Source: Acuticoccus sp. I52.16.1 (lineage in GTDB: Bacteria > Pseudomonadota > Alphaproteobacteria > Rhizobiales > Amorphaceae). From it: a stretch of 64,000 nucleotides of DNA. Shown one piece after another: positions 1-64,000 of the stretch. The stretch spans positions 2,108,001 through 2,172,000 of the forward strand of contig NZ_CP094828.1 in assembly GCF_022865125.1 (NCBI RefSeq), written 5' to 3'. A program made the translations under genes and the position numbers. How positions within the stretch are numbered: position 1 is the first letter of the stretch; the number at the start of each line of letters is the position of its first letter. Under the pieces are notes generated by a model. The model was not told the DNA's origin. It saw only the letters and a program-made list of their open reading frames with translations, and did no database searches.

Positions 1-1691
1 TCGCCGTCGAGCTGGAGCCGCAGGATGCCGGCGCGCGAACTCACCCGGCCGGCCATCCGCCGCAAGCGGTCCAACACCTCGTGGCTGCGCAGCTGCGCGC
101 GCGTCAGCGGCACCAGGCAGGCCGGCAGCCGGCCCCGCCCGTCCCCCCACAGCAGCCCCAGGTCGTGTTCCAGCAGCTCCAGCATCGCAGCCGCCATCTG
201 CGGGACGATCGCCCGGTCGGTGTCGCCCGGCACCTCGCCGGGGAGCGTGCCCAGCTCGGCGAGGCGCCCCTCGTCGTACCAGCGCGCCGTGACGTCCACC
301 GCGACGACCTCGCCGCTCATCAGATCGACGATGGGCTGGTAGAGGTTCAGCACCTCCCCCGCCTCGATCGCCCGGCGGATCTTCTTGCGGCGGGTGGCGC
401 GCCCCTCGTGCTCGACCAGCAGTTCGGCCTGGTAGCGCGTCGCGCCGACGGTATGGTCCGCCTTGGTGTGGAAGAGAGCGAGATCGGCGGCGCGGTAGAG
501 CGCGGCGGAATTCTCCGCGTCCGTCGGAAAGGCGGCCGCGCCGATCGAGAACTCCACCGCCATCGCCCCGCCGCGGTAGTCGAAACTCACCTTGCGCACG
601 TTGGCGAGGCGCTCGACCAGGCGGCCGATATCGTCCGGATTGTCGAGTTCCGGCACGACGATGGCGAATTCGTCCCCGCCCAGCCGCGCCAGCAGGTCGC
701 CGCCGCGCAGGTTGGACGCCAGCGTCGCCGCCACGGCCTTCAGCGCCTCGTCGCCCGCCTCGTGGCCGTGGCAGTCGTTGATGGACTTGAAGTCGTCGAG
801 GTCCACGAGCAGGAGGCCGACGGCATGGCCGGTGCGGATGGCGCTGGCGATGTCCCGGTCGAGGCGCTGCTGCCAGTGGAAGCGGTTGGACACGCCCGTC
901 AGCGCGTCGATGTTGGCGGCCGTCCAGAGCCGCATCTGGGTCTCCCGCTCCTCGGTGATGTCCTGGTAGAAGCCGAAGATGATGTCGTTCCCGTCCGCGT
1001 CGGTGGTGAAGTAGCCGATGGAGCGGACGATACGGGGCGTCCCGTCGGCGCAGCGGAAGGGAAGCGCGAAGCTGTAACCGGACCGCTCCGACACCGCGCG
1101 GGCGACGTTGCTCATCACCACGTCGCGCACGTCCGGCTCGAAGTAGCGCACCGCCTCGTCGATCGTCGGAGCCTCGGAGCCCGGCGGCAGGCCGTGGATG
1201 CGGTAGGTCTCGTCCGAGAAGCTCACCTTGTTGTCATCGAGATTGAGCTGCCAAAAGCCGATGCCGACCGACGTTTCCACCCCGGAGAGCACGGTATTGC
1301 GGATCTCGAGCGCATTGACGGCGGCGTTGAGCGCCTTCGACTCGCGCAGGACGTCGAACACGGTTTCGGCGCTCGCCTGGGCGGCCGGGGCGTTCGCGGC
1401 GTCGCCCGCGCCGCGCATCAGGAGGATCGGGTCGTCTTCGGCGCGGCGGTCGCACAGGGCGGTCCACGGTGCGTCGATGCCGATCGGGGCGATCGCGCCG
1501 GGCGGCAGATCACGAACGGCGGCGATGCAGCGTGTCACGAGGCTGTCGGTCGCGGCGTCCAGGTCGCGGCCCTCGAAGGTGCCGGAGGCGATGCGGCTGC
1601 CGCACTGCGGCCACACCAGGACCACATCGTCGAGGCCCCCTGCCCAGCGCGCCAGGCGGATCAGGCGTCGCTTCTGCTCCAGAGATTTCAC
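1..1691 (-). CDS. PAS-GGDEF-(degenerate EAL) protein, C-terminus cut by window edge
   Basis: Cyclic-di-GMP signalling protein; 563 residues are visible and the reading frame runs off the left edge. An N-terminal region of about 130 residues has no clear assignment. A PAS-type fold follows at about 130-240 (FWQLNLDD, then FGFYQDITEERE). The GGDEF domain spans about 245-405, with an intact LARLGGDEFAIVV motif at about 335-346 and an RGGD inhibitory site five residues before it, so diguanylate cyclase activity is plausible. The EAL domain starts at about 420 with LNLYQPIVDL, but the EAL signature reads DVT (bases 288-296) and the metal-binding Asn of the usual NLS motif is Pro (LVPLT, bases 108-110). 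Phosphodiesterase activity is therefore unlikely; the domain may be a sensor. GTG start chosen because AAAGG lies just upstream. Confidence 0.85.
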   Translation of the reverse strand, partial: MKSLEQKRRLIRLARWAGGLDDVVLVWPQCGSRIASGTFEGRDLDAATDSLVTRCIAAVRDLPPGAIAPIGIDAPWTALCDRRAEDDPILLMRGAGDAANAPAAQASAETVFDVLRESKALNAAVNALEIRNTVLSGVETSVGIGFWQLNLDDNKVSFSDETYRIHGLPPGSEAPTIDEAVRYFEPDVRDVVMSNVARAVSERSGYSFALPFRCADGTPRIVRSIGYFTTDADGNDIIFGFYQDITEERETQMRLWTAANIDALTGVSNRFHWQQRLDRDIASAIRTGHAVGLLLVDLDDFKSINDCHGHEAGDEALKAVAATLASNLRGGDLLARLGGDEFAIVVPELDNPDDIGRLVERLANVRKVSFDYRGGAMAVEFSIGAAAFPTDAENSAALYRAADLALFHTKADHTVGATRYQAELLVEHEGRATRRKKIRRAIEAGEVLNLYQPIVDLMSGEVVAVDVTARWYDEGRLAELGTLPGEVPGDTDRAIVPQMAAAMLELLEHDLGLLWGDGRGRLPACLVPLTRAQLRSHEVLDRLRRMAGRVSSRAGILRLQLDG

Positions 1692-1850
1692 GGTGTGCCT
1701 TTCACACGGGCCGAACGGTCGATTTCCCGCCGACGGAGCATGCGAATGCCCCCGTCTGTGCTCAAAAGCACAACGCGCGCCATCGGCGGCGACTATGTTC
1801 ACATTTGTAACATCGCCGTGGTTTAATCACGGCACGAAAATAGGTCAGCC

Positions 1851-1910
1851 ATGAACGACGAAGAGATGCAACGCCAAGGTTGCATCGTATGTAAACGCCA
1901 GGCGGCCTAG
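1851..1910 (+). CDS. Possible 19-residue leader peptide
   Basis: ATG at 1851, stop TAG at 1908-1910. The peptide reads MNDEEMQRQGCIVCKRQAA. An AGG lies about seven bases before the ATG. It contains a CxxC pair and lies 80 bases ahead of the secretion operon, so it could be a leader peptide. It overlaps two inverted repeats, and its length gives no statistical support. Pure chance is a serious alternative. Confidence 0.2.
   Translation: MNDEEMQRQGCIVCKRQAA
1865..1886. promoter_or_regulatory. Perfect 8-bp inverted repeat
   Basis: GATGCAAC and GTTGCATC are separated by six bases (GCCAAG). This is either a dimeric repressor operator or an RNA hairpin in the leader of the secretion operon. The spacing and A+T-richer context favour a protein-binding site. 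Confidence 0.4.
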
Positions 1911-1917
1911 CGCCTGG
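1898..1917 (+). promoter_or_regulatory. Leader stem-loop before the secretion operon
   Basis: CCAGGCG and CGCCTGG form a 7-bp stem with a six-base loop, 74 bases before the ATG of the ABC transporter. No T run follows, so it is not a standard terminator. It could be a leader structure. Confidence 0.3.
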
Positions 1918-1990
1918 GCACGTCGCGCGCTAGGGTCGCGCGGATCGTTCCCACATCACCAGCACGGAATTGCGAGGGGCCTGTCGCCCA

Positions 1991-3814
1991 ATGTCGTCGA
2001 ACATTCTTGCCAACGCCATAGCGGCGACCCGGCGGACTTTCATCACGGTTGCCGCATTCAGTTGCGTGGTCAACCTGCTGATGCTGACCGGCCCGCTCTT
2101 CATGCTGCAGATCTACGATCGCGTCCTGACGAGCCGGTCGGTCCCGACCCTGATCGCGCTGACCGGCCTCGTGGTCTTCCTCTACTGTTTCATGGGCATC
2201 ATCGATCTGGTGCGCTACCGGATCCTGACCCGCGTCGGCCATCGGTTCGATGACGCGGTCGGCCGCTCGGCCTTCCTGTCGCAGGTGTCCGCGCCGGTGA
2301 AGTCCGGTCCGCTGGCCGCCAAGTCCGAGCCGGTGCGCGACGTCGACCAGCTGCGCCAGTTCTTCTCCTCGCCCGGCGTGACGGCCCTGTTCGACATGCC
2401 GTGGATGCCGATCTACATCGCCATCGTCTTCGCGATCCACCCGCTGCTGGGCATGCTGGCGCTCCTCGGCGCCTTCGTCCTCTTCGCCATCGCCCTCGTG
2501 ACCGACCGCGCCGCCCGCCCGCTCATCAAGCAGAGCGGCGAGTTCTCGGCGCAGCGCAATTCGGTCGTCAGCTCCGGCCGGCGCAACGCCGAGGTGCTGC
2601 ACGGCATGGGCATGCTGTCGGCCGTCGGCACCGTGTGGGACAACGTGAACGACCGGTTCCTGGCCGCCAACGCCCGCGCCGCCGACGTGATCGGCATGTC
2701 GACCGTGGCCTCGAAAGTGTTCCGCCTGTTCCTGCAATCCGCGGTGCTGGCGCTCGGCGCCTTCCTCGCGATCCAGCAGATCATCTCGCCCGGCGCCATG
2801 ATCGCCTCCTCCATCATCATGGCCCGCGGCCTGCAACCGGTCGAGATGGCGGTGCAGAACTGGCGCGGCATGCTGGCCGCGCAGCAGGCCTACCGCCGCC
2901 TCAAGGCCCTGTTCGAGCGGCCGGACGAGATCGAGCCGATCGACCTTCCCGCTCCGCGCCGCGACCTGACGCTCGACGGCGTCACCGTGCTGCCCCCCGG
3001 CTCGCGCACGCCGACCCTGGTGGACATCCGCTTCCAGGTGAAGGCGGGCACCGCGCTCGGCATCATCGGCCAGTCCGGCTCCGGCAAGTCGACCCTGGCG
3101 CGGGCGCTGGTGGGCGTGTGGCCGGCGGTCCGCGGCAACGTCGCCCTCGACGGCGCGCCGCTGCCGCAGTGGAAGCCCGATTCGCTGGGCCGGCACCTCG
3201 GCTACCTGCCGCAGGACGTCGAGCTGTTCGAGGGCACGATCGCCCAGAACATCGCCCGCTTCGACCCCGACGCCGAGGACGAGAAGGTCATCGCCGCGGC
3301 CAAGATCGCCGGCTGCCACGACCTGGTGCTCTCCTTCAAGGACGGCTACTCCACCGCCATCGGCGACCAGGGCGCGACGCTCTCGGCCGGCCAGCGCCAG
3401 CGGATCGCCCTCGCCCGCGCGCTCTACAACGACCCGTTCCTGATCGTCCTCGACGAGCCGAACTCCAACCTCGACGGTTACGGCGACTCGGCGCTCAACC
3501 GGGCGATCACGATTTCCAAGCAGCGCGGCGCGATCATCATCGTGGTCGCGCACCGCCCGTCCGCCCTCTCGGCGACCGACAAGCTGTGCCTGATCGAGAA
3601 CGGCCGCATGGCCGACTTCGGCGACCGCGACGAGGTGCTGAAGAAGGTGATGCGCCGCGAGAAGGTCGACAACGTGCGGCCGACGCCGCAGCTCCAGGGC
3701 ACGGCGACCGCGCGGCAGACCGCGCAGACGCACCACTCCGCGCAACCCGCACAGCAGGACGACGCCGGGGCCGACACCCCGCCGCGCCAGGCCTCCACGA
3801 GCAACAAAGCGTAA
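1991..3814 (+). CDS. Type I secretion system permease/ATPase (PrtD/HlyB family)
   Basis: Inner-membrane ABC exporter that energises one-step secretion of a C-terminal-signal protein. The first 300 residues form the six-helix exporter domain (GPLFMLQIYDRVLTSRSVPT is typical of PrtD). The ATPase follows, with Walker A GQSGSGKST at about 358-366, signature LSAGQRQR at about 463 and Walker B LIVLDEPNSNLD at about 482. The last 60 residues are a low-complexity Gln/Thr/Ala tail. ATG 1991 is preferred over the in-frame TTG at 1970 because GAGGGG lies 11 bases before it and family proteins start close to this point. The HlyD adaptor follows after 21 bases. No TolC gene or substrate is adjacent. Confidence 0.93.
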   Translation: MSSNILANAIAATRRTFITVAAFSCVVNLLMLTGPLFMLQIYDRVLTSRSVPTLIALTGLVVFLYCFMGIIDLVRYRILTRVGHRFDDAVGRSAFLSQVSAPVKSGPLAAKSEPVRDVDQLRQFFSSPGVTALFDMPWMPIYIAIVFAIHPLLGMLALLGAFVLFAIALVTDRAARPLIKQSGEFSAQRNSVVSSGRRNAEVLHGMGMLSAVGTVWDNVNDRFLAANARAADVIGMSTVASKVFRLFLQSAVLALGAFLAIQQIISPGAMIASSIIMARGLQPVEMAVQNWRGMLAAQQAYRRLKALFERPDEIEPIDLPAPRRDLTLDGVTVLPPGSRTPTLVDIRFQVKAGTALGIIGQSGSGKSTLARALVGVWPAVRGNVALDGAPLPQWKPDSLGRHLGYLPQDVELFEGTIAQNIARFDPDAEDEKVIAAAKIAGCHDLVLSFKDGYSTAIGDQGATLSAGQRQRIALARALYNDPFLIVLDEPNSNLDGYGDSALNRAITISKQRGAIIIVVAHRPSALSATDKLCLIENGRMADFGDRDEVLKKVMRREKVDNVRPTPQLQGTATARQTAQTHHSAQPAQQDDAGADTPPRQASTSNKA

Positions 3815-3835
3815 CCCGCGAAGGGATCCAGTCCG

Positions 3836-5176
3836 ATGGCGCTTCCCGTCAAAAAAGGGACGACGGCTTCCACGGCGAAGCCCAAGTTCTCCTCCTCGAT
3901 CCGCTCGTATGTGATCGGTGGCACCGTGGCCTGTTTCGCGCTGCTGTTCGGCTTCGGTGGCTGGGCGGCGACGGCCAAACTCGCCTCCGCCGTCATCGCC
4001 GGCGGCACCGTGGTCGTCGCCAGCAACGTCAAGCAGGTGCAGCACCCGGACGGCGGCATCGTCGGCGAGATCAACGTGGCCGACGGCGACCGTGTGGAGG
4101 CCGGCCAGCTGCTGCTGCGGCTCGACGAGACGCTGGTCGCCGCCAACCGCGCTCTGGTCGACGGGCAGATCGTCGCCATGGAGGCGCGCCTCGCCCGTCT
4201 TCAGGCCGAGCGTGACGACTCCGAGACCATCCCCGCGCCCGAAGAGCTGGCCCAGCGCATGAACGAGCCGCTGGTGAAGCGCGCGATGGCCTCCGAGCAC
4301 AAGGTCTTCCAGGCCCGCAAGGACACGATCGCCGGGCAGACCGACCGGCTGAACGAGCGCACCAAGCAGCTCGAGCAGCAGATCGAGGGCCTGCGAGCGC
4401 AGCAGAAGGCGAAGGAAGACGAGATCACCCTGATCGACGAGGAACTCGAAGTTCTGGGCGGGCTCTACGATCGCGGCCGCACGACGCGTGACAAGATCGT
4501 CAATCTGCGGCGCAACCGGACGCGGCTGGAGGGCGAGCGCGGCGAGCTGGTGAGCCAGATCGCCATCGCCGAGGGCAAGATCAACGAGACCGAGCTCGAA
4601 GTGCTGCAGCTCACCACCGACCGGCGCGAGAAGACCTTCTCCGAGATCACCGAGCTGGAACCGGAGCTCGCCAACCTGAAGGAGCGGCGCATCGCCGCCG
4701 ACTTCCAGCTCAAGCGGATGGACATCCGCTCGCCGGCCGACGGCACGGTGTTCGAGCTGGAGGTGCATACGGTCGGCGGCGTGGTGCAGCCGGCGCAGAC
4801 GATCATGCAGATCGTCCCGCAGGCCGACAAGCTGGTGATCGAATCGCGCATCGCCACGACCGATGTCGACAAGGTCGCCATCGGCCAGGAGGCGACGGTC
4901 ATTCTCTCCGCGTTCGACTACAAGACCACCCCGCAGCTGAAAGGCGAGGTATCGTTCGTGGCCGCCGAGGCGAGCTTCGACGAAGTGCTGAACACGACGT
5001 TCTACGCCGTGCGCATCTCCCTGCAGGAGGGCGAGCTGGACCGGCTGCCGGAGGACCTGGTGCTGATGCCCGGCATGCCGGCCGAGATCTACATCTCCAC
5101 CGGCGGGCAGACCGTGGTCGAATATCTGACCAAGCCGCTGACGCAGCAGATCCGCCGCGCCTGGCGCGAGAGCTGA
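3836..5176 (+). CDS. Type I secretion membrane fusion protein (HlyD/PrtE family)
   Basis: Periplasmic adaptor that links the ABC exporter encoded just upstream to an outer-membrane channel. 446 residues: a short cytoplasmic N-terminus, one transmembrane helix at about 25-45, the first lipoyl half (VQHPDGGIVGEINVADGD), a long charged coiled coil at about 100-285 rich in Glu/Arg/Gln, the second lipoyl half (DIRSPADGTVFEL) and a beta-barrel C-terminus ending near residue 446. Length and order match the family. It is co-transcribed with the ABC gene and ends before a shared hairpin. Confidence 0.94.
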   Translation: MALPVKKGTTASTAKPKFSSSIRSYVIGGTVACFALLFGFGGWAATAKLASAVIAGGTVVVASNVKQVQHPDGGIVGEINVADGDRVEAGQLLLRLDETLVAANRALVDGQIVAMEARLARLQAERDDSETIPAPEELAQRMNEPLVKRAMASEHKVFQARKDTIAGQTDRLNERTKQLEQQIEGLRAQQKAKEDEITLIDEELEVLGGLYDRGRTTRDKIVNLRRNRTRLEGERGELVSQIAIAEGKINETELEVLQLTTDRREKTFSEITELEPELANLKERRIAADFQLKRMDIRSPADGTVFELEVHTVGGVVQPAQTIMQIVPQADKLVIESRIATTDVDKVAIGQEATVILSAFDYKTTPQLKGEVSFVAAEASFDEVLNTTFYAVRISLQEGELDRLPEDLVLMPGMPAEIYISTGGQTVVEYLTKPLTQQIRRAWRES

Positions 5177-5216
5177 CCGGCGGCCCCCTCCGGGCCTCGC
5201 TGGCGCCTGACGATCG

Positions 5217-5252
5217 AAGGAAGCGGCCGGGTGCCTACTCGGCCGCTTCCTT
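5217..5252. terminator. Bidirectional terminator hairpin
   Basis: AAGGAAGCGGCCG at 5217-5229 and its exact complement at 5240-5252 make a 13-bp stem with a 10-base loop. It sits between the convergent secretion operon and the antiporter gene, and the antiporter's stop codon (5235-5237) lies in the loop. T-rich bases follow on the plus strand. Confidence 0.75.
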
Positions 5253-7061
5253 GCTTTTGGCGTCGGCGTCCGGGGCGGCGCGCAGCGGGGCCTCGCCCTC
5301 GTCGCCGGGCGCGAGGCGGGTGTAGGGCTCCGGCGTCACCTCCGCCCACTTGCGGTGCCCCTCGACGAGGCCCTCCAGGCGCTGGAACTCCAGCCGCTCC
5401 TCGTCCTGGCGGCGCACCTGCGCCTCGGTCTCGCTGGCGAGGTTCGGCTCCATCCCCAGCCCCACCAACGCGTCGCGGCCGAACCGGATCGCCGCGTCGA
5501 TGGTTTCGCGGCGCTGGTAGTCCACGCCCGCGTCGAACAGCGTCAGGGCATGGCGGCGGTCGAAGGCCCGCACATAGATCTTCGCCTCGGGATACTGCGA
5601 CCGCAGCAGCGCCACGATCGCATTGGTCCGGTCGGGCGGCGACGTGCACACCGCGATGAGCCGGCACCGGTCCGCCCCCACCGATCGCAGGACGTCGAGC
5701 CGCGAGCCCTCGCCGTAGAACACGCGGCTGCCGAAGCGGCGCGCCTCCGTCACGCGGTCGGCGTCATGATCGAGGATGATGGGGCGATAGCCGCCGGCGA
5801 GGAACATCTGCGACACCAGCTGCCCGAAGCGGCCGAAGCCGATGATGAGGACGTCCCCCTCCGCATCGTCGAAGGTCTCGTTCATCGTCGCGGCCGGCTT
5901 CTTGCGGATGAGGAGCGGCGACAGGAAGCGGATGAGGAACGGCGTCGTCACCATCGAGATCGTCACCACGGCGATCAAGAGGCTGGCGTCCTCGGCCGAG
6001 ATCAACCCGCGCCGCTCCGCCGCCGTGTAGAGCACGAAGCCGAACTCGCCGCCTTGCGACAGCAGCAGCCCGGTCTTCGTCGCCGTCGGATGATCGCCGC
6101 CGAAGACGCGCACCAGGACGTAGATCATCCCCGCCTTGAAGACGATCATGCTGACCAGCCCGCCGAGGATCGTCTGCCAGCGCTCCAGCACCAGGTCGAG
6201 GTCGATCGTCATGCCGACGGCGAGGAAGAAGAGGCCCAGCAGCAGGCCGCGGAAGGGCTCGATGTCGGCCTGCAGCTCGTGACGGTAGTTGCTCTCGGCG
6301 AGGAGCACGCCGGCGAGGAAGGCGCCCATCGCCATCGAGAGGCCGACCGACATCATCGCCGTCGCCGAGGCGAGAACGACGAGGAGCGCCGCCGCGGTCA
6401 TGATCTCGGTGCCGCCGAGCCGCGCCAGGATGCGGAACATCGGCGACAGCAGATAGTGGCCGATGAGGATGATCACCGCGACCGCGGAGAGCGCCGTGAC
6501 GATCGAGAAGGCGACCTGCTCCCCCTCCATCGACGGTCCCGGTGCCAGCAGCGCCACCACGATCAGCAGCGGCACGATCGCGAGGTCCTGCATGAGGAGG
6601 ATGGCGAACGACTTCTGGCCGTAGGGCAGACGGATCGCGCCGCGCTCGTCGATCAGCTGCATGACGAGAGCGGTGGAGGACATGGCGAGGCCGAGGCCGG
6701 CGACGAGCGCGGTGCGCCACGATATGCCGATCAACAGCGGGTAGGTCATGATCAGTCCCGCGCACAGCACCACTTGCAACAGGCCGAGGCCGAAGATGTC
6801 CCGCCGCATCGCCCACAACCGGTGCGGGTTCAGCTCCAGCCCGATCAAGAAGAGCAGGAAGACGACGCCCAGTTCCGCGAACTCGACGATCTGCTCCGGC
6901 TGACGCGTGACGCCGATCACCGACGGGCCGAGCAGCACGCCGGCGAACAGGTAGCCCAGCACGGATCCGAGCCCGAGGCGCTTGGCGATCGGCACGAAGA
7001 GGACCGCGGCACCCAGGAAGATGAGCACGGTCAGGTAGGCCGGCGTGTGGTCGCCGTTCAT
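5235..7061 (-). CDS. Monovalent cation:proton antiporter, CPA2/KefB-KefC type
   Basis: Inner-membrane K+(or Na+)/H+ exchanger of 608 residues. About 12 hydrophobic helices fill the first 385 residues, with the CPA2 features ELGVVFLLFLIGLEL and the discontinuous-helix region. A cytosolic RCK/TrkA-N domain follows from about 400 (DVLIIGFGRFGQLVSQMF, a Rossmann nucleotide-binding loop), then a charged C-terminal tail of about 85 residues. This layout matches KefB/KefC glutathione-gated potassium efflux systems, but ligand and ion cannot be read from the sequence. It appears monocistronic; no KefF/KefG-type quinone reductase is next to it. Confidence 0.92.
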   Translation of the reverse strand: MNGDHTPAYLTVLIFLGAAVLFVPIAKRLGLGSVLGYLFAGVLLGPSVIGVTRQPEQIVEFAELGVVFLLFLIGLELNPHRLWAMRRDIFGLGLLQVVLCAGLIMTYPLLIGISWRTALVAGLGLAMSSTALVMQLIDERGAIRLPYGQKSFAILLMQDLAIVPLLIVVALLAPGPSMEGEQVAFSIVTALSAVAVIILIGHYLLSPMFRILARLGGTEIMTAAALLVVLASATAMMSVGLSMAMGAFLAGVLLAESNYRHELQADIEPFRGLLLGLFFLAVGMTIDLDLVLERWQTILGGLVSMIVFKAGMIYVLVRVFGGDHPTATKTGLLLSQGGEFGFVLYTAAERRGLISAEDASLLIAVVTISMVTTPFLIRFLSPLLIRKKPAATMNETFDDAEGDVLIIGFGRFGQLVSQMFLAGGYRPIILDHDADRVTEARRFGSRVFYGEGSRLDVLRSVGADRCRLIAVCTSPPDRTNAIVALLRSQYPEAKIYVRAFDRRHALTLFDAGVDYQRRETIDAAIRFGRDALVGLGMEPNLASETEAQVRRQDEERLEFQRLEGLVEGHRKWAEVTPEPYTRLAPGDEGEAPLRAAPDADAKSKEAAE

Positions 7062-7222
7062 CTGTCACCCTCGTCGTATCGGGCGTCCGCGGGCGGGACC
7101 GCGGCGCTCAGGGGGATGGATCGGTGGTCGGGTCGCAGGCGGCGCGGCGGGTGGCGGCGCGTCGAGCGCGGGTAGCTTATCTGAAGTTGTCGTGCCTTGC
7201 GATCAGGGCGCGCAGGCCGCGA

Positions 7223-8236
7223 TCAGGAGGCGATCTCCTGCGCGACGTCGATCGTGTCGCGCACGCCGATGTCGGCATAGTGGGCGTCGAGGAACGCGCT
7301 GGCCGCCCGCTGGCCGATGTCGTTGAGGTGGCGCAGGAACGACCACTCCCCGTTGAGCTTGGACGAGGACGACAGCGGGATGAGCTCCGCGCTGGCGATG
7401 CGGTGGATGCGCACGCGCATGTACTCCTCCTCGTCGAGCTTGCCCTCGGAGATCAGCCGCTGGACGAAGTGGACCGCGCGCAGCTCCTTGAGCAGCGAGG
7501 AGTTGAAGGTGATCTCGTTGACGCGGTTGACGATGTCCCGCGCCGTGACGGGTGTGTCGCTGCGCTCGATCGGATTGATCTGGACGATGACGGTGTCGGC
7601 GACGTCGGTGTTGTAGAACAGGGGGTAGAGCGGCGGATTGCCCATGAAGCCGCCGTCCCAGTAGGGCGTCCCGTCGATGAAGACCGGGGTGAAGAGTTCC
7701 GGCACGCACGCCGAGGCGAGCAGCGCGTCCACCGTGACCTCCTGCGGCCCGAATATGCGCGCCTTGCCGGTGCGCACGTTGGTCGCGGCGACGAAGAGGC
7801 GGATGTCGTGGCAGGCAGCGACCGCGTCGAGGTCGACATAGGCCTCGATGATCGGCCGCAGCGGGTTGATGTCGAGCGGGTTGGCGAGCGCCGGCGAGAT
7901 GAACCGCGAGGCGAGGTCGAAGGCGAGGTAGGTGGGCGAGGAGTCGAGGCTCCAGTTGCCGAACACGCGATCCATCAGCGTGCGCTGGAAGGGCGAGAAG
8001 CGCGCCGCGTCGGACACGTCCCGCCAGAAGCTATCCAGCGCGGCAACCGCCGCGGTCTCGCCGCCCTTGACGTAGCCCGAGACCATCACCGCGGCGTTCA
8101 TCGCCCCGGCGGAGGTGCCGGTGACGCCGTGGATGTCCACCTTGTCGCTCTCGAGCAGGGTGCGCAGGACACCCCACGTGAAGGCGCCGTGCGCGCCTCC
8201 GCCCTGCAGAGCCAGATTGATCTTCTTACGTCCCAT
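7223..8236 (-). CDS. Patatin-like phospholipase/esterase
   Basis: Ser-Asp dyad lipid hydrolase, 337 residues. The glycine-rich oxyanion loop QGGGAHGAF is at 11-19, the nucleophile elbow GTSAG has Ser42, and the catalytic Asp sits in YWDGGFMGN near residue 190. There is no signal peptide, so a cytosolic enzyme is expected. It lies two genes from 3-hydroxybutyrate dehydrogenase, a neighbourhood seen often in rhizobia. A role in mobilising polyhydroxybutyrate or membrane lipid is an inference from context. Confidence 0.92.
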   Translation of the reverse strand: MGRKKINLALQGGGAHGAFTWGVLRTLLESDKVDIHGVTGTSAGAMNAAVMVSGYVKGGETAAVAALDSFWRDVSDAARFSPFQRTLMDRVFGNWSLDSSPTYLAFDLASRFISPALANPLDINPLRPIIEAYVDLDAVAACHDIRLFVAATNVRTGKARIFGPQEVTVDALLASACVPELFTPVFIDGTPYWDGGFMGNPPLYPLFYNTDVADTVIVQINPIERSDTPVTARDIVNRVNEITFNSSLLKELRAVHFVQRLISEGKLDEEEYMRVRIHRIASAELIPLSSSSKLNGEWSFLRHLNDIGQRAASAFLDAHYADIGVRDTIDVAQEIAS

Positions 8237-8279
8237 CGAATGGTCCCCGAGGCACGCCGGCCGCGAGGGTCCGGGCGTC

Positions 8280-9218
8280 CTAGTAATCCTCGAAGGCGAA
8301 GCGCATCAGCACGGGAAGGTGGTCCGAGCCCGCATCGTCGAGCCGCTGGACCTGTGCGATGGCGACGCCCGCGGTCAGAATGTTGTCTATCGGCAACCCC
8401 ACGTAGGGTCGGTATGCAAGTTCGACACCGCGCAGCAGCCATGTCGGACCGATGCCCGTGGTCGGCACGGTCTGCGTCAGCGAGGCGGTGCGGCGGACGG
8501 CGAGGCTCCACGGCGCGGCGTTGAAGTCCCCCGCGATGATGCGCGAGCCCGTGATCGCCCGCAGCGAGCCGACGTTCAGCGAGATATCCTCACTCTGGCC
8601 GTAGGGCCACGGCCAGCTGAGGTGATGCGAGGCGAGCGTCAGCGCCTTGTTCTCGAGGATCACCGTGGCGCGCACGAAGGCGGACGAGTTGCCGCAGATG
8701 GGCTCGCCGCTGAACGGGTACTTGGAGAGGAGCACCGTATCGGCCCAGCGGCTCCGGCCGCTACAGGTGGCGACGTGGGGATAGACCTCCATCAGCTCGA
8801 CGAGCCGGCGCCCCTGCGGCATCGGGGTCTCCTGCAGGGCGGCGAAGTCAGGCTTGAGGTCGGTCAGGAGGGTGCTGGCGCGCTGCCAGTTCTGCGCCGC
8901 GTTGAATTGCAGCAGCGTATAGGTCTTGCCGGCGGTGAGGCGGATCGACGTGTCCGGCAGCATGTAGTGGGCGGCGCCGGCACCCGAATAGATGCACAGC
9001 CCCAGCACCACGAGCGCCAGCCACCGGCCGGCGCCCCGCCCCGAGACGAGCCGCACCAGTGCCGCCACCCCCACCAGCACCACGAGATGGGCACGGAAGT
9101 GGGCCAGGCTGTCGAGCGCGGGGTGCTGCGATCCGAAGTAGCCGAGGATGATCGCCAGACCGCCGACAAGGACGATGAGGCTCCAGCCCCATCGCCAGAG
9201 AGTCGCGAGGACCGTCAT
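8280..9218 (-). CDS. Membrane-anchored endonuclease/exonuclease/phosphatase-family protein
   Basis: 312 residues. Three N-terminal hydrophobic helices (about 10-30, 40-55, 65-85) are followed by an EEP catalytic domain. Its metal and catalytic motifs are present: LQFNAA, FAALQETP (Glu), IAGDFNAAPWS (Asp/Asn) and SDHLPVLM (Asp-His) near the C-terminus. The catalytic face is probably periplasmic. The substrate is unknown; related proteins act on nucleic acid or phosphoester lipid. It lies between the patatin gene (43 bases) and bdhA (19 bases), so co-transcription is likely. Confidence 0.88.
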   Translation of the reverse strand: MTVLATLWRWGWSLIVLVGGLAIILGYFGSQHPALDSLAHFRAHLVVLVGVAALVRLVSGRGAGRWLALVVLGLCIYSGAGAAHYMLPDTSIRLTAGKTYTLLQFNAAQNWQRASTLLTDLKPDFAALQETPMPQGRRLVELMEVYPHVATCSGRSRWADTVLLSKYPFSGEPICGNSSAFVRATVILENKALTLASHHLSWPWPYGQSEDISLNVGSLRAITGSRIIAGDFNAAPWSLAVRRTASLTQTVPTTGIGPTWLLRGVELAYRPYVGLPIDNILTAGVAIAQVQRLDDAGSDHLPVLMRFAFEDY

Positions 9219-9237
9219 CGAATGTCGGTCGATGGGG

Positions 9238-10014
9238 TCAGGCCGTCCACCCGCCGTCCATCGACAGCAGCGTGCCGGTGATCGAGGCCGCGCCGTCGCC
9301 GCAGAGGTAGACGGCGAGCGAGGCGACCTGCTCGACCGTGACGAACTTCTTGGTCGGCTGGGCGGCGAGCAGCACGTCGTGCTTGACCTGCTCTTCGGTG
9401 ATGCCGCGGGTCTTGGCCGTGTCGGGGATCTGCTTCTCGACCAGCGGGGTCCACACGTAGCCGGGGCAGATGGCGTTGACGGTGATGTTCTCCTCGGCCA
9501 CCTCGAGGGCGACGGTCTTGGTCAGTCCGGCGATGCCGTGCTTGGCCGAGACGTAGGCCACCTTGCCCGGCGAGGCGACGAGGGCGTGCGCCGAGGCGGT
9601 GTTGACGATGCGGCCCCAGCCGGCCTCGCGCATCAGCGGCACGGCGTGCTTGCAGGTGTGAAAGGCGCTGGAGAGGTTGATCGCGATGATCGCGTCCCAC
9701 TTCGCGTCCGGGAATTCGGCGATGCCGGCGACGTGCTGGATGCCGGCGTTGTTGATCAGGATGTCGACCGAGCCGAGCTCCGCCTTGGCGGTGGCAATCA
9801 TGTCGGCGATCTCGGCGGGCTTCGTCATGTCGGCGGCGCTGTAGAGCGCCTTGACGCCCTTGGCCTCGAGACCCTTGCGCTCGGTCTCGATCTCGGCCGC
9901 GTCGCCGAAGCCGTTGATCATCACGTTGACGCCTTCGTCGGCGAGCGCCTTGGCGTAGGCGAGGCCGATCCCCGACGTCGAACCGGTGATGACGGCGGAC
10001 TTACCCTTGAGCAT
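9238..10014 (-). CDS. bdhA: D-3-hydroxybutyrate dehydrogenase
   Basis: Short-chain dehydrogenase that interconverts (R)-3-hydroxybutyrate and acetoacetate with NAD, the last step of polyhydroxybutyrate breakdown. 258 residues from ATG 10014, which has an ideal AAGGAG six bases upstream; in-frame starts further upstream lack one. Cofactor motif TGSTSGIG at about 9-16, NNAG, and active-site YVSAK. The C-terminal region (PTKKFVTVEQVASLAVYL, MDGGWTA) is typical of bacterial BdhA. It is probably the first gene of a leftward unit that continues into the EEP and patatin genes. Confidence 0.94.
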   Translation of the reverse strand: MLKGKSAVITGSTSGIGLAYAKALADEGVNVMINGFGDAAEIETERKGLEAKGVKALYSAADMTKPAEIADMIATAKAELGSVDILINNAGIQHVAGIAEFPDAKWDAIIAINLSSAFHTCKHAVPLMREAGWGRIVNTASAHALVASPGKVAYVSAKHGIAGLTKTVALEVAEENITVNAICPGYVWTPLVEKQIPDTAKTRGITEEQVKHDVLLAAQPTKKFVTVEQVASLAVYLCGDGAASITGTLLSMDGGWTA

Positions 10015-10315
10015 GGAGGACTCCTTCGCCCGGTCGGGGCGCGTTCTGGATCGAGGCGGCGTCGGCGGGTGCGCCCGACGGGTGCGCTGCGGTCGCCTGC
10101 GGGTTCCCATCAGAATTAGCGTCTGCGCTGCACTGCACAAGTCAAAAAGCGACCGGATCCTCTTCATGCATAAGGCTTCATAAACTTGTGACGTAATCGG
10201 CGGAGGGTGACGCGGACGTCATCTTCGGGGGGCGGGATGCCGCGGGGCGGCCGGCCCCCGTTTGCCCCGCCCGGTGCGACGCCGTATATCCCGCCCAGTG
10301 GACGGAGAGGCCTTC
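10015..10315. other. Divergent intergenic region bdhA/ispG
   Basis: About 300 bases that must carry the promoters of bdhA (leftward) and ispG (rightward). The middle part (about 10130-10195) is A+T-richer than its flanks and contains two copies of CTTCAT 14 bases apart. I could not fix -35/-10 boxes. No gene is seen. Confidence 0.5.
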
Positions 10316-11563
10316 ATGAACATCGTCAGCCCCATCGTCGCTTCGGGACCGCGGGAGCGGCGGCGATCCATCCCGGTGGACGTCGGCGGCGTCACCGTGG
10401 GCGGGGACGCGCCCATCGTCGTCCAGTCCATGACCAACACAGACACGGCCGACATCGCCGCCACCGTCGACCAGGTGGCCGCGCTGGCGGCTGCGGGCTC
10501 GGAGCTGGTGCGCATCACCGTCGACCGCGACGAGTCGGCCGCGGCGGTGCCGAAGATCCGCGACCTGCTGGCCGCGCGCGGCGTGACCGTGCCGCTGGTG
10601 GGCGACTTCCACTATATCGGCCACAAGCTCCTGGCCGACCATCCTGGCTGCGCCGAAGCGCTGGCGAAATATCGCATCAACCCCGGCAACGTCGGCTTCA
10701 AGGCCAAGCGCGACACGCAGTTCGCCTCGATCGTCGAGATGGCCTGCCGCTACGACAAGCCGGTGCGGATCGGCGTGAACTGGGGCTCGCTCGACCAGGA
10801 CCTCCTGACCCAGTTGATGGACGTCAACAAGGCCTCCGCCACGCCCGTCTCCGCCGCGGCGGTTCTGCGCGAGGCGATGGTGCGGTCCGGCATCTCCTCG
10901 GCCGACCGTGCGGTCGAGCTGGGCCTCGGGGCGGACAAGATCCTCATCTCCGCCAAAGTGTCGGACGTGCAGGAACTGATCGCGGTCTACCGCGACCTCG
11001 CCGCGCGCTGCGAATATGCGCTGCATCTGGGGCTGACCGAGGCGGGCATGGGCTCGAAAGGCATCGTCGCGTCGTCGGCGGCGCTCGGCATCCTCCTCCA
11101 GGAGGGGATCGGCGACACGATCCGCATCTCGCTCACACCCGAGCCCGGCGGCGACCGTACGCTGGAGGTGAAGGTCGCGCAGGAACTCCTGCAGACGATG
11201 GGCTTCCGCGCCTTCCTGCCGGTCGTCTCGGCCTGCCCCGGCTGCGGCCGCACGACCTCCACCGTGTTCCAGGAGCTGGCCAAGGACATTCAGGGCTACA
11301 TCGGCACGCAGATGCCGGTGTGGAAGCAGGCCTATCCCGGCGTCGAGCGGCTGAAAGTCGCGGTGATGGGCTGCATCGTCAACGGGCCGGGCGAGTCCAA
11401 GCACGCCGATATCGGCATCTCGCTGCCGGGCACGGGCGAGACCCCCTCCGCCCCCGTCTTCATCGACGGCGAGAAGGCGATGACCCTGCGCGGCGCCGAC
11501 ATCGCCGCCGAGTTCAAGGCGATCGTCGAGGACTACGTCGCCAAGCGCTACGCCGAGAGCTGA
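10316..11563 (+). CDS. ispG: 4-hydroxy-3-methylbut-2-en-1-yl diphosphate synthase
   Basis: [4Fe-4S] enzyme that converts methylerythritol cyclodiphosphate to HMBPP in the MEP isoprenoid pathway. 415 residues from ATG 10316, preceded by GGAGAGG; an upstream in-frame ATG at 10262 lacks a ribosome site. Visible hallmarks: [12 protein letters not shown] near the N-terminus, VPLVGDFHY, the TIM-barrel, and the cluster cysteines in [10 protein letters not shown] and [10 protein letters not shown]. The length agrees with the short two-domain bacterial form. Confidence 0.97.
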
Positions 11564-11577
11564 GCGCCGCGACGGCG

Positions 11578-11587
11578 CCCCCCCCCC
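11578..11587. repeat. Run of ten C residues
   Basis: A C10 homopolymer lies 15 bases after the ispG stop and 75 bases before phhB. Such tracts can slip, but this one is outside any coding region. It may also mark a place where the base count is uncertain. Confidence 0.5.
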
Positions 11588-11662
11588 GTGAACCTTCGCC
11601 GGCGCTGACCTATTTCTATCAGGTGGCGCGCGCTCCGGTGCGCCGATCCGAGGGGAGCGGTC

Positions 11663-11950
11663 ATGGCGTTGGATAGAGGGACGGTCGATCTTTCCGGCCT
11701 GCCGGAGTGGCGGCTCGAGGACGGCGGCAAGGCGATCCTGCGCACGGTGAAGTTCCGCAACTTCAACGAAGCGTTCGGCTTCATGGCGCGGGTCGCGTTG
11801 TCGGCCGAGAAGATGGACCACCATCCGGAATGGTCGAACGTCTACAACCGGGTCGACATCCGCCTGACGAGCCACGACGCGGGTGGCCTCACCGAACGTG
11901 ACGCGAAGCTGGCGCGGGCGATCGACCGCGCGGCGGGAGGAGCGGCATGA
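11663..11950 (+). CDS. phhB: 4a-hydroxytetrahydrobiopterin dehydratase (pterin carbinolamine dehydratase)
   Basis: 95-residue cytosolic enzyme that regenerates pterin cofactor by dehydrating 4a-hydroxytetrahydrobiopterin. The family signature [22 protein letters not shown], including the catalytic HHPEW, is complete, and the length is normal. The start has a GAGGGG ribosome site. Its stop overlaps the next gene's ATG by four bases. No phenylalanine hydroxylase is in the window, so it may have a general pterin-recycling role. Confidence 0.93.
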
Positions 11951-12330
11951 GCGAGGACGTGCGCATCGGCGAGATCCTGGGCCCCGACGCCCGCGGGGCG
12001 AACACTGGGCAGGCGTTCGAGAAGGACGAGGCCAAGGTCCGCCGCAGGTTCTGGCCGACCTTGCGCAAGGCGGCGCGGCAGGTGCCGTTCACCCGCGACC
12101 TGGTGGCCGCGTACTATTGCGCCATGGACCCGGACGTGCCGTTCCGGGTGCGGGCGACGCTGCTGGGCGCCCTCGCCTACTTCGTCAGCCCGATCGACGC
12201 GATCCCGGACATGCTGCTGGGTGTCGGCTTCAGCGACGACGTGACGGTGCTGATGGGCGCGATCGCGATGGTCGCCAGCCACATCACCGACCGGCACCGC
12301 GAACGCGCGAAGAAGGCGCTGGAAGACTAG
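11947..12330 (+). CDS. DUF1232 (YkvA-type) membrane-associated protein
   Basis: 127 residues. The conserved DUF1232 core is present: a hydrophobic hairpin with [20 protein letters not shown], then FSDDVTVL. Function in this family is unknown. ATGA overlap with phhB shows translational coupling. A 9-bp hairpin right after the stop probably ends the transcript. Confidence 0.9.
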
Positions 12331-12334
12331 GAAG

Positions 12335-12356
12335 GCGAGCCGGGCGGCCGGCTCGC
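12335..12356. terminator. Hairpin after the phhB-DUF1232 pair
   Basis: GCGAGCCGG and CCGGCTCGC form a 9-bp stem with a four-base loop immediately after the DUF1232 stop. Only three T follow nearby, so termination efficiency is uncertain. Confidence 0.5.
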
Positions 12357-12463
12357 GGAAGTTTGATCGGCCGGGCGCCGTCGACGCCGGCTGCGGTACG
12401 GCGCCGCGGGGCGAGGCCGGGGCAAGGCCGCCTCGTCAGGCTGGGCTGCCGCGCGCTGGCGGA

Positions 12464-12679
12464 CTACCAGCCCATGCGTTGCGGCGGTACGTCCCACGCT
12501 CGGCGTTTGCTCTCGGTACGAGCCTCCACGTCCGTCAGTCCGATGTCGGCGAGCATGCGCGCGTCGAGACGCTCGAGGTGGCGGCGCTCGGTCCAGACGT
12601 CGAGCCAGAGACCGACGATACGGGTGCGCTTGATCCAACCTGTCGTCGGAAGGGTGAGATGCGACAGAACGTGTTCCAC
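12464..12679 (-). CDS. Small DUF1127 protein
   Basis: 71 residues from a GTG start at 12679, supported by AAGGAGG seven bases upstream. The C-terminal half carries the DUF1127 pattern: RRHLERLDARMLADIGLTDV, then EARTESKRRAWD. DUF1127 proteins are small arginine-rich alphaproteobacterial proteins; some members are reported to bind RNA or influence metabolism. Conserved hydrophobic N-terminal residues (SHLTLPTTGWIKRTRIV) may dock it to a partner. It is divergent from the LysR gene, with only 103 bases between the starts, so that regulator may control it. Confidence 0.85.
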   Translation of the reverse strand: MEHVLSHLTLPTTGWIKRTRIVGLWLDVWTERRHLERLDARMLADIGLTDVEARTESKRRAWDVPPQRMGW

Positions 12680-12782
12680 TGGCCGTCCTCCTTGTACCAG
12701 CCGTTGCGCCGTTGATTTGCGATGCTTCGGACTATAAGTAAAACGAAACGTCCTGATCGTTTCGATCACGGGATTTGATGTT

Positions 12783-13667
12783 ATGATGCGGACCTTGGAT
12801 TTGGCGGCACTGCGAAGTTTCCTCGCAATCGTCGAGCACGGTGGGGTGACGCGGGCGGCCAAGCGACTGAATCTGACGCAGTCCGCCGTCTCGATGCAGT
12901 TGAAGCGCCTGGAGGACGGGCTCGGCCACATCCTGCTCGACCGCGCGCGCAAGGGCATGACGCCGACCGCGGCGGGCGAGCAGCTCGCCTCCTACGCCCG
13001 GCGTATGCTTGAGCTGAACGACGAGGCGCTCGCCCGCCTGACCGAGCCGTCCTACCAGGGCGACTTGACGCTCGGCGCTCCGCACGACGTCGTCTACCCG
13101 CACATTCCGCAGGTGCTGCGGCTATTCGCGCGCACCTATCCGCGCGTGCGCGTGCAGCTCCAGTCGTCCTACACCAGCGTCCTGAAGGACCAGTTCGCGC
13201 GCGGCGAGGTCGACGTCATCCTCACCACCGAGCTGGCGCCGGACCAGGGGTCGGAGGTGCTTCAGGCCGGGCCGCTGGTGTGGATCGGCGCGCCGGGCGG
13301 GCAGGCCTACCGCCAGCGTCCGCTGCCGCTGGCGTTCGAGAACGGCTGCATCTTCCGCCCCTGGGTGCAGCGTGCGCTGGACGCGGCGCACATCCCGTGG
13401 GTGATGGCGGTGGAATCGCTGTCGATCCGCACGGTGGAGGCGACGGTCGCGGCCGACTTCGCGGTCCACGCCGGGATCGAGGACACCCTCCCGCCGCAGC
13501 TGGCGCAGATCGACCATGGCGGCCAGCTGCCCCCGTTGCCGACCACTTACATCGCCATGTACGTGTCGGATGGGCCGAATGCGGGACTGGCCCACAAGCT
13601 CGCGGAGGTCATCCGCAACATGTGGGCGGCATCGGCGCCGCTGGACGTACCGGCCGCCGCGGAGTAA
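12783..13667 (+). CDS. LysR-family transcriptional regulator
   Basis: 294 residues. The N-terminal winged helix-turn-helix (LRSFLAIVEHGGVTRAAKRL, then LTQSAVSMQLKRLEDGLG) is followed by the type 2 periplasmic-binding-like effector domain. The effector is not readable from sequence. It is divergent from the DUF1127 gene, and LysR proteins commonly act on the divergent gene and on their own promoter. The following gene starts 309 bases later on the same strand and is probably not in the same transcript. Confidence 0.93.
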   Translation: MMRTLDLAALRSFLAIVEHGGVTRAAKRLNLTQSAVSMQLKRLEDGLGHILLDRARKGMTPTAAGEQLASYARRMLELNDEALARLTEPSYQGDLTLGAPHDVVYPHIPQVLRLFARTYPRVRVQLQSSYTSVLKDQFARGEVDVILTTELAPDQGSEVLQAGPLVWIGAPGGQAYRQRPLPLAFENGCIFRPWVQRALDAAHIPWVMAVESLSIRTVEATVAADFAVHAGIEDTLPPQLAQIDHGGQLPPLPTTYIAMYVSDGPNAGLAHKLAEVIRNMWAASAPLDVPAAAE

Positions 13668-13976
13668 GGCCCGCAGTCACAAGGGGTTCGTGCGGGTCGA
13701 CGACAGCGCGGGCGCGGCGCGAGGGAAGCCTCGCACCAGCTCCGTGCAAGCCGCCCGCCGTACCTCAAAGGCACGACACCGACGCATGCCGAGACGAGCG
13801 CCTCGTTCAGGCTCTCTTCAATGGTGCCGGTTAGAGTGCTTGAGTGTGACCCCCGCTCCACGGTCAAGATCGTGGGATCATGACAAACCGGTCATGATGC
13901 GGGACTTGACCCCGGCGCGCGACACCTGAAATGGGTGAAGCGTGCCTCGACGGACCAAGGACAAGGACTTTCCCGA
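13668..13976. other. Intergenic region with nested palindrome
   Basis: About 309 bases between lysR and the IalB-family gene. No gene is seen. The right half holds a striking nested inverted repeat, listed separately, about 66 bases before the IalB ATG. The left half shows nothing distinctive. Confidence 0.55.
13862..13911. promoter_or_regulatory. Nested inverted repeat upstream of the IalB-family gene
   Basis: Inner arms ATCATGAC (13877-13884) and GTCATGAT (13891-13898) are a perfect 8-bp repeat with a six-base spacer. Outer arms GGTCAAG (13862-13868) and CTTGACC (13905-13911) are a perfect 7-bp repeat. The internal loops are 8 and 6 bases. As DNA it could bind a dimeric regulator; as RNA it would be a long hairpin. 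No T run follows. Confidence 0.55.
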
Positions 13977-14474
13977 ATGCGGTCGATCGCAGCCCTCATC
14001 CTCATCCTTTTCCCCTTATCCGCCAGTGCGCAGGTACCGCAGCTCTTGCAGCAGTACAGTGACTGGGAGGCCTACCGCTACGAGGCCAACGGTAAGGTGA
14101 CCTGCTACCTGCTGTCGAAGCCGAAGACCCTGGCGCCGAGCAACCGCAACCACGGCGACGTCTTCTTCTTCCTGACGAGCCGTCCCGCGGACGACGTCAC
14201 CAACGAGGCGAGCGTCCTCGTCGGCTACCCCTTCGCCCCCGACTCGACCGTCACGGTCGACATCGACGGGCAGGCGTTCTCGCTTTTCACCAAGGACGAC
14301 GGCGCCTGGGTTGAATCTCCGGCCGACGAAGCCCAGCTGGTGGCGGCGATGCGCGCCGGCACCCGGATGACGGTCAAGGGCCAGTCCGCTCGCGGAACCG
14401 AGACCACCTACACCTTCTCGCTGTCCGGCGTGACCGCCGGCTCGAACCGCATTTCCACGGGTTGCAATAGCTGA
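13977..14474 (+). CDS. Invasion-associated locus B (IalB)-family secreted protein
   Basis: 165 residues. Cleavable signal peptide MRSIAALILILFPLSASA, then a beta-rich domain that matches the IalB pattern: DWEAYRYEANGKVTCYLLSK, GYPF, FSLFTKDDGAWVESP, then MKAGT-like MRAGTRMTVKG and a C-terminal Cys that may pair with the first. IalB proteins are periplasmic or outer-membrane-associated in Rhizobiales; the molecular function is not settled. ATG 13977 is chosen because it places the signal peptide at the N-terminus. The stop directly abuts the rlmN ATG, so the two are probably co-transcribed. Confidence 0.85.
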   Translation: MRSIAALILILFPLSASAQVPQLLQQYSDWEAYRYEANGKVTCYLLSKPKTLAPSNRNHGDVFFFLTSRPADDVTNEASVLVGYPFAPDSTVTVDIDGQAFSLFTKDDGAWVESPADEAQLVAAMRAGTRMTVKGQSARGTETTYTFSLSGVTAGSNRISTGCNS

Positions 14475-15683
14475 ATGGCCAATCTCGCTCTCCTCAAACG
14501 GCGCACCGCACCGCAGGCGATCACGCCCGACGTGCGCACGCTCGAGGTGGAGGGCGAGCCGCAGCTGATCGGCGCCTCGCGAGACGAGCTGGCGACGCAT
14601 CTCGCCGCCATCGGCGTGCCGCCGCACCAGATCGCGATGCGCACGGCGCAGCTGTGGCACTGGCTCTACGTCCGCGGGGTCGAGGATCTCGCCGACATGA
14701 CCAACGTGGCCGCGCCGGTGCGCCAGGCCCTGGCCGAGCGCCTGCCGGTCGGCAGCGCCGAGATGGTCGACGAGCAGATCTCCGTCGACGGTACCCGCAA
14801 GTGGCTGCTGCGCTTCCCGGCCAAGGGCGCGGGCCGCCCGGTCGAGGTGGAAACGGTCTACATCCCCGAGGAGAGCCGCGGCACCTTGTGCGTCTCCAGC
14901 CAAGTGGGCTGCACGCTGAACTGCACTTTCTGCCATACCGGCACGCAGCGCATGGTGCGCAACCTCACCGCCGGCGAGATCGTCGAGCAGGTGGTGTTCG
15001 CGCGGCGCCGCCTGGGCGACCTCGTGGGGGCCGAACGTGCCGCCAACGGGCCGTCAGAGGGGCGGATGGTGTCGAACGTCGTGCTCATGGGCATGGGCGA
15101 GCCGCTCTACAACTTCGACAACGTGAAGGCCGCCATGGCGGTGGTGTCGGACGGGGATGGGCTGTCGCTCTCGCGCCGGCGCATCACCTTGTCGACCTCC
15201 GGCGTGGTGCCGACGATCGAGCGCGTCGGCGCCGAGATGAACGTCCTGCTGGCGATCTCGCTGCACGCGGTGCGCGACGAGGTCCGCGACGTGCTGGTGC
15301 CGATCAACCGCAAGTACCCGATCGCCCAGCTGATGGACGCGTGCCGCAACTATCCGGGCCTCTCCAACGCCCGGCGCATCACCTTCGAGTACGTGATGCT
15401 GAAGGGCGTGAACGACAGTCTCGTCGACGCGCGGGCGCTGGTGGAGCTGATCCGCGGCATTCCGGCCAAGATCAACCTCATCCCGTTCAACTCCTGGCCC
15501 GGCGCACCCTACGAGTGCTCCGACTGGGACCAGATCGAGGCGTTCGCCGACATCGTCAACCGCGCGGGCTACGCCTCACCGGTGCGGACGCCGCGCGGGC
15601 AGGACATCTTCGCCGCGTGCGGGCAGCTGAAGTCCCAGTCGCAGAAGATGTCGGCGCGCGAGCGACGGGCCGAGGCGGTCTAG
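14475..15683 (+). CDS. rlmN: 23S rRNA (adenine2503-C2)/tRNA (adenine37-C2)-methyltransferase
   Basis: Radical-SAM enzyme that methylates C2 of A2503 in 23S rRNA and A37 of some tRNAs. 402 residues. The radical-SAM cysteines are in [12 protein letters not shown], the SAM-binding GMGEPL is present, and the mechanistic cysteine is in DIFAACGQL near the C-terminus. It starts at the base after the upstream stop, and the next gene starts at the base after its own stop, which suggests a single transcript from 13.97 to 16.16 kb. Confidence 0.97.
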
Positions 15684-16157
15684 ATGTTCGCGATCTGGGG
15701 CCTCACCGCACAGATCATCATGATATCGCTGGCGATCCCGACCGCATGCCTCGCGGCGTCGACGGTCGCGACACTCGTGCTCTTCGGCATCGACCCGGCG
15801 ACGCTGTCCGGATCGACATGGCCGCAGATCATCCACCTGGGCGTCGTCGTCCTGTCGATGACGCTGGGGGCGATCGTCTCGTCCTTCTGGCCGGCGATCA
15901 TCGCCGCGACCATGATGGAGGGGTTCAAGCTGCGCAGCGTGCTCGCCTCGATGCTGGCGGGCGCGGCGGTCGGCCTCATCCGCGCCGTCCCGCTGGGCGC
16001 GACGATGGCGGGCGAGGCCCCGCCGATGGACACAGCCGCCGCGCAACTCTCCATCGCCTGCGGTGCGCTCGGCGGTCTCGCCTACTGGGCCATCGCCGGG
16101 CGCACGGCCGGCCAGTGGCTGGAACTGCCCTGGTTCGAGGAGCGCCGCTGGCGCTGA
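15684..16157 (+). CDS. Small integral membrane protein of unknown function
   Basis: 157 residues with four likely transmembrane helices (about 5-30, 45-65, 68-90, 115-135). I do not recognise a family. A short polar loop with [12 protein letters not shown] and a C-terminal cytosolic tail [11 protein letters not shown] are the most distinctive parts. Its ATG follows the rlmN stop without a gap, so expression should be coupled to rlmN. No motif links it to RNA modification. Confidence 0.75.
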
Positions 16158-16260
16158 CGGCCGCATCACCGCCATCGGCACGATACCGCGCGCGGACGGT
16201 TGCGTATTCGCCCGCGAGCGTCTATATCGCGCGCTCTACCGAAAAGGTCGCCCGGCCACG

Positions 16261-16279
16261 CTCGGCAAAGATTGCCGAG
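16261..16279 (+). promoter_or_regulatory. Stem-loop in the rpmI leader
   Basis: CTCGGCAA and TTGCCGAG form an 8-bp stem with a three-base loop, 60 bases before the rpmI ATG. No gene occupies 16158-16338. In several bacteria L20 represses its own operon by binding a leader structure; whether this hairpin serves that role is inference. Confidence 0.4.
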
Positions 16280-16338
16280 CTGACGTTCGCTTTGAGCGTT
16301 TGGGGGCATGCCGCGGCGGCCGCTACACGGAGTTGAAA

Positions 16339-16545
16339 ATGCCCAAGATGAAAACCAAGTCGGGCGCCAAAAAGCGCTTCAAGATCACCGGAACGGGCAA
16401 GGTTCTCGTCGCCCAGACCGGCAAGCGGCACGGGATGATCAAGCGGTCGACCAAGTTCATTCGTCAGGCTCGTGGCACGACCACGCTGTCGAAGGCCGAC
16501 ACCAAGGTCGTCAAGAAATCCTTCCTGCCGTACGCGAGGGGCTGA
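16339..16545 (+). CDS. rpmI: 50S ribosomal protein L35
   Basis: 68 residues, very basic, with the L35 pattern [15 protein letters not shown], then [13 protein letters not shown] and the C-terminal [10 protein letters not shown]. Normal length. Forms a unit with rplT five bases downstream. infC, which often precedes rpmI, is not here; a 181-base leader precedes it instead. Confidence 0.98.
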
Positions 16546-16549
16546 GTCG

Positions 16550-16936
16550 ATGGCACACGTCAAACGCGGCGTCACCGCGCACGCCAAGCACAAGAAGGTC
16601 CTGAAGCAGGCCAAGGGCTACTACGGTCGTCGTAAGAACACGATCCGCGTCGCCAAGCAGGCGGTCGAGAAGGCGAACCAGTACGCCTATCGCGACCGCA
16701 AGCAGAAGAAGCGCAATTTCCGCGCGCTCTGGATCCAGCGCATCAACGCGGCGGTCCGTCCGCAGGGCCTCACCTACGCCCGCCTGATCGACGGGCTGAA
16801 CAAGGCCGGCATCGACATCGACCGCAAGGTCCTCGCCGACCTCGCGATGAACGAGCCGGCGGCGTTCAACGCCATCGTCGAGCAGGCCCGCGCCGCGCTC
16901 CCGGCCGAGCAGCAGGGCACGCCCGCCGCGGCGTAA
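16550..16936 (+). CDS. rplT: 50S ribosomal protein L20
   Basis: 128 residues. The long basic N-terminal extension ([20 protein letters not shown]) and the globular C-terminus ([33 protein letters not shown]) are diagnostic. Binds 23S rRNA early in 50S assembly and represses its own operon in some bacteria. A rho-independent terminator follows 37 bases after the stop. Confidence 0.98.
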
Positions 16937-16972
16937 GGCCGATACCGCGCCTCCGGGCGCGAGACGCGACGG

Positions 16973-16998
16973 AAGCCGGTCCTTCGGGCCGGCTTTTT
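16973..16998 (+). terminator. Rho-independent terminator of rpmI-rplT
   Basis: AAGCCGG-T-CC pairs with GGCCGGCTT around a TTCG tetraloop (one bulged T), followed by TTTTT. A classical intrinsic terminator. Confidence 0.88.
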
Positions 16999-17014
16999 GC
17001 GTTTCGGGACCGGA

Positions 17015-17695
17015 TCACCACGGCACCCGCTCGCCCCGCCAGTCGAAGAAGGACCCGGTGTCGGCGGGGGACAGACCGTCCAGCACCGACAATAGATCGG
17101 CGGCGGCCTGAGCGGGCGCGGCGGTCGGGTAGCGGTCGGCATAGGCGGCGGTGAAACCGGTGGCGACGGTGCCGGGGTGCAACGCGACCAGGATCGCCTC
17201 GGGGCGCGTGCGCCGCAGTTCGATCGCCGCCGTGCGCACGACCTGGTTCACCGCGGCCTTGGCGGTGCGGTAGCTGTACCAGCCGCCGAGCGCGTTGTCG
17301 CCGATGGAGCCGACGCGGGCCGACAGCACGCCGACCACCGCCCGCCCGTCACGCGGGACCAGCCGCAGCGCGTGCTTCAGCACCATCGCCGGCCCGATGG
17401 CGTTGACCTCGAACTGCCGGCGCATCGCGTCCGGCGTCAGCGCGCGGATGGTCTTTTCCGGCTCGGACCCGTCGATGACGAGCGCGCCGGTGGCGATCAG
17501 GATGTGCGCGAAGGGGCCGTGCAGCGTGCCGAGATGGCGCGCGACGCTCGCCTCGTCGGCGACGTCGAGGCCGTCGCCGGAGCGGGAGAGGCCGTGGACG
17601 GCGGCGCCCCGCGCGGCGAAGGCGGCCGCGAGGGCGGCGCCGATGCCGCCGCTGGCGCCGACGATCAGTGCGCGGTCGTTCCCGTCGCCCGGCAG
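17015..17695 (-). CDS. Short-chain dehydrogenase/reductase; no ATG/GTG/TTG start upstream of its cofactor motif
   Basis: NAD(P)-dependent SDR oxidoreductase. The complete fold is visible: Rossmann motif ALIVGASGGIGAAL, IATGALV in place of the NNAG region, catalytic Ser (VLSARVGS) and YRTAK. From the last in-frame stop inside the upstream hydroxylase gene to the glycine motif there is no ATG, GTG or TTG. The only near-cognate codon is CTG at 17693-17695, four bases after the hydroxylase stop; the first standard ATG (17425) would delete the Rossmann motif. Start by CTG with translational coupling, a frameshift joining it to the hydroxylase, or a sequence error are the options. Substrate unknown. 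Confidence 0.72.
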   Translation of the reverse strand: MPGDGNDRALIVGASGGIGAALAAAFAARGAAVHGLSRSGDGLDVADEASVARHLGTLHGPFAHILIATGALVIDGSEPEKTIRALTPDAMRRQFEVNAIGPAMVLKHALRLVPRDGRAVVGVLSARVGSIGDNALGGWYSYRTAKAAVNQVVRTAAIELRRTRPEAILVALHPGTVATGFTAAYADRYPTAAPAQAAADLLSVLDGLSPADTGSFFDWRGERVPW

Positions 17696-17699
17696 GCGA

Positions 17700-18356
17700 T
17701 CAGGCCGCGGCGGCGCGGCGGCCCTTCCACGTGGTGCGGAATAGGGTGTCCCAGATGGAGGTCGTCACGCCGTAGTTCACCGTTTCGTCGCGGTGGTGGT
17801 GGATCGCGTGGTGCCGCTTCAAATGCGCCGCATAGAACCACTTCATCGGCATGAAATGGCAGGCCGAATGGGTGAATTCGTAGAGCAGGTAGCCGATCTG
17901 GATGCCGGCCGTGAACGTCAGGCTCAGCGGCAGCGAGCCGAACACCGGCCAGAAGAAGACCACCCCGAAGAGCGACGGCCAGGTGAAGAACTTGAGCATG
18001 TGGATGCCGTCCTCGCGGAAACGCGACGGCTTGTTATGGTGGGCCCTGTGGCCCGGGAAGATCTTGCGGATCGCCTTGAGCACCGGCCGCTCCGGCTCCC
18101 AGTGCAGCACGAAGCGATGAAGCAGATATTCGAGGAACGTCCAATAGAAGACGCCGACGGCGAACAGCCCGACCATGATCAGCGGGTCGATGCCCAAGGC
18201 AAGCGCGGTGCCGAGGTAGAGGATGGTGAGGCCCATCACGCCGCAAAAGACGGCGGTCAGCCCCTCGGCGCGGATCATCGCGACGGGTGACATCTGGCCG
18301 ACGATCGGCTTCGGCGCACTGTCCGATGCGGCTTGGGTCTGCGTGGCGTCGGTCAT
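17700..18356 (-). CDS. Fatty-acid-hydroxylase/sterol-desaturase superfamily membrane protein
   Basis: Di-iron membrane oxygenase, 218 residues from ATG 18356 (GGGGA six bases upstream). Hydrophobic helices surround the histidine clusters HRFVLHW, HRAHH and HLKRHHAIHHH. These match the FA_hydroxylase family, whose members hydroxylate lipids, sterols or carotenoids; the substrate is not readable. It directly precedes the SDR and the two probably work on the same lipid. Confidence 0.9.
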   Translation of the reverse strand: MTDATQTQAASDSAPKPIVGQMSPVAMIRAEGLTAVFCGVMGLTILYLGTALALGIDPLIMVGLFAVGVFYWTFLEYLLHRFVLHWEPERPVLKAIRKIFPGHRAHHNKPSRFREDGIHMLKFFTWPSLFGVVFFWPVFGSLPLSLTFTAGIQIGYLLYEFTHSACHFMPMKWFYAAHLKRHHAIHHHRDETVNYGVTTSIWDTLFRTTWKGRRAAAA

Positions 18357-18578
18357 GGCGATCCCCAAATTGGATCCGAACAGTCGTCTTTTGCCTGCGA
18401 TACGCCTCCGGCGCAACAGTCGTACGACGACGGTCAGGGTTGCCCTACGCGGAGCTTTGTGAAAATCGTGATGCAGTACGGCAACGTTTACAAGACAATG
18501 CTGCCGTCCGCCATCCTCGACAGTTCAACATTCGCCGTCGTTTGCTAGTCTGACTGCAACCCAAGGATCGCCTGACCG

Positions 18579-19679
18579 ATGAATGCCGTCATCAGCCCTG
18601 ACAATCTGAGTGAGATGCAGGCCTCGATCGAGGCCGAGATTGCCGCGGCGAGGGACGAGGCGTCATTGGACGAGGTCCGGGTCGCCGCGCTCGGCAAGAA
18701 GGGCAGCGTCTCGGAGCGGATGAAGACGCTGGGCGCGATGAGCCCGGACGAGCGCAAGGTGATGGGCCCGGCCCTCAACGGCCTGAAGCAGGCGATCACC
18801 GAGGCGATCGGCGCCCGCCGCGAGGCTTTGAAGACCGCCGCGCTGGAGCGCCAGCTGGTCGAGGAGCGGCTGGACGTCACGCTCGACCCGCGGCCGACCG
18901 GGCTGGCCCGCGGCCGCATCCACCCCATCAGCCAGGTGTGGGAGGAGCTTTCGGCGATCTTCGCCGACCTCGGCTTCCGCGTCGCCGAGGGGCCGGACAT
19001 CGAGACCGACGATCTCAACTTCACCAAGCTGAATTTCCCCGAGGGTCACCCCGCGCGGGACATGCACGACACCTTCTTCCTGCCGCAGCGGCCGGACGGG
19101 ACGCGGCGCCTGCTGCGCACGCATACGAGCCCGGTGCAGATCCGCACCATGCTGAAGCAGAAGCCGCCGATCCGGATCATCGCCCCCGGCCGCACCTACC
19201 GCTGCGATTCGGACCAGACGCACACGCCGATGTTCCACCAGGTCGAGGGCCTCGTGGTCGACAAGGAGAGCCACGTCGGTCACCTGAAATGGGTGCTGAC
19301 GGAGTTCTGCCGCGCCTTCTTCGAGGTCGAGGACGCGGCGATGCGCTTCCGTCCGTCCTACTTCCCGTTCACCGAGCCGTCATACGAAGTCGATATTCGT
19401 TGCCGCCGGTCGGCCGACGGCATCGAGCTCGGCGTCGGCGACGACTGGCTGGAGATTTTGGGGTCCGGCATGGTCCACCCCAACGTTCTGGCCAATTGCG
19501 GGCTCGATCCGGACGTTTACCAGGGCTTTGCTTGGGGCATGGGCATCGATCGTATCGCCATGTTGAAGTATGGCATGCCCGACCTTCGCGACCTATTTGA
19601 GGGCGACGCGCGGTGGCTCACCCATTACGGGTTCCAGCCGCTCGACCGTCCATCTCTCGCCGGAGGCCTCTCTAGGTGA
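18579..19679 (+). CDS. pheS: Phenylalanine--tRNA ligase alpha subunit
   Basis: Class II aminoacyl-tRNA synthetase, 366 residues. An N-terminal coiled coil (1-100) binds tRNA. The catalytic motifs are visible: [31 protein letters not shown] (motif 2 region), FHQVEGL, and motif 3 [17 protein letters not shown]. Partner is PheT, encoded 620 bases downstream. Unusually, a lipoprotein gene separates them, with its GTG start overlapping the pheS stop. Confidence 0.97.
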
Positions 19680-20266
19680 AACGACTTGCGGCCGCTGTCG
19701 CCATCGCATCGGCCGTAACGCTCGTCGGTTGCTCGACACCGCCGACGGATGTCCGGATTTCGACCTACAAGGTGTCCGGCAACTCGCTGTCCTCGCTGGA
19801 GCGCTCGCTGAGCGTCCACGGGCCGACGGTTCCGGGAACCCAGGGGCGCGCCTTCGCCGCGGTGGAGACGACGTTCCTGCACAACTTCGAGCCGGTTGAG
19901 GCGGGCGGGCGTTGCCGCTATAGCCGCAACGGCCGCGTCGGCATCCGCTCCGACGTCATCCTCCCGGAGTGGCGCCAGCGAGACCGGGCGTCGCCCGACC
20001 TCAGAGCCAAGTGGGATGTGATCTCGCAATACGCGGTGATCCACGAAGCCGGGCACATAAAGATCAGTCAGAAATATGCGCGCATTTTAGAGACTGCTTA
20101 TAAAAATGCCTCCGCGCCTACTTGTGAGGCATTGGATGCACAAATGGCAGCCACTATAAGGCCAATCGCAGCCTCACACGTTGCGGAGCAGGAAGAGTTC
20201 GATAGAACGGACGCTCCCCGCTTCCAGCGCTACCTGCGTCGGTACGGGTACACTGCCGGCAGCTAA
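19676..20266 (+). CDS. DUF922-type lipoprotein, putative zinc protease
   Basis: 196 residues. Lipoprotein signal ending in VTLVGC at about residue 19, followed by a DUF922-like domain. A metalloprotease motif HEAGH (in [12 protein letters not shown]) lies near residue 124, and EQEEF further on may supply another ligand. An envelope zinc protease is the best reading; substrate unknown. The GTG start overlaps the pheS stop (GTGA), so it is translated by coupling, and pheT follows after 36 bases. Bases 20040-20170 use A/T-rich codons (ATT TTA, TAT AAA AAT, ATA) that the neighbouring genes almost never use, which hints at a different origin for this segment. Confidence 0.8.
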
Positions 20267-20302
20267 GTCCCTCGCTCAGAAAGCTCGCGAGACCCGCGAT
20301 CC

Positions 20303-22702
20303 ATGAAGTTTACATTGTCCTGGTTGAAGGACCATCTGGAGACGGATGCGTCCATCGACACCATCGTTGATCAACTGACGGCGATCGGCCTCGAGGTCGA
20401 GGGCGTGGAAGACCGCGCCGCCGCCCTCGCTCCGTTCCGCATCGCCCGTGTGGTCGACGCCAAGCAGCATCCCAACGCGGACCGCCTGCGCGTCCTCACC
20501 GTGGACCCGGGCGACGGGTCCGCCGTGCAGGTGGTGTGCGGCGCGCCGAACGCGCGCGCCGGGCTGGTGGGCGTCTTCGCCGCGCCGGGGACCCACATCC
20601 CCGGCACCGGCGTGGACCTGTCCATCGGCTCCATCCGCGGGGTCGAGAGCCGCGGCATGATGCTGTCCGAGCGCGAGATGGGCCTGTCGGAGGACCACGA
20701 CGGCATCGTCGACCTGCCGCAGGACGCCCCCGTCGGCACGCCCTACGTGGAGTGGGCCGACGTCGGCGACCCGGTGATCGAGATCGGCGTGACGCCGAAC
20801 CGCGCGGACTGTCTCGGCATCCGGGGGATCGCGCGCGATCTCGCCGCTGCCGGCCTCGGCACGCTGAAGTCGCTGGAGGTGGCCCCCTTCGCCGCCGACG
20901 GCAGCCCTGCGCCGACCGTGACAATCGCGGCCGACGACCTCTGCCCCGCGTTCGCCCTGCGGCTGATCGAGGGTGTCAGCAACGGTCCCTCGCCCGACTG
21001 GATGCAGCGGCGGCTGGTGTCGATCGGTCTGCGCCCGATCAACGCGCTGGTCGACGTCACCAACTACCTCACCTACGACGTCGGCCGCCCGCTGCACGTC
21101 TTCGACGCGGATAAGGTGGCCGGCGATCTCGTCGTGCGCCGCGCCCAGGACGGCGAGCGGTTCGAGGCGCTCGACACGCGGACCTACACCCTGTCGCCCG
21201 AGATGGTGGTGATCGCGGACGACAACGGCGTCGAATCGCTGGGCGGCATCATGGGCGGCGAGGCCTCCGGCTCCTCCGAGACGACGACGCGCGTGCTGGT
21301 GGAATCGGCCCTGTGGGATCCGATCAACATCGCCCGCACGGGCCGGACGCTGGGCATCCACTCCGATGCGCGGCACCGCTTCGAGCGCGGCGTCGACGCG
21401 GAGTTCACCCTCCCCGGCCTCGACTATGCGACGCGGCTGATCCTCGACCTGTGCGGCGGGACCGCCGGGCCGGTGCAGCTCGCCGGTGCGGTGCCCGACA
21501 CGGCGCGGACGATCGCGTTTCCGGCGACCGAGGTCGCGCGCCTCTCCGGCCTCGACGTCGACGAGGAGAAGCAGGCCGAGGTACTCGAGCGTCTGGGCTT
21601 CGCGGTCACACGCGCCGAAGGGACATGGACGGTCAGGACGCCGAGCTGGCGGGCCGACGTCGAGGGCAAGGCGGACCTCGTCGAGGAGATCGTCCGCATC
21701 GTCGGCATCGACGATGTAGCGCCGATGCCGCTGGTGCGCGTCGACCCGGTGGCGCCGAAGGTGCTGACCACGCTGCAGCAGCGGATCGCGACCGTGCGTC
21801 GCGCGCTCGCCTCGCAGGGGATGACGGAGGCCGTCACATGGTCCTTCGTCAGCCACGAGGACGCGTTGGCGTTCGGCGGCGGGCAATCCTCGCTGCAACT
21901 CGCCAACCCGATCGCCGAGGCGCTGTCGGACATGCGGCCGAGCCTGCTGGCCGGGCTGGTGCGGGCGGTCACGCGCAACGTCAATCGCGGCCATCCGGAC
22001 CTCGCCCTCTTCGAGGTGGGTCAGGTGTTCGCCGGCGACGAGCCCGCCGACCAGACGACGCAGGCCGCGGGCGTGCGCCAGGGCCGCAACACGCCGGCGA
22101 CGCTCGGCCGCCACTGGGACGGCGACGAGACGGCCGACGTGTTCGACGCCAAGTCCGACATCATGGCCGCCCTGACCGCGATCGGCGGGCCGGCCGATCG
22201 GGCCGAGATCACCCGCGACGCGCCGCCGCACTATCATCCAGGACGCTCCGGGACCCTGCGCCTGGGCTCCAACATCCTGGGCCACTTTGGTGAGCTGCAC
22301 CCGGCGGTGCTGGCGGCGATGGACGCCCCCGAGCGCCTGGTCGCCTTCGAGCTGACGATGGAGAAGGTGCCCGAACCGCGCCGCAAGGCGACGAAGAAGC
22401 CGAACTACTCGGCCTCGCAGCTGATGCCGGTCCGGCGCGACTTCGCGTTCGTGGTCCCGGAGGACATCGACGCGCGGGCGATCACCCGCGCCGCGCGCAG
22501 CGCCCGCAAGGACCTCGTGTCCGACGTCGCGGTGTTCGACGTCTACCGTGGGGTGGGCGTGCCGGACGGGCAGAAGTCGGTCGCGGTCGAGGCGGTGCTG
22601 CAACCGAAGGACCGCACGCTGACGGACGACGACATCGACAAGGTCTCGGCCGACATCATCGCCGCGGTGACGAAGGCGACGGGCGCGACCCTGCGCGCCT
22701 GA
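20303..22702 (+). CDS. pheT: Phenylalanine--tRNA ligase beta subunit
   Basis: 799 residues, normal length. Order of domains: N-terminal tRNA-binding EMAP-type domain (about 40-150), B1/B3-B4 editing domain (about 210-390), B5 helix-turn-helix (about 400-475), class II-like core (about 490-690) and the C-terminal ferredoxin-fold anticodon-binding domain (about 705-799, [14 protein letters not shown]). Forms the alpha2-beta2 enzyme with PheS and hydrolyses mischarged Tyr-tRNA. Confidence 0.97.
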
Positions 22703-22838
22703 GCGACGGGGGGCCGGCCCCGCCGGCTCCCAGCCTGACCCGAACATTGGGGCACACGGTGTGCGCGGGCGCGCCTCGCTTGCGGCGGACGGCTGCGACC
22801 TTTACCTGTTCCGCGGCGGACACAGACAAAGGCGGACC

Positions 22839-23129
22839 ATGGCCTCCCTTCTCACCCTCATCCTCAAAGTCATTCAGATCTATCAGTGGATCGTGATCGC
22901 GTCCGCGATCTTCTCGTGGCTGTACGCCTTCAACGTGGTCAACCCGCGCAACCAGATCGTCGAGACCATCGGTCGCACGCTCTACCGCCTGACCGAGCCC
23001 GCGCTGCGCCCCATCCGCCGCATCCTGCCGGACCTCGGAGGGATCGACCTGTCGCCGATCGTCCTCCTGCTGGGCCTCTATTTCCTGCAGCTCATCATCG
23101 TCAACAACTTCGGCACCCTCGCCTACTGA
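22839..23129 (+). CDS. YggT-family membrane protein
   Basis: 96 residues. Two hydrophobic segments (about 5-30 and 65-90) flank the family motif [20 protein letters not shown], then [19 protein letters not shown]. YggT proteins are linked to osmotic tolerance and to cell-division or membrane-assembly clusters, but the activity is unknown. ATG 22839 is chosen because it fits the family N-terminus; upstream frame is not conserved-looking. Confidence 0.92.
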
Positions 23130-23139
23130 GCGACGCGGA

Positions 23140-23183
23140 GGGCGGGGGTCGACCCTCGCCCGGATGCCCGCCGGCGGGCATCC
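23140..23183. terminator. Two abutting 22-base palindromes between convergent genes
   Basis: Bases 23140-23161 form an 11-bp palindrome with one G-T pair centred on GTCGAC. Bases 23162-23183 form a perfect 11-bp palindrome centred on GCCGGC. They touch without a spacer and lie between the YggT gene and the convergent Trm112-like gene. A two-way terminator is the simplest reading, although no T tracts flank them. Confidence 0.55.
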
Positions 23184-23235
23184 CGTGCCGTTCGCGCGCC
23201 GCCGAATGGCGCGGCGGCGTCCCCGCGTCCGCGGG

Positions 23236-23418
23236 CTATTCGGTGCTGCGGGCTTCGTCCGGAATCATGATGGGGATGCCGTCGCGGATCGGGTAGGCGA
23301 GCTTGGCCTTGTCGGAGATCAGCTCGTTCGCCGCCGCGTCGTAGCGCAGCGTCGACTTCGTGACCGGGCAGACCAGCAGCTCCAGGAGCTTCGGGTCGAT
23401 CTTGTGTTCCTCAACCAT
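23236..23418 (-). CDS. Trm112-family (UPF0434/YcaR-like) protein
   Basis: 60 residues from ATG 23418 with GAGGAA seven bases upstream. It has the family pattern [17 protein letters not shown] and [18 protein letters not shown]. Only one cysteine of the zinc pair (CPVT instead of CPxC) remains. In other organisms Trm112 proteins activate methyltransferases; the bacterial role is unproven. Last gene of a leftward run that begins upstream with the LON-domain and thioredoxin genes. Confidence 0.92.
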
Positions 23419-23491
23419 CGTGTTCCTCAAAGCGAGGCGCACCGCGCCTCTTCAACGTGCGGACCGGACGCGCGTTCGGTTCGGGCGTCCG

Positions 23492-24172
23492 TCAGTTCAG
23501 TACGGGTTCGTCGCCGGATTGGCGGGCCACTTCCATCTCTGTGATGGCGACCAGCGTCGCGGCGCGGGCGGCGAGATCGGGCGCCTCCAGCAACGCCTGC
23601 TTCTCGGCCGGGCCGTAGGGGCTCATCATCGCCAGCGTGTTGACCAGCGCCTCGTTGGAGGCCGAACGCACGGACTTCCAGTCGGCCTCGAGGTCGTTGG
23701 CGTCGAGATAGGACTGGAAGGCGCGAATCAACGCGTCGCGATCGACGTCCGCCTCGCAGGCGTCGGTCAGGAGATCGGACTTGAAGCGCTCGGCGGAAAT
23801 GCGGCACTTGCGGTATGGGAGCGGGGTCGGCAGCTCCTCCAGGACCGTGAACCGGCACACGCCGCCGAGCTGGATCAGATACCGCCCGTCCCCGGACTCC
23901 TGGTAGGAGACGATGCGGCCGAGCGCCCCGACCTGACACAGCGCCGGCTCCTCGACGCTCTCGTCATCGGCGTCGGCGCCGAAGCGCGGCTGCACCATGC
24001 CGATGACGCGGTCGCCCGCCATCACGTCGTCGATCATCTTGACGTAGCGCGGCTCGAAGATGTTGAGCGGCAAGTGGGCGCGTGGGAGGAGCAGGGCGCC
24101 GGATAACGGAAACACCGGCACGATGGACGGAATCTCGTCGACGGTCTCGTAGAGCGCATTACCGATGCGCAT
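23492..24172 (-). CDS. LON peptidase substrate-binding-domain protein
   Basis: 226 residues that resemble only the N-terminal substrate-binding domain of Lon (IPSIVPVFPLSGALLLPRAH, LNIFEPRYVKMIDDVMAGD, IGMVQPR, GRIVSYQESGDGRYLIQLGG). There is no AAA+ or protease domain. Such stand-alone proteins are common in alphaproteobacteria and usually sit beside a thioredoxin-TPR gene, as here (27 bases). Function unknown; a substrate-recognition or chaperone-related role is inference. Confidence 0.93.
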   Translation of the reverse strand: MRIGNALYETVDEIPSIVPVFPLSGALLLPRAHLPLNIFEPRYVKMIDDVMAGDRVIGMVQPRFGADADDESVEEPALCQVGALGRIVSYQESGDGRYLIQLGGVCRFTVLEELPTPLPYRKCRISAERFKSDLLTDACEADVDRDALIRAFQSYLDANDLEADWKSVRSASNEALVNTLAMMSPYGPAEKQALLEAPDLAARAATLVAITEMEVARQSGDEPVLN

Positions 24173-24199
24173 GATCGTCCTCCTCGCGTTCGCGTGGTG

Positions 24200-25135
24200 T
24201 CAGGCGAACAGGATCGACGCCATCTTGCGGCGTCCGGCCGCGGTCGCGGGGTCCTTGGGGCCCCAGGCATCGAAGAAGTTCATCAGCTCCTGGCGTGCGG
24301 CTCCCTCGTTCCACTCGCGGTCCCGCCGCAGAATCTCGATCAGCTCGGCGACGGCGCCCAGCTTGTCGCCTTCTCCGGCGAGGGCGACGGCGTACTCGAA
24401 GCGCGCCTGATGATCGTTCGGGTCGGCGTCCACCTTGGCCTTGAGGTCGGCGGCACCGCCGAGCGCGGCGGCCTGATCGGCGAGGCCGATGGCCTTGCCC
24501 AGCGCCTCGACGGCGGGGTCGGCGCGCATGGCGTCGGGAATCTGGCTGAAGATGTCCTTGGCCTGCTCGATGTTGCCGGACGAAAGGCTGACCATGCCGA
24601 GCCCGGCGATCGCCTCGGTATTCTCCGGGTCGATCTGGAGGACCTGGCTGTAGAGCATCAGCGCCTGCTCGTACTCGCCGGCCTGGTGGGCGGTGGCGGC
24701 CTGCTCCATCATCTCGGCGACGCCGTCGTCGGCCGGGCCGGCGATGCGTTCGAGGAACTGCTTGATCTGTCCCTCGGTCTGCGCGCCGACGAAGCCGTCC
24801 ATCGGCTGGCCCTGGCGGAAGGCGATGACCGCCGGGATCGAGCGGATGCCGAGCTGGCCGGCGATCTCGGGATGCTCGTCGATGTTCATCTTGACGAGCT
24901 TGACCGCGCCCTTGGTGGCGGCGACGGCCTTCTCCAGGATCGGCGCGAGCTGCTTGCACGGCCCGCACCACGGCGCCCAGAAGTCGACCAGCACCGGCAC
25001 GTCGCGCGAGGCCTCCACCACGTCGGCCATGAAGGTCTGCGTCGTGGTCTCGACCACGTCGCCGGGCGCCGCCGCGGACGGCGTGCTCGGAGTGGAGGAA
25101 AGCTGCTGTCCGCCGGGACCCAACAGGGTGCTCAT
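24200..25135 (-). CDS. Thioredoxin-TPR co-chaperone (CnoX/YbbN family)
   Basis: 311 residues. A thioredoxin fold (about 30-140) carries the redox-active WCGPC with Cys57 and Cys60, followed by a helical TPR region (about 150-311; AGEYEQALMLYSQVLQIDPEN). This layout matches CnoX, a chaperedoxin that protects proteins from oxidation and hands them to GroEL. E. coli CnoX lacks a working CXXC, whereas this protein has the intact pair, so disulfide exchange is plausible. Start ATG 25135 fits best; ATG 25147 is possible. Confidence 0.93.
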   Translation of the reverse strand: MSTLLGPGGQQLSSTPSTPSAAAPGDVVETTTQTFMADVVEASRDVPVLVDFWAPWCGPCKQLAPILEKAVAATKGAVKLVKMNIDEHPEIAGQLGIRSIPAVIAFRQGQPMDGFVGAQTEGQIKQFLERIAGPADDGVAEMMEQAATAHQAGEYEQALMLYSQVLQIDPENTEAIAGLGMVSLSSGNIEQAKDIFSQIPDAMRADPAVEALGKAIGLADQAAALGGAADLKAKVDADPNDHQARFEYAVALAGEGDKLGAVAELIEILRRDREWNEGAARQELMNFFDAWGPKDPATAAGRRKMASILFA

Positions 25136-25213
25136 ACGTTGTCCCATTCGCCTTGTCGTTCGTGGAAACATGGGCTCGCGACCGCCCAAGACAATCGGTC
25201 CGAGGCGAAACTC

Positions 25214-25753
25214 TTACGCGTCCGCGTCCGGCGCGGGAAGCGTCATGACGTCCGGCTCGTGTCCGGCGCGGCGCAGGATCTCGAACAGCTCCGCACGCGC
25301 GAGCGTCACCGTGGCCGTATTACGCAAGGGGTGGACGTTGATGAGGTCCGCCTCGCCCAGCGCCTGGTGGAAGATGCAGCGCACGGTGCCGGCGTCGTCG
25401 TTGATGAGCGCCAGCGGCGTGACCGAGCCGGGCGTGACCCCCAGCATCGCCACCATCGCCTCCGCCGAGCCGAACGAGACGCGGCCCTTGGCGCCGATTA
25501 CGGTGTGGATGCGCTTGAGGTCGATCGCCGCATCCTCCGGCGCCGTCACCAGGAAGTAGGCCCCCTTCTTGTCCTTCAGGAAGAGGTTCTTGGTGTGCAG
25601 GCCCGGGATGGTGCCGCGCAGCTCCACCGCCGAATCGACGGTGAAGGCCGCCTCGTGCTCCACCGTCGGCGGGTCGATGCCGAGCGCGGCGAAGGCTTCG
25701 GCCAGACGGTCGAAGCCTCGCGGTGCCGCGTCGGGGCTCGCCCCTTCGCTCAA
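25214..25753 (-). CDS. YbaK/ProX-type aminoacyl-tRNA editing protein
   Basis: 179 residues. Free-standing editing domain that deacylates mischarged tRNA (Ala-tRNAPro in ProX). Family features: PPTVEHEAAFTVDSA, GLHTKNLFLKDKKG, GRVSFGSAEAMVAMLGVTPG, SVTPLALINDD and VHPLRNTATV. The TTG start at 25753 overlaps the stop of the FAD-subunit gene and has AAGG just upstream, so it is translated by coupling to the CO-dehydrogenase-like genes. Confidence 0.92.
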   Translation of the reverse strand: MSEGASPDAAPRGFDRLAEAFAALGIDPPTVEHEAAFTVDSAVELRGTIPGLHTKNLFLKDKKGAYFLVTAPEDAAIDLKRIHTVIGAKGRVSFGSAEAMVAMLGVTPGSVTPLALINDDAGTVRCIFHQALGEADLINVHPLRNTATVTLARAELFEILRRAGHEPDVMTLPAPDADA

Positions 25754-26547
25754 CCGGCCTTGGCGACCGCGCGGGCCGCCAGCACCGAGACGAGATGCGC
25801 GCGGTACTCGGCCGAGCCGTGAATGTCGGCGAGCATCGTCTCGGGGTCGATGGCGATGCCGGCGACCGCGTCGGCCGACCAGTGGGCGGCGAGCGCCTCT
25901 TCCATGGCGGTGACGCGGAAGACACCCTCGTTGCCCGAGCCGGTGACCGCGACGCGCGGACCGTCCGCCGTCATCGCCACGAACACCGCGCACAGGGCGT
26001 AGCGCGAGGCCGGGTTGCGGAACTTCTCGTAGGCGGCCTTCCGCGGCACCGGGAAGGAGATCTTTACGATGATCTCGTCCTCGTCGAGCGCGGTCTCGAA
26101 GATGCCCTGGAAGAACTCGTCCGCGGTGTAGGACCCCTTGGAGGTCGTCACCGTGGCGCCGAGGCCGAGCAGCGCGGCCGGGTAGTCCGCCGCCGGGTCG
26201 TTGTTGGCGACCGAGCCGCCCATCGTCCCCATGTTGCGCACCGCCGGGTCGCCGATGGTGGCGGCGAGGCCCGCCAGCGACGGCAGCACGCGCTGGATGT
26301 CGGCCGATTGGGCGATCTCGGAGTGGGTCGACGCCGCGCCGACGACGACCGTGTCGCCCTCGACGGTGATGCCCTTCAGCTCCGGGATCTTGGTGAGGTC
26401 GATCACGTCGGACGGAGCGGCGAGGCGCTGCTTCATCGTGGCGATCAGCGTCTGCCCGCCGCCGAGGAACTTGCCGTCCTCGGCCGCGGCGAGCTTGGCG
26501 ACGGCGTCGTGCAGCGAGGTCGCCTTGGTGTATTTCGTGGCGTACAT
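25750..26547 (-). CDS. CO/xanthine dehydrogenase-type FAD-binding (medium) subunit
   Basis: 265 residues. FAD-binding PCMH-type domain with the two flavin motifs (FLGGGQTLIATMKQRLAAPS and TMGGSVANNDPAADYPAALL), then the CO dehydrogenase flavoprotein C-terminal domain. It passes electrons between the [2Fe-2S] subunit and an acceptor in molybdenum hydroxylases. The small-subunit gene lies three bases upstream. No molybdopterin (large) subunit gene is in the window. Confidence 0.93.
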   Translation of the reverse strand: MYATKYTKATSLHDAVAKLAAAEDGKFLGGGQTLIATMKQRLAAPSDVIDLTKIPELKGITVEGDTVVVGAASTHSEIAQSADIQRVLPSLAGLAATIGDPAVRNMGTMGGSVANNDPAADYPAALLGLGATVTTSKGSYTADEFFQGIFETALDEDEIIVKISFPVPRKAAYEKFRNPASRYALCAVFVAMTADGPRVAVTGSGNEGVFRVTAMEEALAAHWSADAVAGIAIDPETMLADIHGSAEYRAHLVSVLAARAVAKAG

Positions 26548-26550
26548 CGC

Positions 26551-27039
<489 letters not shown>

Positions 27040-27087
27040 CGCTCCCCTCGCTCTCGGGCGCCCGGCGCCCTTTAGCGTTATTCCAAC

Positions 27088-27819
27088 TTAGCCCAGTGCT
27101 ACCAGAATCAAGAGCACAGCCGCAAACGCTAGAACGCCCCAAAACCACGCACCGCCCCAGATGCGCTTGGCCGACGCGACCTCCAGTTGCGTTTCGATGC
27201 TATCTTCCGGATGCAGCGCGCTGATTCCGGCCTGGCCGGCGTCCTCGAACTCGTTCCTGGCGAGTTCGGCGCGGCTGCCGCGCTGCGGTTCGATCCGCCC
27301 CGCGGTGCCGGCGATCACGGCCGGGTCCACCGGCGCGTCGACCACCGTATCGGCGTGGGACATGGTGCGCGGCGGCGGGGCGCTCAGCTTGGCGCAGAAC
27401 TCCTCGAAGAAATCGGCGGCGTACTTCTTGGCCGTGGTGTCGACCAGGCGCGAGCCGAGCTGGGCGAGCTTGCCGCCGACCTTGGCGTCGACCTGATAGG
27501 TGAGGATCGTCGCGTTCTCGCCGTCCTCGGCGAGCTGCACGTCGGCCTTGCCCTTGGCGAAGCCCGCGACGCCGCCCTTGCCCTCGCCCTGCAGCGTGTA
27601 GCTGGCCGGTGCGTTCTCGTTGACGATCTCGACGTCGGCGTCGAACGTCGCCTTGACGGGGCCGACCTTGGCCTGAACGCGGGCGACCATCTCATGGTCG
27701 CTCTTCTTCTCGAGAGTCTGACAGCCTTTGATGCAGTCCTTCAGGATTTCGGGGTCGTGCAGCGCCTCCCACACCACCTTGCGCGGGGCCGGGATGCGGT
27801 GTTCGCCGGTCATTTCCAT
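27088..27819 (-). CDS. CoxG-like SRPBCC protein with C-terminal membrane anchor
   Basis: 243 residues from ATG 27819 (GGAGA six bases upstream). The first 150 residues form an SRPBCC lipid-binding fold typical of CO dehydrogenase subunit G ([48 protein letters not shown]). A low-complexity linker and one transmembrane helix (about 222-242) follow. CoxG recruits CO dehydrogenase to the inner membrane in carboxydotrophs. First gene of the leftward CoxG-S-M-like group. Confidence 0.9.
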
Positions 27820-27954
27820 AGAAAGGTCTCCGTTGAGGGCGGCGCTGGAACGCCGCTCGGGCCGCTGGGACGGCGTTGAACACGCGCGGCCGTTGGTCCA
27901 GACATTGCCCGGTTCACGCCGGCCCCTCAACACTTCCGGCGATATGGTGCCTAC

Positions 27955-28839
27955 ATGACGCTCTCCGTCCTCATCGCCGACCCCTGGGACGGCTACGCCC
28001 TGCTCGACTCCGGCGGTGGCCGCAAGCTGGAGCAGTACGGCGACGTGCGCCTCGTCCGGCCCGAGCCGCAGGCGATGTGGCAACCCGCCGACCCCGCCCT
28101 GTGGCAGAGCGCCGACACCCGCTTCGAGGGCACCGACGACGAGGACGGCCCCGGCCGCTGGAGCGATCCGGTCGGCGACTTCACCGTTCCGATCGGCCCG
28201 GCGCGCATGGTCTGCCGCCTCGGCAACAACCACCATCCGGGCCTTTTCCCCGAGCAGAAGCCGCATTGGGACAACGCCATCGCCGCGCTGAAGGGCTTGG
28301 AGGGGGCCGAGGTGCTCAACCTCTTCGGCTATACCGGCGCGGCCTCGCTGCTGCTGGCGGCCGCCGGCGCCAAGGTGACGCACATCGACGCGTCGAAGAA
28401 GGCGATCGCCTGGGCGCGCGAGAACCAGGAGGCCTCCGGGCTGCAGGATGCGCAGGTGCGCTGGATCTGCGAGGATGCGTCGAAGTTCGTGGCGCGCGAG
28501 GTGCGGCGCGGGCGGACCTACCAGGGTATCCTGCTGGATCCGCCCAAGTTCGGCCGCGGACCCAAGAACGAAGTCTGGAACCTGTTCGATGATCTGCCGC
28601 CGCTCATGGCCGACGTTGCCGCCATCACCGCGCCGGACGCGCGCTTCGTGATCCTCACCGCCTACGCGATCCGCGCCTCGGCGCTGGCGATCGGCCGGCT
28701 GATGGAGGAGACGATGGCCGGCCGTGGCGGCCACGTCGAGACCGGCGAGCTGGCGCTGCGGGAGCGCTCCGGCCGCCTGCTGCCCACCTCGATGTTCGCC
28801 ATCTGGCGGCCGGGCGACGCGCCGGAGACCCGCTCGTGA
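27955..28839 (+). CDS. Class I SAM-dependent rRNA methyltransferase-like protein
   Basis: 294 residues. The C-terminal Rossmann-type methyltransferase domain has VLNLFGYTGAASLLLAAAGA (motif I), THIDASKKAIAWARENQ (motif II) and ILLDPPKFGRGPKNEVW (the catalytic NPPY-like DPPK of m5C/RlmI-type enzymes). It resembles RlmI/RlmL-type 23S rRNA methyltransferases but lacks a PUA domain. Target unknown. The next gene's GTG overlaps its stop. Confidence 0.9.
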   Translation: MTLSVLIADPWDGYALLDSGGGRKLEQYGDVRLVRPEPQAMWQPADPALWQSADTRFEGTDDEDGPGRWSDPVGDFTVPIGPARMVCRLGNNHHPGLFPEQKPHWDNAIAALKGLEGAEVLNLFGYTGAASLLLAAAGAKVTHIDASKKAIAWARENQEASGLQDAQVRWICEDASKFVAREVRRGRTYQGILLDPPKFGRGPKNEVWNLFDDLPPLMADVAAITAPDARFVILTAYAIRASALAIGRLMEETMAGRGGHVETGELALRERSGRLLPTSMFAIWRPGDAPETRS

Positions 28840-29636
28840 GCGCGCGGACGGGGAGCGTCAAGCACGTCACGTCGACCGCCAACCCGCTCATCAAGGCCGT
28901 GCGGGCGCTGCACCAGCGCAAGGCGCGGGCGGAGAGCGGGCTCTTCCTCGCCGAGGGGCACAAGCTCGTCCTCGACGCGCTCGCCGCCGGGTGGACGCCG
29001 ACGATGATCGTCGCCATGGAGCCGGCGACCGACGCCGTCTCCGACCTCGGCGCGCGGGTGCGGGCGCTGGGGGCGGACGTGGTCTTCGCCAACGCCGCCG
29101 TGATGGAGAAGGTCGCGCGACGGGAGAACCCGCAGACCGTGATCGGCGTCTTCGAGCAGCACCTCGCCGATCCGAAGACGATGCCCGCCGGCACCATCGT
29201 CGCCCTCGAGGAGCCGCGGGATCCGGGCAACGTCGGCACGATCATCCGCACCGCGGACGCGATCGGCGCGGCGGGCGTGATCCTCATCGGCTCCAGCGCC
29301 GACCCGTTCGGCGTGGAGGCCGTGCGCGCCACGATGGGCTCGATCTTCCACATGCCGCTCGCCCGGATGGACGCTGACGCCTTCGCCCGCTTCGCCGCCG
29401 CGCGGCCGGGGCCGATGATCGGCACCCACCTCGCCGGCAGCGTCGACATCCGCACCATCGACGCCGGACCGTCGCACATTCTGCTGATGGGGACCGAGCA
29501 GTCCGGCCTCACCGCCGCGCTGGCGCAGCGGTGCGACAGCCTGGTGCGCATCCCGATGGCGGGCAAGGCCGACAGCTTCAATCTCGCCATCGCCACCGCG
29601 ATCGGGCTGTACGAGCTTCGCCGCCCCCACCTGTGA
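28836..29636 (+). CDS. SpoU/TrmH-family RNA 2'-O-methyltransferase
   Basis: 266 residues. N-terminal substrate-binding domain, then the SPOUT knot with the three motifs: GTIVALEEPRDPGNVGTIIRTADA (motif 1; split across 60-120), HILLMGTEQSGL (motif 2) and IPMAGKADSFNLAIATAI (motif 3). Related to the TrmH/RlmB group that acts on rRNA or tRNA. GTG start overlaps the upstream methyltransferase stop (GTGA), with GGAGA upstream. The two enzymes form an RNA-modification pair. Confidence 0.94.
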   Translation: MSARTGSVKHVTSTANPLIKAVRALHQRKARAESGLFLAEGHKLVLDALAAGWTPTMIVAMEPATDAVSDLGARVRALGADVVFANAAVMEKVARRENPQTVIGVFEQHLADPKTMPAGTIVALEEPRDPGNVGTIIRTADAIGAAGVILIGSSADPFGVEAVRATMGSIFHMPLARMDADAFARFAAARPGPMIGTHLAGSVDIRTIDAGPSHILLMGTEQSGLTAALAQRCDSLVRIPMAGKADSFNLAIATAIGLYELRRPHL

Positions 29637-29717
29637 CCCGGCAGCGCCCGGTATGGTGAACGCAAGGTCATGGAATTCCGACAAATCCGCGGCATTCGCC
29701 GCAGAGTCGGGCCGCCG

Positions 29718-30482
29718 TCAGCCGGTGAAGCAGTAGACATCCCCGGCGTTGGCCGCGTCGGGCAGGTCGGCGATCGTGCCGGCCACCGTGGCCGCGTCCA
29801 CCGGCTGCGCGAAATGGAACGCGTGCGTGGCGCCGAGCGAGAGGTTGAAGCGGCGATAGCCCAACGCCTCGGCCCGCTCTAGCGCGGCGAGGCCGACGCC
29901 GCGCTGCACCGTGGTGAATTCGAAGGAGAGCGTCGCGACCCGGTGCGAGAGACCCGCCAGCACCTGATCCTCCAGCCCCTCGACGTCGATCTTGATCGTA
30001 TCGGGGACGCCGTAGCGGGCGATCAGCGCGTCGAGCGTGGTGAGGGGCACGGTGGCGCTCTCGTCCCATCGCTCCCCGGCCCACGCCTCGGCCTCCACCG
30101 CGGCGGAGACGAGGGCGCCGGACCCGGTCGACACGGTCGGATTGCGCGGGTTGATGAGGAGGCGAAGCGTCCCCTCCTGCGCGCCGACGGCGGCGGCCAC
30201 GACCGTCACGCGGCGGTTGGCGGCGAAGGCGAGGCGGAGGAATGTGGCGAGCCGAGGCTGCGGCTCCACGGCGACGACGCGGGCGCCGAGCCCGGCGAAC
30301 ACGCGCGCATGGTCGCCCACGTGGGCGCCGATATCGAACGCGAGGCCGCCGGGTGGGACGAACGGGCGCTTCAGCGCCGCGAGGGAGGCGAGGTGCGCGC
30401 GATCGAGATGGTAGATGCGCACGCTGCGGGCGACGCCGCGCCAGCCCCGCGCGAAGGCGGCCAGCCCCCGCGCCGCCGCCAC
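29718..30482 (-). CDS. FkbM-family methyltransferase
   Basis: 254 residues. SAM-dependent methyltransferase of the FkbM type: AFDIGAHVGDHARVFAGLGA with VVAVEPQPRLATFL (SAM binding), then TLDALIARYGVPDTIKIDVEGLEDQVLAGL, the signature of this family. Substrates in the family include sugars and small molecules; none can be assigned here. Its ATG lies two bases after the gshB stop, so it is probably co-transcribed with gshB. Confidence 0.92.
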   Translation of the reverse strand: MAAARGLAAFARGWRGVARSVRIYHLDRAHLASLAALKRPFVPPGGLAFDIGAHVGDHARVFAGLGARVVAVEPQPRLATFLRLAFAANRRVTVVAAAVGAQEGTLRLLINPRNPTVSTGSGALVSAAVEAEAWAGERWDESATVPLTTLDALIARYGVPDTIKIDVEGLEDQVLAGLSHRVATLSFEFTTVQRGVGLAALERAEALGYRRFNLSLGATHAFHFAQPVDAATVAGTIADLPDAANAGDVYCFTG

Positions 30483-30484
30483 GG

Positions 30485-31414
30485 CTAGAGCTTGGCCTCG
30501 ACCGCGTCCCAGTACATCGCCGCGACGTCGGGACCGCCGAGCTTCTCCACCGCGCGGATGCCGGTGGGCGAGGTCACGTTGATCTCGGTCAGCATCCCGT
30601 CGATCACGTCGAGGCCGGCGAACAGGATCCCCGTCTCGCGCAGGCGCGGGCCGACGCGGGCGATGATCTCGCGCTCCTTGTCCGACAGCTCGGTCGCCGC
30701 CGCCGCGCCGCCGCGCACCATGTTGGAGCGGATCTCGCCCTTCTGCGGCACGCGGTTCACCGCCCCGGCGAACTCGCCGTCGATGAGGATGACGCGCTTG
30801 TCGCCCTCGCTCACCCGCGGCAGGAAGCGCTGGATGACGTATGGCTCGCGGTAGGTCGCCTCGAACATGTCGAGCAGGGAGCCGCGGTTGGGGTCGCTCG
30901 GCCCCAGCTTGAACACCGCCCCGCCGCCGTGGCCGTAGAGCGGCTTGACGACGATGTCGCCAAACTCGGCATGGAATGCGGCGATCTCGTCGCGCGAGCG
31001 GGTGATCAGCGTGTCGGGCATGAGGTCGGTGAACTCGAGCACGAAGACCTTTTCGGGCGCGTTGCGCACGCCGGCCGGGTCGTTCACCACCAGCGCCTTG
31101 GTCATCTCCAGGAGGTGGGTGGAGGTGATGTAGGCGAGGTCGAACGGCGGATCCTGGCGCAGGAGCACCACGTCCATCTCGTCGATCGGCGTCGTGACCG
31201 GCGTGCCGAGGGTGTAGTGGTCGCCCTTCTCGTCGCGCACGGTGAGCGGCTCCAGCGCGGCACGCACGGCACCGCCGCGGAAGGTGAGGCGGTCGGGCGT
31301 GGTGTGGAACAGCTCGAACCCGCGGCGGGCCGCCTCCAACAGGAGTGCGAAGGTGGAATCGCCGGCTATGTTGATGCCTGCGATGGGGTCCATCTGGACC
31401 GCGACCTTGACCAT
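30485..31414 (-). CDS. gshB: Glutathione synthetase
   Basis: ATP-grasp enzyme that joins glycine to gamma-glutamylcysteine. 309 residues. N-terminal domain begins [20 protein letters not shown]; the ATP-grasp part has [13 protein letters not shown] and [22 protein letters not shown], and the end has [15 protein letters not shown]. Normal length. AAGGAGA ribosome site. It is downstream of rsmI on the same strand with a 73-base gap. Confidence 0.97.
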
Positions 31415-31487
31415 GGGCGTCTCCTTGTCGGACGCTTCACATGCGGCTCAATCGGCCGAAACGCAATCCTTCATCATTTCATGGCCG

Positions 31488-32363
31488 TTACGACTTGAGT
31501 GCCAGGGCACGTTTGTAGAGGTCCCGCCGGTTGAGCCCGGTCGCCTTGGCGACGTCGGCCGCCGCCGCGCTGACGGGCAGCTTCTCGATCGCGGCCGCCA
31601 GCAGCGCGTCGACCTCGGCCTCGTCCAGCGGCCCGGTCGCGGCGGGCGGCGTCACCAGGATGACGATCTCGCCCTTGGCCGGCTCGGCGGCGTAGCGGGC
31701 GGCGAGGTCCGGCAGCGGGGCGCGCTCCACCGTCTCGAAACGCTTCGTCAGCTCGCGGGCGACGGCGGCCTCGCGCGGGCCGAGCACCGCGGCGAGATCG
31801 GCCAGCGCCTCGGCGAGGCGGTGCGGCGCCTCGAAGAAGACGAGCGTCGCCGGCACCGTCATCAGCTCGCGGATCCGCTCGATGCGGCCGGTCTGCCGGG
31901 CCGGCAGAAATCCGGCGAAGAGGAGCGAATCGGTCGGCAGGCCCGCCACGGACGCCGCGGCCATCGGCGCGGCCGGGCCGGGGACGGCATGGACGGCGGC
32001 GCCCGCCTCGCGCGCCTCGCGCACCAGGCGGTAGCCGGGGTCGGAGATGAGGGGCGTGCCGGCGTCGCTCACCAGCGCGACCGACCGGCCCTCGGCGAGA
32101 TCGGCGAGGAGGCGCGGGCGTTGCGCGGCGGCGCCATGCTCGTCGTAGCGCACCAGGTGGGCCTCGATGCCGAAGTGTTGCAGCAGGCGGCCGGTGTGAC
32201 GCGTGTCCTCGGCGGCGACCATGTCGACCCCGGCGAGCGTCTTGAGCGCGCGCACGGTGATGTCGCCCAGATTGCCGATGGGGGTCGCAACGATGTGGAG
32301 ACCGGGGGAGGCGGCGTCGACGGAGAAGGAAACGCCGTCGACCACGAAGGTTCTGCGTGCCAC
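31488..32363 (-). CDS. rsmI: 16S rRNA (cytidine1402-2'-O)-methyltransferase
   Basis: Tetrapyrrole-methylase-fold enzyme, 291 residues. Motifs: LHIVATPIGNLGDITVRAL, AEDTRHTGRLL, LVSDAGTPLISDPGYRLV and VPGPAAPMAA. GTG start at 32363 with AGGGA upstream. It is divergent from the PBP-activator lipoprotein gene, the same arrangement as rsmI/lpoA in enterobacteria. The yraN gene, which commonly follows rsmI, is absent. Confidence 0.96.
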   Translation of the reverse strand: MARRTFVVDGVSFSVDAASPGLHIVATPIGNLGDITVRALKTLAGVDMVAAEDTRHTGRLLQHFGIEAHLVRYDEHGAAAQRPRLLADLAEGRSVALVSDAGTPLISDPGYRLVREAREAGAAVHAVPGPAAPMAAASVAGLPTDSLLFAGFLPARQTGRIERIRELMTVPATLVFFEAPHRLAEALADLAAVLGPREAAVARELTKRFETVERAPLPDLAARYAAEPAKGEIVILVTPPAATGPLDEAEVDALLAAAIEKLPVSAAAADVAKATGLNRRDLYKRALALKS

Positions 32364-32411
32364 GGTAATCCCTGCTTGAAAGGTCGACGATCAATGGTAG
32401 AGGTTAGCGCC

Positions 32412-33590
32412 GTGCGCAAGACGACGATAAAACCTGCCGCGCGAGCCGGCCTCCTCGCGGCCCTGCTCTTCCTCGGCGGCTGCTTCGGCTTCGGCGGGGG
32501 CGACGAGCCGACGCCCGACGCCTTCGTCACACGCCAGGACATGCCCACGCAACCGACCGTCAAGACCATCGGCGACGGGTCCGTGACCGTGGCGATGCTC
32601 CTGCCGCTCAGCGCCGGCGGCAGCGCCTCCGGCCTCGCCCAGTCGTTCGAGAACGCGGCCGACCTCGCCCTGAGAGACGTCCCGACCGACAACATCCGCA
32701 TCGAAGTGCGCGACACCGGCGGCGAGACCGACAACGCGCGCATCGCCGCCGACCAGTCGGTGGTGAACGGGGCGCAGCTCATCCTCGGCCCCGTGTTCGC
32801 CGAAGCGGTGCGCGGCGCGGCCGAGCCCGCGCGCAACGCCGGCATCCCGGTCATCGCCTTCTCGACCGACGCGGGCGTCGCGGGGCGCGGCGTCTATCTC
32901 CTGTCCTTCCTGCCGAAGCAGGACGCCTCGCGCATCGTGTCGTATGCGGCCAGCCAGGGCATGCGCACGTTCGCGGGCCTGGTGCCGAACAACAACTACG
33001 GCCTCGTCATGGAGGCCGCCTTCCGCGAGGCGGTGTCGGCCGCTGGCGGCCGCGTCACCACGGTCGAGCGCTACGACCAAGGCAACATCGAAGCCGCGGC
33101 ACAGGCGCTGACCGGGCGCGGCGCGGTGCAGGCGGTGTTCATCCCCAACGGCGGGGACGACCCGTCGATCGCCGCCAAGGCATTCACGGCCGCCGGCCTC
33201 GACCCCAAGCTCCTGGGCAGCGGGCAATGGGCCAACCGCGCGGTGCTCGCGGCGACCTCGCTGGCCGGCGCGTGGTATCCGGGGCCGGCGCCGGGCGGGT
33301 TCGAGAGCTTCTCGCAGAAGTATTCCGCCGCCTTCGGGTCCACCCCGCCGCGGACGGCCTCTCTCGTCTACGACGCGACGCTGCTGGCCAACGGGCTCGT
33401 CGGCGCCCGCGGCGCGAGCGCGTTCCGCCCCGCCTCGCTCCAGGCGAGCGACGGGTTCCTGGGTGTCGACGGCATCTTCCGGCTGACGCGCGACGGACTG
33501 TCGGAGCGGGGCCTCGCGGTCTACGAGGTGGCGCCGGGGGGCGAGTCGAAGGTGATCTCGCCCGCGCCGACCAAGTTCGGCCGCTCCTGA
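32412..33590 (+). CDS. Penicillin-binding protein activator-type lipoprotein
   Basis: About 392 residues. Lipoprotein signal with lipobox LFLGGC, then a periplasmic type I binding-protein fold: VTVAMLLPLSAGGSASGLAQ, VNGAQLILGPVFAEAVRGAA, IPVIAFSTDAGVAG. These match the LpoA C-terminal domain and amino-acid-ABC-type receptors. Context (divergent from rsmI) favours an LpoA-like envelope role, but without the N-terminal TPR part of gammaproteobacterial LpoA. Start GTG 32412 places the signal peptide at the N-terminus; ATG 32394 in frame is the alternative. Confidence 0.88.
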   Translation: MRKTTIKPAARAGLLAALLFLGGCFGFGGGDEPTPDAFVTRQDMPTQPTVKTIGDGSVTVAMLLPLSAGGSASGLAQSFENAADLALRDVPTDNIRIEVRDTGGETDNARIAADQSVVNGAQLILGPVFAEAVRGAAEPARNAGIPVIAFSTDAGVAGRGVYLLSFLPKQDASRIVSYAASQGMRTFAGLVPNNNYGLVMEAAFREAVSAAGGRVTTVERYDQGNIEAAAQALTGRGAVQAVFIPNGGDDPSIAAKAFTAAGLDPKLLGSGQWANRAVLAATSLAGAWYPGPAPGGFESFSQKYSAAFGSTPPRTASLVYDATLLANGLVGARGASAFRPASLQASDGFLGVDGIFRLTRDGLSERGLAVYEVAPGGESKVISPAPTKFGRS

Positions 33591-33629
33591 CATGACCCGC
33601 GCCCGCGCGGTGCTTCGGACGATCCGCCG

Positions 33630-34841
33630 ATGCGCGAGCCGCGGCTGATGGCACGCATCCTCCTGGTGATCTCCGGCGGGATCGCCGCCTACAAGATGCT
33701 GGAGGTGATCCGCCGGCTGCGCGAGCGCGGACACGAGACACCGGTGGTGATGACCGACGCGGCGACGCGCTTCGTCACCCCGCTGTCGGTCGGCGCGCTC
33801 TCCAACGCTCCCGTGCTGACCGACCTCTTCGACCTCGACCGCGAGCGCGAGATCGGCCACATCCGCCTCGCCCGCTCGGCCGACCTCGTGCTGGTCGCCC
33901 CGGCGAGCGCGGACCTCCTCTCGCGCATGGCCGCCGGACAGGCGGACGACCTCGCCACCGCGACGCTGCTCGCCACCGGTGCCCCCGTCCTCGCCGCGCC
34001 GGCCATGAACCCGCACATGTGGGCGCACCCGGCGACCGCGCGCAACGTCGCCCGCCTCGCCGCCGACGGGGTGCGCTTCATCGGGCCCGAAGCGGGCGAG
34101 ATGGCCGAGCGCGGGGAGGCCGGCGTCGGCCGCCTCGCCGAGCCCGCCGCGATCCTCGCCGCAATCGACGCCGCGCTCGCGCCCGCCGCGCCGGGACCGC
34201 TGGCGGGGCGCCACGCCGTCGTCACGTCGGGGCCGACGCACGAGCCGATCGACCCGGTGCGCTACATCGCCAACCGCTCCTCCGGCCGCCAGGGGCACGC
34301 CATCGCCGCCGCGCTCGCCGCCGCCGGCGCGCGGGTGACCCTCGTCTCCGGCCCCGTGACGATCCCGGCGCCGGCGGGGGTGGACCTCGTCGCGGTGGAA
34401 TCGGCGCGCGACATGCTGGCGGCAGTCGAGGCCGCGCTGCCGGCCGATATCGCGGTGATGGCCGCCGCCGTCGCCGACTTCCGCGTCGACGCGGCGCCGC
34501 ACAAGATGAAGAAGACCGACGGCCCGCCGGTCCTGACGCTGACCGAGAACCCGGACATTCTCGCCACCGTCAGCGCCTCGTCCGCGCGGCCGCGGCTCGT
34601 GGTGGGCTTCGCGGCGGAGACACAAAACGTCGTCGCCTACGCGCGCGACAAGCTCGCCCGCAAAGGCTGTGACTGGATCGTCGCCAACGACGTCTCGGCC
34701 GACGTCTTCGGCGGGACCGAGAACACCGTCCATCTCGTCAGCGAGGACCGGGTGGAGGATTGGCCGCGGCTCTCCAAGGAGGAGGTCGGCACGCGCCTCG
34801 TCGCCCGGATCGCCGAGACGATCGGCGCGAGAGGCGACTGA
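33630..34841 (+). CDS. coaBC: Bifunctional phosphopantothenoylcysteine decarboxylase/phosphopantothenate--cysteine ligase
   Basis: 403 residues. N-terminal CoaC flavoprotein domain (ILLVISGGIAAYK, catalytic His in the RLARSADL region, PAMNPHMWAHPA) and C-terminal CoaB synthetase (GRHAVVTSGPTHEPIDPVRY, NRSSGRQGHAIA, AAVADFR, KMKK). Makes 4'-phosphopantetheine for CoA. ATG 33648 is also possible; neither has a strong ribosome site. Followed by dut and a MoeB-like gene. Confidence 0.97.
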   Translation: MREPRLMARILLVISGGIAAYKMLEVIRRLRERGHETPVVMTDAATRFVTPLSVGALSNAPVLTDLFDLDREREIGHIRLARSADLVLVAPASADLLSRMAAGQADDLATATLLATGAPVLAAPAMNPHMWAHPATARNVARLAADGVRFIGPEAGEMAERGEAGVGRLAEPAAILAAIDAALAPAAPGPLAGRHAVVTSGPTHEPIDPVRYIANRSSGRQGHAIAAALAAAGARVTLVSGPVTIPAPAGVDLVAVESARDMLAAVEAALPADIAVMAAAVADFRVDAAPHKMKKTDGPPVLTLTENPDILATVSASSARPRLVVGFAAETQNVVAYARDKLARKGCDWIVANDVSADVFGGTENTVHLVSEDRVEDWPRLSKEEVGTRLVARIAETIGARGD

Positions 34842-34880
34842 CCCGCTGCCACCGCGCCGCAACGGTGCTAGAGGTGCGCC

Positions 34881-35327
34881 ATGATCGACGTTTCCTACAC
34901 GCTGCTCCCCCACGGCGAGGGTCTGACGCTCGGCTATGCCAGCGCCGCCGCCGCCGGGATCGACCTGCCCGCCGCCGTCCCCGAGGGCGAACCCGTCACG
35001 CTTCCCCCCTGGGGCCGCGCGATGGTGCCGACGGGGATCGCCCTCGCCCTGCCGCCCGGCACCGAGGGTCAGGTGCGCCCCCGTTCCGGCCTCGCCGCGC
35101 GCCACGGCGTCACCGTGCTCAACGCGCCGGGCACGGTGGACGCGGACTATCGCGGCGAGGTGAAGGTGATTCTCGTCAACCTGTCGGACGAGCCGTTCGT
35201 CATCCAACGTGGCGAGCGGATCGCCCAGCTCGTGATCGCGCCGGTCGCCACCGTGACGCTGACGCCGGTCGCCTCGCTAGACGTGACCGCGCGCGGGGCC
35301 GGCGGATTCGGGTCCACCGGGCGATGA
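34881..35327 (+). CDS. dut: Deoxyuridine 5'-triphosphate nucleotidohydrolase
   Basis: 148 residues. Trimeric dUTPase with the five motifs visible: [11 protein letters not shown] (1), [11 protein letters not shown] (2), [19 protein letters not shown] (3), [10 protein letters not shown] (4) and [10 protein letters not shown] (5). Converts dUTP to dUMP. Its stop overlaps the ATG of the MoeB-like gene (ATGA). Confidence 0.97.
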
Positions 35328-36097
35328 GCTTCTCCCCGGCCGAGATCGAGCGCTACGCGCGGCACCTGGTGCTGCCGGACGTCGGCGGGCCGGGGCAACA
35401 GAAGCTGAAGGAGGCGCGGGTCGCGGTGATCGGCGCGGGCGGGCTGGGCTCGCCGGTGATCGCCTACCTCGCCGCCGCCGGGGTCGGCACGCTGCGGGTG
35501 ATCGACGACGACACCGTCGCCCTCTCCAACCTGCAGCGGCAGATCCTGCACGGCACGCCCGACGTCGGCCGCGCCAAGGTCGACAGCGCCGCCGAGGCCG
35601 TCGCCCGCCTCAATCCCGAAACCGCCTTCGAGGCGCACGCCCACCGGTTCACCCCCGGCAGCGCCGCGCTGCTGGAGGGGTGCGACGTCATCGTCGACGG
35701 GTCGGACAACGCGGCCACGCGCTACGCCGTCTCCGACGCCGCCTGCCGCGCGGGGGTCCCGCTGGTGACGGCCGCGGTCAACGGCTACGACGGGTCGATC
35801 ACCACGCTGACGCCGCACGAAAGCCGGCCCGACGGCACGCCCTGGCCGACCTACCGCTGCCTCTTCCCCGACCCGCCGCCCGACGCGCTGATCGACACCT
35901 GCTCGGCGACCGGCATCCTGGGGGTGGTGACGGGGATCGTCGGCACCATCCAGGCGGCGGAAGTGCTGAAGCTGATCCTGGGCGTGGGCGAGCCGTTGCG
36001 CGGCCGGCTCCTGCTGTTCGACGCACGCGACATGCGCTTCGACGCGATCGGCTACGACTGGGATCCGGCCAACCCGCTGACCGGGCGGCCGGAGTAG
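35324..36097 (+). CDS. MoeB/ThiF/HesA-family adenylyltransferase without the zinc site
   Basis: 257 residues. E1-like enzyme that activates ubiquitin-like sulfur carriers (MoaD or ThiS). N-terminal [19 protein letters not shown] and nucleotide motif [20 protein letters not shown] are complete; the cysteine of [11 protein letters not shown] is kept. The two zinc-binding pairs of classic MoeB are missing: CxxC reads TYRC, and the C-terminus has no cysteines (ends [11 protein letters not shown]). Translation is coupled to dut. Convergent with the DUF2950 gene. Confidence 0.9.
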
Positions 36098-36101
36098 CGC
36101 G

Positions 36102-37019
36102 CTACTCGAGGACGGACCATTCGTCGGTCGGGTCGAAGGTCTCGATCGCGCCGGCGCGCTCCAGCGTGTCCTCGCCAAGGTCCGCCTCGTAGACGACGCC
36201 GTTCTCGCCCACCATGATCGACATGATCCCGCTCTCGCCATAGGCGGAGGGAAAGGCGAGGATCGCGTGGCCGGCGACCATGTTGCCGTTGATCATATAG
36301 TCGAACGCGCCGCCGGGGGCCGCGTCGCCCTGCCCCTCCAGGATACGGTAATAATAGCCGAAATAGGGGTCGGGCTCGACCTCTTCGCCGCCGATGCTGT
36401 ACCCTTGCGAGGACGCGCGGGCGATGAAGTCGCCGATCGGGCTTTCGGGCGCGCCGTCCTCCTGCGGCCAGTAGAGGCCGTTGCGCTCGCCCGGATCGCT
36501 CAGGATGGCGCCGGCGAATTCCATCACGCCGTCGCCGTCATAGTCGATCTGGCGGAAGGCGGCCTGGACGCGGACATAGGCGCGCAAGAGCTCGATCACG
36601 TCGAGCTCGTTCTCGCCGATGCGGCGGGCGGTCAGCTCCTCCCGGCCGGCCTCGGCATCGAACGACCAGGTGCCGTCCGGCGCGTGGACGATCGGGATCG
36701 GCACCGGCCACTGATCCTCGCCGATGTTGAGGATGGCGGTGTCCCCCTCCACCACGATCCGGTTCATCGCTTTGTAGCTGGCGAGGAAGTCGCCCCAGTC
36801 CTGGCGGTCGCGGGCGGGGTCGTCGGAGAAGATGACGTCCTCGCTCTCGGAACCGAAGGCGGCGAGGAGATCGTCGCGGCTCTGCGCTTCGAGCGCGGCG
36901 ACGACGGCTTCGACCGCCGCCTCGGGACTGTCGTAGGTGGCCGGCGTGGCGTGTGCGCCGCCCAGTGGCAGGACGCTGACCGCGAGGATGGCGAGTGCCC
37001 GGTTCATGTGTTGCCCCAT
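36102..37019 (-). CDS. Secreted DUF2950-family protein
   Basis: 305 residues with signal peptide MNRALAILAVSVLPLGGAHA (N-terminal ATG 37019, or ATG 37007). The mature part holds the DUF2950 features: YDSPEAAVEAVVAAL, a middle domain with the aromatic cluster YYYRILEGQGDAAPGGAF and YMINGNMVAGHAILAFPSAYGESGI. Periplasmic; function unknown. It lies 12 bases after the DUF3300 gene, its common partner. Confidence 0.9.
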   Translation of the reverse strand: MGQHMNRALAILAVSVLPLGGAHATPATYDSPEAAVEAVVAALEAQSRDDLLAAFGSESEDVIFSDDPARDRQDWGDFLASYKAMNRIVVEGDTAILNIGEDQWPVPIPIVHAPDGTWSFDAEAGREELTARRIGENELDVIELLRAYVRVQAAFRQIDYDGDGVMEFAGAILSDPGERNGLYWPQEDGAPESPIGDFIARASSQGYSIGGEEVEPDPYFGYYYRILEGQGDAAPGGAFDYMINGNMVAGHAILAFPSAYGESGIMSIMVGENGVVYEADLGEDTLERAGAIETFDPTDEWSVLE

Positions 37020-37031
37020 GGTTGATCGTCC

Positions 37032-38792
37032 TTACCGCCGGCGCCGTCCGCCGCCACCACGCTTGCCGCGTGCTCCCGCGGCGCGGGCGCGGCCGCCGTG
37101 CGAACTCTTGTGCATGGCGGTGCGCTTTGGCGCGGCGTGCCGCTGCGGCGCGCGGGCCGCCTTGGGCCGCGAGACGTTCTTGCTGGCCGCCGGGCGACGC
37201 GGCGCGGCGGCGCGCTTGGCGCTGCTGGCCTTGCCGCGGGAGGCGGCCTGGCGCGTCTTGCCCGCCGAGGGGTTGCGCGGCTTGGAGAGCGCCTTGCCGG
37301 ACGAGCCGCCCTTGCGCGGTGCAGTCGCGCGAGCGCCCCCCTGCCCGGCCGGCCGCTTGGCGACGTTGCCGCTCCCCGAACCCGCCTTCAGGCGCTGCTC
37401 GACCGAGCTCTGGTTGGGACGCCCGCCGGGCCGTCCGGCGTTCGGCCGGTTGCCCGCGGGCCGGTTGCCGGCGGGGCGGTTCCCCGCGGGCCGATTGGCG
37501 GCCGGACGGTTGGTGCCCGGCCGACCGGCCTGGCCGTTGTGGCGGTTCTCGATGCTCTGGCGCGCCTGGTGGCGCTTGCGATCGTCCGGCTTCCAGGCGC
37601 CCGGATTGTCGCCACCGGGGCGGTGCCCCGGCCGGCCGACGTCGGGACGGCCGGGCCGATCCGGGCGCCCGCCGGGACCATCGGGCCAGCCAGCCCCCGG
37701 ACGCCCCGGCCGATCGGGACCACCCGGCCGGTCGGGCCGGTAGTAGGGCGGATAACCCGGCCGGCCCGGACGCGGACCCCAGCCCGGACGCGGCGGCGGA
37801 CGATAGCCCGGACGCGGATAGACGTAGTGGTTGTCCCAGTGCACCCGCGGCGGGCCGTACCAATAATCACGATAATTGTCGTTGTAGATCGAGCTGATCG
37901 CGAGGCCGGTGCCGAAGGCGATCGCACCGGTCGCAAGCACCGCGCCGGTGTTCCAGCCGCTGTCGGTCGTCTCGACATAGACCGGCTGGGCGGGGGCGGG
38001 GGTGGTGTAGGTCGTCACCGGGTCGTAGGCCGGGACGTAGACCTTGTCGGGCTGGGCGGGCTCGATGACGATGGTGTTGTTCACCGTGTCGACGACTTGC
38101 GCCTCGTTGCTCTCCAGGTTGCCGACCGACTGGGCCCGCGCGCGCTGACGCTGGACGGCGTCGAGCACGCCGTCGCTCTGAGCCAGCATCGCGTCGCCCA
38201 GCGCCTCGGTCCAGTCGAGGTCCTGGTTCAGCATCTCGATCACGGTGGGGAAGCCGGCGGCGAGCATGGCGACGCTCTCGTCCCAGCCCTCGGCATTGGC
38301 CGCGGCCTCGCGCTGGTCGGCGGGGAGGTCCTTGTTCGCTTCCACCCAGCGGCCGGCCTTGACGACCTCCAGCGGGTAGGTGGCGGCGACGAGGAGCTGC
38401 GCGACCAGGTTGTCGGGATAGAGGGCGATGCGGGCGACGAGGGTGTCGAGCTCGTCGTCGCCCAGGAGCGCGCCGTCGGCGCCGGCGACGTCGCCCGTCG
38501 GCTCGACGAGGTCGGTCCCGGTCGGTTCGGCGACGGGAAGCGCGGTCTCGGTCAGGTAGTTGCCGCTGACGAAGCCCTGCGCGTCGCCCGCGGTCACGGA
38601 ACACCATGTCCCGCCGTCGTTGCAGTCGACGATGTCGACCGTGGTGCCGCTGGGAAGGACGCCGAGCGAATCGTAGTTGGTGCCCGGACCGGTGCGGAAG
38701 TTGACGCTCGACGTGGTGACGCCGGGGACGGCGTGCGCCGTCGCAGCAAGGAAGCACGCGGCCAACGCCGTCATGGACCGAAGAGATCGCAC
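37032..38792 (-). CDS. Secreted DUF3300 protein with N-terminal SH3b domain and long R/P/G tail
   Basis: 586 residues with signal peptide MRSLRSMTALAACFLAATAHA. A bacterial SH3 domain (about 22-90; VNFRTGPGTNYDSLGVLPSG) precedes DUF3300 (about 110-270; LVARIALYPDNLVAQLLVAA, WTEALGDAML). A linker with one hydrophobic stretch and aromatic-rich segments follows. The last 270 residues are disordered and highly basic: Arg/Pro/Gly repeats, short NRPAG repeats, then Lys/Arg/Ala-rich sequence. Such a tail could bind nucleic acid or anionic polymer at the cell surface; that is inference. Probably co-transcribed with DUF2950. Confidence 0.88.
   Translation of the reverse strand: MRSLRSMTALAACFLAATAHAVPGVTTSSVNFRTGPGTNYDSLGVLPSGTTVDIVDCNDGGTWCSVTAGDAQGFVSGNYLTETALPVAEPTGTDLVEPTGDVAGADGALLGDDELDTLVARIALYPDNLVAQLLVAATYPLEVVKAGRWVEANKDLPADQREAAANAEGWDESVAMLAAGFPTVIEMLNQDLDWTEALGDAMLAQSDGVLDAVQRQRARAQSVGNLESNEAQVVDTVNNTIVIEPAQPDKVYVPAYDPVTTYTTPAPAQPVYVETTDSGWNTGAVLATGAIAFGTGLAISSIYNDNYRDYWYGPPRVHWDNHYVYPRPGYRPPPRPGWGPRPGRPGYPPYYRPDRPGGPDRPGRPGAGWPDGPGGRPDRPGRPDVGRPGHRPGGDNPGAWKPDDRKRHQARQSIENRHNGQAGRPGTNRPAANRPAGNRPAGNRPAGNRPNAGRPGGRPNQSSVEQRLKAGSGSGNVAKRPAGQGGARATAPRKGGSSGKALSKPRNPSAGKTRQAASRGKASSAKRAAAPRRPAASKNVSRPKAARAPQRHAAPKRTAMHKSSHGGRARAAGARGKRGGGGRRRR
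37425..37525 (-). repeat. Short in-gene repeats encoding NRPAG units
   Basis: About four imperfect 12-15-base units within the DUF3300 gene encode NRPAA/NRPAG/NRPAG/NRPAG/NRPNAG. The repeats are protein-level low complexity, not a separate DNA element. They are open to slippage. Confidence 0.6.
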
Positions 38793-38926
38793 GCCACCGC
38801 CTCCTTCGAGGTTCTCTATCGCCGGTACACAAACTCTACGTGAGCAACTTTATGTTTAATTGCTCACCGCCACAAGCTCCGTAATTGCGGTAAGGTCGGG
38901 CGGCTTCATGTCGAACCCGTGGCGTT

Positions 38927-39862
38927 TCAGTCGGATTCCTTCAGCAGTCCGGCGACGCGCTTCAGAACCATCGCGGCGAAGTAGATCGGGAACTGGCCCA
39001 TCGCGACGTAGAGCCAAACGGTCTCCGGCAGCGCGGCGCCGGCGACGGCGAGGATGAGGCCCATGTTGCGCTGCGACGAGGTGATGGCGAGCGCCAGCGC
39101 GGTGCGCGAGCCGGCGGGTCGCAGCACCAGGAAGGACACCGTCAGCAGGCCGACATTGGCGCCGATGGCGATCACGCCGAGGACGGCCATGCCCCAAGGA
39201 TCCTGCAGCGCCGTCGGCACCACGTCACCCATCACGGCGGCCGCGAAGATGAACATCACGATGACGTTGATGCCGTCGAGCGCCTCGCGGTAGCGGATGA
39301 TGCGCCCGGCCCCGAGCGCCGCGCGGATCGCCAGCCCCACCGCCGCCGAGCCGGCCAGCATGCCGCCCAGCAGCAGCGCCAGGCGCAGCGGCGGCAGATC
39401 CACCGGGACGTCCGCCAGCGCGACGATCGCCGGGGCGAGGATAGGCATGGACAGCCCGGCGAGGACGACGGCCACGAGCGCGACGGTCCCGTCGAGGCCG
39501 ATCATGGTGGCGATCGACGGGGTCGCCATCATCGGCATGGTGACGACCTGCATCATCAGCGCCAGGAAGAGCTGGGGGGCGGCCGTGTCGACCCCGAAGA
39601 GCCGCAGCAGCGCCAAGGCGCCGAGCGGCACCGCGATCATGCACCAGACGAGGCTGAGGATCGCCACGCGCGGCTGGCGCACGGTGGCGCGCAGGCGCTC
39701 CGGATCGATGCGCAGGAAGGCGAGGACGAGGAGCGCGAAGACGCCCTCGCCGACATAAGGCCGCAGCAGGTCGCCCAGCATCGGGACGGCCATCGCGACG
39801 ATGAAGAGCACGACCAGAGCCCGCGGTCCCTGCCGCCCCAGCCACGAAAGCGCCGCGATCAC
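38927..39862 (-). CDS. Bile-acid/sodium symporter-like (BASS/SBF) membrane transporter
   Basis: 311 residues with nine or ten transmembrane helices. A GTG start at 39862 follows AAGG and gives VIAALSWLGRQGPRALVVLF. The pseudo-repeat architecture and the TSSQRNMGLILAV and MMQVVTMPMMATPS helix breaks resemble the SBF/BASS family, which moves organic anions with Na+. Substrate unknown. It lies between unrelated genes and seems to have its own transcript. Confidence 0.75.
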   Translation of the reverse strand: MIAALSWLGRQGPRALVVLFIVAMAVPMLGDLLRPYVGEGVFALLVLAFLRIDPERLRATVRQPRVAILSLVWCMIAVPLGALALLRLFGVDTAAPQLFLALMMQVVTMPMMATPSIATMIGLDGTVALVAVVLAGLSMPILAPAIVALADVPVDLPPLRLALLLGGMLAGSAAVGLAIRAALGAGRIIRYREALDGINVIVMFIFAAAVMGDVVPTALQDPWGMAVLGVIAIGANVGLLTVSFLVLRPAGSRTALALAITSSQRNMGLILAVAGAALPETVWLYVAMGQFPIYFAAMVLKRVAGLLKESD

Positions 39863-40081
39863 GCAGACGCCTTGCGGCGGAGGTCGAGGCGGGGCGGGCC
39901 GTCGGGCGGGGATCTCACGGGCGGGTCGCTTCGGTGGAGGGTGGCGGGACGCGGGGCTGGACCGCGACGCGCCGGTCCGCTGCGGACCATAGGCCGATCG
40001 TCCCGCACCCGGTAGCAGGCGCCGCGGCATGGCTGACCGGCCGGGGACGGCCGGCCGATCGTCGATGCGCGGCGCGGAGCG

Positions 40082-41614
40082 TCAGGCCTTGAAGGCCCCG
40101 GCGTGCTTCTCGCGCAGGACGTTCTTCTGCACCTTGCCCATCGTATTGCGCGGCAGGGCGTCGACGAAGTCGATCAGCTTGGGCTGCTTGAAGCGGGCGA
40201 GCTTGTCGGCCAGCGCGGCCTCGATGGTGGCGGCGTCCAGCGTCTCGCCGGCGCGCGGAACCACCACGGCCACCACGCCCTCCCCGAAGTCCGGATGCGG
40301 CACGCCGATGACGGCCGACTCGTCGACCCCCGGCAGCTCGTCGATGACGCTCTCGACCTCCTTCGGGTAGACGTTGAAGCCGCCCGAGATGATGAGATCC
40401 TTGCCGCGGCCGACGATGTGGACATAGCCGCGCTCGTCCACCTTGCCGAGATCGCCGGTGGTGAACCAGCCGTCCGCGGCCAGCTCCTCGGCGGTCTTCT
40501 CCGGCATCCGCCAGTAGCCCTGGAAGACGTTCGGCCCCTTCACCTGGATCATGCCGATCTCGCCCTGCGGCAGGACCTTGACCTCTTTCGTCTCCGGCTC
40601 GACGACGCGCAGCTCCACGCCCGGCAGCGGGAAGCCGACTGTCCCCGCGCGGCGGTCGCCGTCGTAGGGGTTGGAGGTGTTCATGTTCGTCTCGGTCATG
40701 CCGTAGCGCTCGAGGATCGCCTTGCCGGTGATCTTGGCGAACTGGTCGTGCGTCTCGGCCAGCAGCGGCGCGGAGCCGGAGACGAAGAGGCGCATGTTCT
40801 TCGACGCCTCGGCCAGCGCCGGCTCGGCGACGAGGCGGACGTAGAAGGTCGGCACGCCCATGATCGCGCTCGCCCGCGGCATCAGCGCGACCGCCTCCTT
40901 GGCGTCGAACTTCGGCAGGAAGATCATCGACGCGCCGGCGATCATGACGACGTTGGTCGCCACGAACAGGCCGTGCGTGTGGTAGATCGGCAGCGCGTGG
41001 ATGAGGACGTCGTCCTTGGTGAAGCGCCAGTGCCCGACCAGCGTCTCGGAGTTGGACGCCAGGTTGGCGTGGGAGAGCATCGCCCCCTTGGAGCGGCCCG
41101 TCGTGCCGGAGGTGTAGAGGATCGCGGCGAGGTCGTCCGGCCCGCGCGGCACGTCGTTCTCGATGCCGAGGCCCTCGGAGACACCCGCCAGGAAGGAGCC
41201 GGCGGGAACGTCCGGCGCGGTCCACACGCCGAGCGTCTCCAGCTTGGCGCCGACCTTTTCGGCGATGGGGCGGATGGCGGCCTCGTCCTTCGGGTCGCAC
41301 ACCACCAGCGCCGGCTCGGCATCGCCGACGAAATAGGCGACCTCGGCGGCGGTGTAGGCGGTGTTGAGCGGCAGGAAGACACCGCCGGCCCGCACCACGG
41401 CGAGGTACAGCATCAACGCTTCGATGGATTTCGGCACCTGGACGGCGACGCGATCGCCCGGCGTCACGCCCAGCTCGATCAGGCGGGCGGCGAACCGGCC
41501 GGACACGCGGCGCACGTCGCCGTAGGTGTAGTGACGCGTCGGGTTGCCGGGGATCTCGGCAAAGGGGGCGGCGTCGTCCTTCCCGGCGAGAAGGGCGTCG
41601 ATGAGGTGGTTCAT
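40082..41614 (-). CDS. matB: Malonyl-CoA synthetase
   Basis: 510 residues. Adenylate-forming acyl-CoA synthetase with ILYTSGTTGRSKGAMLSH (P-loop), HALPIYHTHGLF, ERYGMTETNMNTSNP, GWFTTGDLGKVDERGYVHIVGRGKDLI and the C-terminal lysine region GKVQKNVLR. These fit MatB. Its ATG overlaps the stop of the TRAP large-permease gene, so malonate uptake and activation are coupled. A malonyl-CoA decarboxylase gene (matA) is not nearby. Confidence 0.93.
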   Translation of the reverse strand: MNHLIDALLAGKDDAAPFAEIPGNPTRHYTYGDVRRVSGRFAARLIELGVTPGDRVAVQVPKSIEALMLYLAVVRAGGVFLPLNTAYTAAEVAYFVGDAEPALVVCDPKDEAAIRPIAEKVGAKLETLGVWTAPDVPAGSFLAGVSEGLGIENDVPRGPDDLAAILYTSGTTGRSKGAMLSHANLASNSETLVGHWRFTKDDVLIHALPIYHTHGLFVATNVVMIAGASMIFLPKFDAKEAVALMPRASAIMGVPTFYVRLVAEPALAEASKNMRLFVSGSAPLLAETHDQFAKITGKAILERYGMTETNMNTSNPYDGDRRAGTVGFPLPGVELRVVEPETKEVKVLPQGEIGMIQVKGPNVFQGYWRMPEKTAEELAADGWFTTGDLGKVDERGYVHIVGRGKDLIISGGFNVYPKEVESVIDELPGVDESAVIGVPHPDFGEGVVAVVVPRAGETLDAATIEAALADKLARFKQPKLIDFVDALPRNTMGKVQKNVLREKHAGAFKA

Positions 41615-42930
41615 AGGGCAGGTCCCATGAGAAGATTGGGCAGTCCGGTCGCGAGCCAGGGGAAGATCGACAGGATCACGATCGCGACGATCATGCATAG
41701 GACATAGGGGAGCGATCCGAGAAGGATCGTTTTCAGCGGAATGTCCGGCGCGATGCCGTTGATGACATAGAGGTTGAGGCCGACGGGCGGAGAGATCAGC
41801 CCGATTTCCATGTTGATCGTCAAAATCACCGCGAACCAATAGGGGTCGAAGCCGGCGGAGGTGACGATCGGCAGGAGGATCGGCGCCGTCATCAGGATGA
41901 CCGCGACCGGTGGCAGGAAGAACCCGGCGACCAGCAGGAAGACGTTGATCACCGTCATCAGGACCCAGCGGTTGACCTCGAGATCCTTGATCCACTCGGC
42001 GATCGACTGGGTGACGAAAAGGTTCGACATCATGAACGCGAACACGCCCGCCGCGCCGATGATGAAGAGGATCATCACGCTCTCGCGGGTGGAGTCGCGC
42101 AGGACGACCCAAAGCGCCTTCGGGTGGAACAGCCGGTAGATGACGACGGCGACGACGATGCACAGGAGCGCGCCGACCGCGGCCGTCTCCGACGGGGTCG
42201 CGACGCCGCCATAGAGGGCGTAGAGGACGCCGACGATGATGGCAAGGAAGGGCAGCACCCGCGGCAGCATCTCGGCCCGCTCCGCCCACGTGTAGCGCGT
42301 GGCCGACAGCGCGACGTGCGCCGCCCCCTGCCGCCAGGTCGAGAAGATCGACCAGGCCATGAAGAGCACCACCAGGACGAGGCCCGGCACGACGCCGGCG
42401 AGGAAGAGCCGGCCGATCGAGGTCTCGGTCGAGATGCCGTAGACGATCATGGTGACGGAGGGCGGAATGAGGATGCCGAGCGTACCGCCCGCGGCGATGG
42501 AGCCGGCCGCCACCGAGGACGGGTAGCCGCGCTTCCTCATCTCGGGGATGCCCATCTTGCCGATCGCCGCGCACGTGGCGGGCGAGGAGCCGGACATCGC
42601 CGCGAACAGCGCGCAGGCGCCCAGGTTGGACACGACGAGGCCGCCGGGGACACGTGTCAGCCAGCGGTCGAGCGCCTCGTAGAGGTCGGCCCCGGCGCGC
42701 GTGGAGGCGATCGACGCGCCCATGATGATGAACATCGGCAGCGACAGGAGCGCGAAGTCGTCGAGGTTGGCGAAGAAGATCTCCGGCAGCAGCTCCAGCG
42801 AGGCCGGGCCGTCGAACACCAGGAGGAAAAGGGTCGACACCACCAAGAGGCCGACGGCGACGGAGATGCCCGAGAACAGGACGACCACCGTGGCGAGCCC
42901 GATGAGGGCACCGAGAGTCAACGGGTCCAT
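41611..42930 (-). CDS. TRAP transporter large permease (DctM family)
   Basis: 439 residues with about 12 helices. ATG 42930 has CGGAG upstream, inside the end of the small-permease gene. Typical DctM signatures: MSGSSPATCAAIGKMGIPEM, AAGGTLGILIPPSVTMIVYG, and GLNLYVINGIAP. Membrane channel of a tripartite Na+-driven importer, with DctQ and DctP encoded upstream. Substrate probably malonate because matB follows. Confidence 0.95.
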   Translation of the reverse strand: MDPLTLGALIGLATVVVLFSGISVAVGLLVVSTLFLLVFDGPASLELLPEIFFANLDDFALLSLPMFIIMGASIASTRAGADLYEALDRWLTRVPGGLVVSNLGACALFAAMSGSSPATCAAIGKMGIPEMRKRGYPSSVAAGSIAAGGTLGILIPPSVTMIVYGISTETSIGRLFLAGVVPGLVLVVLFMAWSIFSTWRQGAAHVALSATRYTWAERAEMLPRVLPFLAIIVGVLYALYGGVATPSETAAVGALLCIVVAVVIYRLFHPKALWVVLRDSTRESVMILFIIGAAGVFAFMMSNLFVTQSIAEWIKDLEVNRWVLMTVINVFLLVAGFFLPPVAVILMTAPILLPIVTSAGFDPYWFAVILTINMEIGLISPPVGLNLYVINGIAPDIPLKTILLGSLPYVLCMIVAIVILSIFPWLATGLPNLLMGPAL

Positions 42931-42934
42931 CGGC

Positions 42935-43546
42935 TCACTCCGAAGGTTGGGAGAGCGCGGCCTTCTCGCCCGCATCCGGCCGCTCGGGCGCGGAGGGGAT
43001 GGCGGCGCCGAGGGTCGGCTCGGCCAGCGGCGGCGGCGCGGGGGCGATGATGTCGGCGATGAGCTGCAGCGAATAGAGCGCGAAGCCGATCGGCAGGGCG
43101 ACGTAGGGGATCCACAGCTTGACGCCCCAGACGGTGTCCGAGCGCCAGTTGCGCTCCAGAGCGAAGCTGAACAGCTCGTAGCCGTAGAAGAGCATCAGGA
43201 GGGCGATCGCCAGCGTCAGCAGCGTCGTCGCACCGACCAGGATCCGCCGCGCCCGCGGCGGCAGCAGCAACGGGACCAGCTCCACGTTCACGTGCCCGCG
43301 CAGGAGCTGGACGTAGGGGAGGCCGATGAGCGTCGCGCCGATCATCAGGTAGGTGACGGCCTCGGTCTGCCAGATGGTGGATTGGTTCAACACGAAGCGC
43401 ACGAAGATGAGCTGGCAGGTGATGACCACCGACGCGACGATCATCGCCGCGGACAGGGCGCCGCAGATGCGCGAGACGGTGCGCACCGCACGCCCGAACG
43501 CGGTTGCCGGCCCCCTGGGGGGCCGGCTGGTCTCGATAGAGGTCAT
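42935..43546 (-). CDS. TRAP transporter small permease (DctQ family)
   Basis: 203 residues with four transmembrane helices (about 20-40, 65-85, 105-125, 145-165). The DctQ-type core is visible: QLIFVRFVLNQSTIWQTEAV, then YVQLLRGHVNVELV. Partner of the large permease. Five bases separate it from DctM; 22 bases follow the binding-protein gene. Confidence 0.93.
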   Translation of the reverse strand: MTSIETSRPPRGPATAFGRAVRTVSRICGALSAAMIVASVVITCQLIFVRFVLNQSTIWQTEAVTYLMIGATLIGLPYVQLLRGHVNVELVPLLLPPRARRILVGATTLLTLAIALLMLFYGYELFSFALERNWRSDTVWGVKLWIPYVALPIGFALYSLQLIADIIAPAPPPLAEPTLGAAIPSAPERPDAGEKAALSQPSE

Positions 43547-43568
43547 AGGGTCGACCAGGCGGGGTGGA

Positions 43569-44543
43569 TCATTCGACCGCGAGTGCGGCGTCGAGGAGCT
43601 TCTGCCCGTCCGGCGTCTCGGCGACGAACTCCTTGTAGGAGGACTCCTTGGCGACGTCGCGCCAGGCGTTGAACTCCTCCTCGCTCATCTCGGCGATCTC
43701 GACCCCGGCTTCGCGGAACTTCTGCGTGGCCGCCTCGTCCTCCAGCTTGGCCTCCTCCAGGTAGTAGGCCTGCGCCTTGGCACCCGCCTCCAGAAGGGCC
43801 TTCTGCTGGTCCTCGGTGAGGCTCTCGAAGGTCGACTTGTTCATGAGCAGGGGCTGATACATGAACCAGAGCGAATAATCGGACACTGGCGTGAAGCACT
43901 TCACCTGCTCGTACAGGCGGTAGGAGACGAAGCTCGACGAGGAGGTGTTGGCCGCGTCCACCACGCCCGACTGCATCGCCGAGTAGAGCTCGGACGACGG
44001 CAGCGAGGTGATCGACGCCCCGGCCTGCGCCAGCATCTGCTCGAACGCCTTGCCGGCGGCGCGCATCTGCTTGCCCTTCACGGTGTCCGGCCCGGTCACG
44101 CACTCCTCCGCACCCGCGAAGCCGCCGGCGAGGTAGCCGTGGACGAGGACCATCACGTCGTCTTCGGCCATGATCTTCTCGAGCTCGTCCATGAACGGCG
44201 AGTCGACCAGGCGGGCGGCGTGATCGTGGCTCTTCACGAGGCCCGGCATCAGGGTGAGGTTGTAGGCGGGACGCTGGCCGCCGGCATAGGAGAGCGGCAG
44301 GACCGTCATGTCGAGCCGGCCGCGCGACAGCGGGTTGTACTGCTCGTTGGCCTTGAACAGCGAGGCCGACGGGTAGATCTGGATGTTGATGCCGTCGTCG
44401 GCGACTTCGTCGGCCACCATCTGCGCCACCTTGTGGCGAACGTCGCTGGTGGACCACTGGTGGCTGAGCTTGAGGTCCACGGCGAAGGCCATGGTCGGGA
44501 CCAGAGCGAGCGCGGCGACGGACGCCGTCAGTCGAAAGAACAT
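43569..44543 (-). CDS. TRAP transporter substrate-binding protein (DctP family)
   Basis: 324 residues from ATG 44543, which has GGAGG six bases upstream; an ATG five codons earlier lacks spacing. Signal peptide MFFRLTASVAALALVPTMAFA, then DctP fold: DLKLSHQWSTSDVRHKVAQM, YPSASLFKANEQYNPLSRGR, MRAAGKAFEQML, and the helical C-terminus. Periplasmic receptor of the presumed malonate importer. First gene of dctPQM-matB. Confidence 0.94.
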   Translation of the reverse strand: MFFRLTASVAALALVPTMAFAVDLKLSHQWSTSDVRHKVAQMVADEVADDGINIQIYPSASLFKANEQYNPLSRGRLDMTVLPLSYAGGQRPAYNLTLMPGLVKSHDHAARLVDSPFMDELEKIMAEDDVMVLVHGYLAGGFAGAEECVTGPDTVKGKQMRAAGKAFEQMLAQAGASITSLPSSELYSAMQSGVVDAANTSSSSFVSYRLYEQVKCFTPVSDYSLWFMYQPLLMNKSTFESLTEDQQKALLEAGAKAQAYYLEEAKLEDEAATQKFREAGVEIAEMSEEEFNAWRDVAKESSYKEFVAETPDGQKLLDAALAVE

Positions 44544-44662
44544 GTTTTTCCTCCCCATCGAGCGGCCGTCTTCGGACCGCTTCGGATCGCCGCAGCCTGC
44601 TTGTTGTCGGCCGCATAATCAAGGCAGTATTCGCGGCGGACGGGGGCTTTCGGCCCGAGGGG

Positions 44663-45727
44663 TCAGATCCAGCCCATCAGCTCGCGCCGCACGACGTGCT
44701 CGATCACCGCCATGCCGTGGTCGCTGTCGTTGAGGCAGGGGACGGCGGAGAACTTCTCGCCGCCCGCCTCGTGGAAATATTCGGCGTTCTCGCCGGCGAT
44801 TTCCTCCAGCGTCTCCAGGCAGTCGGTCACGAAGCCGGGCATCATGACGGCGATCTTCTTCACGCCTTTGCCGGGCAGGCTCTTCACCGTCGCGTCGGTA
44901 TAGGGCTTGATCCACTCCGCCTTGCCGAAGCGCGACTGGAAGGTGACCATCAGCCTGCCGTCCGGCCAGCCGAGCCGCTCTTGCAGCAGCCGCGTCGTCT
45001 TGTGGCAATGGCAGTGGTAGGGGTCGCCCTTGTCGAGGTAGTCCTGCGGGATGCCGTGATAAGAGGTCAGCACCATGTCGGGCTCGAAGTCGAGTGTGGC
45101 GAGATGGTCGGTCAGCGAGCGGGCCAGCGCGTCGATATAGATCGGGTCGTCGCAATATTGCGGCACGGTGCGCAGCGCCGGCTGCCAGCGCATCGCTTTC
45201 AGCGCATCGAACGCCTTGTCGTTGACGGTGGCGGTCGTCGCCGCGGCATACTGCGGATAGAGCGGGAAGAGCAGGATGCGCTCGCACCCCTTCGCCTGGA
45301 GCGCCTCCAGCTTCTCCTTGATGGGCGGCAGGCCGTAGCGCATCGCCCATTCGACCTCGATGCGCGGGTCGGTCGACAGCGTCGCGGCGAGCTTCTCGGC
45401 CTGGCTGCGGGTGACGGTCTTGAGCGGCGACTCGTCCAGCTCGCGGTTCCACACCTCGTCGTAGGCCTTGCCGGACGCCTGCGGCCGCTTGGACAGGATG
45501 ACGAGGTTGAGGAGCGGCCACCAGATGGCGCGCGGCACCTCGATCACGCGGCGATCGGAGAGGAACTCCTTGAGGTAGCGGCGCATGGGCCAGTAGCTGG
45601 TCCCCTCGGGCGTGCCGAGGTTGACGAGCAGCACCCCGACGCGGCCGAACTTCACGGGCGGATGATCGGCCGGGAGCTGCCCGGGACGCCCGGCGAACGG
45701 CTCGACCTTGGTCTCGATCATGTCCAT
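44663..45727 (-). CDS. hemH: Ferrochelatase
   Basis: 354 residues. Inserts Fe2+ into protoporphyrin IX (or coproporphyrin III) to finish heme. Motifs: GVLLVNLGTPE at the N-terminus, the active-site SYHGIPQDYLDKGDPY with catalytic His, TFQSRFGKAEWIKPYTD, and PGFVTDCLETLEEI. No C-terminal cysteine set for an iron-sulfur cluster is seen. Single gene on the minus strand; upstream of it is the GFA gene. Confidence 0.97.
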   Translation of the reverse strand: MDMIETKVEPFAGRPGQLPADHPPVKFGRVGVLLVNLGTPEGTSYWPMRRYLKEFLSDRRVIEVPRAIWWPLLNLVILSKRPQASGKAYDEVWNRELDESPLKTVTRSQAEKLAATLSTDPRIEVEWAMRYGLPPIKEKLEALQAKGCERILLFPLYPQYAAATTATVNDKAFDALKAMRWQPALRTVPQYCDDPIYIDALARSLTDHLATLDFEPDMVLTSYHGIPQDYLDKGDPYHCHCHKTTRLLQERLGWPDGRLMVTFQSRFGKAEWIKPYTDATVKSLPGKGVKKIAVMMPGFVTDCLETLEEIAGENAEYFHEAGGEKFSAVPCLNDSDHGMAVIEHVVRRELMGWI

Positions 45728-45815
45728 GGTTCAGAACTCCTCCAGCTCGGATCTACATATCACCCGAGCGGGGGAGTTCGACCCCACCGTTCGCCGCAGT
45801 CCGCCGGGACGGCTT

Positions 45816-46250
45816 CTACTCGCCGGTATCGGCCGCCTCGCCGAGCGTATCGCGCGAGCTCGCCTCCACGCGCGGCAGATCGTCGGTGATGTGCAGCCAC
45901 GGCAGGGCTGTGCCGGCGTGGGCGTGGAGCTGCGGCGCGAGGTCGGCGGCCTGATCGAGAAGCCCGAGCGAGACGAAGACCTGGCCTGGCAGATAGTCGT
46001 AACGTCCCGTCAGCGGGGAGCCGCACGCCGGACAGAACGTCCGCGCCACGCCGGGGTTGGCGCGGACCGTGGCGCCCGCCGGGGCAACGGTGACGTCCCC
46101 TTCGGCGAAGGCCGCGAAGGCGGCGACAGGGGCGCCGGTCACGCGCCGACAGTCGTCGCAGTGGCAGTAGGCGACCGTTTGCGGCGCTTGCGCGGCGTGG
46201 ATCGTGGTCGCCCCGCAGTAGCAGCGGCCGGTGATGGGCGCCGCACTCAC
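45816..46250 (-). CDS. GFA-family (glutathione-dependent formaldehyde-activating/CENP-V fold) protein
   Basis: 144 residues. Zinc-binding family with its cysteine sets intact: RCYCGATTIHA, YCHCDDCRRVTGAPVAAF and FCPACGSPLTG. Activity varies in the family; real formaldehyde activation is proven for few members. Its ATG overlaps the yggS stop, so both are co-translated. Confidence 0.9.
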   Translation of the reverse strand: MSAAPITGRCYCGATTIHAAQAPQTVAYCHCDDCRRVTGAPVAAFAAFAEGDVTVAPAGATVRANPGVARTFCPACGSPLTGRYDYLPGQVFVSLGLLDQAADLAPQLHAHAGTALPWLHITDDLPRVEASSRDTLGEAADTGE

Positions 46251-46936
46251 CCCGCGGCGATCGGCGGGCGGGCGCCGAAGATGGCGGAGCCGACGCGGAC
46301 CCAGCGGGCGCCGTGGGCGATCGCCTCGCGGTAGTCGCCGGACATGCCCATCGAGGTGGGGAGGCCGAGGCCGTCCGCGATCGTCTTCAGCGCCGCGAAG
46401 TGCGGGCCGGGCGGCTCGTCGGCCGGGGGGATCGCCATCAGGCCGATCACCGGGAGCCCCAGAGCCCGGGCGCGCTCCACCAGGGCGGCGGCGTCCTCCG
46501 GCGCGGCGCCGGCCTTCTGCGGCTCGCGGCCGATGTTCACCTGGATCAGGCAGCGCGGCATGCGGCCGACCGCGTCGGCGGCCTTGGCGATCGCCTCGGC
46601 GATCTTCTCACGGTCGACGCTCTCGATCACGTCGAACAGGGCCACGGCGTCCTTGGCCTTGTTGGACTGGAGCGGGCCGAGGAGGTGCAGCTCGATGTCG
46701 GGAAACGCCTCGCGCAGTGCGGGCCACTTTCCCTTCGCCTCCTGCACGCGGTTCTCGCCGACGATGCGCTGGCCGGCCTCCAGCGCGGGGCGGACGTGCG
46801 CGGCCTCGAAGGTCTTGGTGACGGCGACGAGGTCCACCATATCCGTCCGGCCGGCGGCCTTCATCGCGTCCGCGATCGACCTTTGGACCACACTCAACGC
46901 CTGCGCGACCCCGGCTTCGCTCACTTCACCCGTCAT
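46247..46936 (-). CDS. yggS: YggS-family PLP-homeostasis protein
   Basis: 229 residues. Fold-type III PLP protein that buffers pyridoxal 5'-phosphate. The PLP lysine lies in [10 protein letters not shown], followed by [27 protein letters not shown], and the phosphate-binding [30 protein letters not shown] 46936 is divergent from leuS, 69 bases away. Confidence 0.95.
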
Positions 46937-47004
46937 GGCGGTTGACCCTTCGGCTTCCCTCACCCATGGTCCGCCGACATCTCCCACGCCGGTTCCGAAC
47001 ACGA

Positions 47005-49818
47005 ATGAGTACCCACGAGCGTTACAACGCGCCCGCCACCGAAGCCAAGTGGCGTGCCGCCTGGGACGAGGCGGACATCTACAAGACCGCCAACGACGAC
47101 CCGCGTCCCAAATACTACGTCTTGGAGATGTTCCCCTACCCGTCCGGCCGCATCCACATGGGCCACGTGCGCAACTACACGATGGGCGACGTGGTGGCGC
47201 GGTACCGCCGGGCGAAGGGCTTCAACGTCCTGCACCCGATGGGGTGGGACGCGTTCGGCATGCCGGCCGAAAACGCGGCGATGCAGAACAACACGCATCC
47301 CGCCGAGTGGACCTACGCCAACATCGACGCGATGAAGAAGCAGCTCAAGTCGATGGGCCTCTCGCTCGACTGGAGCCGCGAGTTCGCGACCTGCGACCCC
47401 GCCTATTACGCGCAGCAGCAGCGCCTGTTCCTGGGCTTCCTGCGCGAGGGGCTGGTCTCGCGCCAGAACCGCAAGGTCAACTGGGACCCGGTCGACCGGA
47501 CCGTGCTCGCCAACGAGCAGGTGATCGACGGAAAGGGTTGGCGCTCCGGCGCCCCGGTCGAGCAGCGCGACATGCCGGAGTGGTGCTTCAAGATCACCGA
47601 CTACGCGCAGGATCTCTTGGACGCGCTCGACGGGCTGGACCGCTGGCCCGACAAGGTGCGCCTCATGCAGCGCAACTGGATCGGCCGCTCCGAAGGCCTG
47701 ATGATGCGCTTCCCGCTGACGGTGCACGAGCCGTCCGGCATCACCGAGATCGAAGTATTCACCACCCGGCCGGACACGATCTTCGGCGCCTCGTTCGTGG
47801 CGCTGGCGCCGGGGCACCCGCTCGCCAGGGCGGTCGCCGAGCACAATCCGGATGTCGCGGCCTTCATCGCCGAGACGCAGCGGATGGGGACGAGCGCGGT
47901 CGAGATCGAGAAGGCGGAGAAGCGCGGCGTCTTCACCAACCTGCGCGTCGCCCACCCGTTCGATCCGGAGATCACGCTGCCGGTCTACGTCGCCAACTTC
48001 ATCCTGATGGACTACGGTACGGGCGCCATCTTCGGCTGTCCCGCGCACGACCAGCGCGACCTCGACTTCGCCCGCAAGTACTCGCTGCCGGTGCACCCGG
48101 TGGTCCGCCCGCGCGATGCGGACGACACCTTCCACGTCGGCGCCGACGCGTTCACCGACGACGGCGTCATCTTCAACTCCCGCTTCCTCGACGGGATGTC
48201 GATCGCCGACGCCAAGAACGAGGTCGCGAGCCGGCTTGAGATGGTGACGATGGACGGCGCCCCGCAGGCGACGCGCAAGGTGAACTTCCGCCTGCGCGAC
48301 TGGGGTATCTCGCGCCAGCGCTACTGGGGCTGCCCGATCCCGGTGATCCATTGCGAGGCGTGCGGCATCGTCCCCGTCCCGGACGACCAGCTCCCGGTGA
48401 AGCTCCCCGACGACGTCACGTTCGACGTGCCCGGCAACCCGCTCGACCGGCACCCGACCTGGAAGCACGTCGACTGCCCGTCCTGCGGCGCCCCGGCGCG
48501 GCGCGAGACGGACACGATGGACACCTTCGTCGACAGTTCGTGGTACTTCGCGCGCTTCACCGCACCGGACGCCGCCACCCCGATCGACAAGGACGTCATG
48601 GAGGCGTGGCTCCCGGTCGATCAGTATATCGGCGGTGTCGAGCACGCGATCCTGCACCTCCTCTACTCGCGCTTCTTCATGCGGGCGGTGGCCAAGTGCG
48701 GCTACGGCGACCGGCCTGAGCCGTTCCGCGGCCTCTTCACCCAGGGCATGGTCACGCACGAGACGTTCGGCGACCCGCTGCGCCGCTGGCTCGCCCCCGA
48801 GGAGACGCGCCCCGCCACCGCCGAAGAGGCGGCCGACCTCGCCGCGCGCTACCGCATCCACGCCGAGGCGTCCGAGAAACTCGACCGCACCCGCGGGATC
48901 GACGGGACGCTCATGTTGCAGACCCTCGACCCCTCCAGCGAGCCGGAGGCCGCCGCCGCCTACGACGCGATCTTCGCCGAGGCCGGGGTGGCGCCGCTGT
49001 TCGCGAAGCGCGTCTGGTTCTCCAAGTCGCACCCGTTCCGCGCGCAGGACCCCGCGGCGTGGCTGGTCGATCTCACCGCGCCCGGCCTCGCCCCGGCGTT
49101 TGCCTATGGCATCGAGAAGATGTCGAAGTCGAAGCGCAACGTGGTCGATCCGGACACCGTGCTCACCACCTACGGCGCCGACACCGCGCGCTGGTTCATG
49201 CTGTCCGACACCCCGCCCGAGCGCGACATCGAGTGGACGGACGCGGGGTTCGACGCCGCGCACCGCTTCGTGCAGCGCATCTGGCGCCTGGTGAACGAGG
49301 CCGCCGCGAAGACCGACGCGCCCGGCACCGGCGACGGGCTGGCGCTGCGCAAGGCGACCCACGCCGCCATCAAGGCGATCGAGGACGACATCGAGGGCCT
49401 CGGCTTCAACCGCGCCGTCGCCCGCCTCTACGAGTGGTCGAACGCGCTGCAGAAGGCGCTCGGCGACGATGCGACCCCCGGCTCTGTCTTCGCCGAGAGC
49501 ATCGAGGCGATGGTGCGCTGCTTCGCGCCGATGATGCCCCACCTCGCCGAGGAGTGCTGGCGCGTGATCGGCAAGGACGGCTTCGTCACCGCCGCCGCAT
49601 GGCCCGAGGTCGACGAGAGCCTCCTGGTGGAGGACGCCGTCACCCTCCCCGTCCAGGTCAACGGCAAGAAGCGCGCCGAGATCACGGTCGCCAAGGATGC
49701 CGCCGCGGGCGATATCGAGGCCGCGGTGCTGGAGCTGGAGGACGTGAAACGCTTCCTCAATGGTCCCCCGCGCAAGGTGATCGTCGTGCCCCAACGGATC
49801 GTCAATGTCGTGGCGTAG
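47005..49818 (+). CDS. leuS: Leucine--tRNA ligase with an enlarged leucine-specific domain
   Basis: Class Ia synthetase, 937 residues from ATG 47005 ([16 protein letters not shown]). HIGH motif region [16 protein letters not shown]1 editing domain (about 225-420; [30 protein letters not shown]), KMSKSKRN at about 705. Between GMV and KMSKS there are 121 residues (bases 48754-49116), against about 50 in E. coli. The region contains [20 protein letters not shown]. The protein is longer than the 860-870 residues usual in gammaproteobacteria, and this insert accounts for most of the difference. First gene of leuS-lptE-holA. Confidence 0.97.
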
Positions 49819-50329
49819 CGCCATCATCGCACTGGCGGCGGCCCTCGCGGTCGCCGGGTGCCAGGTTCGCCCGCTCTATCTCGACGCGGCGACGGGCGGG
49901 CCGTTGTCGCCGACGCCGGACCTCATGGCGATCGCCGTCGACCCGCCGCGCGACCGCACCGAGCAGGTCCTCACCAACGAGTTGAAGTTCCTGTTCCGCG
50001 GCGACGGCAGCAACGTCGTCGACCCGCGCTACCGCCTGCGCTTCGTGGTCGACGTCAGCGACGACCGCCTCGCCGTGGAGCTGGAGCAGGACCTGCCCGC
50101 CGCCATCCTGGTGACGCTGAACGCGACCTTCATCCTGTCCGAGATCGCGACCGAGCGCACGCTGCTGACCGGCGCGTCGACCGCCACCGCGTCCTACGAC
50201 TTCTCCTCCCAGCGCTTCGCCAACGTGCGGGCCGAGAAGGACGCGCGGGAGCGGGCCGCGCGGTCGATGGCGGAGAACATCGCGACCCGCATCGCCGCCT
50301 ACTTCGCGGCCAAGCGCTCCGACACGTGA
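49805..50329 (+). CDS. lptE: LPS-assembly lipoprotein LptE
   Basis: 174 residues. Lipoprotein signal with lipobox AVAGC at about residues 15-19, then an LptE-type alpha/beta domain ([52 protein letters not shown]). It plugs the LptD barrel for LPS transport. It overlaps the leuS end by 14 bases and holA by four. The leuS-lptE-holA order is conserved in many proteobacteria. Confidence 0.9.
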
Positions 50330-51351
50330 CCGCGGCGAAGGCCAACGAGGTCGGCCGCCGCTTCCCGCATCGCGACAAGCTGCCCCCCGTCGTCCTGGTG
50401 TTCGGGCCCGACCGCGGCCTCGTGACCGAGGTGTCGGACGCGATCCTCGCCCTCTTCGACGACAGCGACGACCCCTTCGCCATCGTCAAGCTCGACGCCG
50501 CGACGGTGACGGCGGACCCCGCCCGGCTGATCGACGAAGCGGGCACCATCTCGATGTTCGGCGGCAAGCGGCTGATCCTGGTTCGCGACGCCGCCGGCCG
50601 CAACATGTCGCCCGCGGTCGTGCCGCTGCTCGACCGTCCGCCGACCGAGGCGGTCGTCGTCGTCGAGGCGGGCGACCTGAAGCGCGGCACGGGGCTGCGC
50701 AAGGACGTCGAGAACCACGCGCGCGCCGTCGCGATCTACTGCCCCGCCGACACCGAGCGAGACCTCGACCGGATGATCGACGAGGAGGCGGCCAAGTTCG
50801 GCCTCGCCGTCGACGCCGACGCCCGCGCCATGCTGCGCGAGCGCCTTGGCGCCGACCGCGCCGCCTCGCGCGGAGAGGTGCTGAAGGCTTGCCTGCATGC
50901 CGCCGACGGCGAGGCGCTGACGACCGCCGACATCGACGCCGTGGTCGGCGACGTTGCCGCCAGCCAGATCGGCGAGGCGGTGGACGCGGCCTTCCTCGGC
51001 AACCGCCGCGCGCTCGACGCCGCGCTCGGCCGCGTGCTGCGGCAGGACAGCGCCGCGGTGCAGATCCTGATGATGGCACAACGGGTCTGCCACGCATTGG
51101 AGCTGGCCTCCGCCGCCGTGGCGCAGGGCGCGTCGCCGACGCGGGCGGTGGAGGAGCTGCGCCCGCCCCTCTTCGGTTCGCAGCGGGCGATGGCGCCGCG
51201 CGCGCTGGACCAATGGGCGCCCGGCAAGCTGCGCGCCGCCTCCGAGGCCATCGCCGAGGCGACGTTCCGAACCCGCATCATGCCCCACCTCGCCGCGGCG
51301 ACGACCCGCGATCTCCTCTTCCGGATCGCCTCGCAGGTCTCGCAGCGCTGA
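50326..51351 (+). CDS. holA: DNA polymerase III delta subunit
   Basis: 341 residues from GTG 50326, which overlaps the lptE stop. Clamp-loader subunit that opens the beta ring. Features: VVLVFGPDRGLVTEVSDAI, SMFGGKRLILVRDA, VVVVEAGDLKRGTGLRKDVE, then a C-terminal helical domain (AQILMMAQ-type AVQILMMAQRVCHALELA). Length and context fit HolA. Confidence 0.94.
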   Translation: MTAAKANEVGRRFPHRDKLPPVVLVFGPDRGLVTEVSDAILALFDDSDDPFAIVKLDAATVTADPARLIDEAGTISMFGGKRLILVRDAAGRNMSPAVVPLLDRPPTEAVVVVEAGDLKRGTGLRKDVENHARAVAIYCPADTERDLDRMIDEEAAKFGLAVDADARAMLRERLGADRAASRGEVLKACLHAADGEALTTADIDAVVGDVAASQIGEAVDAAFLGNRRALDAALGRVLRQDSAAVQILMMAQRVCHALELASAAVAQGASPTRAVEELRPPLFGSQRAMAPRALDQWAPGKLRAASEAIAEATFRTRIMPHLAAATTRDLLFRIASQVSQR

Positions 51352-51477
51352 GCCCGGCCCGCCTGCCGGACAGTGCGCCTAAGAAAAAACACTGTCGTCG
51401 ACCGCCCGCTGCCTTGAGGCTACTTGCGCGCGTTACGGAATTGTGAGAATTCTAGCCATCATTTGTTGGGGGTGCTC

Positions 51478-51990
51478 GTGTCTCCGCTGAAGTACTTGAT
51501 CTTAATCGTCTTCGTCGCCGGTCTCTGGTCCCCGGCCCATGCCGTGAACGACACGCGCATCCGCGCCGCCGTCTCCGGCCTCAAATTCGACCTCGAGGAG
51601 CTGGGCCAACAGCCTCAGATGCCATTCGCGATCATCGAGGGCATCGGCCGTCGCATGACCCGCCTGAGCCTCTCCTCGTTCAGTTCCTACCTCACGGTGA
51701 TCACGCGCTCCTTCAACCCGCCGCGCGACATTTTCGTGAATCCCAACGTCAACATATTCACCTTCCTGCGGACGCTGCCCACCGCGCAGAACAACCTGCT
51801 GTCGAGCAACCTCTTCGGCCTCGGCGCCGGTGTGGACACGCGACAGGAGAACGCCGCGGTCCGCCAGCGTCTCGCTCTGATCTTGAAGAACAACGGAGCG
51901 AACCGCACGCGCATCCGTGCCGTGCTGCGACGCATCCGCTTCCAGCAGAACACGGTGTTCTCACCGCCGCCGGTCGTCTCCGGAAACTGA
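51478..51990 (+). CDS. Small secreted protein of unknown function
   Basis: 170 residues from GTG 51478 (GGGGG seven bases upstream). Signal peptide ending WSPAHA at about residue 21, mature protein basic, rich in Asn and Arg near the end (LILKNNGANRTRIRAVLRRI). No cysteines and no known motif. There is no conserved family I recognise. Separated from holA by 126 bases; a strong hairpin follows 51 bases after the stop. Confidence 0.65.
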   Translation: MSPLKYLILIVFVAGLWSPAHAVNDTRIRAAVSGLKFDLEELGQQPQMPFAIIEGIGRRMTRLSLSSFSSYLTVITRSFNPPRDIFVNPNVNIFTFLRTLPTAQNNLLSSNLFGLGAGVDTRQENAAVRQRLALILKNNGANRTRIRAVLRRIRFQQNTVFSPPPVVSGN

Positions 51991-52041
51991 GTCTCTCGAG
52001 GAGCAGCCCTCCAGCGGACTGCGAGTCACCCGCGACTTGGG

Positions 52042-52063
52042 TGCGCCCGCTTTTGCGGGCGCA
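52042..52063 (+). terminator. Terminator hairpin after the secreted-protein gene
   Basis: TGCGCCCGC and GCGGGCGCA form a perfect 9-bp stem with a TTTT loop, followed by GTTT. It lies between the secreted-protein gene and the convergent MerR gene, so it may serve both strands. Confidence 0.7.
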
Positions 52064-52122
52064 GTTTCGCATTCGGAACGCGGCTGGCGGAACGCGGTCC
52101 GAGGTTGCTTCGCCGACCGTCG

Positions 52123-52518
52123 TCAGCAGGCCTTGCTGCGGCCGAGTTCGGCGAGCGAGTTGGTCGCGTTCCGCTCGATATCGCGCAGTTCGGCGAGGGT
52201 CTGAGTGAGCGCCGCGCTCTGCTCCTCCAACTTCTCGATCCGGGAGCGCACGCCCCTCAGCAGCGCGTTGAGCTGTTCCTGCCCCGCCTGGTCGGTCTCG
52301 TAGAGGTCGAGGTAGTCCTTGATGTCCTGCAGCGAGAAGCCGAGCCGCTTGCCCCGCTGCACCAGGATCAGACGGTCCCGCTCGTGCTCGGTATAGACCC
52401 GCGTCGTGCCGGCCCGCTTGGGGCTGATCAGACCCTTGGATTCATAAAACCGTACCGCGCGCGGCGTGAGGCCGAGCTCTTCGGCGAGTTGCGTCACCGT
52501 GTAAAACGAATGACTCAT
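52123..52518 (-). CDS. MerR-family regulator, LiuR-like
   Basis: 131 residues from ATG 52518. Winged HTH at the N-terminus (YTVTQLAEELGLTPRAVRFY, ESKGLISPKR), the arginine-rich second wing (RVYTEHERDRLILVQRGKRL, GFSLQDIKDYLDLY), then a dimerisation coiled coil. There are no metal-binding cysteines in the effector part; the only Cys is the C-terminal residue. It resembles LiuR, regulator of leucine/isovalerate catabolism, but no liu genes are in the window. Confidence 0.85.
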   Translation of the reverse strand: MSHSFYTVTQLAEELGLTPRAVRFYESKGLISPKRAGTTRVYTEHERDRLILVQRGKRLGFSLQDIKDYLDLYETDQAGQEQLNALLRGVRSRIEKLEEQSAALTQTLAELRDIERNATNSLAELGRSKAC

Positions 52519-53087
52519 GGCGCGGCGGCTCCAGACCAGCCGCGGTTGCCCAGCCGATTCACGTTTTCCGTGCATACACTGCCCCGCTCCTGCGACGGTG
52601 CCTTCCGTCCGTGCGGCGGTACCTGGGCCTTGGAAGGTTCGTCGAAAATGGCATCCCTCTGGCGAAATTCGCGTATCACTTAGACTTGACCCTTCCGCGG
52701 AGCCAAACAGTGGGCGCATCCGCGGTCATAATACCTGGCGGGGCGACGGTCCTCCGGTCGAGGGGAAGGCTCCAGGCCCGGCCGCCAGCGTTTCAACATC
52801 ACGATCACTTACTTGCAATTTATAATTGCTTGAGCGCTTCGATATTAGTGCTCCGATCATTACACGAATTTATAGCGCAATCGATTTGTGTTATGCAAGG
52901 TAATATAGCAGTTCGCGCGGCCCCACCGCCCCGCGCGCCCTGCGCGGGCGGGAACCACCTTGCGGTTGTATTCCGCCCCGCCCAGCGCCCGCAGCGCGCA
53001 ACCGACCGCACCCCGGACATCGTCACCTCGGCGCCGACCGTCAAGACGGCGCGAGCCCTGCCACCGGGCGCGGGCCCTCGGCGCATC
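52519..53087. other. 569-base gene-free region with an A+T-rich block
   Basis: Lies upstream of the MerR gene and downstream of the isochorismatase-family gene, both leftward. Bases about 52795-52915 are strikingly A+T-rich for this genome (about 60% A+T) and contain TATA/TTTATA stretches. I find no open reading frame with a ribosome site there and no tRNA. A short CACG-TTTTC-CGTG repeat at 52560-52572 lies 42 bases before the MerR start and may belong to its promoter. Confidence 0.5.
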
Positions 53088-53747
53088 TCAGAGCGACGCG
53101 AATTCGGCGAGCATCTCGTCGGTCGTGCGCACGCGGGCATAGTGGCCGTCCATCATGTCGATGGAATTGTCGTGCCGGCGCTCCTCGTGGGTGGCGCAAC
53201 AATCGGCCAGCAGCGTCACCAGGAAGCCGCGGTCGCAGGCGTCGCGGACCGTCGTCTCCACGCACTGGTCGGTGCATACGCCGTAGACCACCAGATACTC
53301 GATCCCGAGGTTGCGCAGCACGTACTCGATATTGGTGCAATTGAAGATGCCCGACGCGGTCTTGGGGATGATGATCTCGTCCCCCACCGGGCCGACTTCG
53401 GGGATCACCCCCGCCTCCCAGGCGCCCTTCGGGATGAACAGGCCGGAGATCATATGATCGAGGCTGATGTCTCGCCCGTCCTGGGTGAGCGCTTCGATCA
53501 CGGTGAAGATCACCTCGACCCCCGCCTCGCGCGCCGCGGCTTGCAGGCGCTGCTGGTTGGGGATCACGGTATCGCTCAGACGCGTGAGGAAATGGGCGTC
53601 GCCCTCCTCCCCGCGCCGGGCGCGGGCGGCCCGCTCGGCGGTCCACTCCATATTCTGCATGTCGACGGACAAGAGCGCGGTCTTGCCCTTTTCGACGGGG
53701 CGATCGCGGTCGGCCTTCTCGGCGGTGGCAACGGTCAGCTTGGGCAC
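53088..53747 (-). CDS. Isochorismatase-superfamily cysteine hydrolase
   Basis: 219 residues. Amidohydrolase fold with its triad visible: Asp (ALLSVDMQNMEW), Lys (IIPKTASGIFNCTNIE) and Cys (VYGVCTDQCVETTVRDA). The family includes N-carbamoyl amine, ureidoacrylate, biuret and nicotinamide hydrolases; the substrate is not readable. It is the last gene of the leftward ABC-transporter operon (12 bases after LivH), which suggests that it hydrolyses the imported compound. Confidence 0.9.
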   Translation of the reverse strand: MPKLTVATAEKADRDRPVEKGKTALLSVDMQNMEWTAERAARARRGEEGDAHFLTRLSDTVIPNQQRLQAAAREAGVEVIFTVIEALTQDGRDISLDHMISGLFIPKGAWEAGVIPEVGPVGDEIIIPKTASGIFNCTNIEYVLRNLGIEYLVVYGVCTDQCVETTVRDACDRGFLVTLLADCCATHEERRHDNSIDMMDGHYARVRTTDEMLAEFASL

Positions 53748-53758
53748 TTGGGTCCTTC

Positions 53759-54646
53759 CTAGGAACGGTCGACTTTGGCGGCGGGGACGAGCCCGTCCGG
53801 CCGCACGAGCAGAACCGCGATGACGGTGGTGAGCACGATGGCGTCCCGATAGGGCGACAGGCTATCGGGCAAAAAGGCCTGGCTGAACACCTCCACCGCG
53901 CCGACGAAGAAGCCGCCGAGGATCGCGCCGGAAAGGCTGCCCAGACCGCCGAGCACCGTCGCGATGAAGGCCTTGAGGACCGGGTAGAACCCCATCAACG
54001 GGTCGACCGAGCCGCGCTGCGCCGTCCAGACCACGGCGGCCATGCCCGCCAGCAGCCCCGACAGCGCGAAGGCGGCGGCGACCACGCGATCGGCCCGCAC
54101 GCCCAGGAGCCGCAACATCTCGAAGTCTTCGGCGGCGGCGCGCATCGCCATCCCGGTCTCGGTGCGGCGCAGGAAGAGCGTGAGGCCCAGCAGCGCCAGC
54201 AGCGTGGTGACAATGGATATCGTCGGGACGACGCCGACCGTGATGTCGCCGAGCTGGTAGGTCCCGGACAGCGAGGCCGGCAGCGCGATCGGCTTGGGCC
54301 GGGCCGAGATGCCGTTCTGGAACAGCACCTTGAGGATCTCGGAGATGGCGAAGCTGGTGATCAGCAGGGACACCACCGAGGCGCCGCGCATGGCGCGGAA
54401 GGCCACCCGTTCCATCGCCACGGCGGCGAACACGGCCGCAAAGATCCCGGTCGCCACGGCGAAGGGGATCGGCAGGCCGAACGCGGTCGCTGCGAAGACG
54501 CCGTAGCCGCCGACCGTCATGATCTCACCGTGCGCGAAGTTGATGAGGCGGACGATGGAGAAGACGATGGCGAGCCCCAGCGCCAGCATCGCGTAGATGC
54601 CGCCCAGCGAGAGCGCGTTCACCGATTGCTGGATGACGAAGTCCAT
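53759..54646 (-). CDS. Branched-chain-amino-acid-type ABC permease (LivH family)
   Basis: 295 residues with eight or nine helices. LivH features: NALSLGGIYAMLALGLAIVF, INFAHGEIMTVGGYGVF, then DRVVAAAFALSGLLAGMAAV and TVLGGLGSLSGAILGGFFVG (EAA-loop region). Works with the fused LivM-LivG protein, LivF and the binding protein encoded upstream. Confidence 0.95.
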   Translation of the reverse strand: MDFVIQQSVNALSLGGIYAMLALGLAIVFSIVRLINFAHGEIMTVGGYGVFAATAFGLPIPFAVATGIFAAVFAAVAMERVAFRAMRGASVVSLLITSFAISEILKVLFQNGISARPKPIALPASLSGTYQLGDITVGVVPTISIVTTLLALLGLTLFLRRTETGMAMRAAAEDFEMLRLLGVRADRVVAAAFALSGLLAGMAAVVWTAQRGSVDPLMGFYPVLKAFIATVLGGLGSLSGAILGGFFVGAVEVFSQAFLPDSLSPYRDAIVLTTVIAVLLVRPDGLVPAAKVDRS

Positions 54647-54652
54647 ATCGCC

Positions 54653-55356
<704 letters not shown>

Positions 55357-55360
<4 letters not shown>

Positions 55361-56514
55361 GGCTGCGGCAGCTTCTCGGGGTCGGCGGTGCCGCGGGAGA
55401 CGAAGTCTTTCGAGCCGTCGGCGTTGATCTTGGCGATCACCACCGGGCGCAGCGGCATCCGATCCGTTCCGGCGAAGGTGAAGTTGGACATGATCCCCTC
55501 GCCGTCTTCGATCGCGGCCAGCGCGTCGCGCACCGCCTGCGGGTCGGTGGACCCGGCCGCCTCGACCGCCTGCTCGATCATGTGGGCGATGTCGCAGCCG
55601 TTGACGTAGTAGTTGTTGTCGGGCTCGGTGCCGGTCGCCTCGGTATACTCCTTCACCCAGTCGCCATAGGGCGAACCCTCCTCGGGGAAGCCGCCGGAGG
55701 TGTGATAGGTGCCGTCGACGACGTCGCCGAGGCCGCGGATGGTCGGCGTATCGAGCACGTCGCCGCCCATGACCTGCGTGTCCAGACCGGCGCCGCGCAG
55801 CGCTTTGATGAAGGCCGGAAAGTCGGGCTCCCAGGCCCAGGTGACGATGAGGTCGGGCGCCGGCTCGGTCGCCTTGATGTTGGTGACGATGGCCGAAAAG
55901 TCCGGTTGGTTGAGCGAGTAGAGCGACTCGCCGACCACCTCGCCGCCATTCTTCTGGAAGACGTCGGCGAAATACTCCGGGCCGCCCATGGTGTAGGCGC
56001 TGTCGGGCGACTTGACGATGTAGACCTTCTCGAATCCCTGCTCGGTGGCGAAATCGGCCAGCACGGTGCCCTGCTGGTTGTCGGCGGGGTAGGAACCGAA
56101 GATGAAGTCGCCCACCTGGGTCAGCACCGGGGCGGTGCCGGCGAAGGTCATCGTGGGGATGCCCTCGGGCTGGGTGATCTGGCCGGCGGCGATCGTCGGG
56201 TCGGCGTCAGCCGAGGAGACGATGAACCGGGCGCCCGCGTCGACCATCTCCTGCGCGACCTTCACGGTCTCGGCCATGTCGGAGCGGGTGTCGCGCACGT
56301 CGAGGACGACATTGTATCGGCCGGCCATGCCGCCGGCCTCGTTCATCTTGTCGACGCAGTACTTGAAGCCGGCGTAGCTGGGCTGGTCGTAGGGGGTGAG
56401 GTAGCCGGACTGGGCGCTCATCACGCCGATCTTGTAGTCTTCGGCCTGGGCCGTGGCAGGGATGGCGAGACCGGCGGCAAGCGCGAGGGTCAGTGCCGAG
56501 GCGGCAGTTCTCAT
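55357..56514 (-). CDS. ABC transporter substrate-binding protein (LivJ/amide-type)
   Basis: 385 residues with signal peptide MRTAASALTLALAAGLAIPATAQA. Type I periplasmic binding protein: YKIGVMSAQSGYLTPYDQPS, MNEAGGMAGRYNVVLDVRDT, ISSADADPTIAAGQ-like (IVSSADADPTIAAGQITQPE). It is close to receptors for branched-chain amino acids, urea and short amides; ligand undetermined. ATG overlaps the upstream fused permease gene. Confidence 0.94.
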
Positions 56515-58364
56515 GGCTGTGCTCCTTCCTGGGTGTCTTTCGTGTGGGCCCGGCCGCGGCCGATGTAGGCCTCGATGACGGCCGGATCCTGGCGGATCGT
56601 GTCGGGCGTGCCCGATGCAATGACCTTGCCGCGATTCATCACGACGATGGACGAGGAGAGGCGGTTCACGAACTCGAGGTCGTGGTCGATGAGGAGGAGG
56701 CCGATGCCGCGCTCGGCCGTGAGGGCGGTGAGACGGTCGGCGAGGTCGGTGGTCTCGTCCGGGTTCATGCCGGCGGCCGGCTCGTCGAGCAGGATGAGGC
56801 TGGGCTCCTGGGCGAGGCAGCGGGCGATCTCGAGCCGCTTGCGGGCTCCGTAGGGCAGCGAAGCGGCGAGCGTATCGGCGACATCGCCGAGTTCGAGCGC
56901 CGCGATTTCGCGCAGCGCCAGGCTACTGGCGGCCGGCGGCGCATGTCCGGCCGCGATCGCCGCGACGAGCACGTTCTCGTAGACGGTGAGCGTTCCGAAG
57001 AGCCGGATGTTCTGAAAGGTCCGTGCGAGACCGAGCGGCGCGATGCGGTGTGCCGGCAGACCCGTCAGCTCGGTTTCGCCGAACCGCATCGACCCTTCGT
57101 CGGCTAAGAACTGGGCGGTGAGGAGGTTCACCACCGTTGATTTGCCGGCTCCGTTTGGCCCGATCAGACCCGTCACCGATCCCGGCGGCACCGCAAAATC
57201 CGCCTGATCGACTGCAGTTAAGCCGGCAAACCTTTTTGTAAGCCGGCTTACGGTCAATCCTTTGGCGGCATGGATCGGCGCGCCCCTTGCGATGTCTCTG
57301 CGAGGCAGGAAGGCGGCGATAAGACGGCCGAGCCCCGAGACCGACGCCTCGCGCGTGCCGATCAATCCCTCCGGGCGGAGCCAGATGACGAGGAGGATCG
57401 CGACGGAGAGCGCCACCGTGGTAAGCCCGAAGACGGCCGGAAGTTCCACGCCCGCCACCGTCACGCCGCCCTCCAGCTGGCGGACACCGTCCTGCAGCAG
57501 TGTCACCAGGACGACGCCGGTGACCGCGCCCGACACGGTCGCCATGCCGCCGATGATGAGCATCGCGACGAGCGCGAATATGAGGCCGAAGTAGAACGAC
57601 GTCGGCGAGAAGGCGCCGAGCATGAACCCGTAGAGCGCGCCGGCGACGGCGGCCATCGCCCCCGACCCGGCCCAGGCGATGAACGTCATGCGCCGCGCGT
57701 CGATCCCCAGTGCGGTGGCCGCGGCCTCGTCGTCGCGCACGGCGCGCAGCATCAGGCCCCAGCGGCTCTCGCGATAGAGGCGGGCCGCGACGATGAATGC
57801 GATCGCCGCCGCGAGCGCGACCCAGAAGGTCGTCACCCGCGGGACGCCGAAGAAGGTCTGACTGCCGCGGGTGATCTCGCGCGCGCCGATCAGCACCGAA
57901 TGGACGATGATGAGGAGCCCCAGAGTGGCGATGGTGGCCGAGGCGCCGCGCAACCGCGCGATGGCGAGGCCGCTCGCCCCGGCCGCCAGCAGGCCGACGA
58001 GCGCCGCCGGCACGAGCGCCACCCAGGGCGACAGCTCCCACCCGGCGAGGAAGGCCGGCAATTGCGGCAGCGCAGTACGCTGCATCAGCGCCGGCATCGC
58101 CAGGATGCCCGCCGTGTACGCCCCCAGCGCCATGAACGCGGAGTGGCCGAAGGAGACGATGCCGGAGTTGCCGGTGAAGACGCCGAGCGCCACCACCGCG
58201 GTCACGAACACGCACATCTGAATGGCGATGCGCTCGCCGGTGCGGCCCAGCACGTACCATAGCCCCAGCGCGACGACGGCGATGAACACGACGGCGAGCG
58301 CCGTCTGCCCGATCTCCCGCGCCAGTCGGAGCCGCGGCAGTTCAGCGAGAGCGGTCGTCGGCAT
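56511..58364 (-). CDS. Fused ABC permease-ATPase (LivM-LivG)
   Basis: 617 residues. The first 340 are a LivM-type permease with 9-10 helices (NSGIVSFGHSAFMALGAYTA, GIDARRMTFIAWAGSGAMAA). A short linker (ARGAPIHAAKGLTVSRLTKR) leads to a LivG-type ATPase: Walker A GPNGAGKST, signature LPYGARKRLEIARCL, Walker B ILLDEPAAGMNPDE. The two subunits are usually separate. Fusion fixes their ratio. First gene of the leftward operon, whose promoter must lie before 58482. Confidence 0.94.
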   Translation of the reverse strand: MPTTALAELPRLRLAREIGQTALAVVFIAVVALGLWYVLGRTGERIAIQMCVFVTAVVALGVFTGNSGIVSFGHSAFMALGAYTAGILAMPALMQRTALPQLPAFLAGWELSPWVALVPAALVGLLAAGASGLAIARLRGASATIATLGLLIIVHSVLIGAREITRGSQTFFGVPRVTTFWVALAAAIAFIVAARLYRESRWGLMLRAVRDDEAAATALGIDARRMTFIAWAGSGAMAAVAGALYGFMLGAFSPTSFYFGLIFALVAMLIIGGMATVSGAVTGVVLVTLLQDGVRQLEGGVTVAGVELPAVFGLTTVALSVAILLVIWLRPEGLIGTREASVSGLGRLIAAFLPRRDIARGAPIHAAKGLTVSRLTKRFAGLTAVDQADFAVPPGSVTGLIGPNGAGKSTVVNLLTAQFLADEGSMRFGETELTGLPAHRIAPLGLARTFQNIRLFGTLTVYENVLVAAIAAGHAPPAASSLALREIAALELGDVADTLAASLPYGARKRLEIARCLAQEPSLILLDEPAAGMNPDETTDLADRLTALTAERGIGLLLIDHDLEFVNRLSSSIVVMNRGKVIASGTPDTIRQDPAVIEAYIGRGRAHTKDTQEGAQP

Positions 58365-58404
58365 GGTATTCCATCGTCATTTCCGCTCGAAGGAAAGCGA
58401 CCCC

Positions 58405-58424
58405 TTCGTTCGATGTCAAACGAA
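58405..58424. promoter_or_regulatory. Inverted repeat between the divergent transport and amidohydrolase units
   Basis: TTCGTT and AACGAA are separated by eight bases (CGATGTCA). It lies 41 bases before the fused permease gene and 59 bases before the N-formylglutamate-amidohydrolase-like gene. A shared operator is likely but unproven. The palindrome spacing fits a dimeric regulator. Confidence 0.4.
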
Positions 58425-58482
58425 ACAATCTTTCGGAATGGCGGCATTTGCCACCGTCCATCCAGTGTGCGACCGGTAACGG

Positions 58483-59304
58483 ATGACGCTGGCCGAGACG
58501 CGACCAACCCCGATGGACGCCGCGGGCCCGCGCTGGGAGGGTGGCCTCCTGGCGCCGGGCGACCCCGCTCCGGTGCTGCAGCGGCGGGCGGACAGTGCCT
58601 CGCCGATCCTCCTCGTGTGTGATCATGCCGGTCGCCGGGTCCCGTCGCGGTGCCACCTTGGCGTCGCCGAGCAAGATCTTTGCCGTCACATCGCGTGGGA
58701 CCTCGGCGCGTCCGCCGTGGCCGAGCGGCTGAGCGACGCCCTGGACGCCGAGTTGATCGCCCAGCGCTACAGCCGCCTCGTGATCGACTGCAACCGGCCG
58801 CCGCACGAGCCGGACGCCATGCCACCGCGCGTCGACGGGACCGCGGTGCCCGGCAACGCCGCGGTCACGCCGGCGGACGCGGCGGCGCGGGTGGCGGAGG
58901 TCTTCATGCCCTATCACGCCGCGATCGGCGCCAGCCTCGACCGGCGGGCGGCGCGCGGCGAGCGGACCGTGCTCGTCGCCGTGCACTCCTTCACGCCGCT
59001 GCACCGCGACTATCCGGGCGCACGGCCCTGGCCGGTCACCTTCCTCTACAACCGCCTCCCCGCCCTTTCCGAGACGCTCGCGCACATCTCGCAGGCGCGC
59101 GGGGTGATGGCCGGGCTCAACGTTCCCTACGTGGTCGACGACCGCGGCGACTATACGATCCCCGTGCACGCCGAGCGGCGGGGCCTGCCCTCGACCCTCG
59201 TCGAGATGCGTCAGGATACCCTCGCCGACGACGCCGGGGTCGCCGCCGCGGCCGCCCTCCTCGCCGATATCATCCCTCTCGCCCTCGACCGGATCACGAC
59301 ATGA
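58483..59304 (+). CDS. N-formylglutamate amidohydrolase-family protein
   Basis: 273 residues. The FGase/HutG-type motifs are visible: LLVCDHAGRRVP, HIAWDLGASAVAERL, ALDAELIAQRYSRLVIDCNRPP, VAVHSFTPLHRDYPG, VPYVVDDRGDYTIPVHAERR. Such enzymes remove formyl or similar groups from N-acyl amino acids. No histidine-utilisation genes accompany it. Its stop overlaps the ATG of the glutamine-synthetase-like gene, so the pair is coupled. Confidence 0.9.
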   Translation: MTLAETRPTPMDAAGPRWEGGLLAPGDPAPVLQRRADSASPILLVCDHAGRRVPSRCHLGVAEQDLCRHIAWDLGASAVAERLSDALDAELIAQRYSRLVIDCNRPPHEPDAMPPRVDGTAVPGNAAVTPADAAARVAEVFMPYHAAIGASLDRRAARGERTVLVAVHSFTPLHRDYPGARPWPVTFLYNRLPALSETLAHISQARGVMAGLNVPYVVDDRGDYTIPVHAERRGLPSTLVEMRQDTLADDAGVAAAAALLADIIPLALDRITT

Positions 59305-60590
59305 GCTCCCCCCGCTTCGCCTTCTTCGGCAACCACGAGCTATCGGCCATCTTCCGGGGGCGCTCGGTGCCGATCGAGCTGGCGGATGGCGCGATCAAGT
59401 CGGGCATGCCCTGGGTGCCGACCAACGTGTGCCTCTCCGCCTCGAACACGATCCCGCCGGACAACCCGTTCGGCCCGATGGGCGAGACGCGGCTGATGCC
59501 GGACCCCAAGCGGCGGATCACCCTGCCCAAGCGTGAAGGACGGCCGGCGATGGACGTCTACCTCGCCGACATTACCGAGCCCGACGGGTCGTTCTGGGAG
59601 GCGTGCGGGCGCAGCCAGCTGAAGCGCGCGCTCAAGGACCTGGAGGCGGCCGGCTACAAGCTGAAGGTCGGCTTCGAGCACGAACTCTACATCAACGGCC
59701 TGACCGAGATCTCGGCGCCGGCCTACTCGCTGCCCGGCAGCCGCGCCGTCGCCGAGCTGGCCAGCGAGGTGCTGGACACGCTCGCCACCGCGGGCGCCGG
59801 CCTCGACCAGTTCATGTCCGAGTTCGGGCAGCATCAGTTCGAGGTGTCGAGCCCGGTGCGCGGTGCGCTGAAGGGGGCGGACGAGGCCGTGTTCACCCGT
59901 GAGGTGATCCGCGACGCGGCGCTGGCGCGGGGCCTGCGGGCGACGTTCGCCCCCAAGCCGGACCTCTCGCAGGCCGGCAGCGGCGTGCACATCCACATGA
60001 GCCTGTGGGACACGCACGGCGCCCCGGTGACCGGTGCGCACGATGCGCCGACGCCGGTCGCCGGCGCGTTCGCGGCGGGTATCCTGCGCCAGATCGAGGC
60101 GGTGATGGCCTATACCGCGCCGACGCCGAATTCCTACGACCGCATCGCCCCCTCCTCCTGGGTCGGCGCGTTCAATTGCATGGGGGTGAAGAACCGCGAG
60201 GCGGCGATCCGCTTCGTGCCGCGCGCGGCCGACAAGGACGGCAACAACCCGGCCGCCTCGATGGAATATCGCCTGACCGACGGTTCGGCCAACCCCTACC
60301 TCACCCTCGCCGCCCTGATCCGCGCCGGCCTTGCCGGGATCGGCGATCAGCTCGCCACGCCGGTCGGTGTCGACCAGGACCCGGCGACGCTGAGCGACGA
60401 GGAGCGCGCAGCGCGGGGCATCCGGCGAGTGCCGTCCTCTCTGGCGCAGGTGCTGGACGCCGCGGAACCGCTGGCCGCCGCGTGGTTCGGCGAGACGTTC
60501 TGGCGCGCCTACCGGTCGGTGCGGCGCAACGAGATCAACGACGCGGCCAAGTCGGCCGACTACGGCGCGCAGCTGGCGCGGGTGATCTAA
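59301..60590 (+). CDS. Glutamine-synthetase-family ligase (GlnT/gamma-glutamyl-amine synthetase-like)
   Basis: 429 residues. All catalytic elements of the GS fold are intact: GFEHELYI (two metal Glu), EFGQHQFEVSSP, SGVHIHMSL (metal His), NSYDRIAPSSWVGAFNCMGV, KNREAAIRFV and SMEYRLTDGSANPYLTLAALI. No adenylylation loop of class I GS is obvious. Likely joins glutamate to ammonia or an amine, perhaps the amine produced by the neighbouring hydrolases. Convergent with puuD, overlapping it by four bases. Confidence 0.9.
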   Translation: MSSPRFAFFGNHELSAIFRGRSVPIELADGAIKSGMPWVPTNVCLSASNTIPPDNPFGPMGETRLMPDPKRRITLPKREGRPAMDVYLADITEPDGSFWEACGRSQLKRALKDLEAAGYKLKVGFEHELYINGLTEISAPAYSLPGSRAVAELASEVLDTLATAGAGLDQFMSEFGQHQFEVSSPVRGALKGADEAVFTREVIRDAALARGLRATFAPKPDLSQAGSGVHIHMSLWDTHGAPVTGAHDAPTPVAGAFAAGILRQIEAVMAYTAPTPNSYDRIAPSSWVGAFNCMGVKNREAAIRFVPRAADKDGNNPAASMEYRLTDGSANPYLTLAALIRAGLAGIGDQLATPVGVDQDPATLSDEERAARGIRRVPSSLAQVLDAAEPLAAAWFGETFWRAYRSVRRNEINDAAKSADYGAQLARVI

Positions 60591-61822
60591 CCGTCGGCCA
60601 GCCAGCGGCGCACCTGCTCGCGCTCCTCGTCGGTCATGCCGGTGACGTTGCCGGGGGGCATGGCGTGCGACAGCACCGCCTGGCGGGCGATGCGCGAGGC
60701 CTCGCGGGCGATGTCGTACTCGCTCTCCAGCGTGACGCCGAGCGGGGGATGCACCATCCCCTCCCACATCGGCTGCGCCGCGTGGCACATCGAGCAGCGC
60801 GACAGGATGATGTTCTGCGCCGCCGGGAACGCGTCGGATCGCACCAGCGCGCGCATCTGCGAGTCCATCGGGTCGAAGCGGACACCGGCCGCCTCCTGCG
60901 TCGGCATCGTGCGCACCAGCGGGTAGGTGGACAGGCCGACGATCACCAGGAAGAGCGCGACGGTGACGACCCAGGTCCACACCAGGTGCCGGCCGGTCGC
61001 GTGCTTGGTGTTGAAGTAGTGGCGGATCACCGCGCCGAGGACGAGCACCACCGCGATGATGAGCCAGGAGAAGCGGGTCGACGTCGCGAGGGGGTAGTGA
61101 TTGGCGAGGAAGAAGAAGATGACGGGCAGCGTCAGGTAATTGTTGTGCAGTGAGCGCTGCTTGGCGATCTTGCCGTACTTGGCGTCCGGCTTGCGGCCGG
61201 CGATCAGGTCCGCCACCACGATGCGCTGGTTCGGGATGATCACCATCGCGACGTTGGCGGCCATGATGGTCGCCGTCATCGCACCGACGTGAATGAAGGC
61301 GCCGCGACCCGAGAAGACGTGGGTGAGGACGAACCCCACCCCGCACATGAAGAGAAACAGGATGATGAAGACGGTGGTATCGCCCGCCTCGATCAGCCGT
61401 TTGCACAGCTGGTCGTAGACGATCCACCCCGCCGCCAGCACCAGCAGCGAGATCGTGATCGCCTGACCGACCGACAGCGGCATCACCGCCGGGTCGATGA
61501 GGTAGAGGTGCGCGCCGGCGTAGTACATCAACGACAGCAGCGCGAAGCCGGAGAGCCAGGTGGTGTAGGCCTCCCATTTGAACCAGACGAGATCGTCCGG
61601 CATGTGGTCCGGCGCGACGCCGTATTTCTGAATATGGTAGAAGCCGCCGCCGTGAACCTGCCACTCCTCGCCCAGCACCCCGGCGGGGGCGGACTTCGCC
61701 GTCTTCAGTCCGAGATCGAGGGCGATGAAGTAGAACGACGAGCCGATCCAGGCGATCGCGGTCACGATGTGGAGCCACCTGAGGGCGAACATCGACCATT
61801 CCCACAGGTATTCGAGGCCCAT
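60587..61822 (-). CDS. puuD: Membrane-bound urate hydroxylase PuuD
   Basis: 411 residues. N-terminal membrane domain with eight or so helices (MGLEYLWEWSMFALRWLHIV, WIGSSFYFIALDLGL, FFLANHYPLATSTRF) and a C-terminal cytochrome c-like domain with one CxxCH (SRCSMCHAAQP) near residue 330. Oxidises urate to 5-hydroxyisourate and passes electrons to the respiratory chain. Divergent from an NCS2 permease, consistent with purine breakdown. Genes for hydroxyisourate hydrolase and OHCU decarboxylase are not in the window. Confidence 0.93.
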   Translation of the reverse strand: MGLEYLWEWSMFALRWLHIVTAIAWIGSSFYFIALDLGLKTAKSAPAGVLGEEWQVHGGGFYHIQKYGVAPDHMPDDLVWFKWEAYTTWLSGFALLSLMYYAGAHLYLIDPAVMPLSVGQAITISLLVLAAGWIVYDQLCKRLIEAGDTTVFIILFLFMCGVGFVLTHVFSGRGAFIHVGAMTATIMAANVAMVIIPNQRIVVADLIAGRKPDAKYGKIAKQRSLHNNYLTLPVIFFFLANHYPLATSTRFSWLIIAVVLVLGAVIRHYFNTKHATGRHLVWTWVVTVALFLVIVGLSTYPLVRTMPTQEAAGVRFDPMDSQMRALVRSDAFPAAQNIILSRCSMCHAAQPMWEGMVHPPLGVTLESEYDIAREASRIARQAVLSHAMPPGNVTGMTDEEREQVRRWLADG

Positions 61823-62018
61823 CCCACTCTCCCATCTGCGCTCGGCGGGGGCGCCGCCGGCCCCACCATGCGAGAACGATGCCGCCAGCCGGACCCCACG
61901 GCAAGCGCGCGCCTCCCCTGCGGCGGCGCCCGTCCCACGCTCCGGCGCTGCGCCCTGGACTGGCACCCGACGTGCAGGGACCGGGCGGCCCGTAGGCACG
62001 CAAGGTGGGACAGCGATC

Positions 62019-63431
62019 ATGGTGATGAAGGGGCTCGGCACACCCGAGCAGTTGCGCGACCCGAACTACACGCCGCCGCTCGCCAAGGCGGTACCGCTCG
62101 GCATCCAGCACATCCTGGCGATGTTCATCTCAAACGTCACGCCGGCGATCATCGTCGCGGGCGCGGCGGGCTTCGGCTTCGGCACGCCCGGCGTCGGCAA
62201 CCTCGTCTACATGATCCAGGTGTCGATGACCTTCGCGGGGATCGCGACGCTGTTCCAGACCATCGGCCTCGGACCGATCGGCGCACGGCTTCCGATCGTC
62301 CAGGGCACCAGCTTCGCGTTCATCCCGATCATGATCCCGCTGGTGGCCGGCCAGGGGGTGGAGGCGATGGCGACCATCACCGGCGGCGTCATCTGCGGCG
62401 GCCTCTTCCACGCCTGTCTGGCGCCGTTCGTCGGCAGGATCCGCTTCGCGCTGCCGCCGCTGGTGACGGGGCTGGTGGTGCTCCTCATCGGCCTGGCGCT
62501 GGTGAAGGTCGGCATCCAGTACGCCGCCGGCGGCGTCCCGGCGATCGGCACGCCCGAGTACGGCTCGGCGCTCAACTGGTTCGTCGCGCTGGTCGTGATC
62601 GTCGTGACGCTGGGGCTGAAGTTCTTCACCCGCGGGCTGTGGTCGATCTCGGCGATCCTCCTGGGACTGATCGCCGGCTACGTGGTGGCGCTGGTGCTCG
62701 GCATGGTCTCGTTCGGCAACGTCGCCCGCGCGTCGTGGCTCCTGGTGCCCGACCCGTTCCACTTCGGCGTCAGTTTCTCGTTCGCGGCGGTGATCGGCTT
62801 TTGTCTGATGGGCGTGATTTCGGCGATCGAGACGGTGGGCGACGTCTCCGGCATCACCAAGGGCGGCGCCGGGCGCGAGGCGACCGACCACGAGATCCGC
62901 GGCGCGACCTTCGCGGACGGTCTGGGCTCCGCGATCGCCGGCGTCTTCGGCGCGCTCCCCAACACCTCGTTCTCGCAGAATGTCGGGCTGATCGCGATCA
63001 CCGGCGTGATGAGCCGGCACGTCGTCACCATCGGCGCGCTGTTCCTCATCGTCTGCGGCTTCGTGCCGAAGATCGGCGCGGTGATCGCCACCATCCCGAT
63101 CGAGGTGCTGGGCGGCGGCGTGATCGTGATGTTCGGGATGATCGCCTCGGCCGGCGTCAGCATGCTGGCGGAGGTCGAGTGGGACCGGCGCAACATGGTG
63201 ATCTTCGGCGTGGCGCTGTCGGTCGGCCTGGGGCTGCAGCTCGAGCCCGACGCGCTGCAGCACGCGGACGCGACGGTGAAGGTGCTCCTGACCTCCGGCC
63301 TGCTGCCGGCGGCGACGATCGCCATCGTCCTCAACCTCTTCCTGCCCCAGACGTTGGCGGACGACCAGACCAGCGAGGAGCCGGACGGTGTTCGGCACGA
63401 CGCCTACCTGCGCTCGACACCCTCGCACTGA
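62019..63431 (+). CDS. NCS2-family purine (xanthine/urate) permease
   Basis: 470 residues with about 14 helices. Family signatures: LPIVQGTSFAFIPIMIPL, ETVGDVSGITKGG, and the NCS2 motif SQNVGLIAITGVMSRH. The QNVGLIAxTG form and position beside puuD point to xanthine or urate rather than uracil. ATG 62019 chosen; ATG 62025 is possible. Na+ or H+ symporter in the inner membrane. Confidence 0.93.
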   Translation: MVMKGLGTPEQLRDPNYTPPLAKAVPLGIQHILAMFISNVTPAIIVAGAAGFGFGTPGVGNLVYMIQVSMTFAGIATLFQTIGLGPIGARLPIVQGTSFAFIPIMIPLVAGQGVEAMATITGGVICGGLFHACLAPFVGRIRFALPPLVTGLVVLLIGLALVKVGIQYAAGGVPAIGTPEYGSALNWFVALVVIVVTLGLKFFTRGLWSISAILLGLIAGYVVALVLGMVSFGNVARASWLLVPDPFHFGVSFSFAAVIGFCLMGVISAIETVGDVSGITKGGAGREATDHEIRGATFADGLGSAIAGVFGALPNTSFSQNVGLIAITGVMSRHVVTIGALFLIVCGFVPKIGAVIATIPIEVLGGGVIVMFGMIASAGVSMLAEVEWDRRNMVIFGVALSVGLGLQLEPDALQHADATVKVLLTSGLLPAATIAIVLNLFLPQTLADDQTSEEPDGVRHDAYLRSTPSH

Positions 63432-63501
63432 GCGGCGGCGGGGCCGGACGATGCGGGTCGCCCTCGCCTCCCTGGCCGGCTCCGCACGCCGCGGCCGGCC
63501 C

Positions 63502-64000
63502 TCAGCCTCCCAGGTTGGCGAAGGGCTCGTAGATCCCGAGCGTGCGCAGGGCGTCGGCGGTCGGCGGCGAGTTTTGCAGGATCGCCTTCAGGCTGTTCCC
63601 CTCGTCGGCGTTGGCGAGCTCGAGATCGTGGCGGACGCCGTCGCGGGTCTCGTCACTGGCCTCGTTCAGCTCGATGTCGGCGATGACGAGGCGCTGAAGT
63701 GCGGCGCGGGACGAGTTGGGCGCCAGCTCCCGCGAGCGCGCGGCGGCGGTGCGGGCGAAATCGTCGTAGCCGGACGCGGCGGCGGCGATGGCGGCCGTGT
63801 TCCACGCATAGGCGTCGCCCGGCGCAGCCTCGATCCCCTGGATCGCGAGCTGGAGCGACAGGCGCTCGTTCTGCCAACGCAAAGATGCAAGTTCGGCTCG
63901 GTCGAGCAGGTAGCGCGCGCGATCGTACAGCGCGGCCTGCCCGGTGGGATGCCAGCTGTCGAGGCCGACGGCGATGCGAGTATCAGCCGCGAGGCTCGGC
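63502..64000 (-). CDS. TPR-like helical protein, N-terminus beyond window edge
   Basis: The last about 166 residues are visible and the frame stays open to the right edge. The part is helical and Ala-rich with TPR-like spacing (LAIQGIEAAPGDAYAWNTAA, FARTAAARSRELAPNSSRAA), ending LRTLGIYEPFANLGG. No signal for membrane association in the visible part. Function unknown; possibly envelope or polysaccharide related, but nothing here supports that. Confidence 0.65.
   Translation of the reverse strand, partial: PSLAADTRIAVGLDSWHPTGQAALYDRARYLLDRAELASLRWQNERLSLQLAIQGIEAAPGDAYAWNTAAIAAAASGYDDFARTAAARSRELAPNSSRAALQRLVIADIELNEASDETRDGVRHDLELANADEGNSLKAILQNSPPTADALRTLGIYEPFANLGG

What the first reader, a model, noticed from the sequence alone, without database searches (positions are those of the whole stretch)
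53088..60590. Candidate uptake-and-breakdown system: fused LivM-LivG importer, isochorismatase hydrolase, formylglutamate-amidohydrolase and GS-like ligase
A leftward five-gene transport unit with a fused permease-ATPase and a cysteine hydrolase at its end faces a coupled rightward pair of an N-acyl amidohydrolase and a GS-fold ligase, over a 118-base divergent region with a palindrome. Taken together these enzymes could import an amide, ureide or N-formylated compound, hydrolyse it and capture the nitrogen or amine as a gamma-glutamyl product. I know of no described pathway with this exact set.
Basis: inference. Interest (0 to 1): 0.6.

Follow-up and report, generated by a model that had tools for sequence, protein, structure and literature searches.

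The report
Candidate gamma-glutamyl pathway for amino amides
The genes look like one conserved bacterial set that imports a small nitrogen compound, most likely an amino acid amide, tags it with glutamate, strips off its amide nitrogen and then removes the tag; related sets occur in many bacteria, but no description of the pathway was found.

Summary
In detail: all seven genes lie at the stated coordinates, in two tight divergent units 118 bases apart. They belong together: in a 289-genome class sample, 22 of 29 GS-like places outside this genome have the isochorismatase-type hydrolase within 10 kb, against about 0.2 expected. Many modules with an importer like this one also carry a class III PLP enzyme close to caprolactam / amino acid amide racemase: outside the genus 13 of 24 with the importer, 0 of 30 without; one per genus, 9 of 19 and 0 of 23. 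Their binding proteins all carry an Asp that five other binding proteins lack, and those of the window's type have lost the Ser that in LIV-BP anchors the ligand carboxylate. My reading is a gamma-glutamylation pathway for primary amino amides: import, glutamylation by the GS-like ligase, amide hydrolysis by the cysteine hydrolase, removal of the tag by the FGase-family protein. Against it, this genome has no racemase (best 36%), no RpiR gene was found beside the set, and substrate and activities are inferred. The urate genes next door are shared by only three congeneric loci. It is a new variant of a known kind.

The parts
53088..53747 (-). isochorismatase-family cysteine hydrolase; proposed amidase of the (gamma-glutamyl) amino amide
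   Evidence: PF00857 121.9 bits; Asp29, Lys129, Cys162 conserved in 75, 75 and 72 of 75 matched relatives; model pLDDT 93.9; nearest solved folds an unassigned isochorismatase, BiuH, TrtA, RutB, maleamate amidase
53759..54646 (-). LivH-type permease of the importer
   Evidence: PF02653 139.2 bits
54653..55360 (-). LivF-type ATPase of the importer
   Evidence: PF00005 106.6 bits
55357..56514 (-). periplasmic binding protein; Ala104 in place of the LIV-BP Ser79, and Asp103 and Asp252 shared by all 34 module binding proteins compared
   Evidence: PF13458 196.7 bits; alignment to LIV-BP, positions counted by hand; columns in relatives and other binding proteins; model pLDDT 91.2
56511..58364 (-). 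fused LivM-type permease and LivG-type ATPase
   Evidence: PF02653 + PF00005 + PF12399 in one 617-aa frame; such a fusion in 19 of 64 modules
58405..58424 (.). palindrome in the divergent promoter region, candidate operator
   Evidence: unique in the genome at up to 1 mismatch
58483..59304 (+). FGase-family (PF05013) hydrolase; proposed gamma-glutamyl-amino acid hydrolase (tag remover)
   Evidence: PF05013 144.6 bits; far under the HutG cut-off; such a role proposed for SCO1615
59301..60590 (+). GS-like gamma-glutamyl ligase
   Evidence: PF00120 238.8 bits; NCBIfam gamma-glutamylputrescine synthetase 281.3 bits against cut-off 650, GlnA 175.7 against 429.15; best solved homologue 4hpp, PA5508

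Best explanation
It is a catabolic and nitrogen-scavenging unit that works by temporary gamma-glutamylation. (1) The HAAT-type ABC importer takes up a small compound with an amine and, in place of a free carboxylate, most likely a carboxamide (an alpha-amino acid amide or a close relative). (2) The GS-like ligase joins the gamma-carboxyl of glutamate to the amine with ATP. (3) The isochorismatase-type cysteine hydrolase cleaves the primary amide, releasing ammonia. (4) The FGase-family enzyme hydrolyses the gamma-glutamyl bond, returning glutamate and the free amino acid. In relatives an amino acid amide racemase feeds both enantiomers in, and sometimes an omega-transaminase-like or FAD-dependent enzyme is added; the Acuticoccus version lacks the racemase and presumably handles one enantiomer or an achiral amide. 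Shown by computation: the genes, their linkage, the triad residues of the hydrolase, the association of racemase-like genes with the importer, the altered ligand-site residues. Inferred: substrate, order of steps, all activities, and the tag-removing role of the FGase-family protein.
For: Linkage: 22 of 29 GS-like places outside this genome have the hydrolase within 10 kb, 16 of 29 the FGase (lower bound), 14 of 29 both; 61 and 54 of 64 gathered modules, which were partly gathered with the hydrolase. In four loci of two families outside the class (L114-L117) the order is RpiR-hydrolase-GS-FGase; the GS-like protein of one, L116, is 67% identical to PA5508. Ligase: PA5508 glutamylates organic amines. 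Tag removal: a PF05013 enzyme is proposed as gamma-glutamylglycine hydrolase in the ethanolamine pathway. Amide: a class III enzyme of module L039 has amino acid amide racemase 6gio as best solved homologue (E 5.7e-226); that of L057 has caprolactam racemase 2zuk at E 6.4e-244, just behind two entries named only 'Aminotransferase class-III'. Of 8 racemase-like genes in 289 genomes 5 lie within 10 kb of the GS-like gene, of 6 weaker class III hits none. On plasmids 26 of 35 racemase records are among the 40 listed GS-like records, 25 of these within 10 kb. Outside the genus the racemase is in 13 of 24 modules with an importer like the window's and 0 of 30 others (p 2.3e-6; one unit per genus 9 of 19 and 0 of 23, p 2e-4); with the fused importer 10 of 13, else 3 of 41. 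Hydrolase: same triad as triuret hydrolase and nearest to amide and ureide hydrolases. Binding protein: Asp103 and Asp252 in 34 of 34 module proteins; at the LIV-BP Ser79 position Ala or Val in 21 of 21 of the fused type, Ser in 5 of 5 others, none of which has Asp103.
Against: This genome has no racemase orthologue (best 36%), so the strongest substrate clue comes from relatives; 11 of 24 importer modules lack it too. Two of the 8 racemase-like genes of the class sample lie on contigs without the module (L112, L113). 7 of 29 GS-like places have no hydrolase nearby. No RpiR regulator was found beside the window's genes. The congener L037 carries an omega-transaminase-like gene beside the GS-like gene, which an amide pathway does not need. 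Twelve of 64 modules have two hydrolases, which the scheme does not explain. The binding-site argument is not clean: in the non-fused modules position 104 is often Ser or Thr, and two of the five binding proteins without Asp103 (L040, L119) stand beside modules that have a more divergent importer. PMC11335346 names spermidine and putrescine among PA5508 substrates. The PF05013 role in the ethanolamine pathway is itself a prediction. I saw no ligand, activity or expression datum for these proteins.
Confidence: 0.5

Rival explanations
1. Gamma-glutamylation pathway for a di- or polyamine-like or other amine: the GS-like ligase tags one amine, a transaminase or oxidase encoded elsewhere oxidises the other end, the FGase removes the tag, and the cysteine hydrolase deals with a side product.
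For: GS-like enzyme scores best against gamma-glutamylputrescine synthetase; PA5508-type enzymes act on amines, spermidine and putrescine being named in one paper; omega-transaminase-like gene in 6 of 64 modules including a congener and a 69% homologue elsewhere in this genome; FAD oxidoreductase in 5 of 64.
Against: The cysteine hydrolase is the most constant partner (61 of 64; loci were partly gathered with it) and I know of no place for it in polyamine routes; oxidising enzymes are rare in the modules; PA5508 was not induced by polyamines according to PMC6478659; the importer is of the LIV/HAAT type.
Confidence: 0.2
2. Ureide or urate side pathway: import and hydrolysis of triuret, biuret, allantoin products or another urate derivative, linked to the neighbouring urate oxidase and permease.
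For: Urate oxidase and NCS2 permease genes adjoin; the nearest characterised relatives of the hydrolase are biuret and triuret hydrolases, and triuret can arise from urate oxidation (PMC7948467 passages).
Against: The urate oxidase is beside the module in 3 of 64 loci, all Acuticoccus, and was not found beside the congener's module (L037, L099); BiuH model 89 bits against cut-off 370; ureides such as biuret offer no ordinary amine for the GS-like ligase.
Confidence: 0.1
3. Ordinary branched-chain amino acid or urea importer that happens to lie beside unrelated amidohydrolases.
For: Overall fold and nearest solved structures are LIV-type binding proteins.
Against: Linkage of such importers to the enzymes in many loci; Liv and Urt models far below cut-off for the binding protein (98.6 against 477; 56.4 against 492.75); Ala in place of the LIV-BP Ser79, and Asp103.
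Confidence: 0.08
4. The racemase-like enzymes racemise amino lactams, thiolactones or esters rather than open-chain amides, and the hydrolase opens a lactam.
For: Caprolactam racemase acts on alpha-amino-epsilon-caprolactam as well as on amino acid amides (PMC7431475 passages).
Against: Most named relatives of the hydrolase act on open-chain amides or ureides (substrates partly recalled from the names).
Confidence: 0.12

Closest known systems
Gamma-glutamylation pathway of ethanolamine (Streptomyces coelicolor SCO1611-SCO1615, Chromohalobacter salexigens)
   Same: GS-like ligase tags an amine; a PF05013 (FGase-family) enzyme is proposed to hydrolyse the gamma-glutamyl-amino acid at the end
   Different: No alcohol or aldehyde dehydrogenase among the seven genes here; instead a cysteine hydrolase and a HAAT importer
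P. aeruginosa PA5506-PA5509 operon (PA5508 = 4hpp)
   Same: GS-like homologue; L116, whose GS-like protein is 67% identical to PA5508, has the order RpiR-isochorismatase-GS-FGase-permease
   Different: No HAAT importer detected beside L114-L117; no function for the operon found in what I read; the contents of PA5506, PA5507 and PA5509 are inferred from L114-L117, not read
Puu / GoaS gamma-glutamylation routes (putrescine, aniline, 1-naphthylamine)
   Same: GS-fold ligase makes a gamma-glutamyl amide of an organic amine (PMC11335346 passages)
   Different: No oxidising enzyme and no class I amidotransferase-type hydrolase among the seven genes (their place in the known routes partly recalled)
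Alpha-amino-epsilon-caprolactam / amino acid amide racemase with stereospecific amidases (biocatalysis literature)
   Same: Close homologues of the racemase lie inside related modules
   Different: In the passages seen the enzymes are used one by one for chiral synthesis (PMC7431475); no orthologue in the window's own genome
Biuret (BiuH) and triuret (TrtA) hydrolases
   Same: Family, fold and D-K-C triad
   Different: BiuH model far below cut-off; about 25% identity

Membership tests
Gamma-glutamylation amine pathway | GS-fold ligase that is not glutamine synthetase | tested here: met
   PF00120; GlnA 175.7 bits against cut-off 429.15; best solved homologue PA5508. Activity not testable.
Gamma-glutamylation amine pathway | enzyme that removes the glutamyl tag | tested here: inconclusive
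   PF05013 protein overlapping the ligase gene; that role is a published prediction for a relative
Gamma-glutamylation amine pathway | oxidising step between tagging and tag removal | tested here: not met
   none of the seven genes; omega-transaminase-like gene in 6 and FAD oxidoreductase in 5 of 64 related modules
Gamma-glutamylation amine pathway | gamma-glutamyl intermediates in cells | not testable with these tools
   needs metabolite analysis
Amino acid amide racemase module | racemase gene in the cluster or genome | tested here: not met
   best class III hit in this genome 36% identity
Amino acid amide racemase module | importer, cysteine hydrolase, FGase and GS-like genes together | tested here: met
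PA5506-PA5509-type operon | RpiR regulator with hydrolase, GS-like and FGase genes in one operon | tested here: not met
   three enzymes present, but in two divergent units, and two RpiR queries found no match in window 45001-64000
N-formylglutamate deformylase (HutG) | over the curated cut-off of TIGR02017 | tested here: not met
   36.9 bits against 278.75; another gene of this genome scores 281.7
Biuret hydrolase (BiuH) | over the curated cut-off of NF050097 | tested here: not met
   89 bits against 370
Isochorismatase-like hydrolases (IHL) | Asp-Lys-Cys triad | tested here: met
   Asp29, Lys129, Cys162 (triad of TrtA)
Branched-chain amino acid importer (Liv) | Ser anchor of the ligand carboxylate in the binding protein (role recalled) | tested here: not met
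   Ala104 at the Ser79 position; NF011933 98.6 bits against 477
Urea importer (Urt) | over the UrtA cut-off | tested here: not met
   56.4 bits against 492.75

The most novel reading that the evidence does not exclude
A widespread, undescribed catabolic pathway for D- and L-amino acid amides through gamma-glutamyl-protected intermediates, with its own lineage of binding proteins that read a carboxamide where amino acid importers read a carboxylate. It would give amino acid amide / caprolactam racemase a physiological role and assign a function to the operon PA5506-PA5509 of P. aeruginosa. The Acuticoccus locus is a racemase-free, importer-bearing version.
Probability: 0.42. Interest if true: 0.75.

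Novelty: new variant of a known kind. Interest (0 to 1): 0.6.

Why it matters
If right, it adds a branch to the gamma-glutamylation pathways in which the tag protects an amine while a neighbouring amide is hydrolysed, rather than while a second amine or an alcohol is oxidised. It offers a natural context for a racemase known from biocatalysis (that its natural role is open is recalled, not read), and a testable function for PA5506-PA5509, which plasmids were reported to switch on in PAO1, all of those studied except pAMBL1 (PMC6246594 passages). It also points to amino amides, for example from amidated peptides (an inference), as a nitrogen source for which soil, plant-associated and marine Proteobacteria may keep dedicated genes.

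Tried and rejected
Urate or triuret degradation was my first idea, from the neighbouring urate oxidase. It was dropped when that neighbour proved limited to three Acuticoccus loci. N-formyl, picolinate/nicotinate-type and homarine routes were considered; the homarine search listed two papers that did not bear on it, and no ring-cleaving enzyme turned up among the neighbours that I annotated, which is not a full annotation. Loss of the ammonium-site Asp in the GS-like enzyme was tested and not found: the aligned position is Glu here and Asp in two relatives (the role of that residue is recalled), so that argument is not used. A first version of that alignment picked wrong reading frames and was discarded.

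The palindrome was sought elsewhere to find its regulator; it is unique in this genome and has an exact match in 1 of 129 loci (L025). Ten paper searches listed no paper that I recognised as describing the module; I saw listings, and passages of ten papers (PMC7948467, PMC6246594, PMC4409342, PMC6478659, PMC11335346, PMC9397018, PMC6529630, PMC7431475, PMC6061476, PMC11879879). None was read whole. The library lacks most subscription papers; one sought by identifier was not held.

Rows and values to know: one search did not print all FGase places, so FGase counts are lower bounds; 59 of its places were entered by hand. One plasmid coordinate (NZ_CP140887.1) was mistyped; the true distance is still under 10 kb. 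One search used 40 of 49 GS-like plasmid records, the rest not being printed; many of these plasmids come from strains of one species. In one search, L001-L024, six further loci and those of 5 kb or less were left out. Its tests labelled 'excluding the genus' (13 of 24 against 0 of 32) had wrongly kept two modules of that genus (L042, L046); one search repeats them without all seven modules of the genus, and adds a count of one unit per genus, and these are the figures given. The three loci fetched because of their racemase (L126-L128) were dropped from those tests. 'Importer' there means one like the window's (LivH at least 36% and LivK at least 27% identical); L040, L118 and L119 have a more divergent one and count as 'without'; with a laxer rule the figures are 13 of 28 and 0 of 26. 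In one search one partial binding protein (L026) has a gap at the site and was not counted. Modules were gathered with the hydrolase, the GS-like protein or the racemase, so the gene frequencies are not unbiased; the Mantel test does not correct for species relatedness. None of these mends changed my odds.

Full report
OBSERVATION. Searches confirm seven genes at the stated coordinates: a leftward unit (fused permease-ATPase, binding protein, ATPase, permease, isochorismatase-family hydrolase) and a rightward pair (FGase family, GS-like), 118 bases apart. Gaps of 6 and 11 bases and overlaps of 4 bases fit two operons. The divergent region holds an inverted repeat at 58405-58424, largely kept in two congeners and unique in the genome at up to one mismatch. 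The GS-like gene ends against a urate oxidase gene (PF06181) followed by an NCS2 permease gene.

THE SET IS REAL. In 61 genomes (relatives and this one) 22 have the hydrolase at E up to 1e-20. In 289 genomes of the class, the hydrolase, GS-like and FGase queries hit 40, 26 and 153 genomes. Outside this genome there are 29 GS-like places: the hydrolase lies within 10 kb of 22, the FGase of 16 (lower bound), both of 14; about 0.2 hydrolase neighbours are expected by chance. Of 30 stronger hydrolase places 24 are near a GS-like gene, of 26 weaker ones 1. Of 70 gathered loci with a GS-like gene, 64 have the hydrolase or the FGase within 11 kb: hydrolase 61, FGase 54, RpiR 37, importer 31, fused permease-ATPase 19, racemase 16, omega-transaminase-like 6, FAD oxidoreductase 5, urate oxidase 3. 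Annotated plasmids from Roseomonas, Shinella, Phyllobacterium, Sulfitobacter, Paracoccus, Antarctobacter, Ensifer, Sinorhizobium and Maritalea show the same partners, some sets incomplete within the stretch shown. Distances among the three enzymes correlate over 37 loci (r 0.47 to 0.62; 0 of 5000 permutations as high; species relatedness not removed). In a 388-genome phylum sample, 17 including this one have the GS-like protein; in four loci of two families outside the class (L114-L117) the order is RpiR, hydrolase, GS-like, FGase. The GS-like protein of L116 is 67% identical to PA5508 over 381 positions, and the gene after the FGase there is an amino acid permease, as PA5510 is listed (PMC9397018 table). 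I infer that PA5506-PA5509 is the same core; I did not read that genome. PA5507 and PA5509 appear only as hypothetical proteins in a passage of PMC4409342.

WHAT THE ENZYMES DO. The GS-like protein falls below the curated cut-offs for glutamine synthetase and for gamma-glutamylputrescine synthetase; its best solved homologue is PA5508, described as a gamma-glutamyl ligase with preference for bulky amines in one paper and of various amines, spermidine and putrescine named, in another (PMC6478659 and PMC11335346, passages). The FGase-family protein is not HutG by its model (36.9 bits against 278.75), and a gene over that cut-off lies elsewhere in this genome. In the gamma-glutamyl-ethanolamine pathway a PF05013 protein is proposed to hydrolyse gamma-glutamylglycine (PMC6529630 and PMC9397018, passages). 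I carry that role over: ligase and tag remover, their genes overlapping by 4 bases. The cysteine hydrolase keeps the Asp-Lys-Cys triad (triad from PMC7948467 passages); its model (pLDDT 93.9) is closest to an unassigned isochorismatase (3kl2), biuret and triuret hydrolases, RutB and maleamate amidase, which points to a primary amide or ureide.

THE CLUE TO THE SUBSTRATE. Class III PLP enzymes recur in modules. One kind (L029, L037) looks like an omega-transaminase. Of the other kind, the L039 protein has amino acid amide racemase 6gio as best solved homologue, and the L057 protein has caprolactam racemase 2zuk just behind two entries named only 'Aminotransferase class-III'; caprolactam racemases also act on amino acid amides (PMC7431475 passages). 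In the 289-genome sample 8 such genes were found, 5 within 10 kb of the GS-like gene and 6 near one of the three enzymes; the other two are on contigs where no module gene was seen (L112, L113); of 6 weaker class III hits none is near a GS-like gene. On plasmids, 26 of 35 racemase records are also among the 40 listed GS-like records, and in 25 of these the two lie within 10 kb; many are strains of one species. Outside the genus, and without the loci fetched for their racemase, it is in 13 of 24 modules with an importer like the window's and 0 of 30 others (p 2.3e-6); counted once per genus, 9 of 19 and 0 of 23 (p 2e-4); with the fused importer 10 of 13, otherwise 3 of 41. So importer and racemase go together, and the window's importer is of the type that usually has it.

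THE BINDING SITE. Aligned to LIV-BP (positions counted by hand), the window's binding protein has Ala104 at Ser79 and Asp103 at Cys78, and Thr127 at Thr102 and Asp252 at Glu226; the roles of the LIV-BP residues in holding the ligand carboxylate and ammonium are recalled. In 34 of 34 module binding proteins Asp103 and Asp252 are present; position 104 is Ala (18) or Val (3) in the 21 with the fused importer, and Ser, Thr or Phe in the other 13. Five other binding proteins in the fetched loci have Ser at 104 and no Asp103. Three of the five belong to separate importers; two (L040, L119) stand beside modules with a more divergent importer and no racemase, so Asp103 marks this importer type, not every module. 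The model is confident (pLDDT 91.2) and of LIV type. Loss of a carboxylate anchor and gain of an acid fit a ligand with a hydrogen-bond donor, such as a carboxamide, at that place.

MECHANISM. Import; gamma-glutamylation of the amine; hydrolysis of the amide with release of ammonia; hydrolysis of the gamma-glutamyl bond to glutamate and amino acid. The order of the second and third steps is a guess: tagging may come first because it keeps the amine out of the way. The window's genome has no racemase orthologue (best 36%), so here one enantiomer or an achiral amide is expected. It has a 69% homologue of the congener's transaminase-like gene elsewhere.

LIMITS. No substrate, activity or expression was measured. 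The second hydrolase in 12 of 64 modules, the transaminase-like gene in a congener and the regulator not found here are unexplained. The urate oxidase is shared only by three Acuticoccus loci and was not found beside the congener's genes (L037, L099); I treat it as neighbourhood, not part.

VERDICT. A new variant of a known kind (gamma-glutamylation catabolism), interest 0.6. Its value is that a specific, cheap ligand screen could settle it.

Noticed in passing
window 60587-61819 (-) and 62010-63431 (+), starts approximate: Membrane-type urate oxidase gene (with a CxxCH motif near the C terminus; cytochrome match under the Pfam cut-off) and an NCS2 xanthine/urate-type permease gene, the first convergent with the GS-like gene; next to the module only in three Acuticoccus loci.
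   Followed up: partly
window 52123-52719 (-): MerR-family regulator near the end of the importer operon, below the curated cut-offs of all 12 NCBIfam models listed; kept in two congeners (L025, L036) and not detected in a third (L037).
   Followed up: partly
L041:5426-6898: A Cap15-type cyclic-dinucleotide receptor domain fused to a nucleoside phosphorylase-like domain, upstream of a module; might be a defence effector.
   Followed up: no
P. aeruginosa PA5506-PA5509 (literature, PMC6246594): This operon, apparently the core of the same module, is reported as over-expressed in PAO1 with all plasmids studied apart from pAMBL1; why plasmids should induce it is unexplained.
   Followed up: partly
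L028, L029, L030, L032, L067, L071, L073: Modules with two isochorismatase-family hydrolases, one 62-66% identical to the window's and one 39-52%; suggests two successive amide or ureide cleavages.
   Followed up: partly
L060:10407-13436: A 1009-residue protein annotated as a class III aminotransferase inside a Paracoccus module, long enough to be a fusion with another domain.
   Followed up: no
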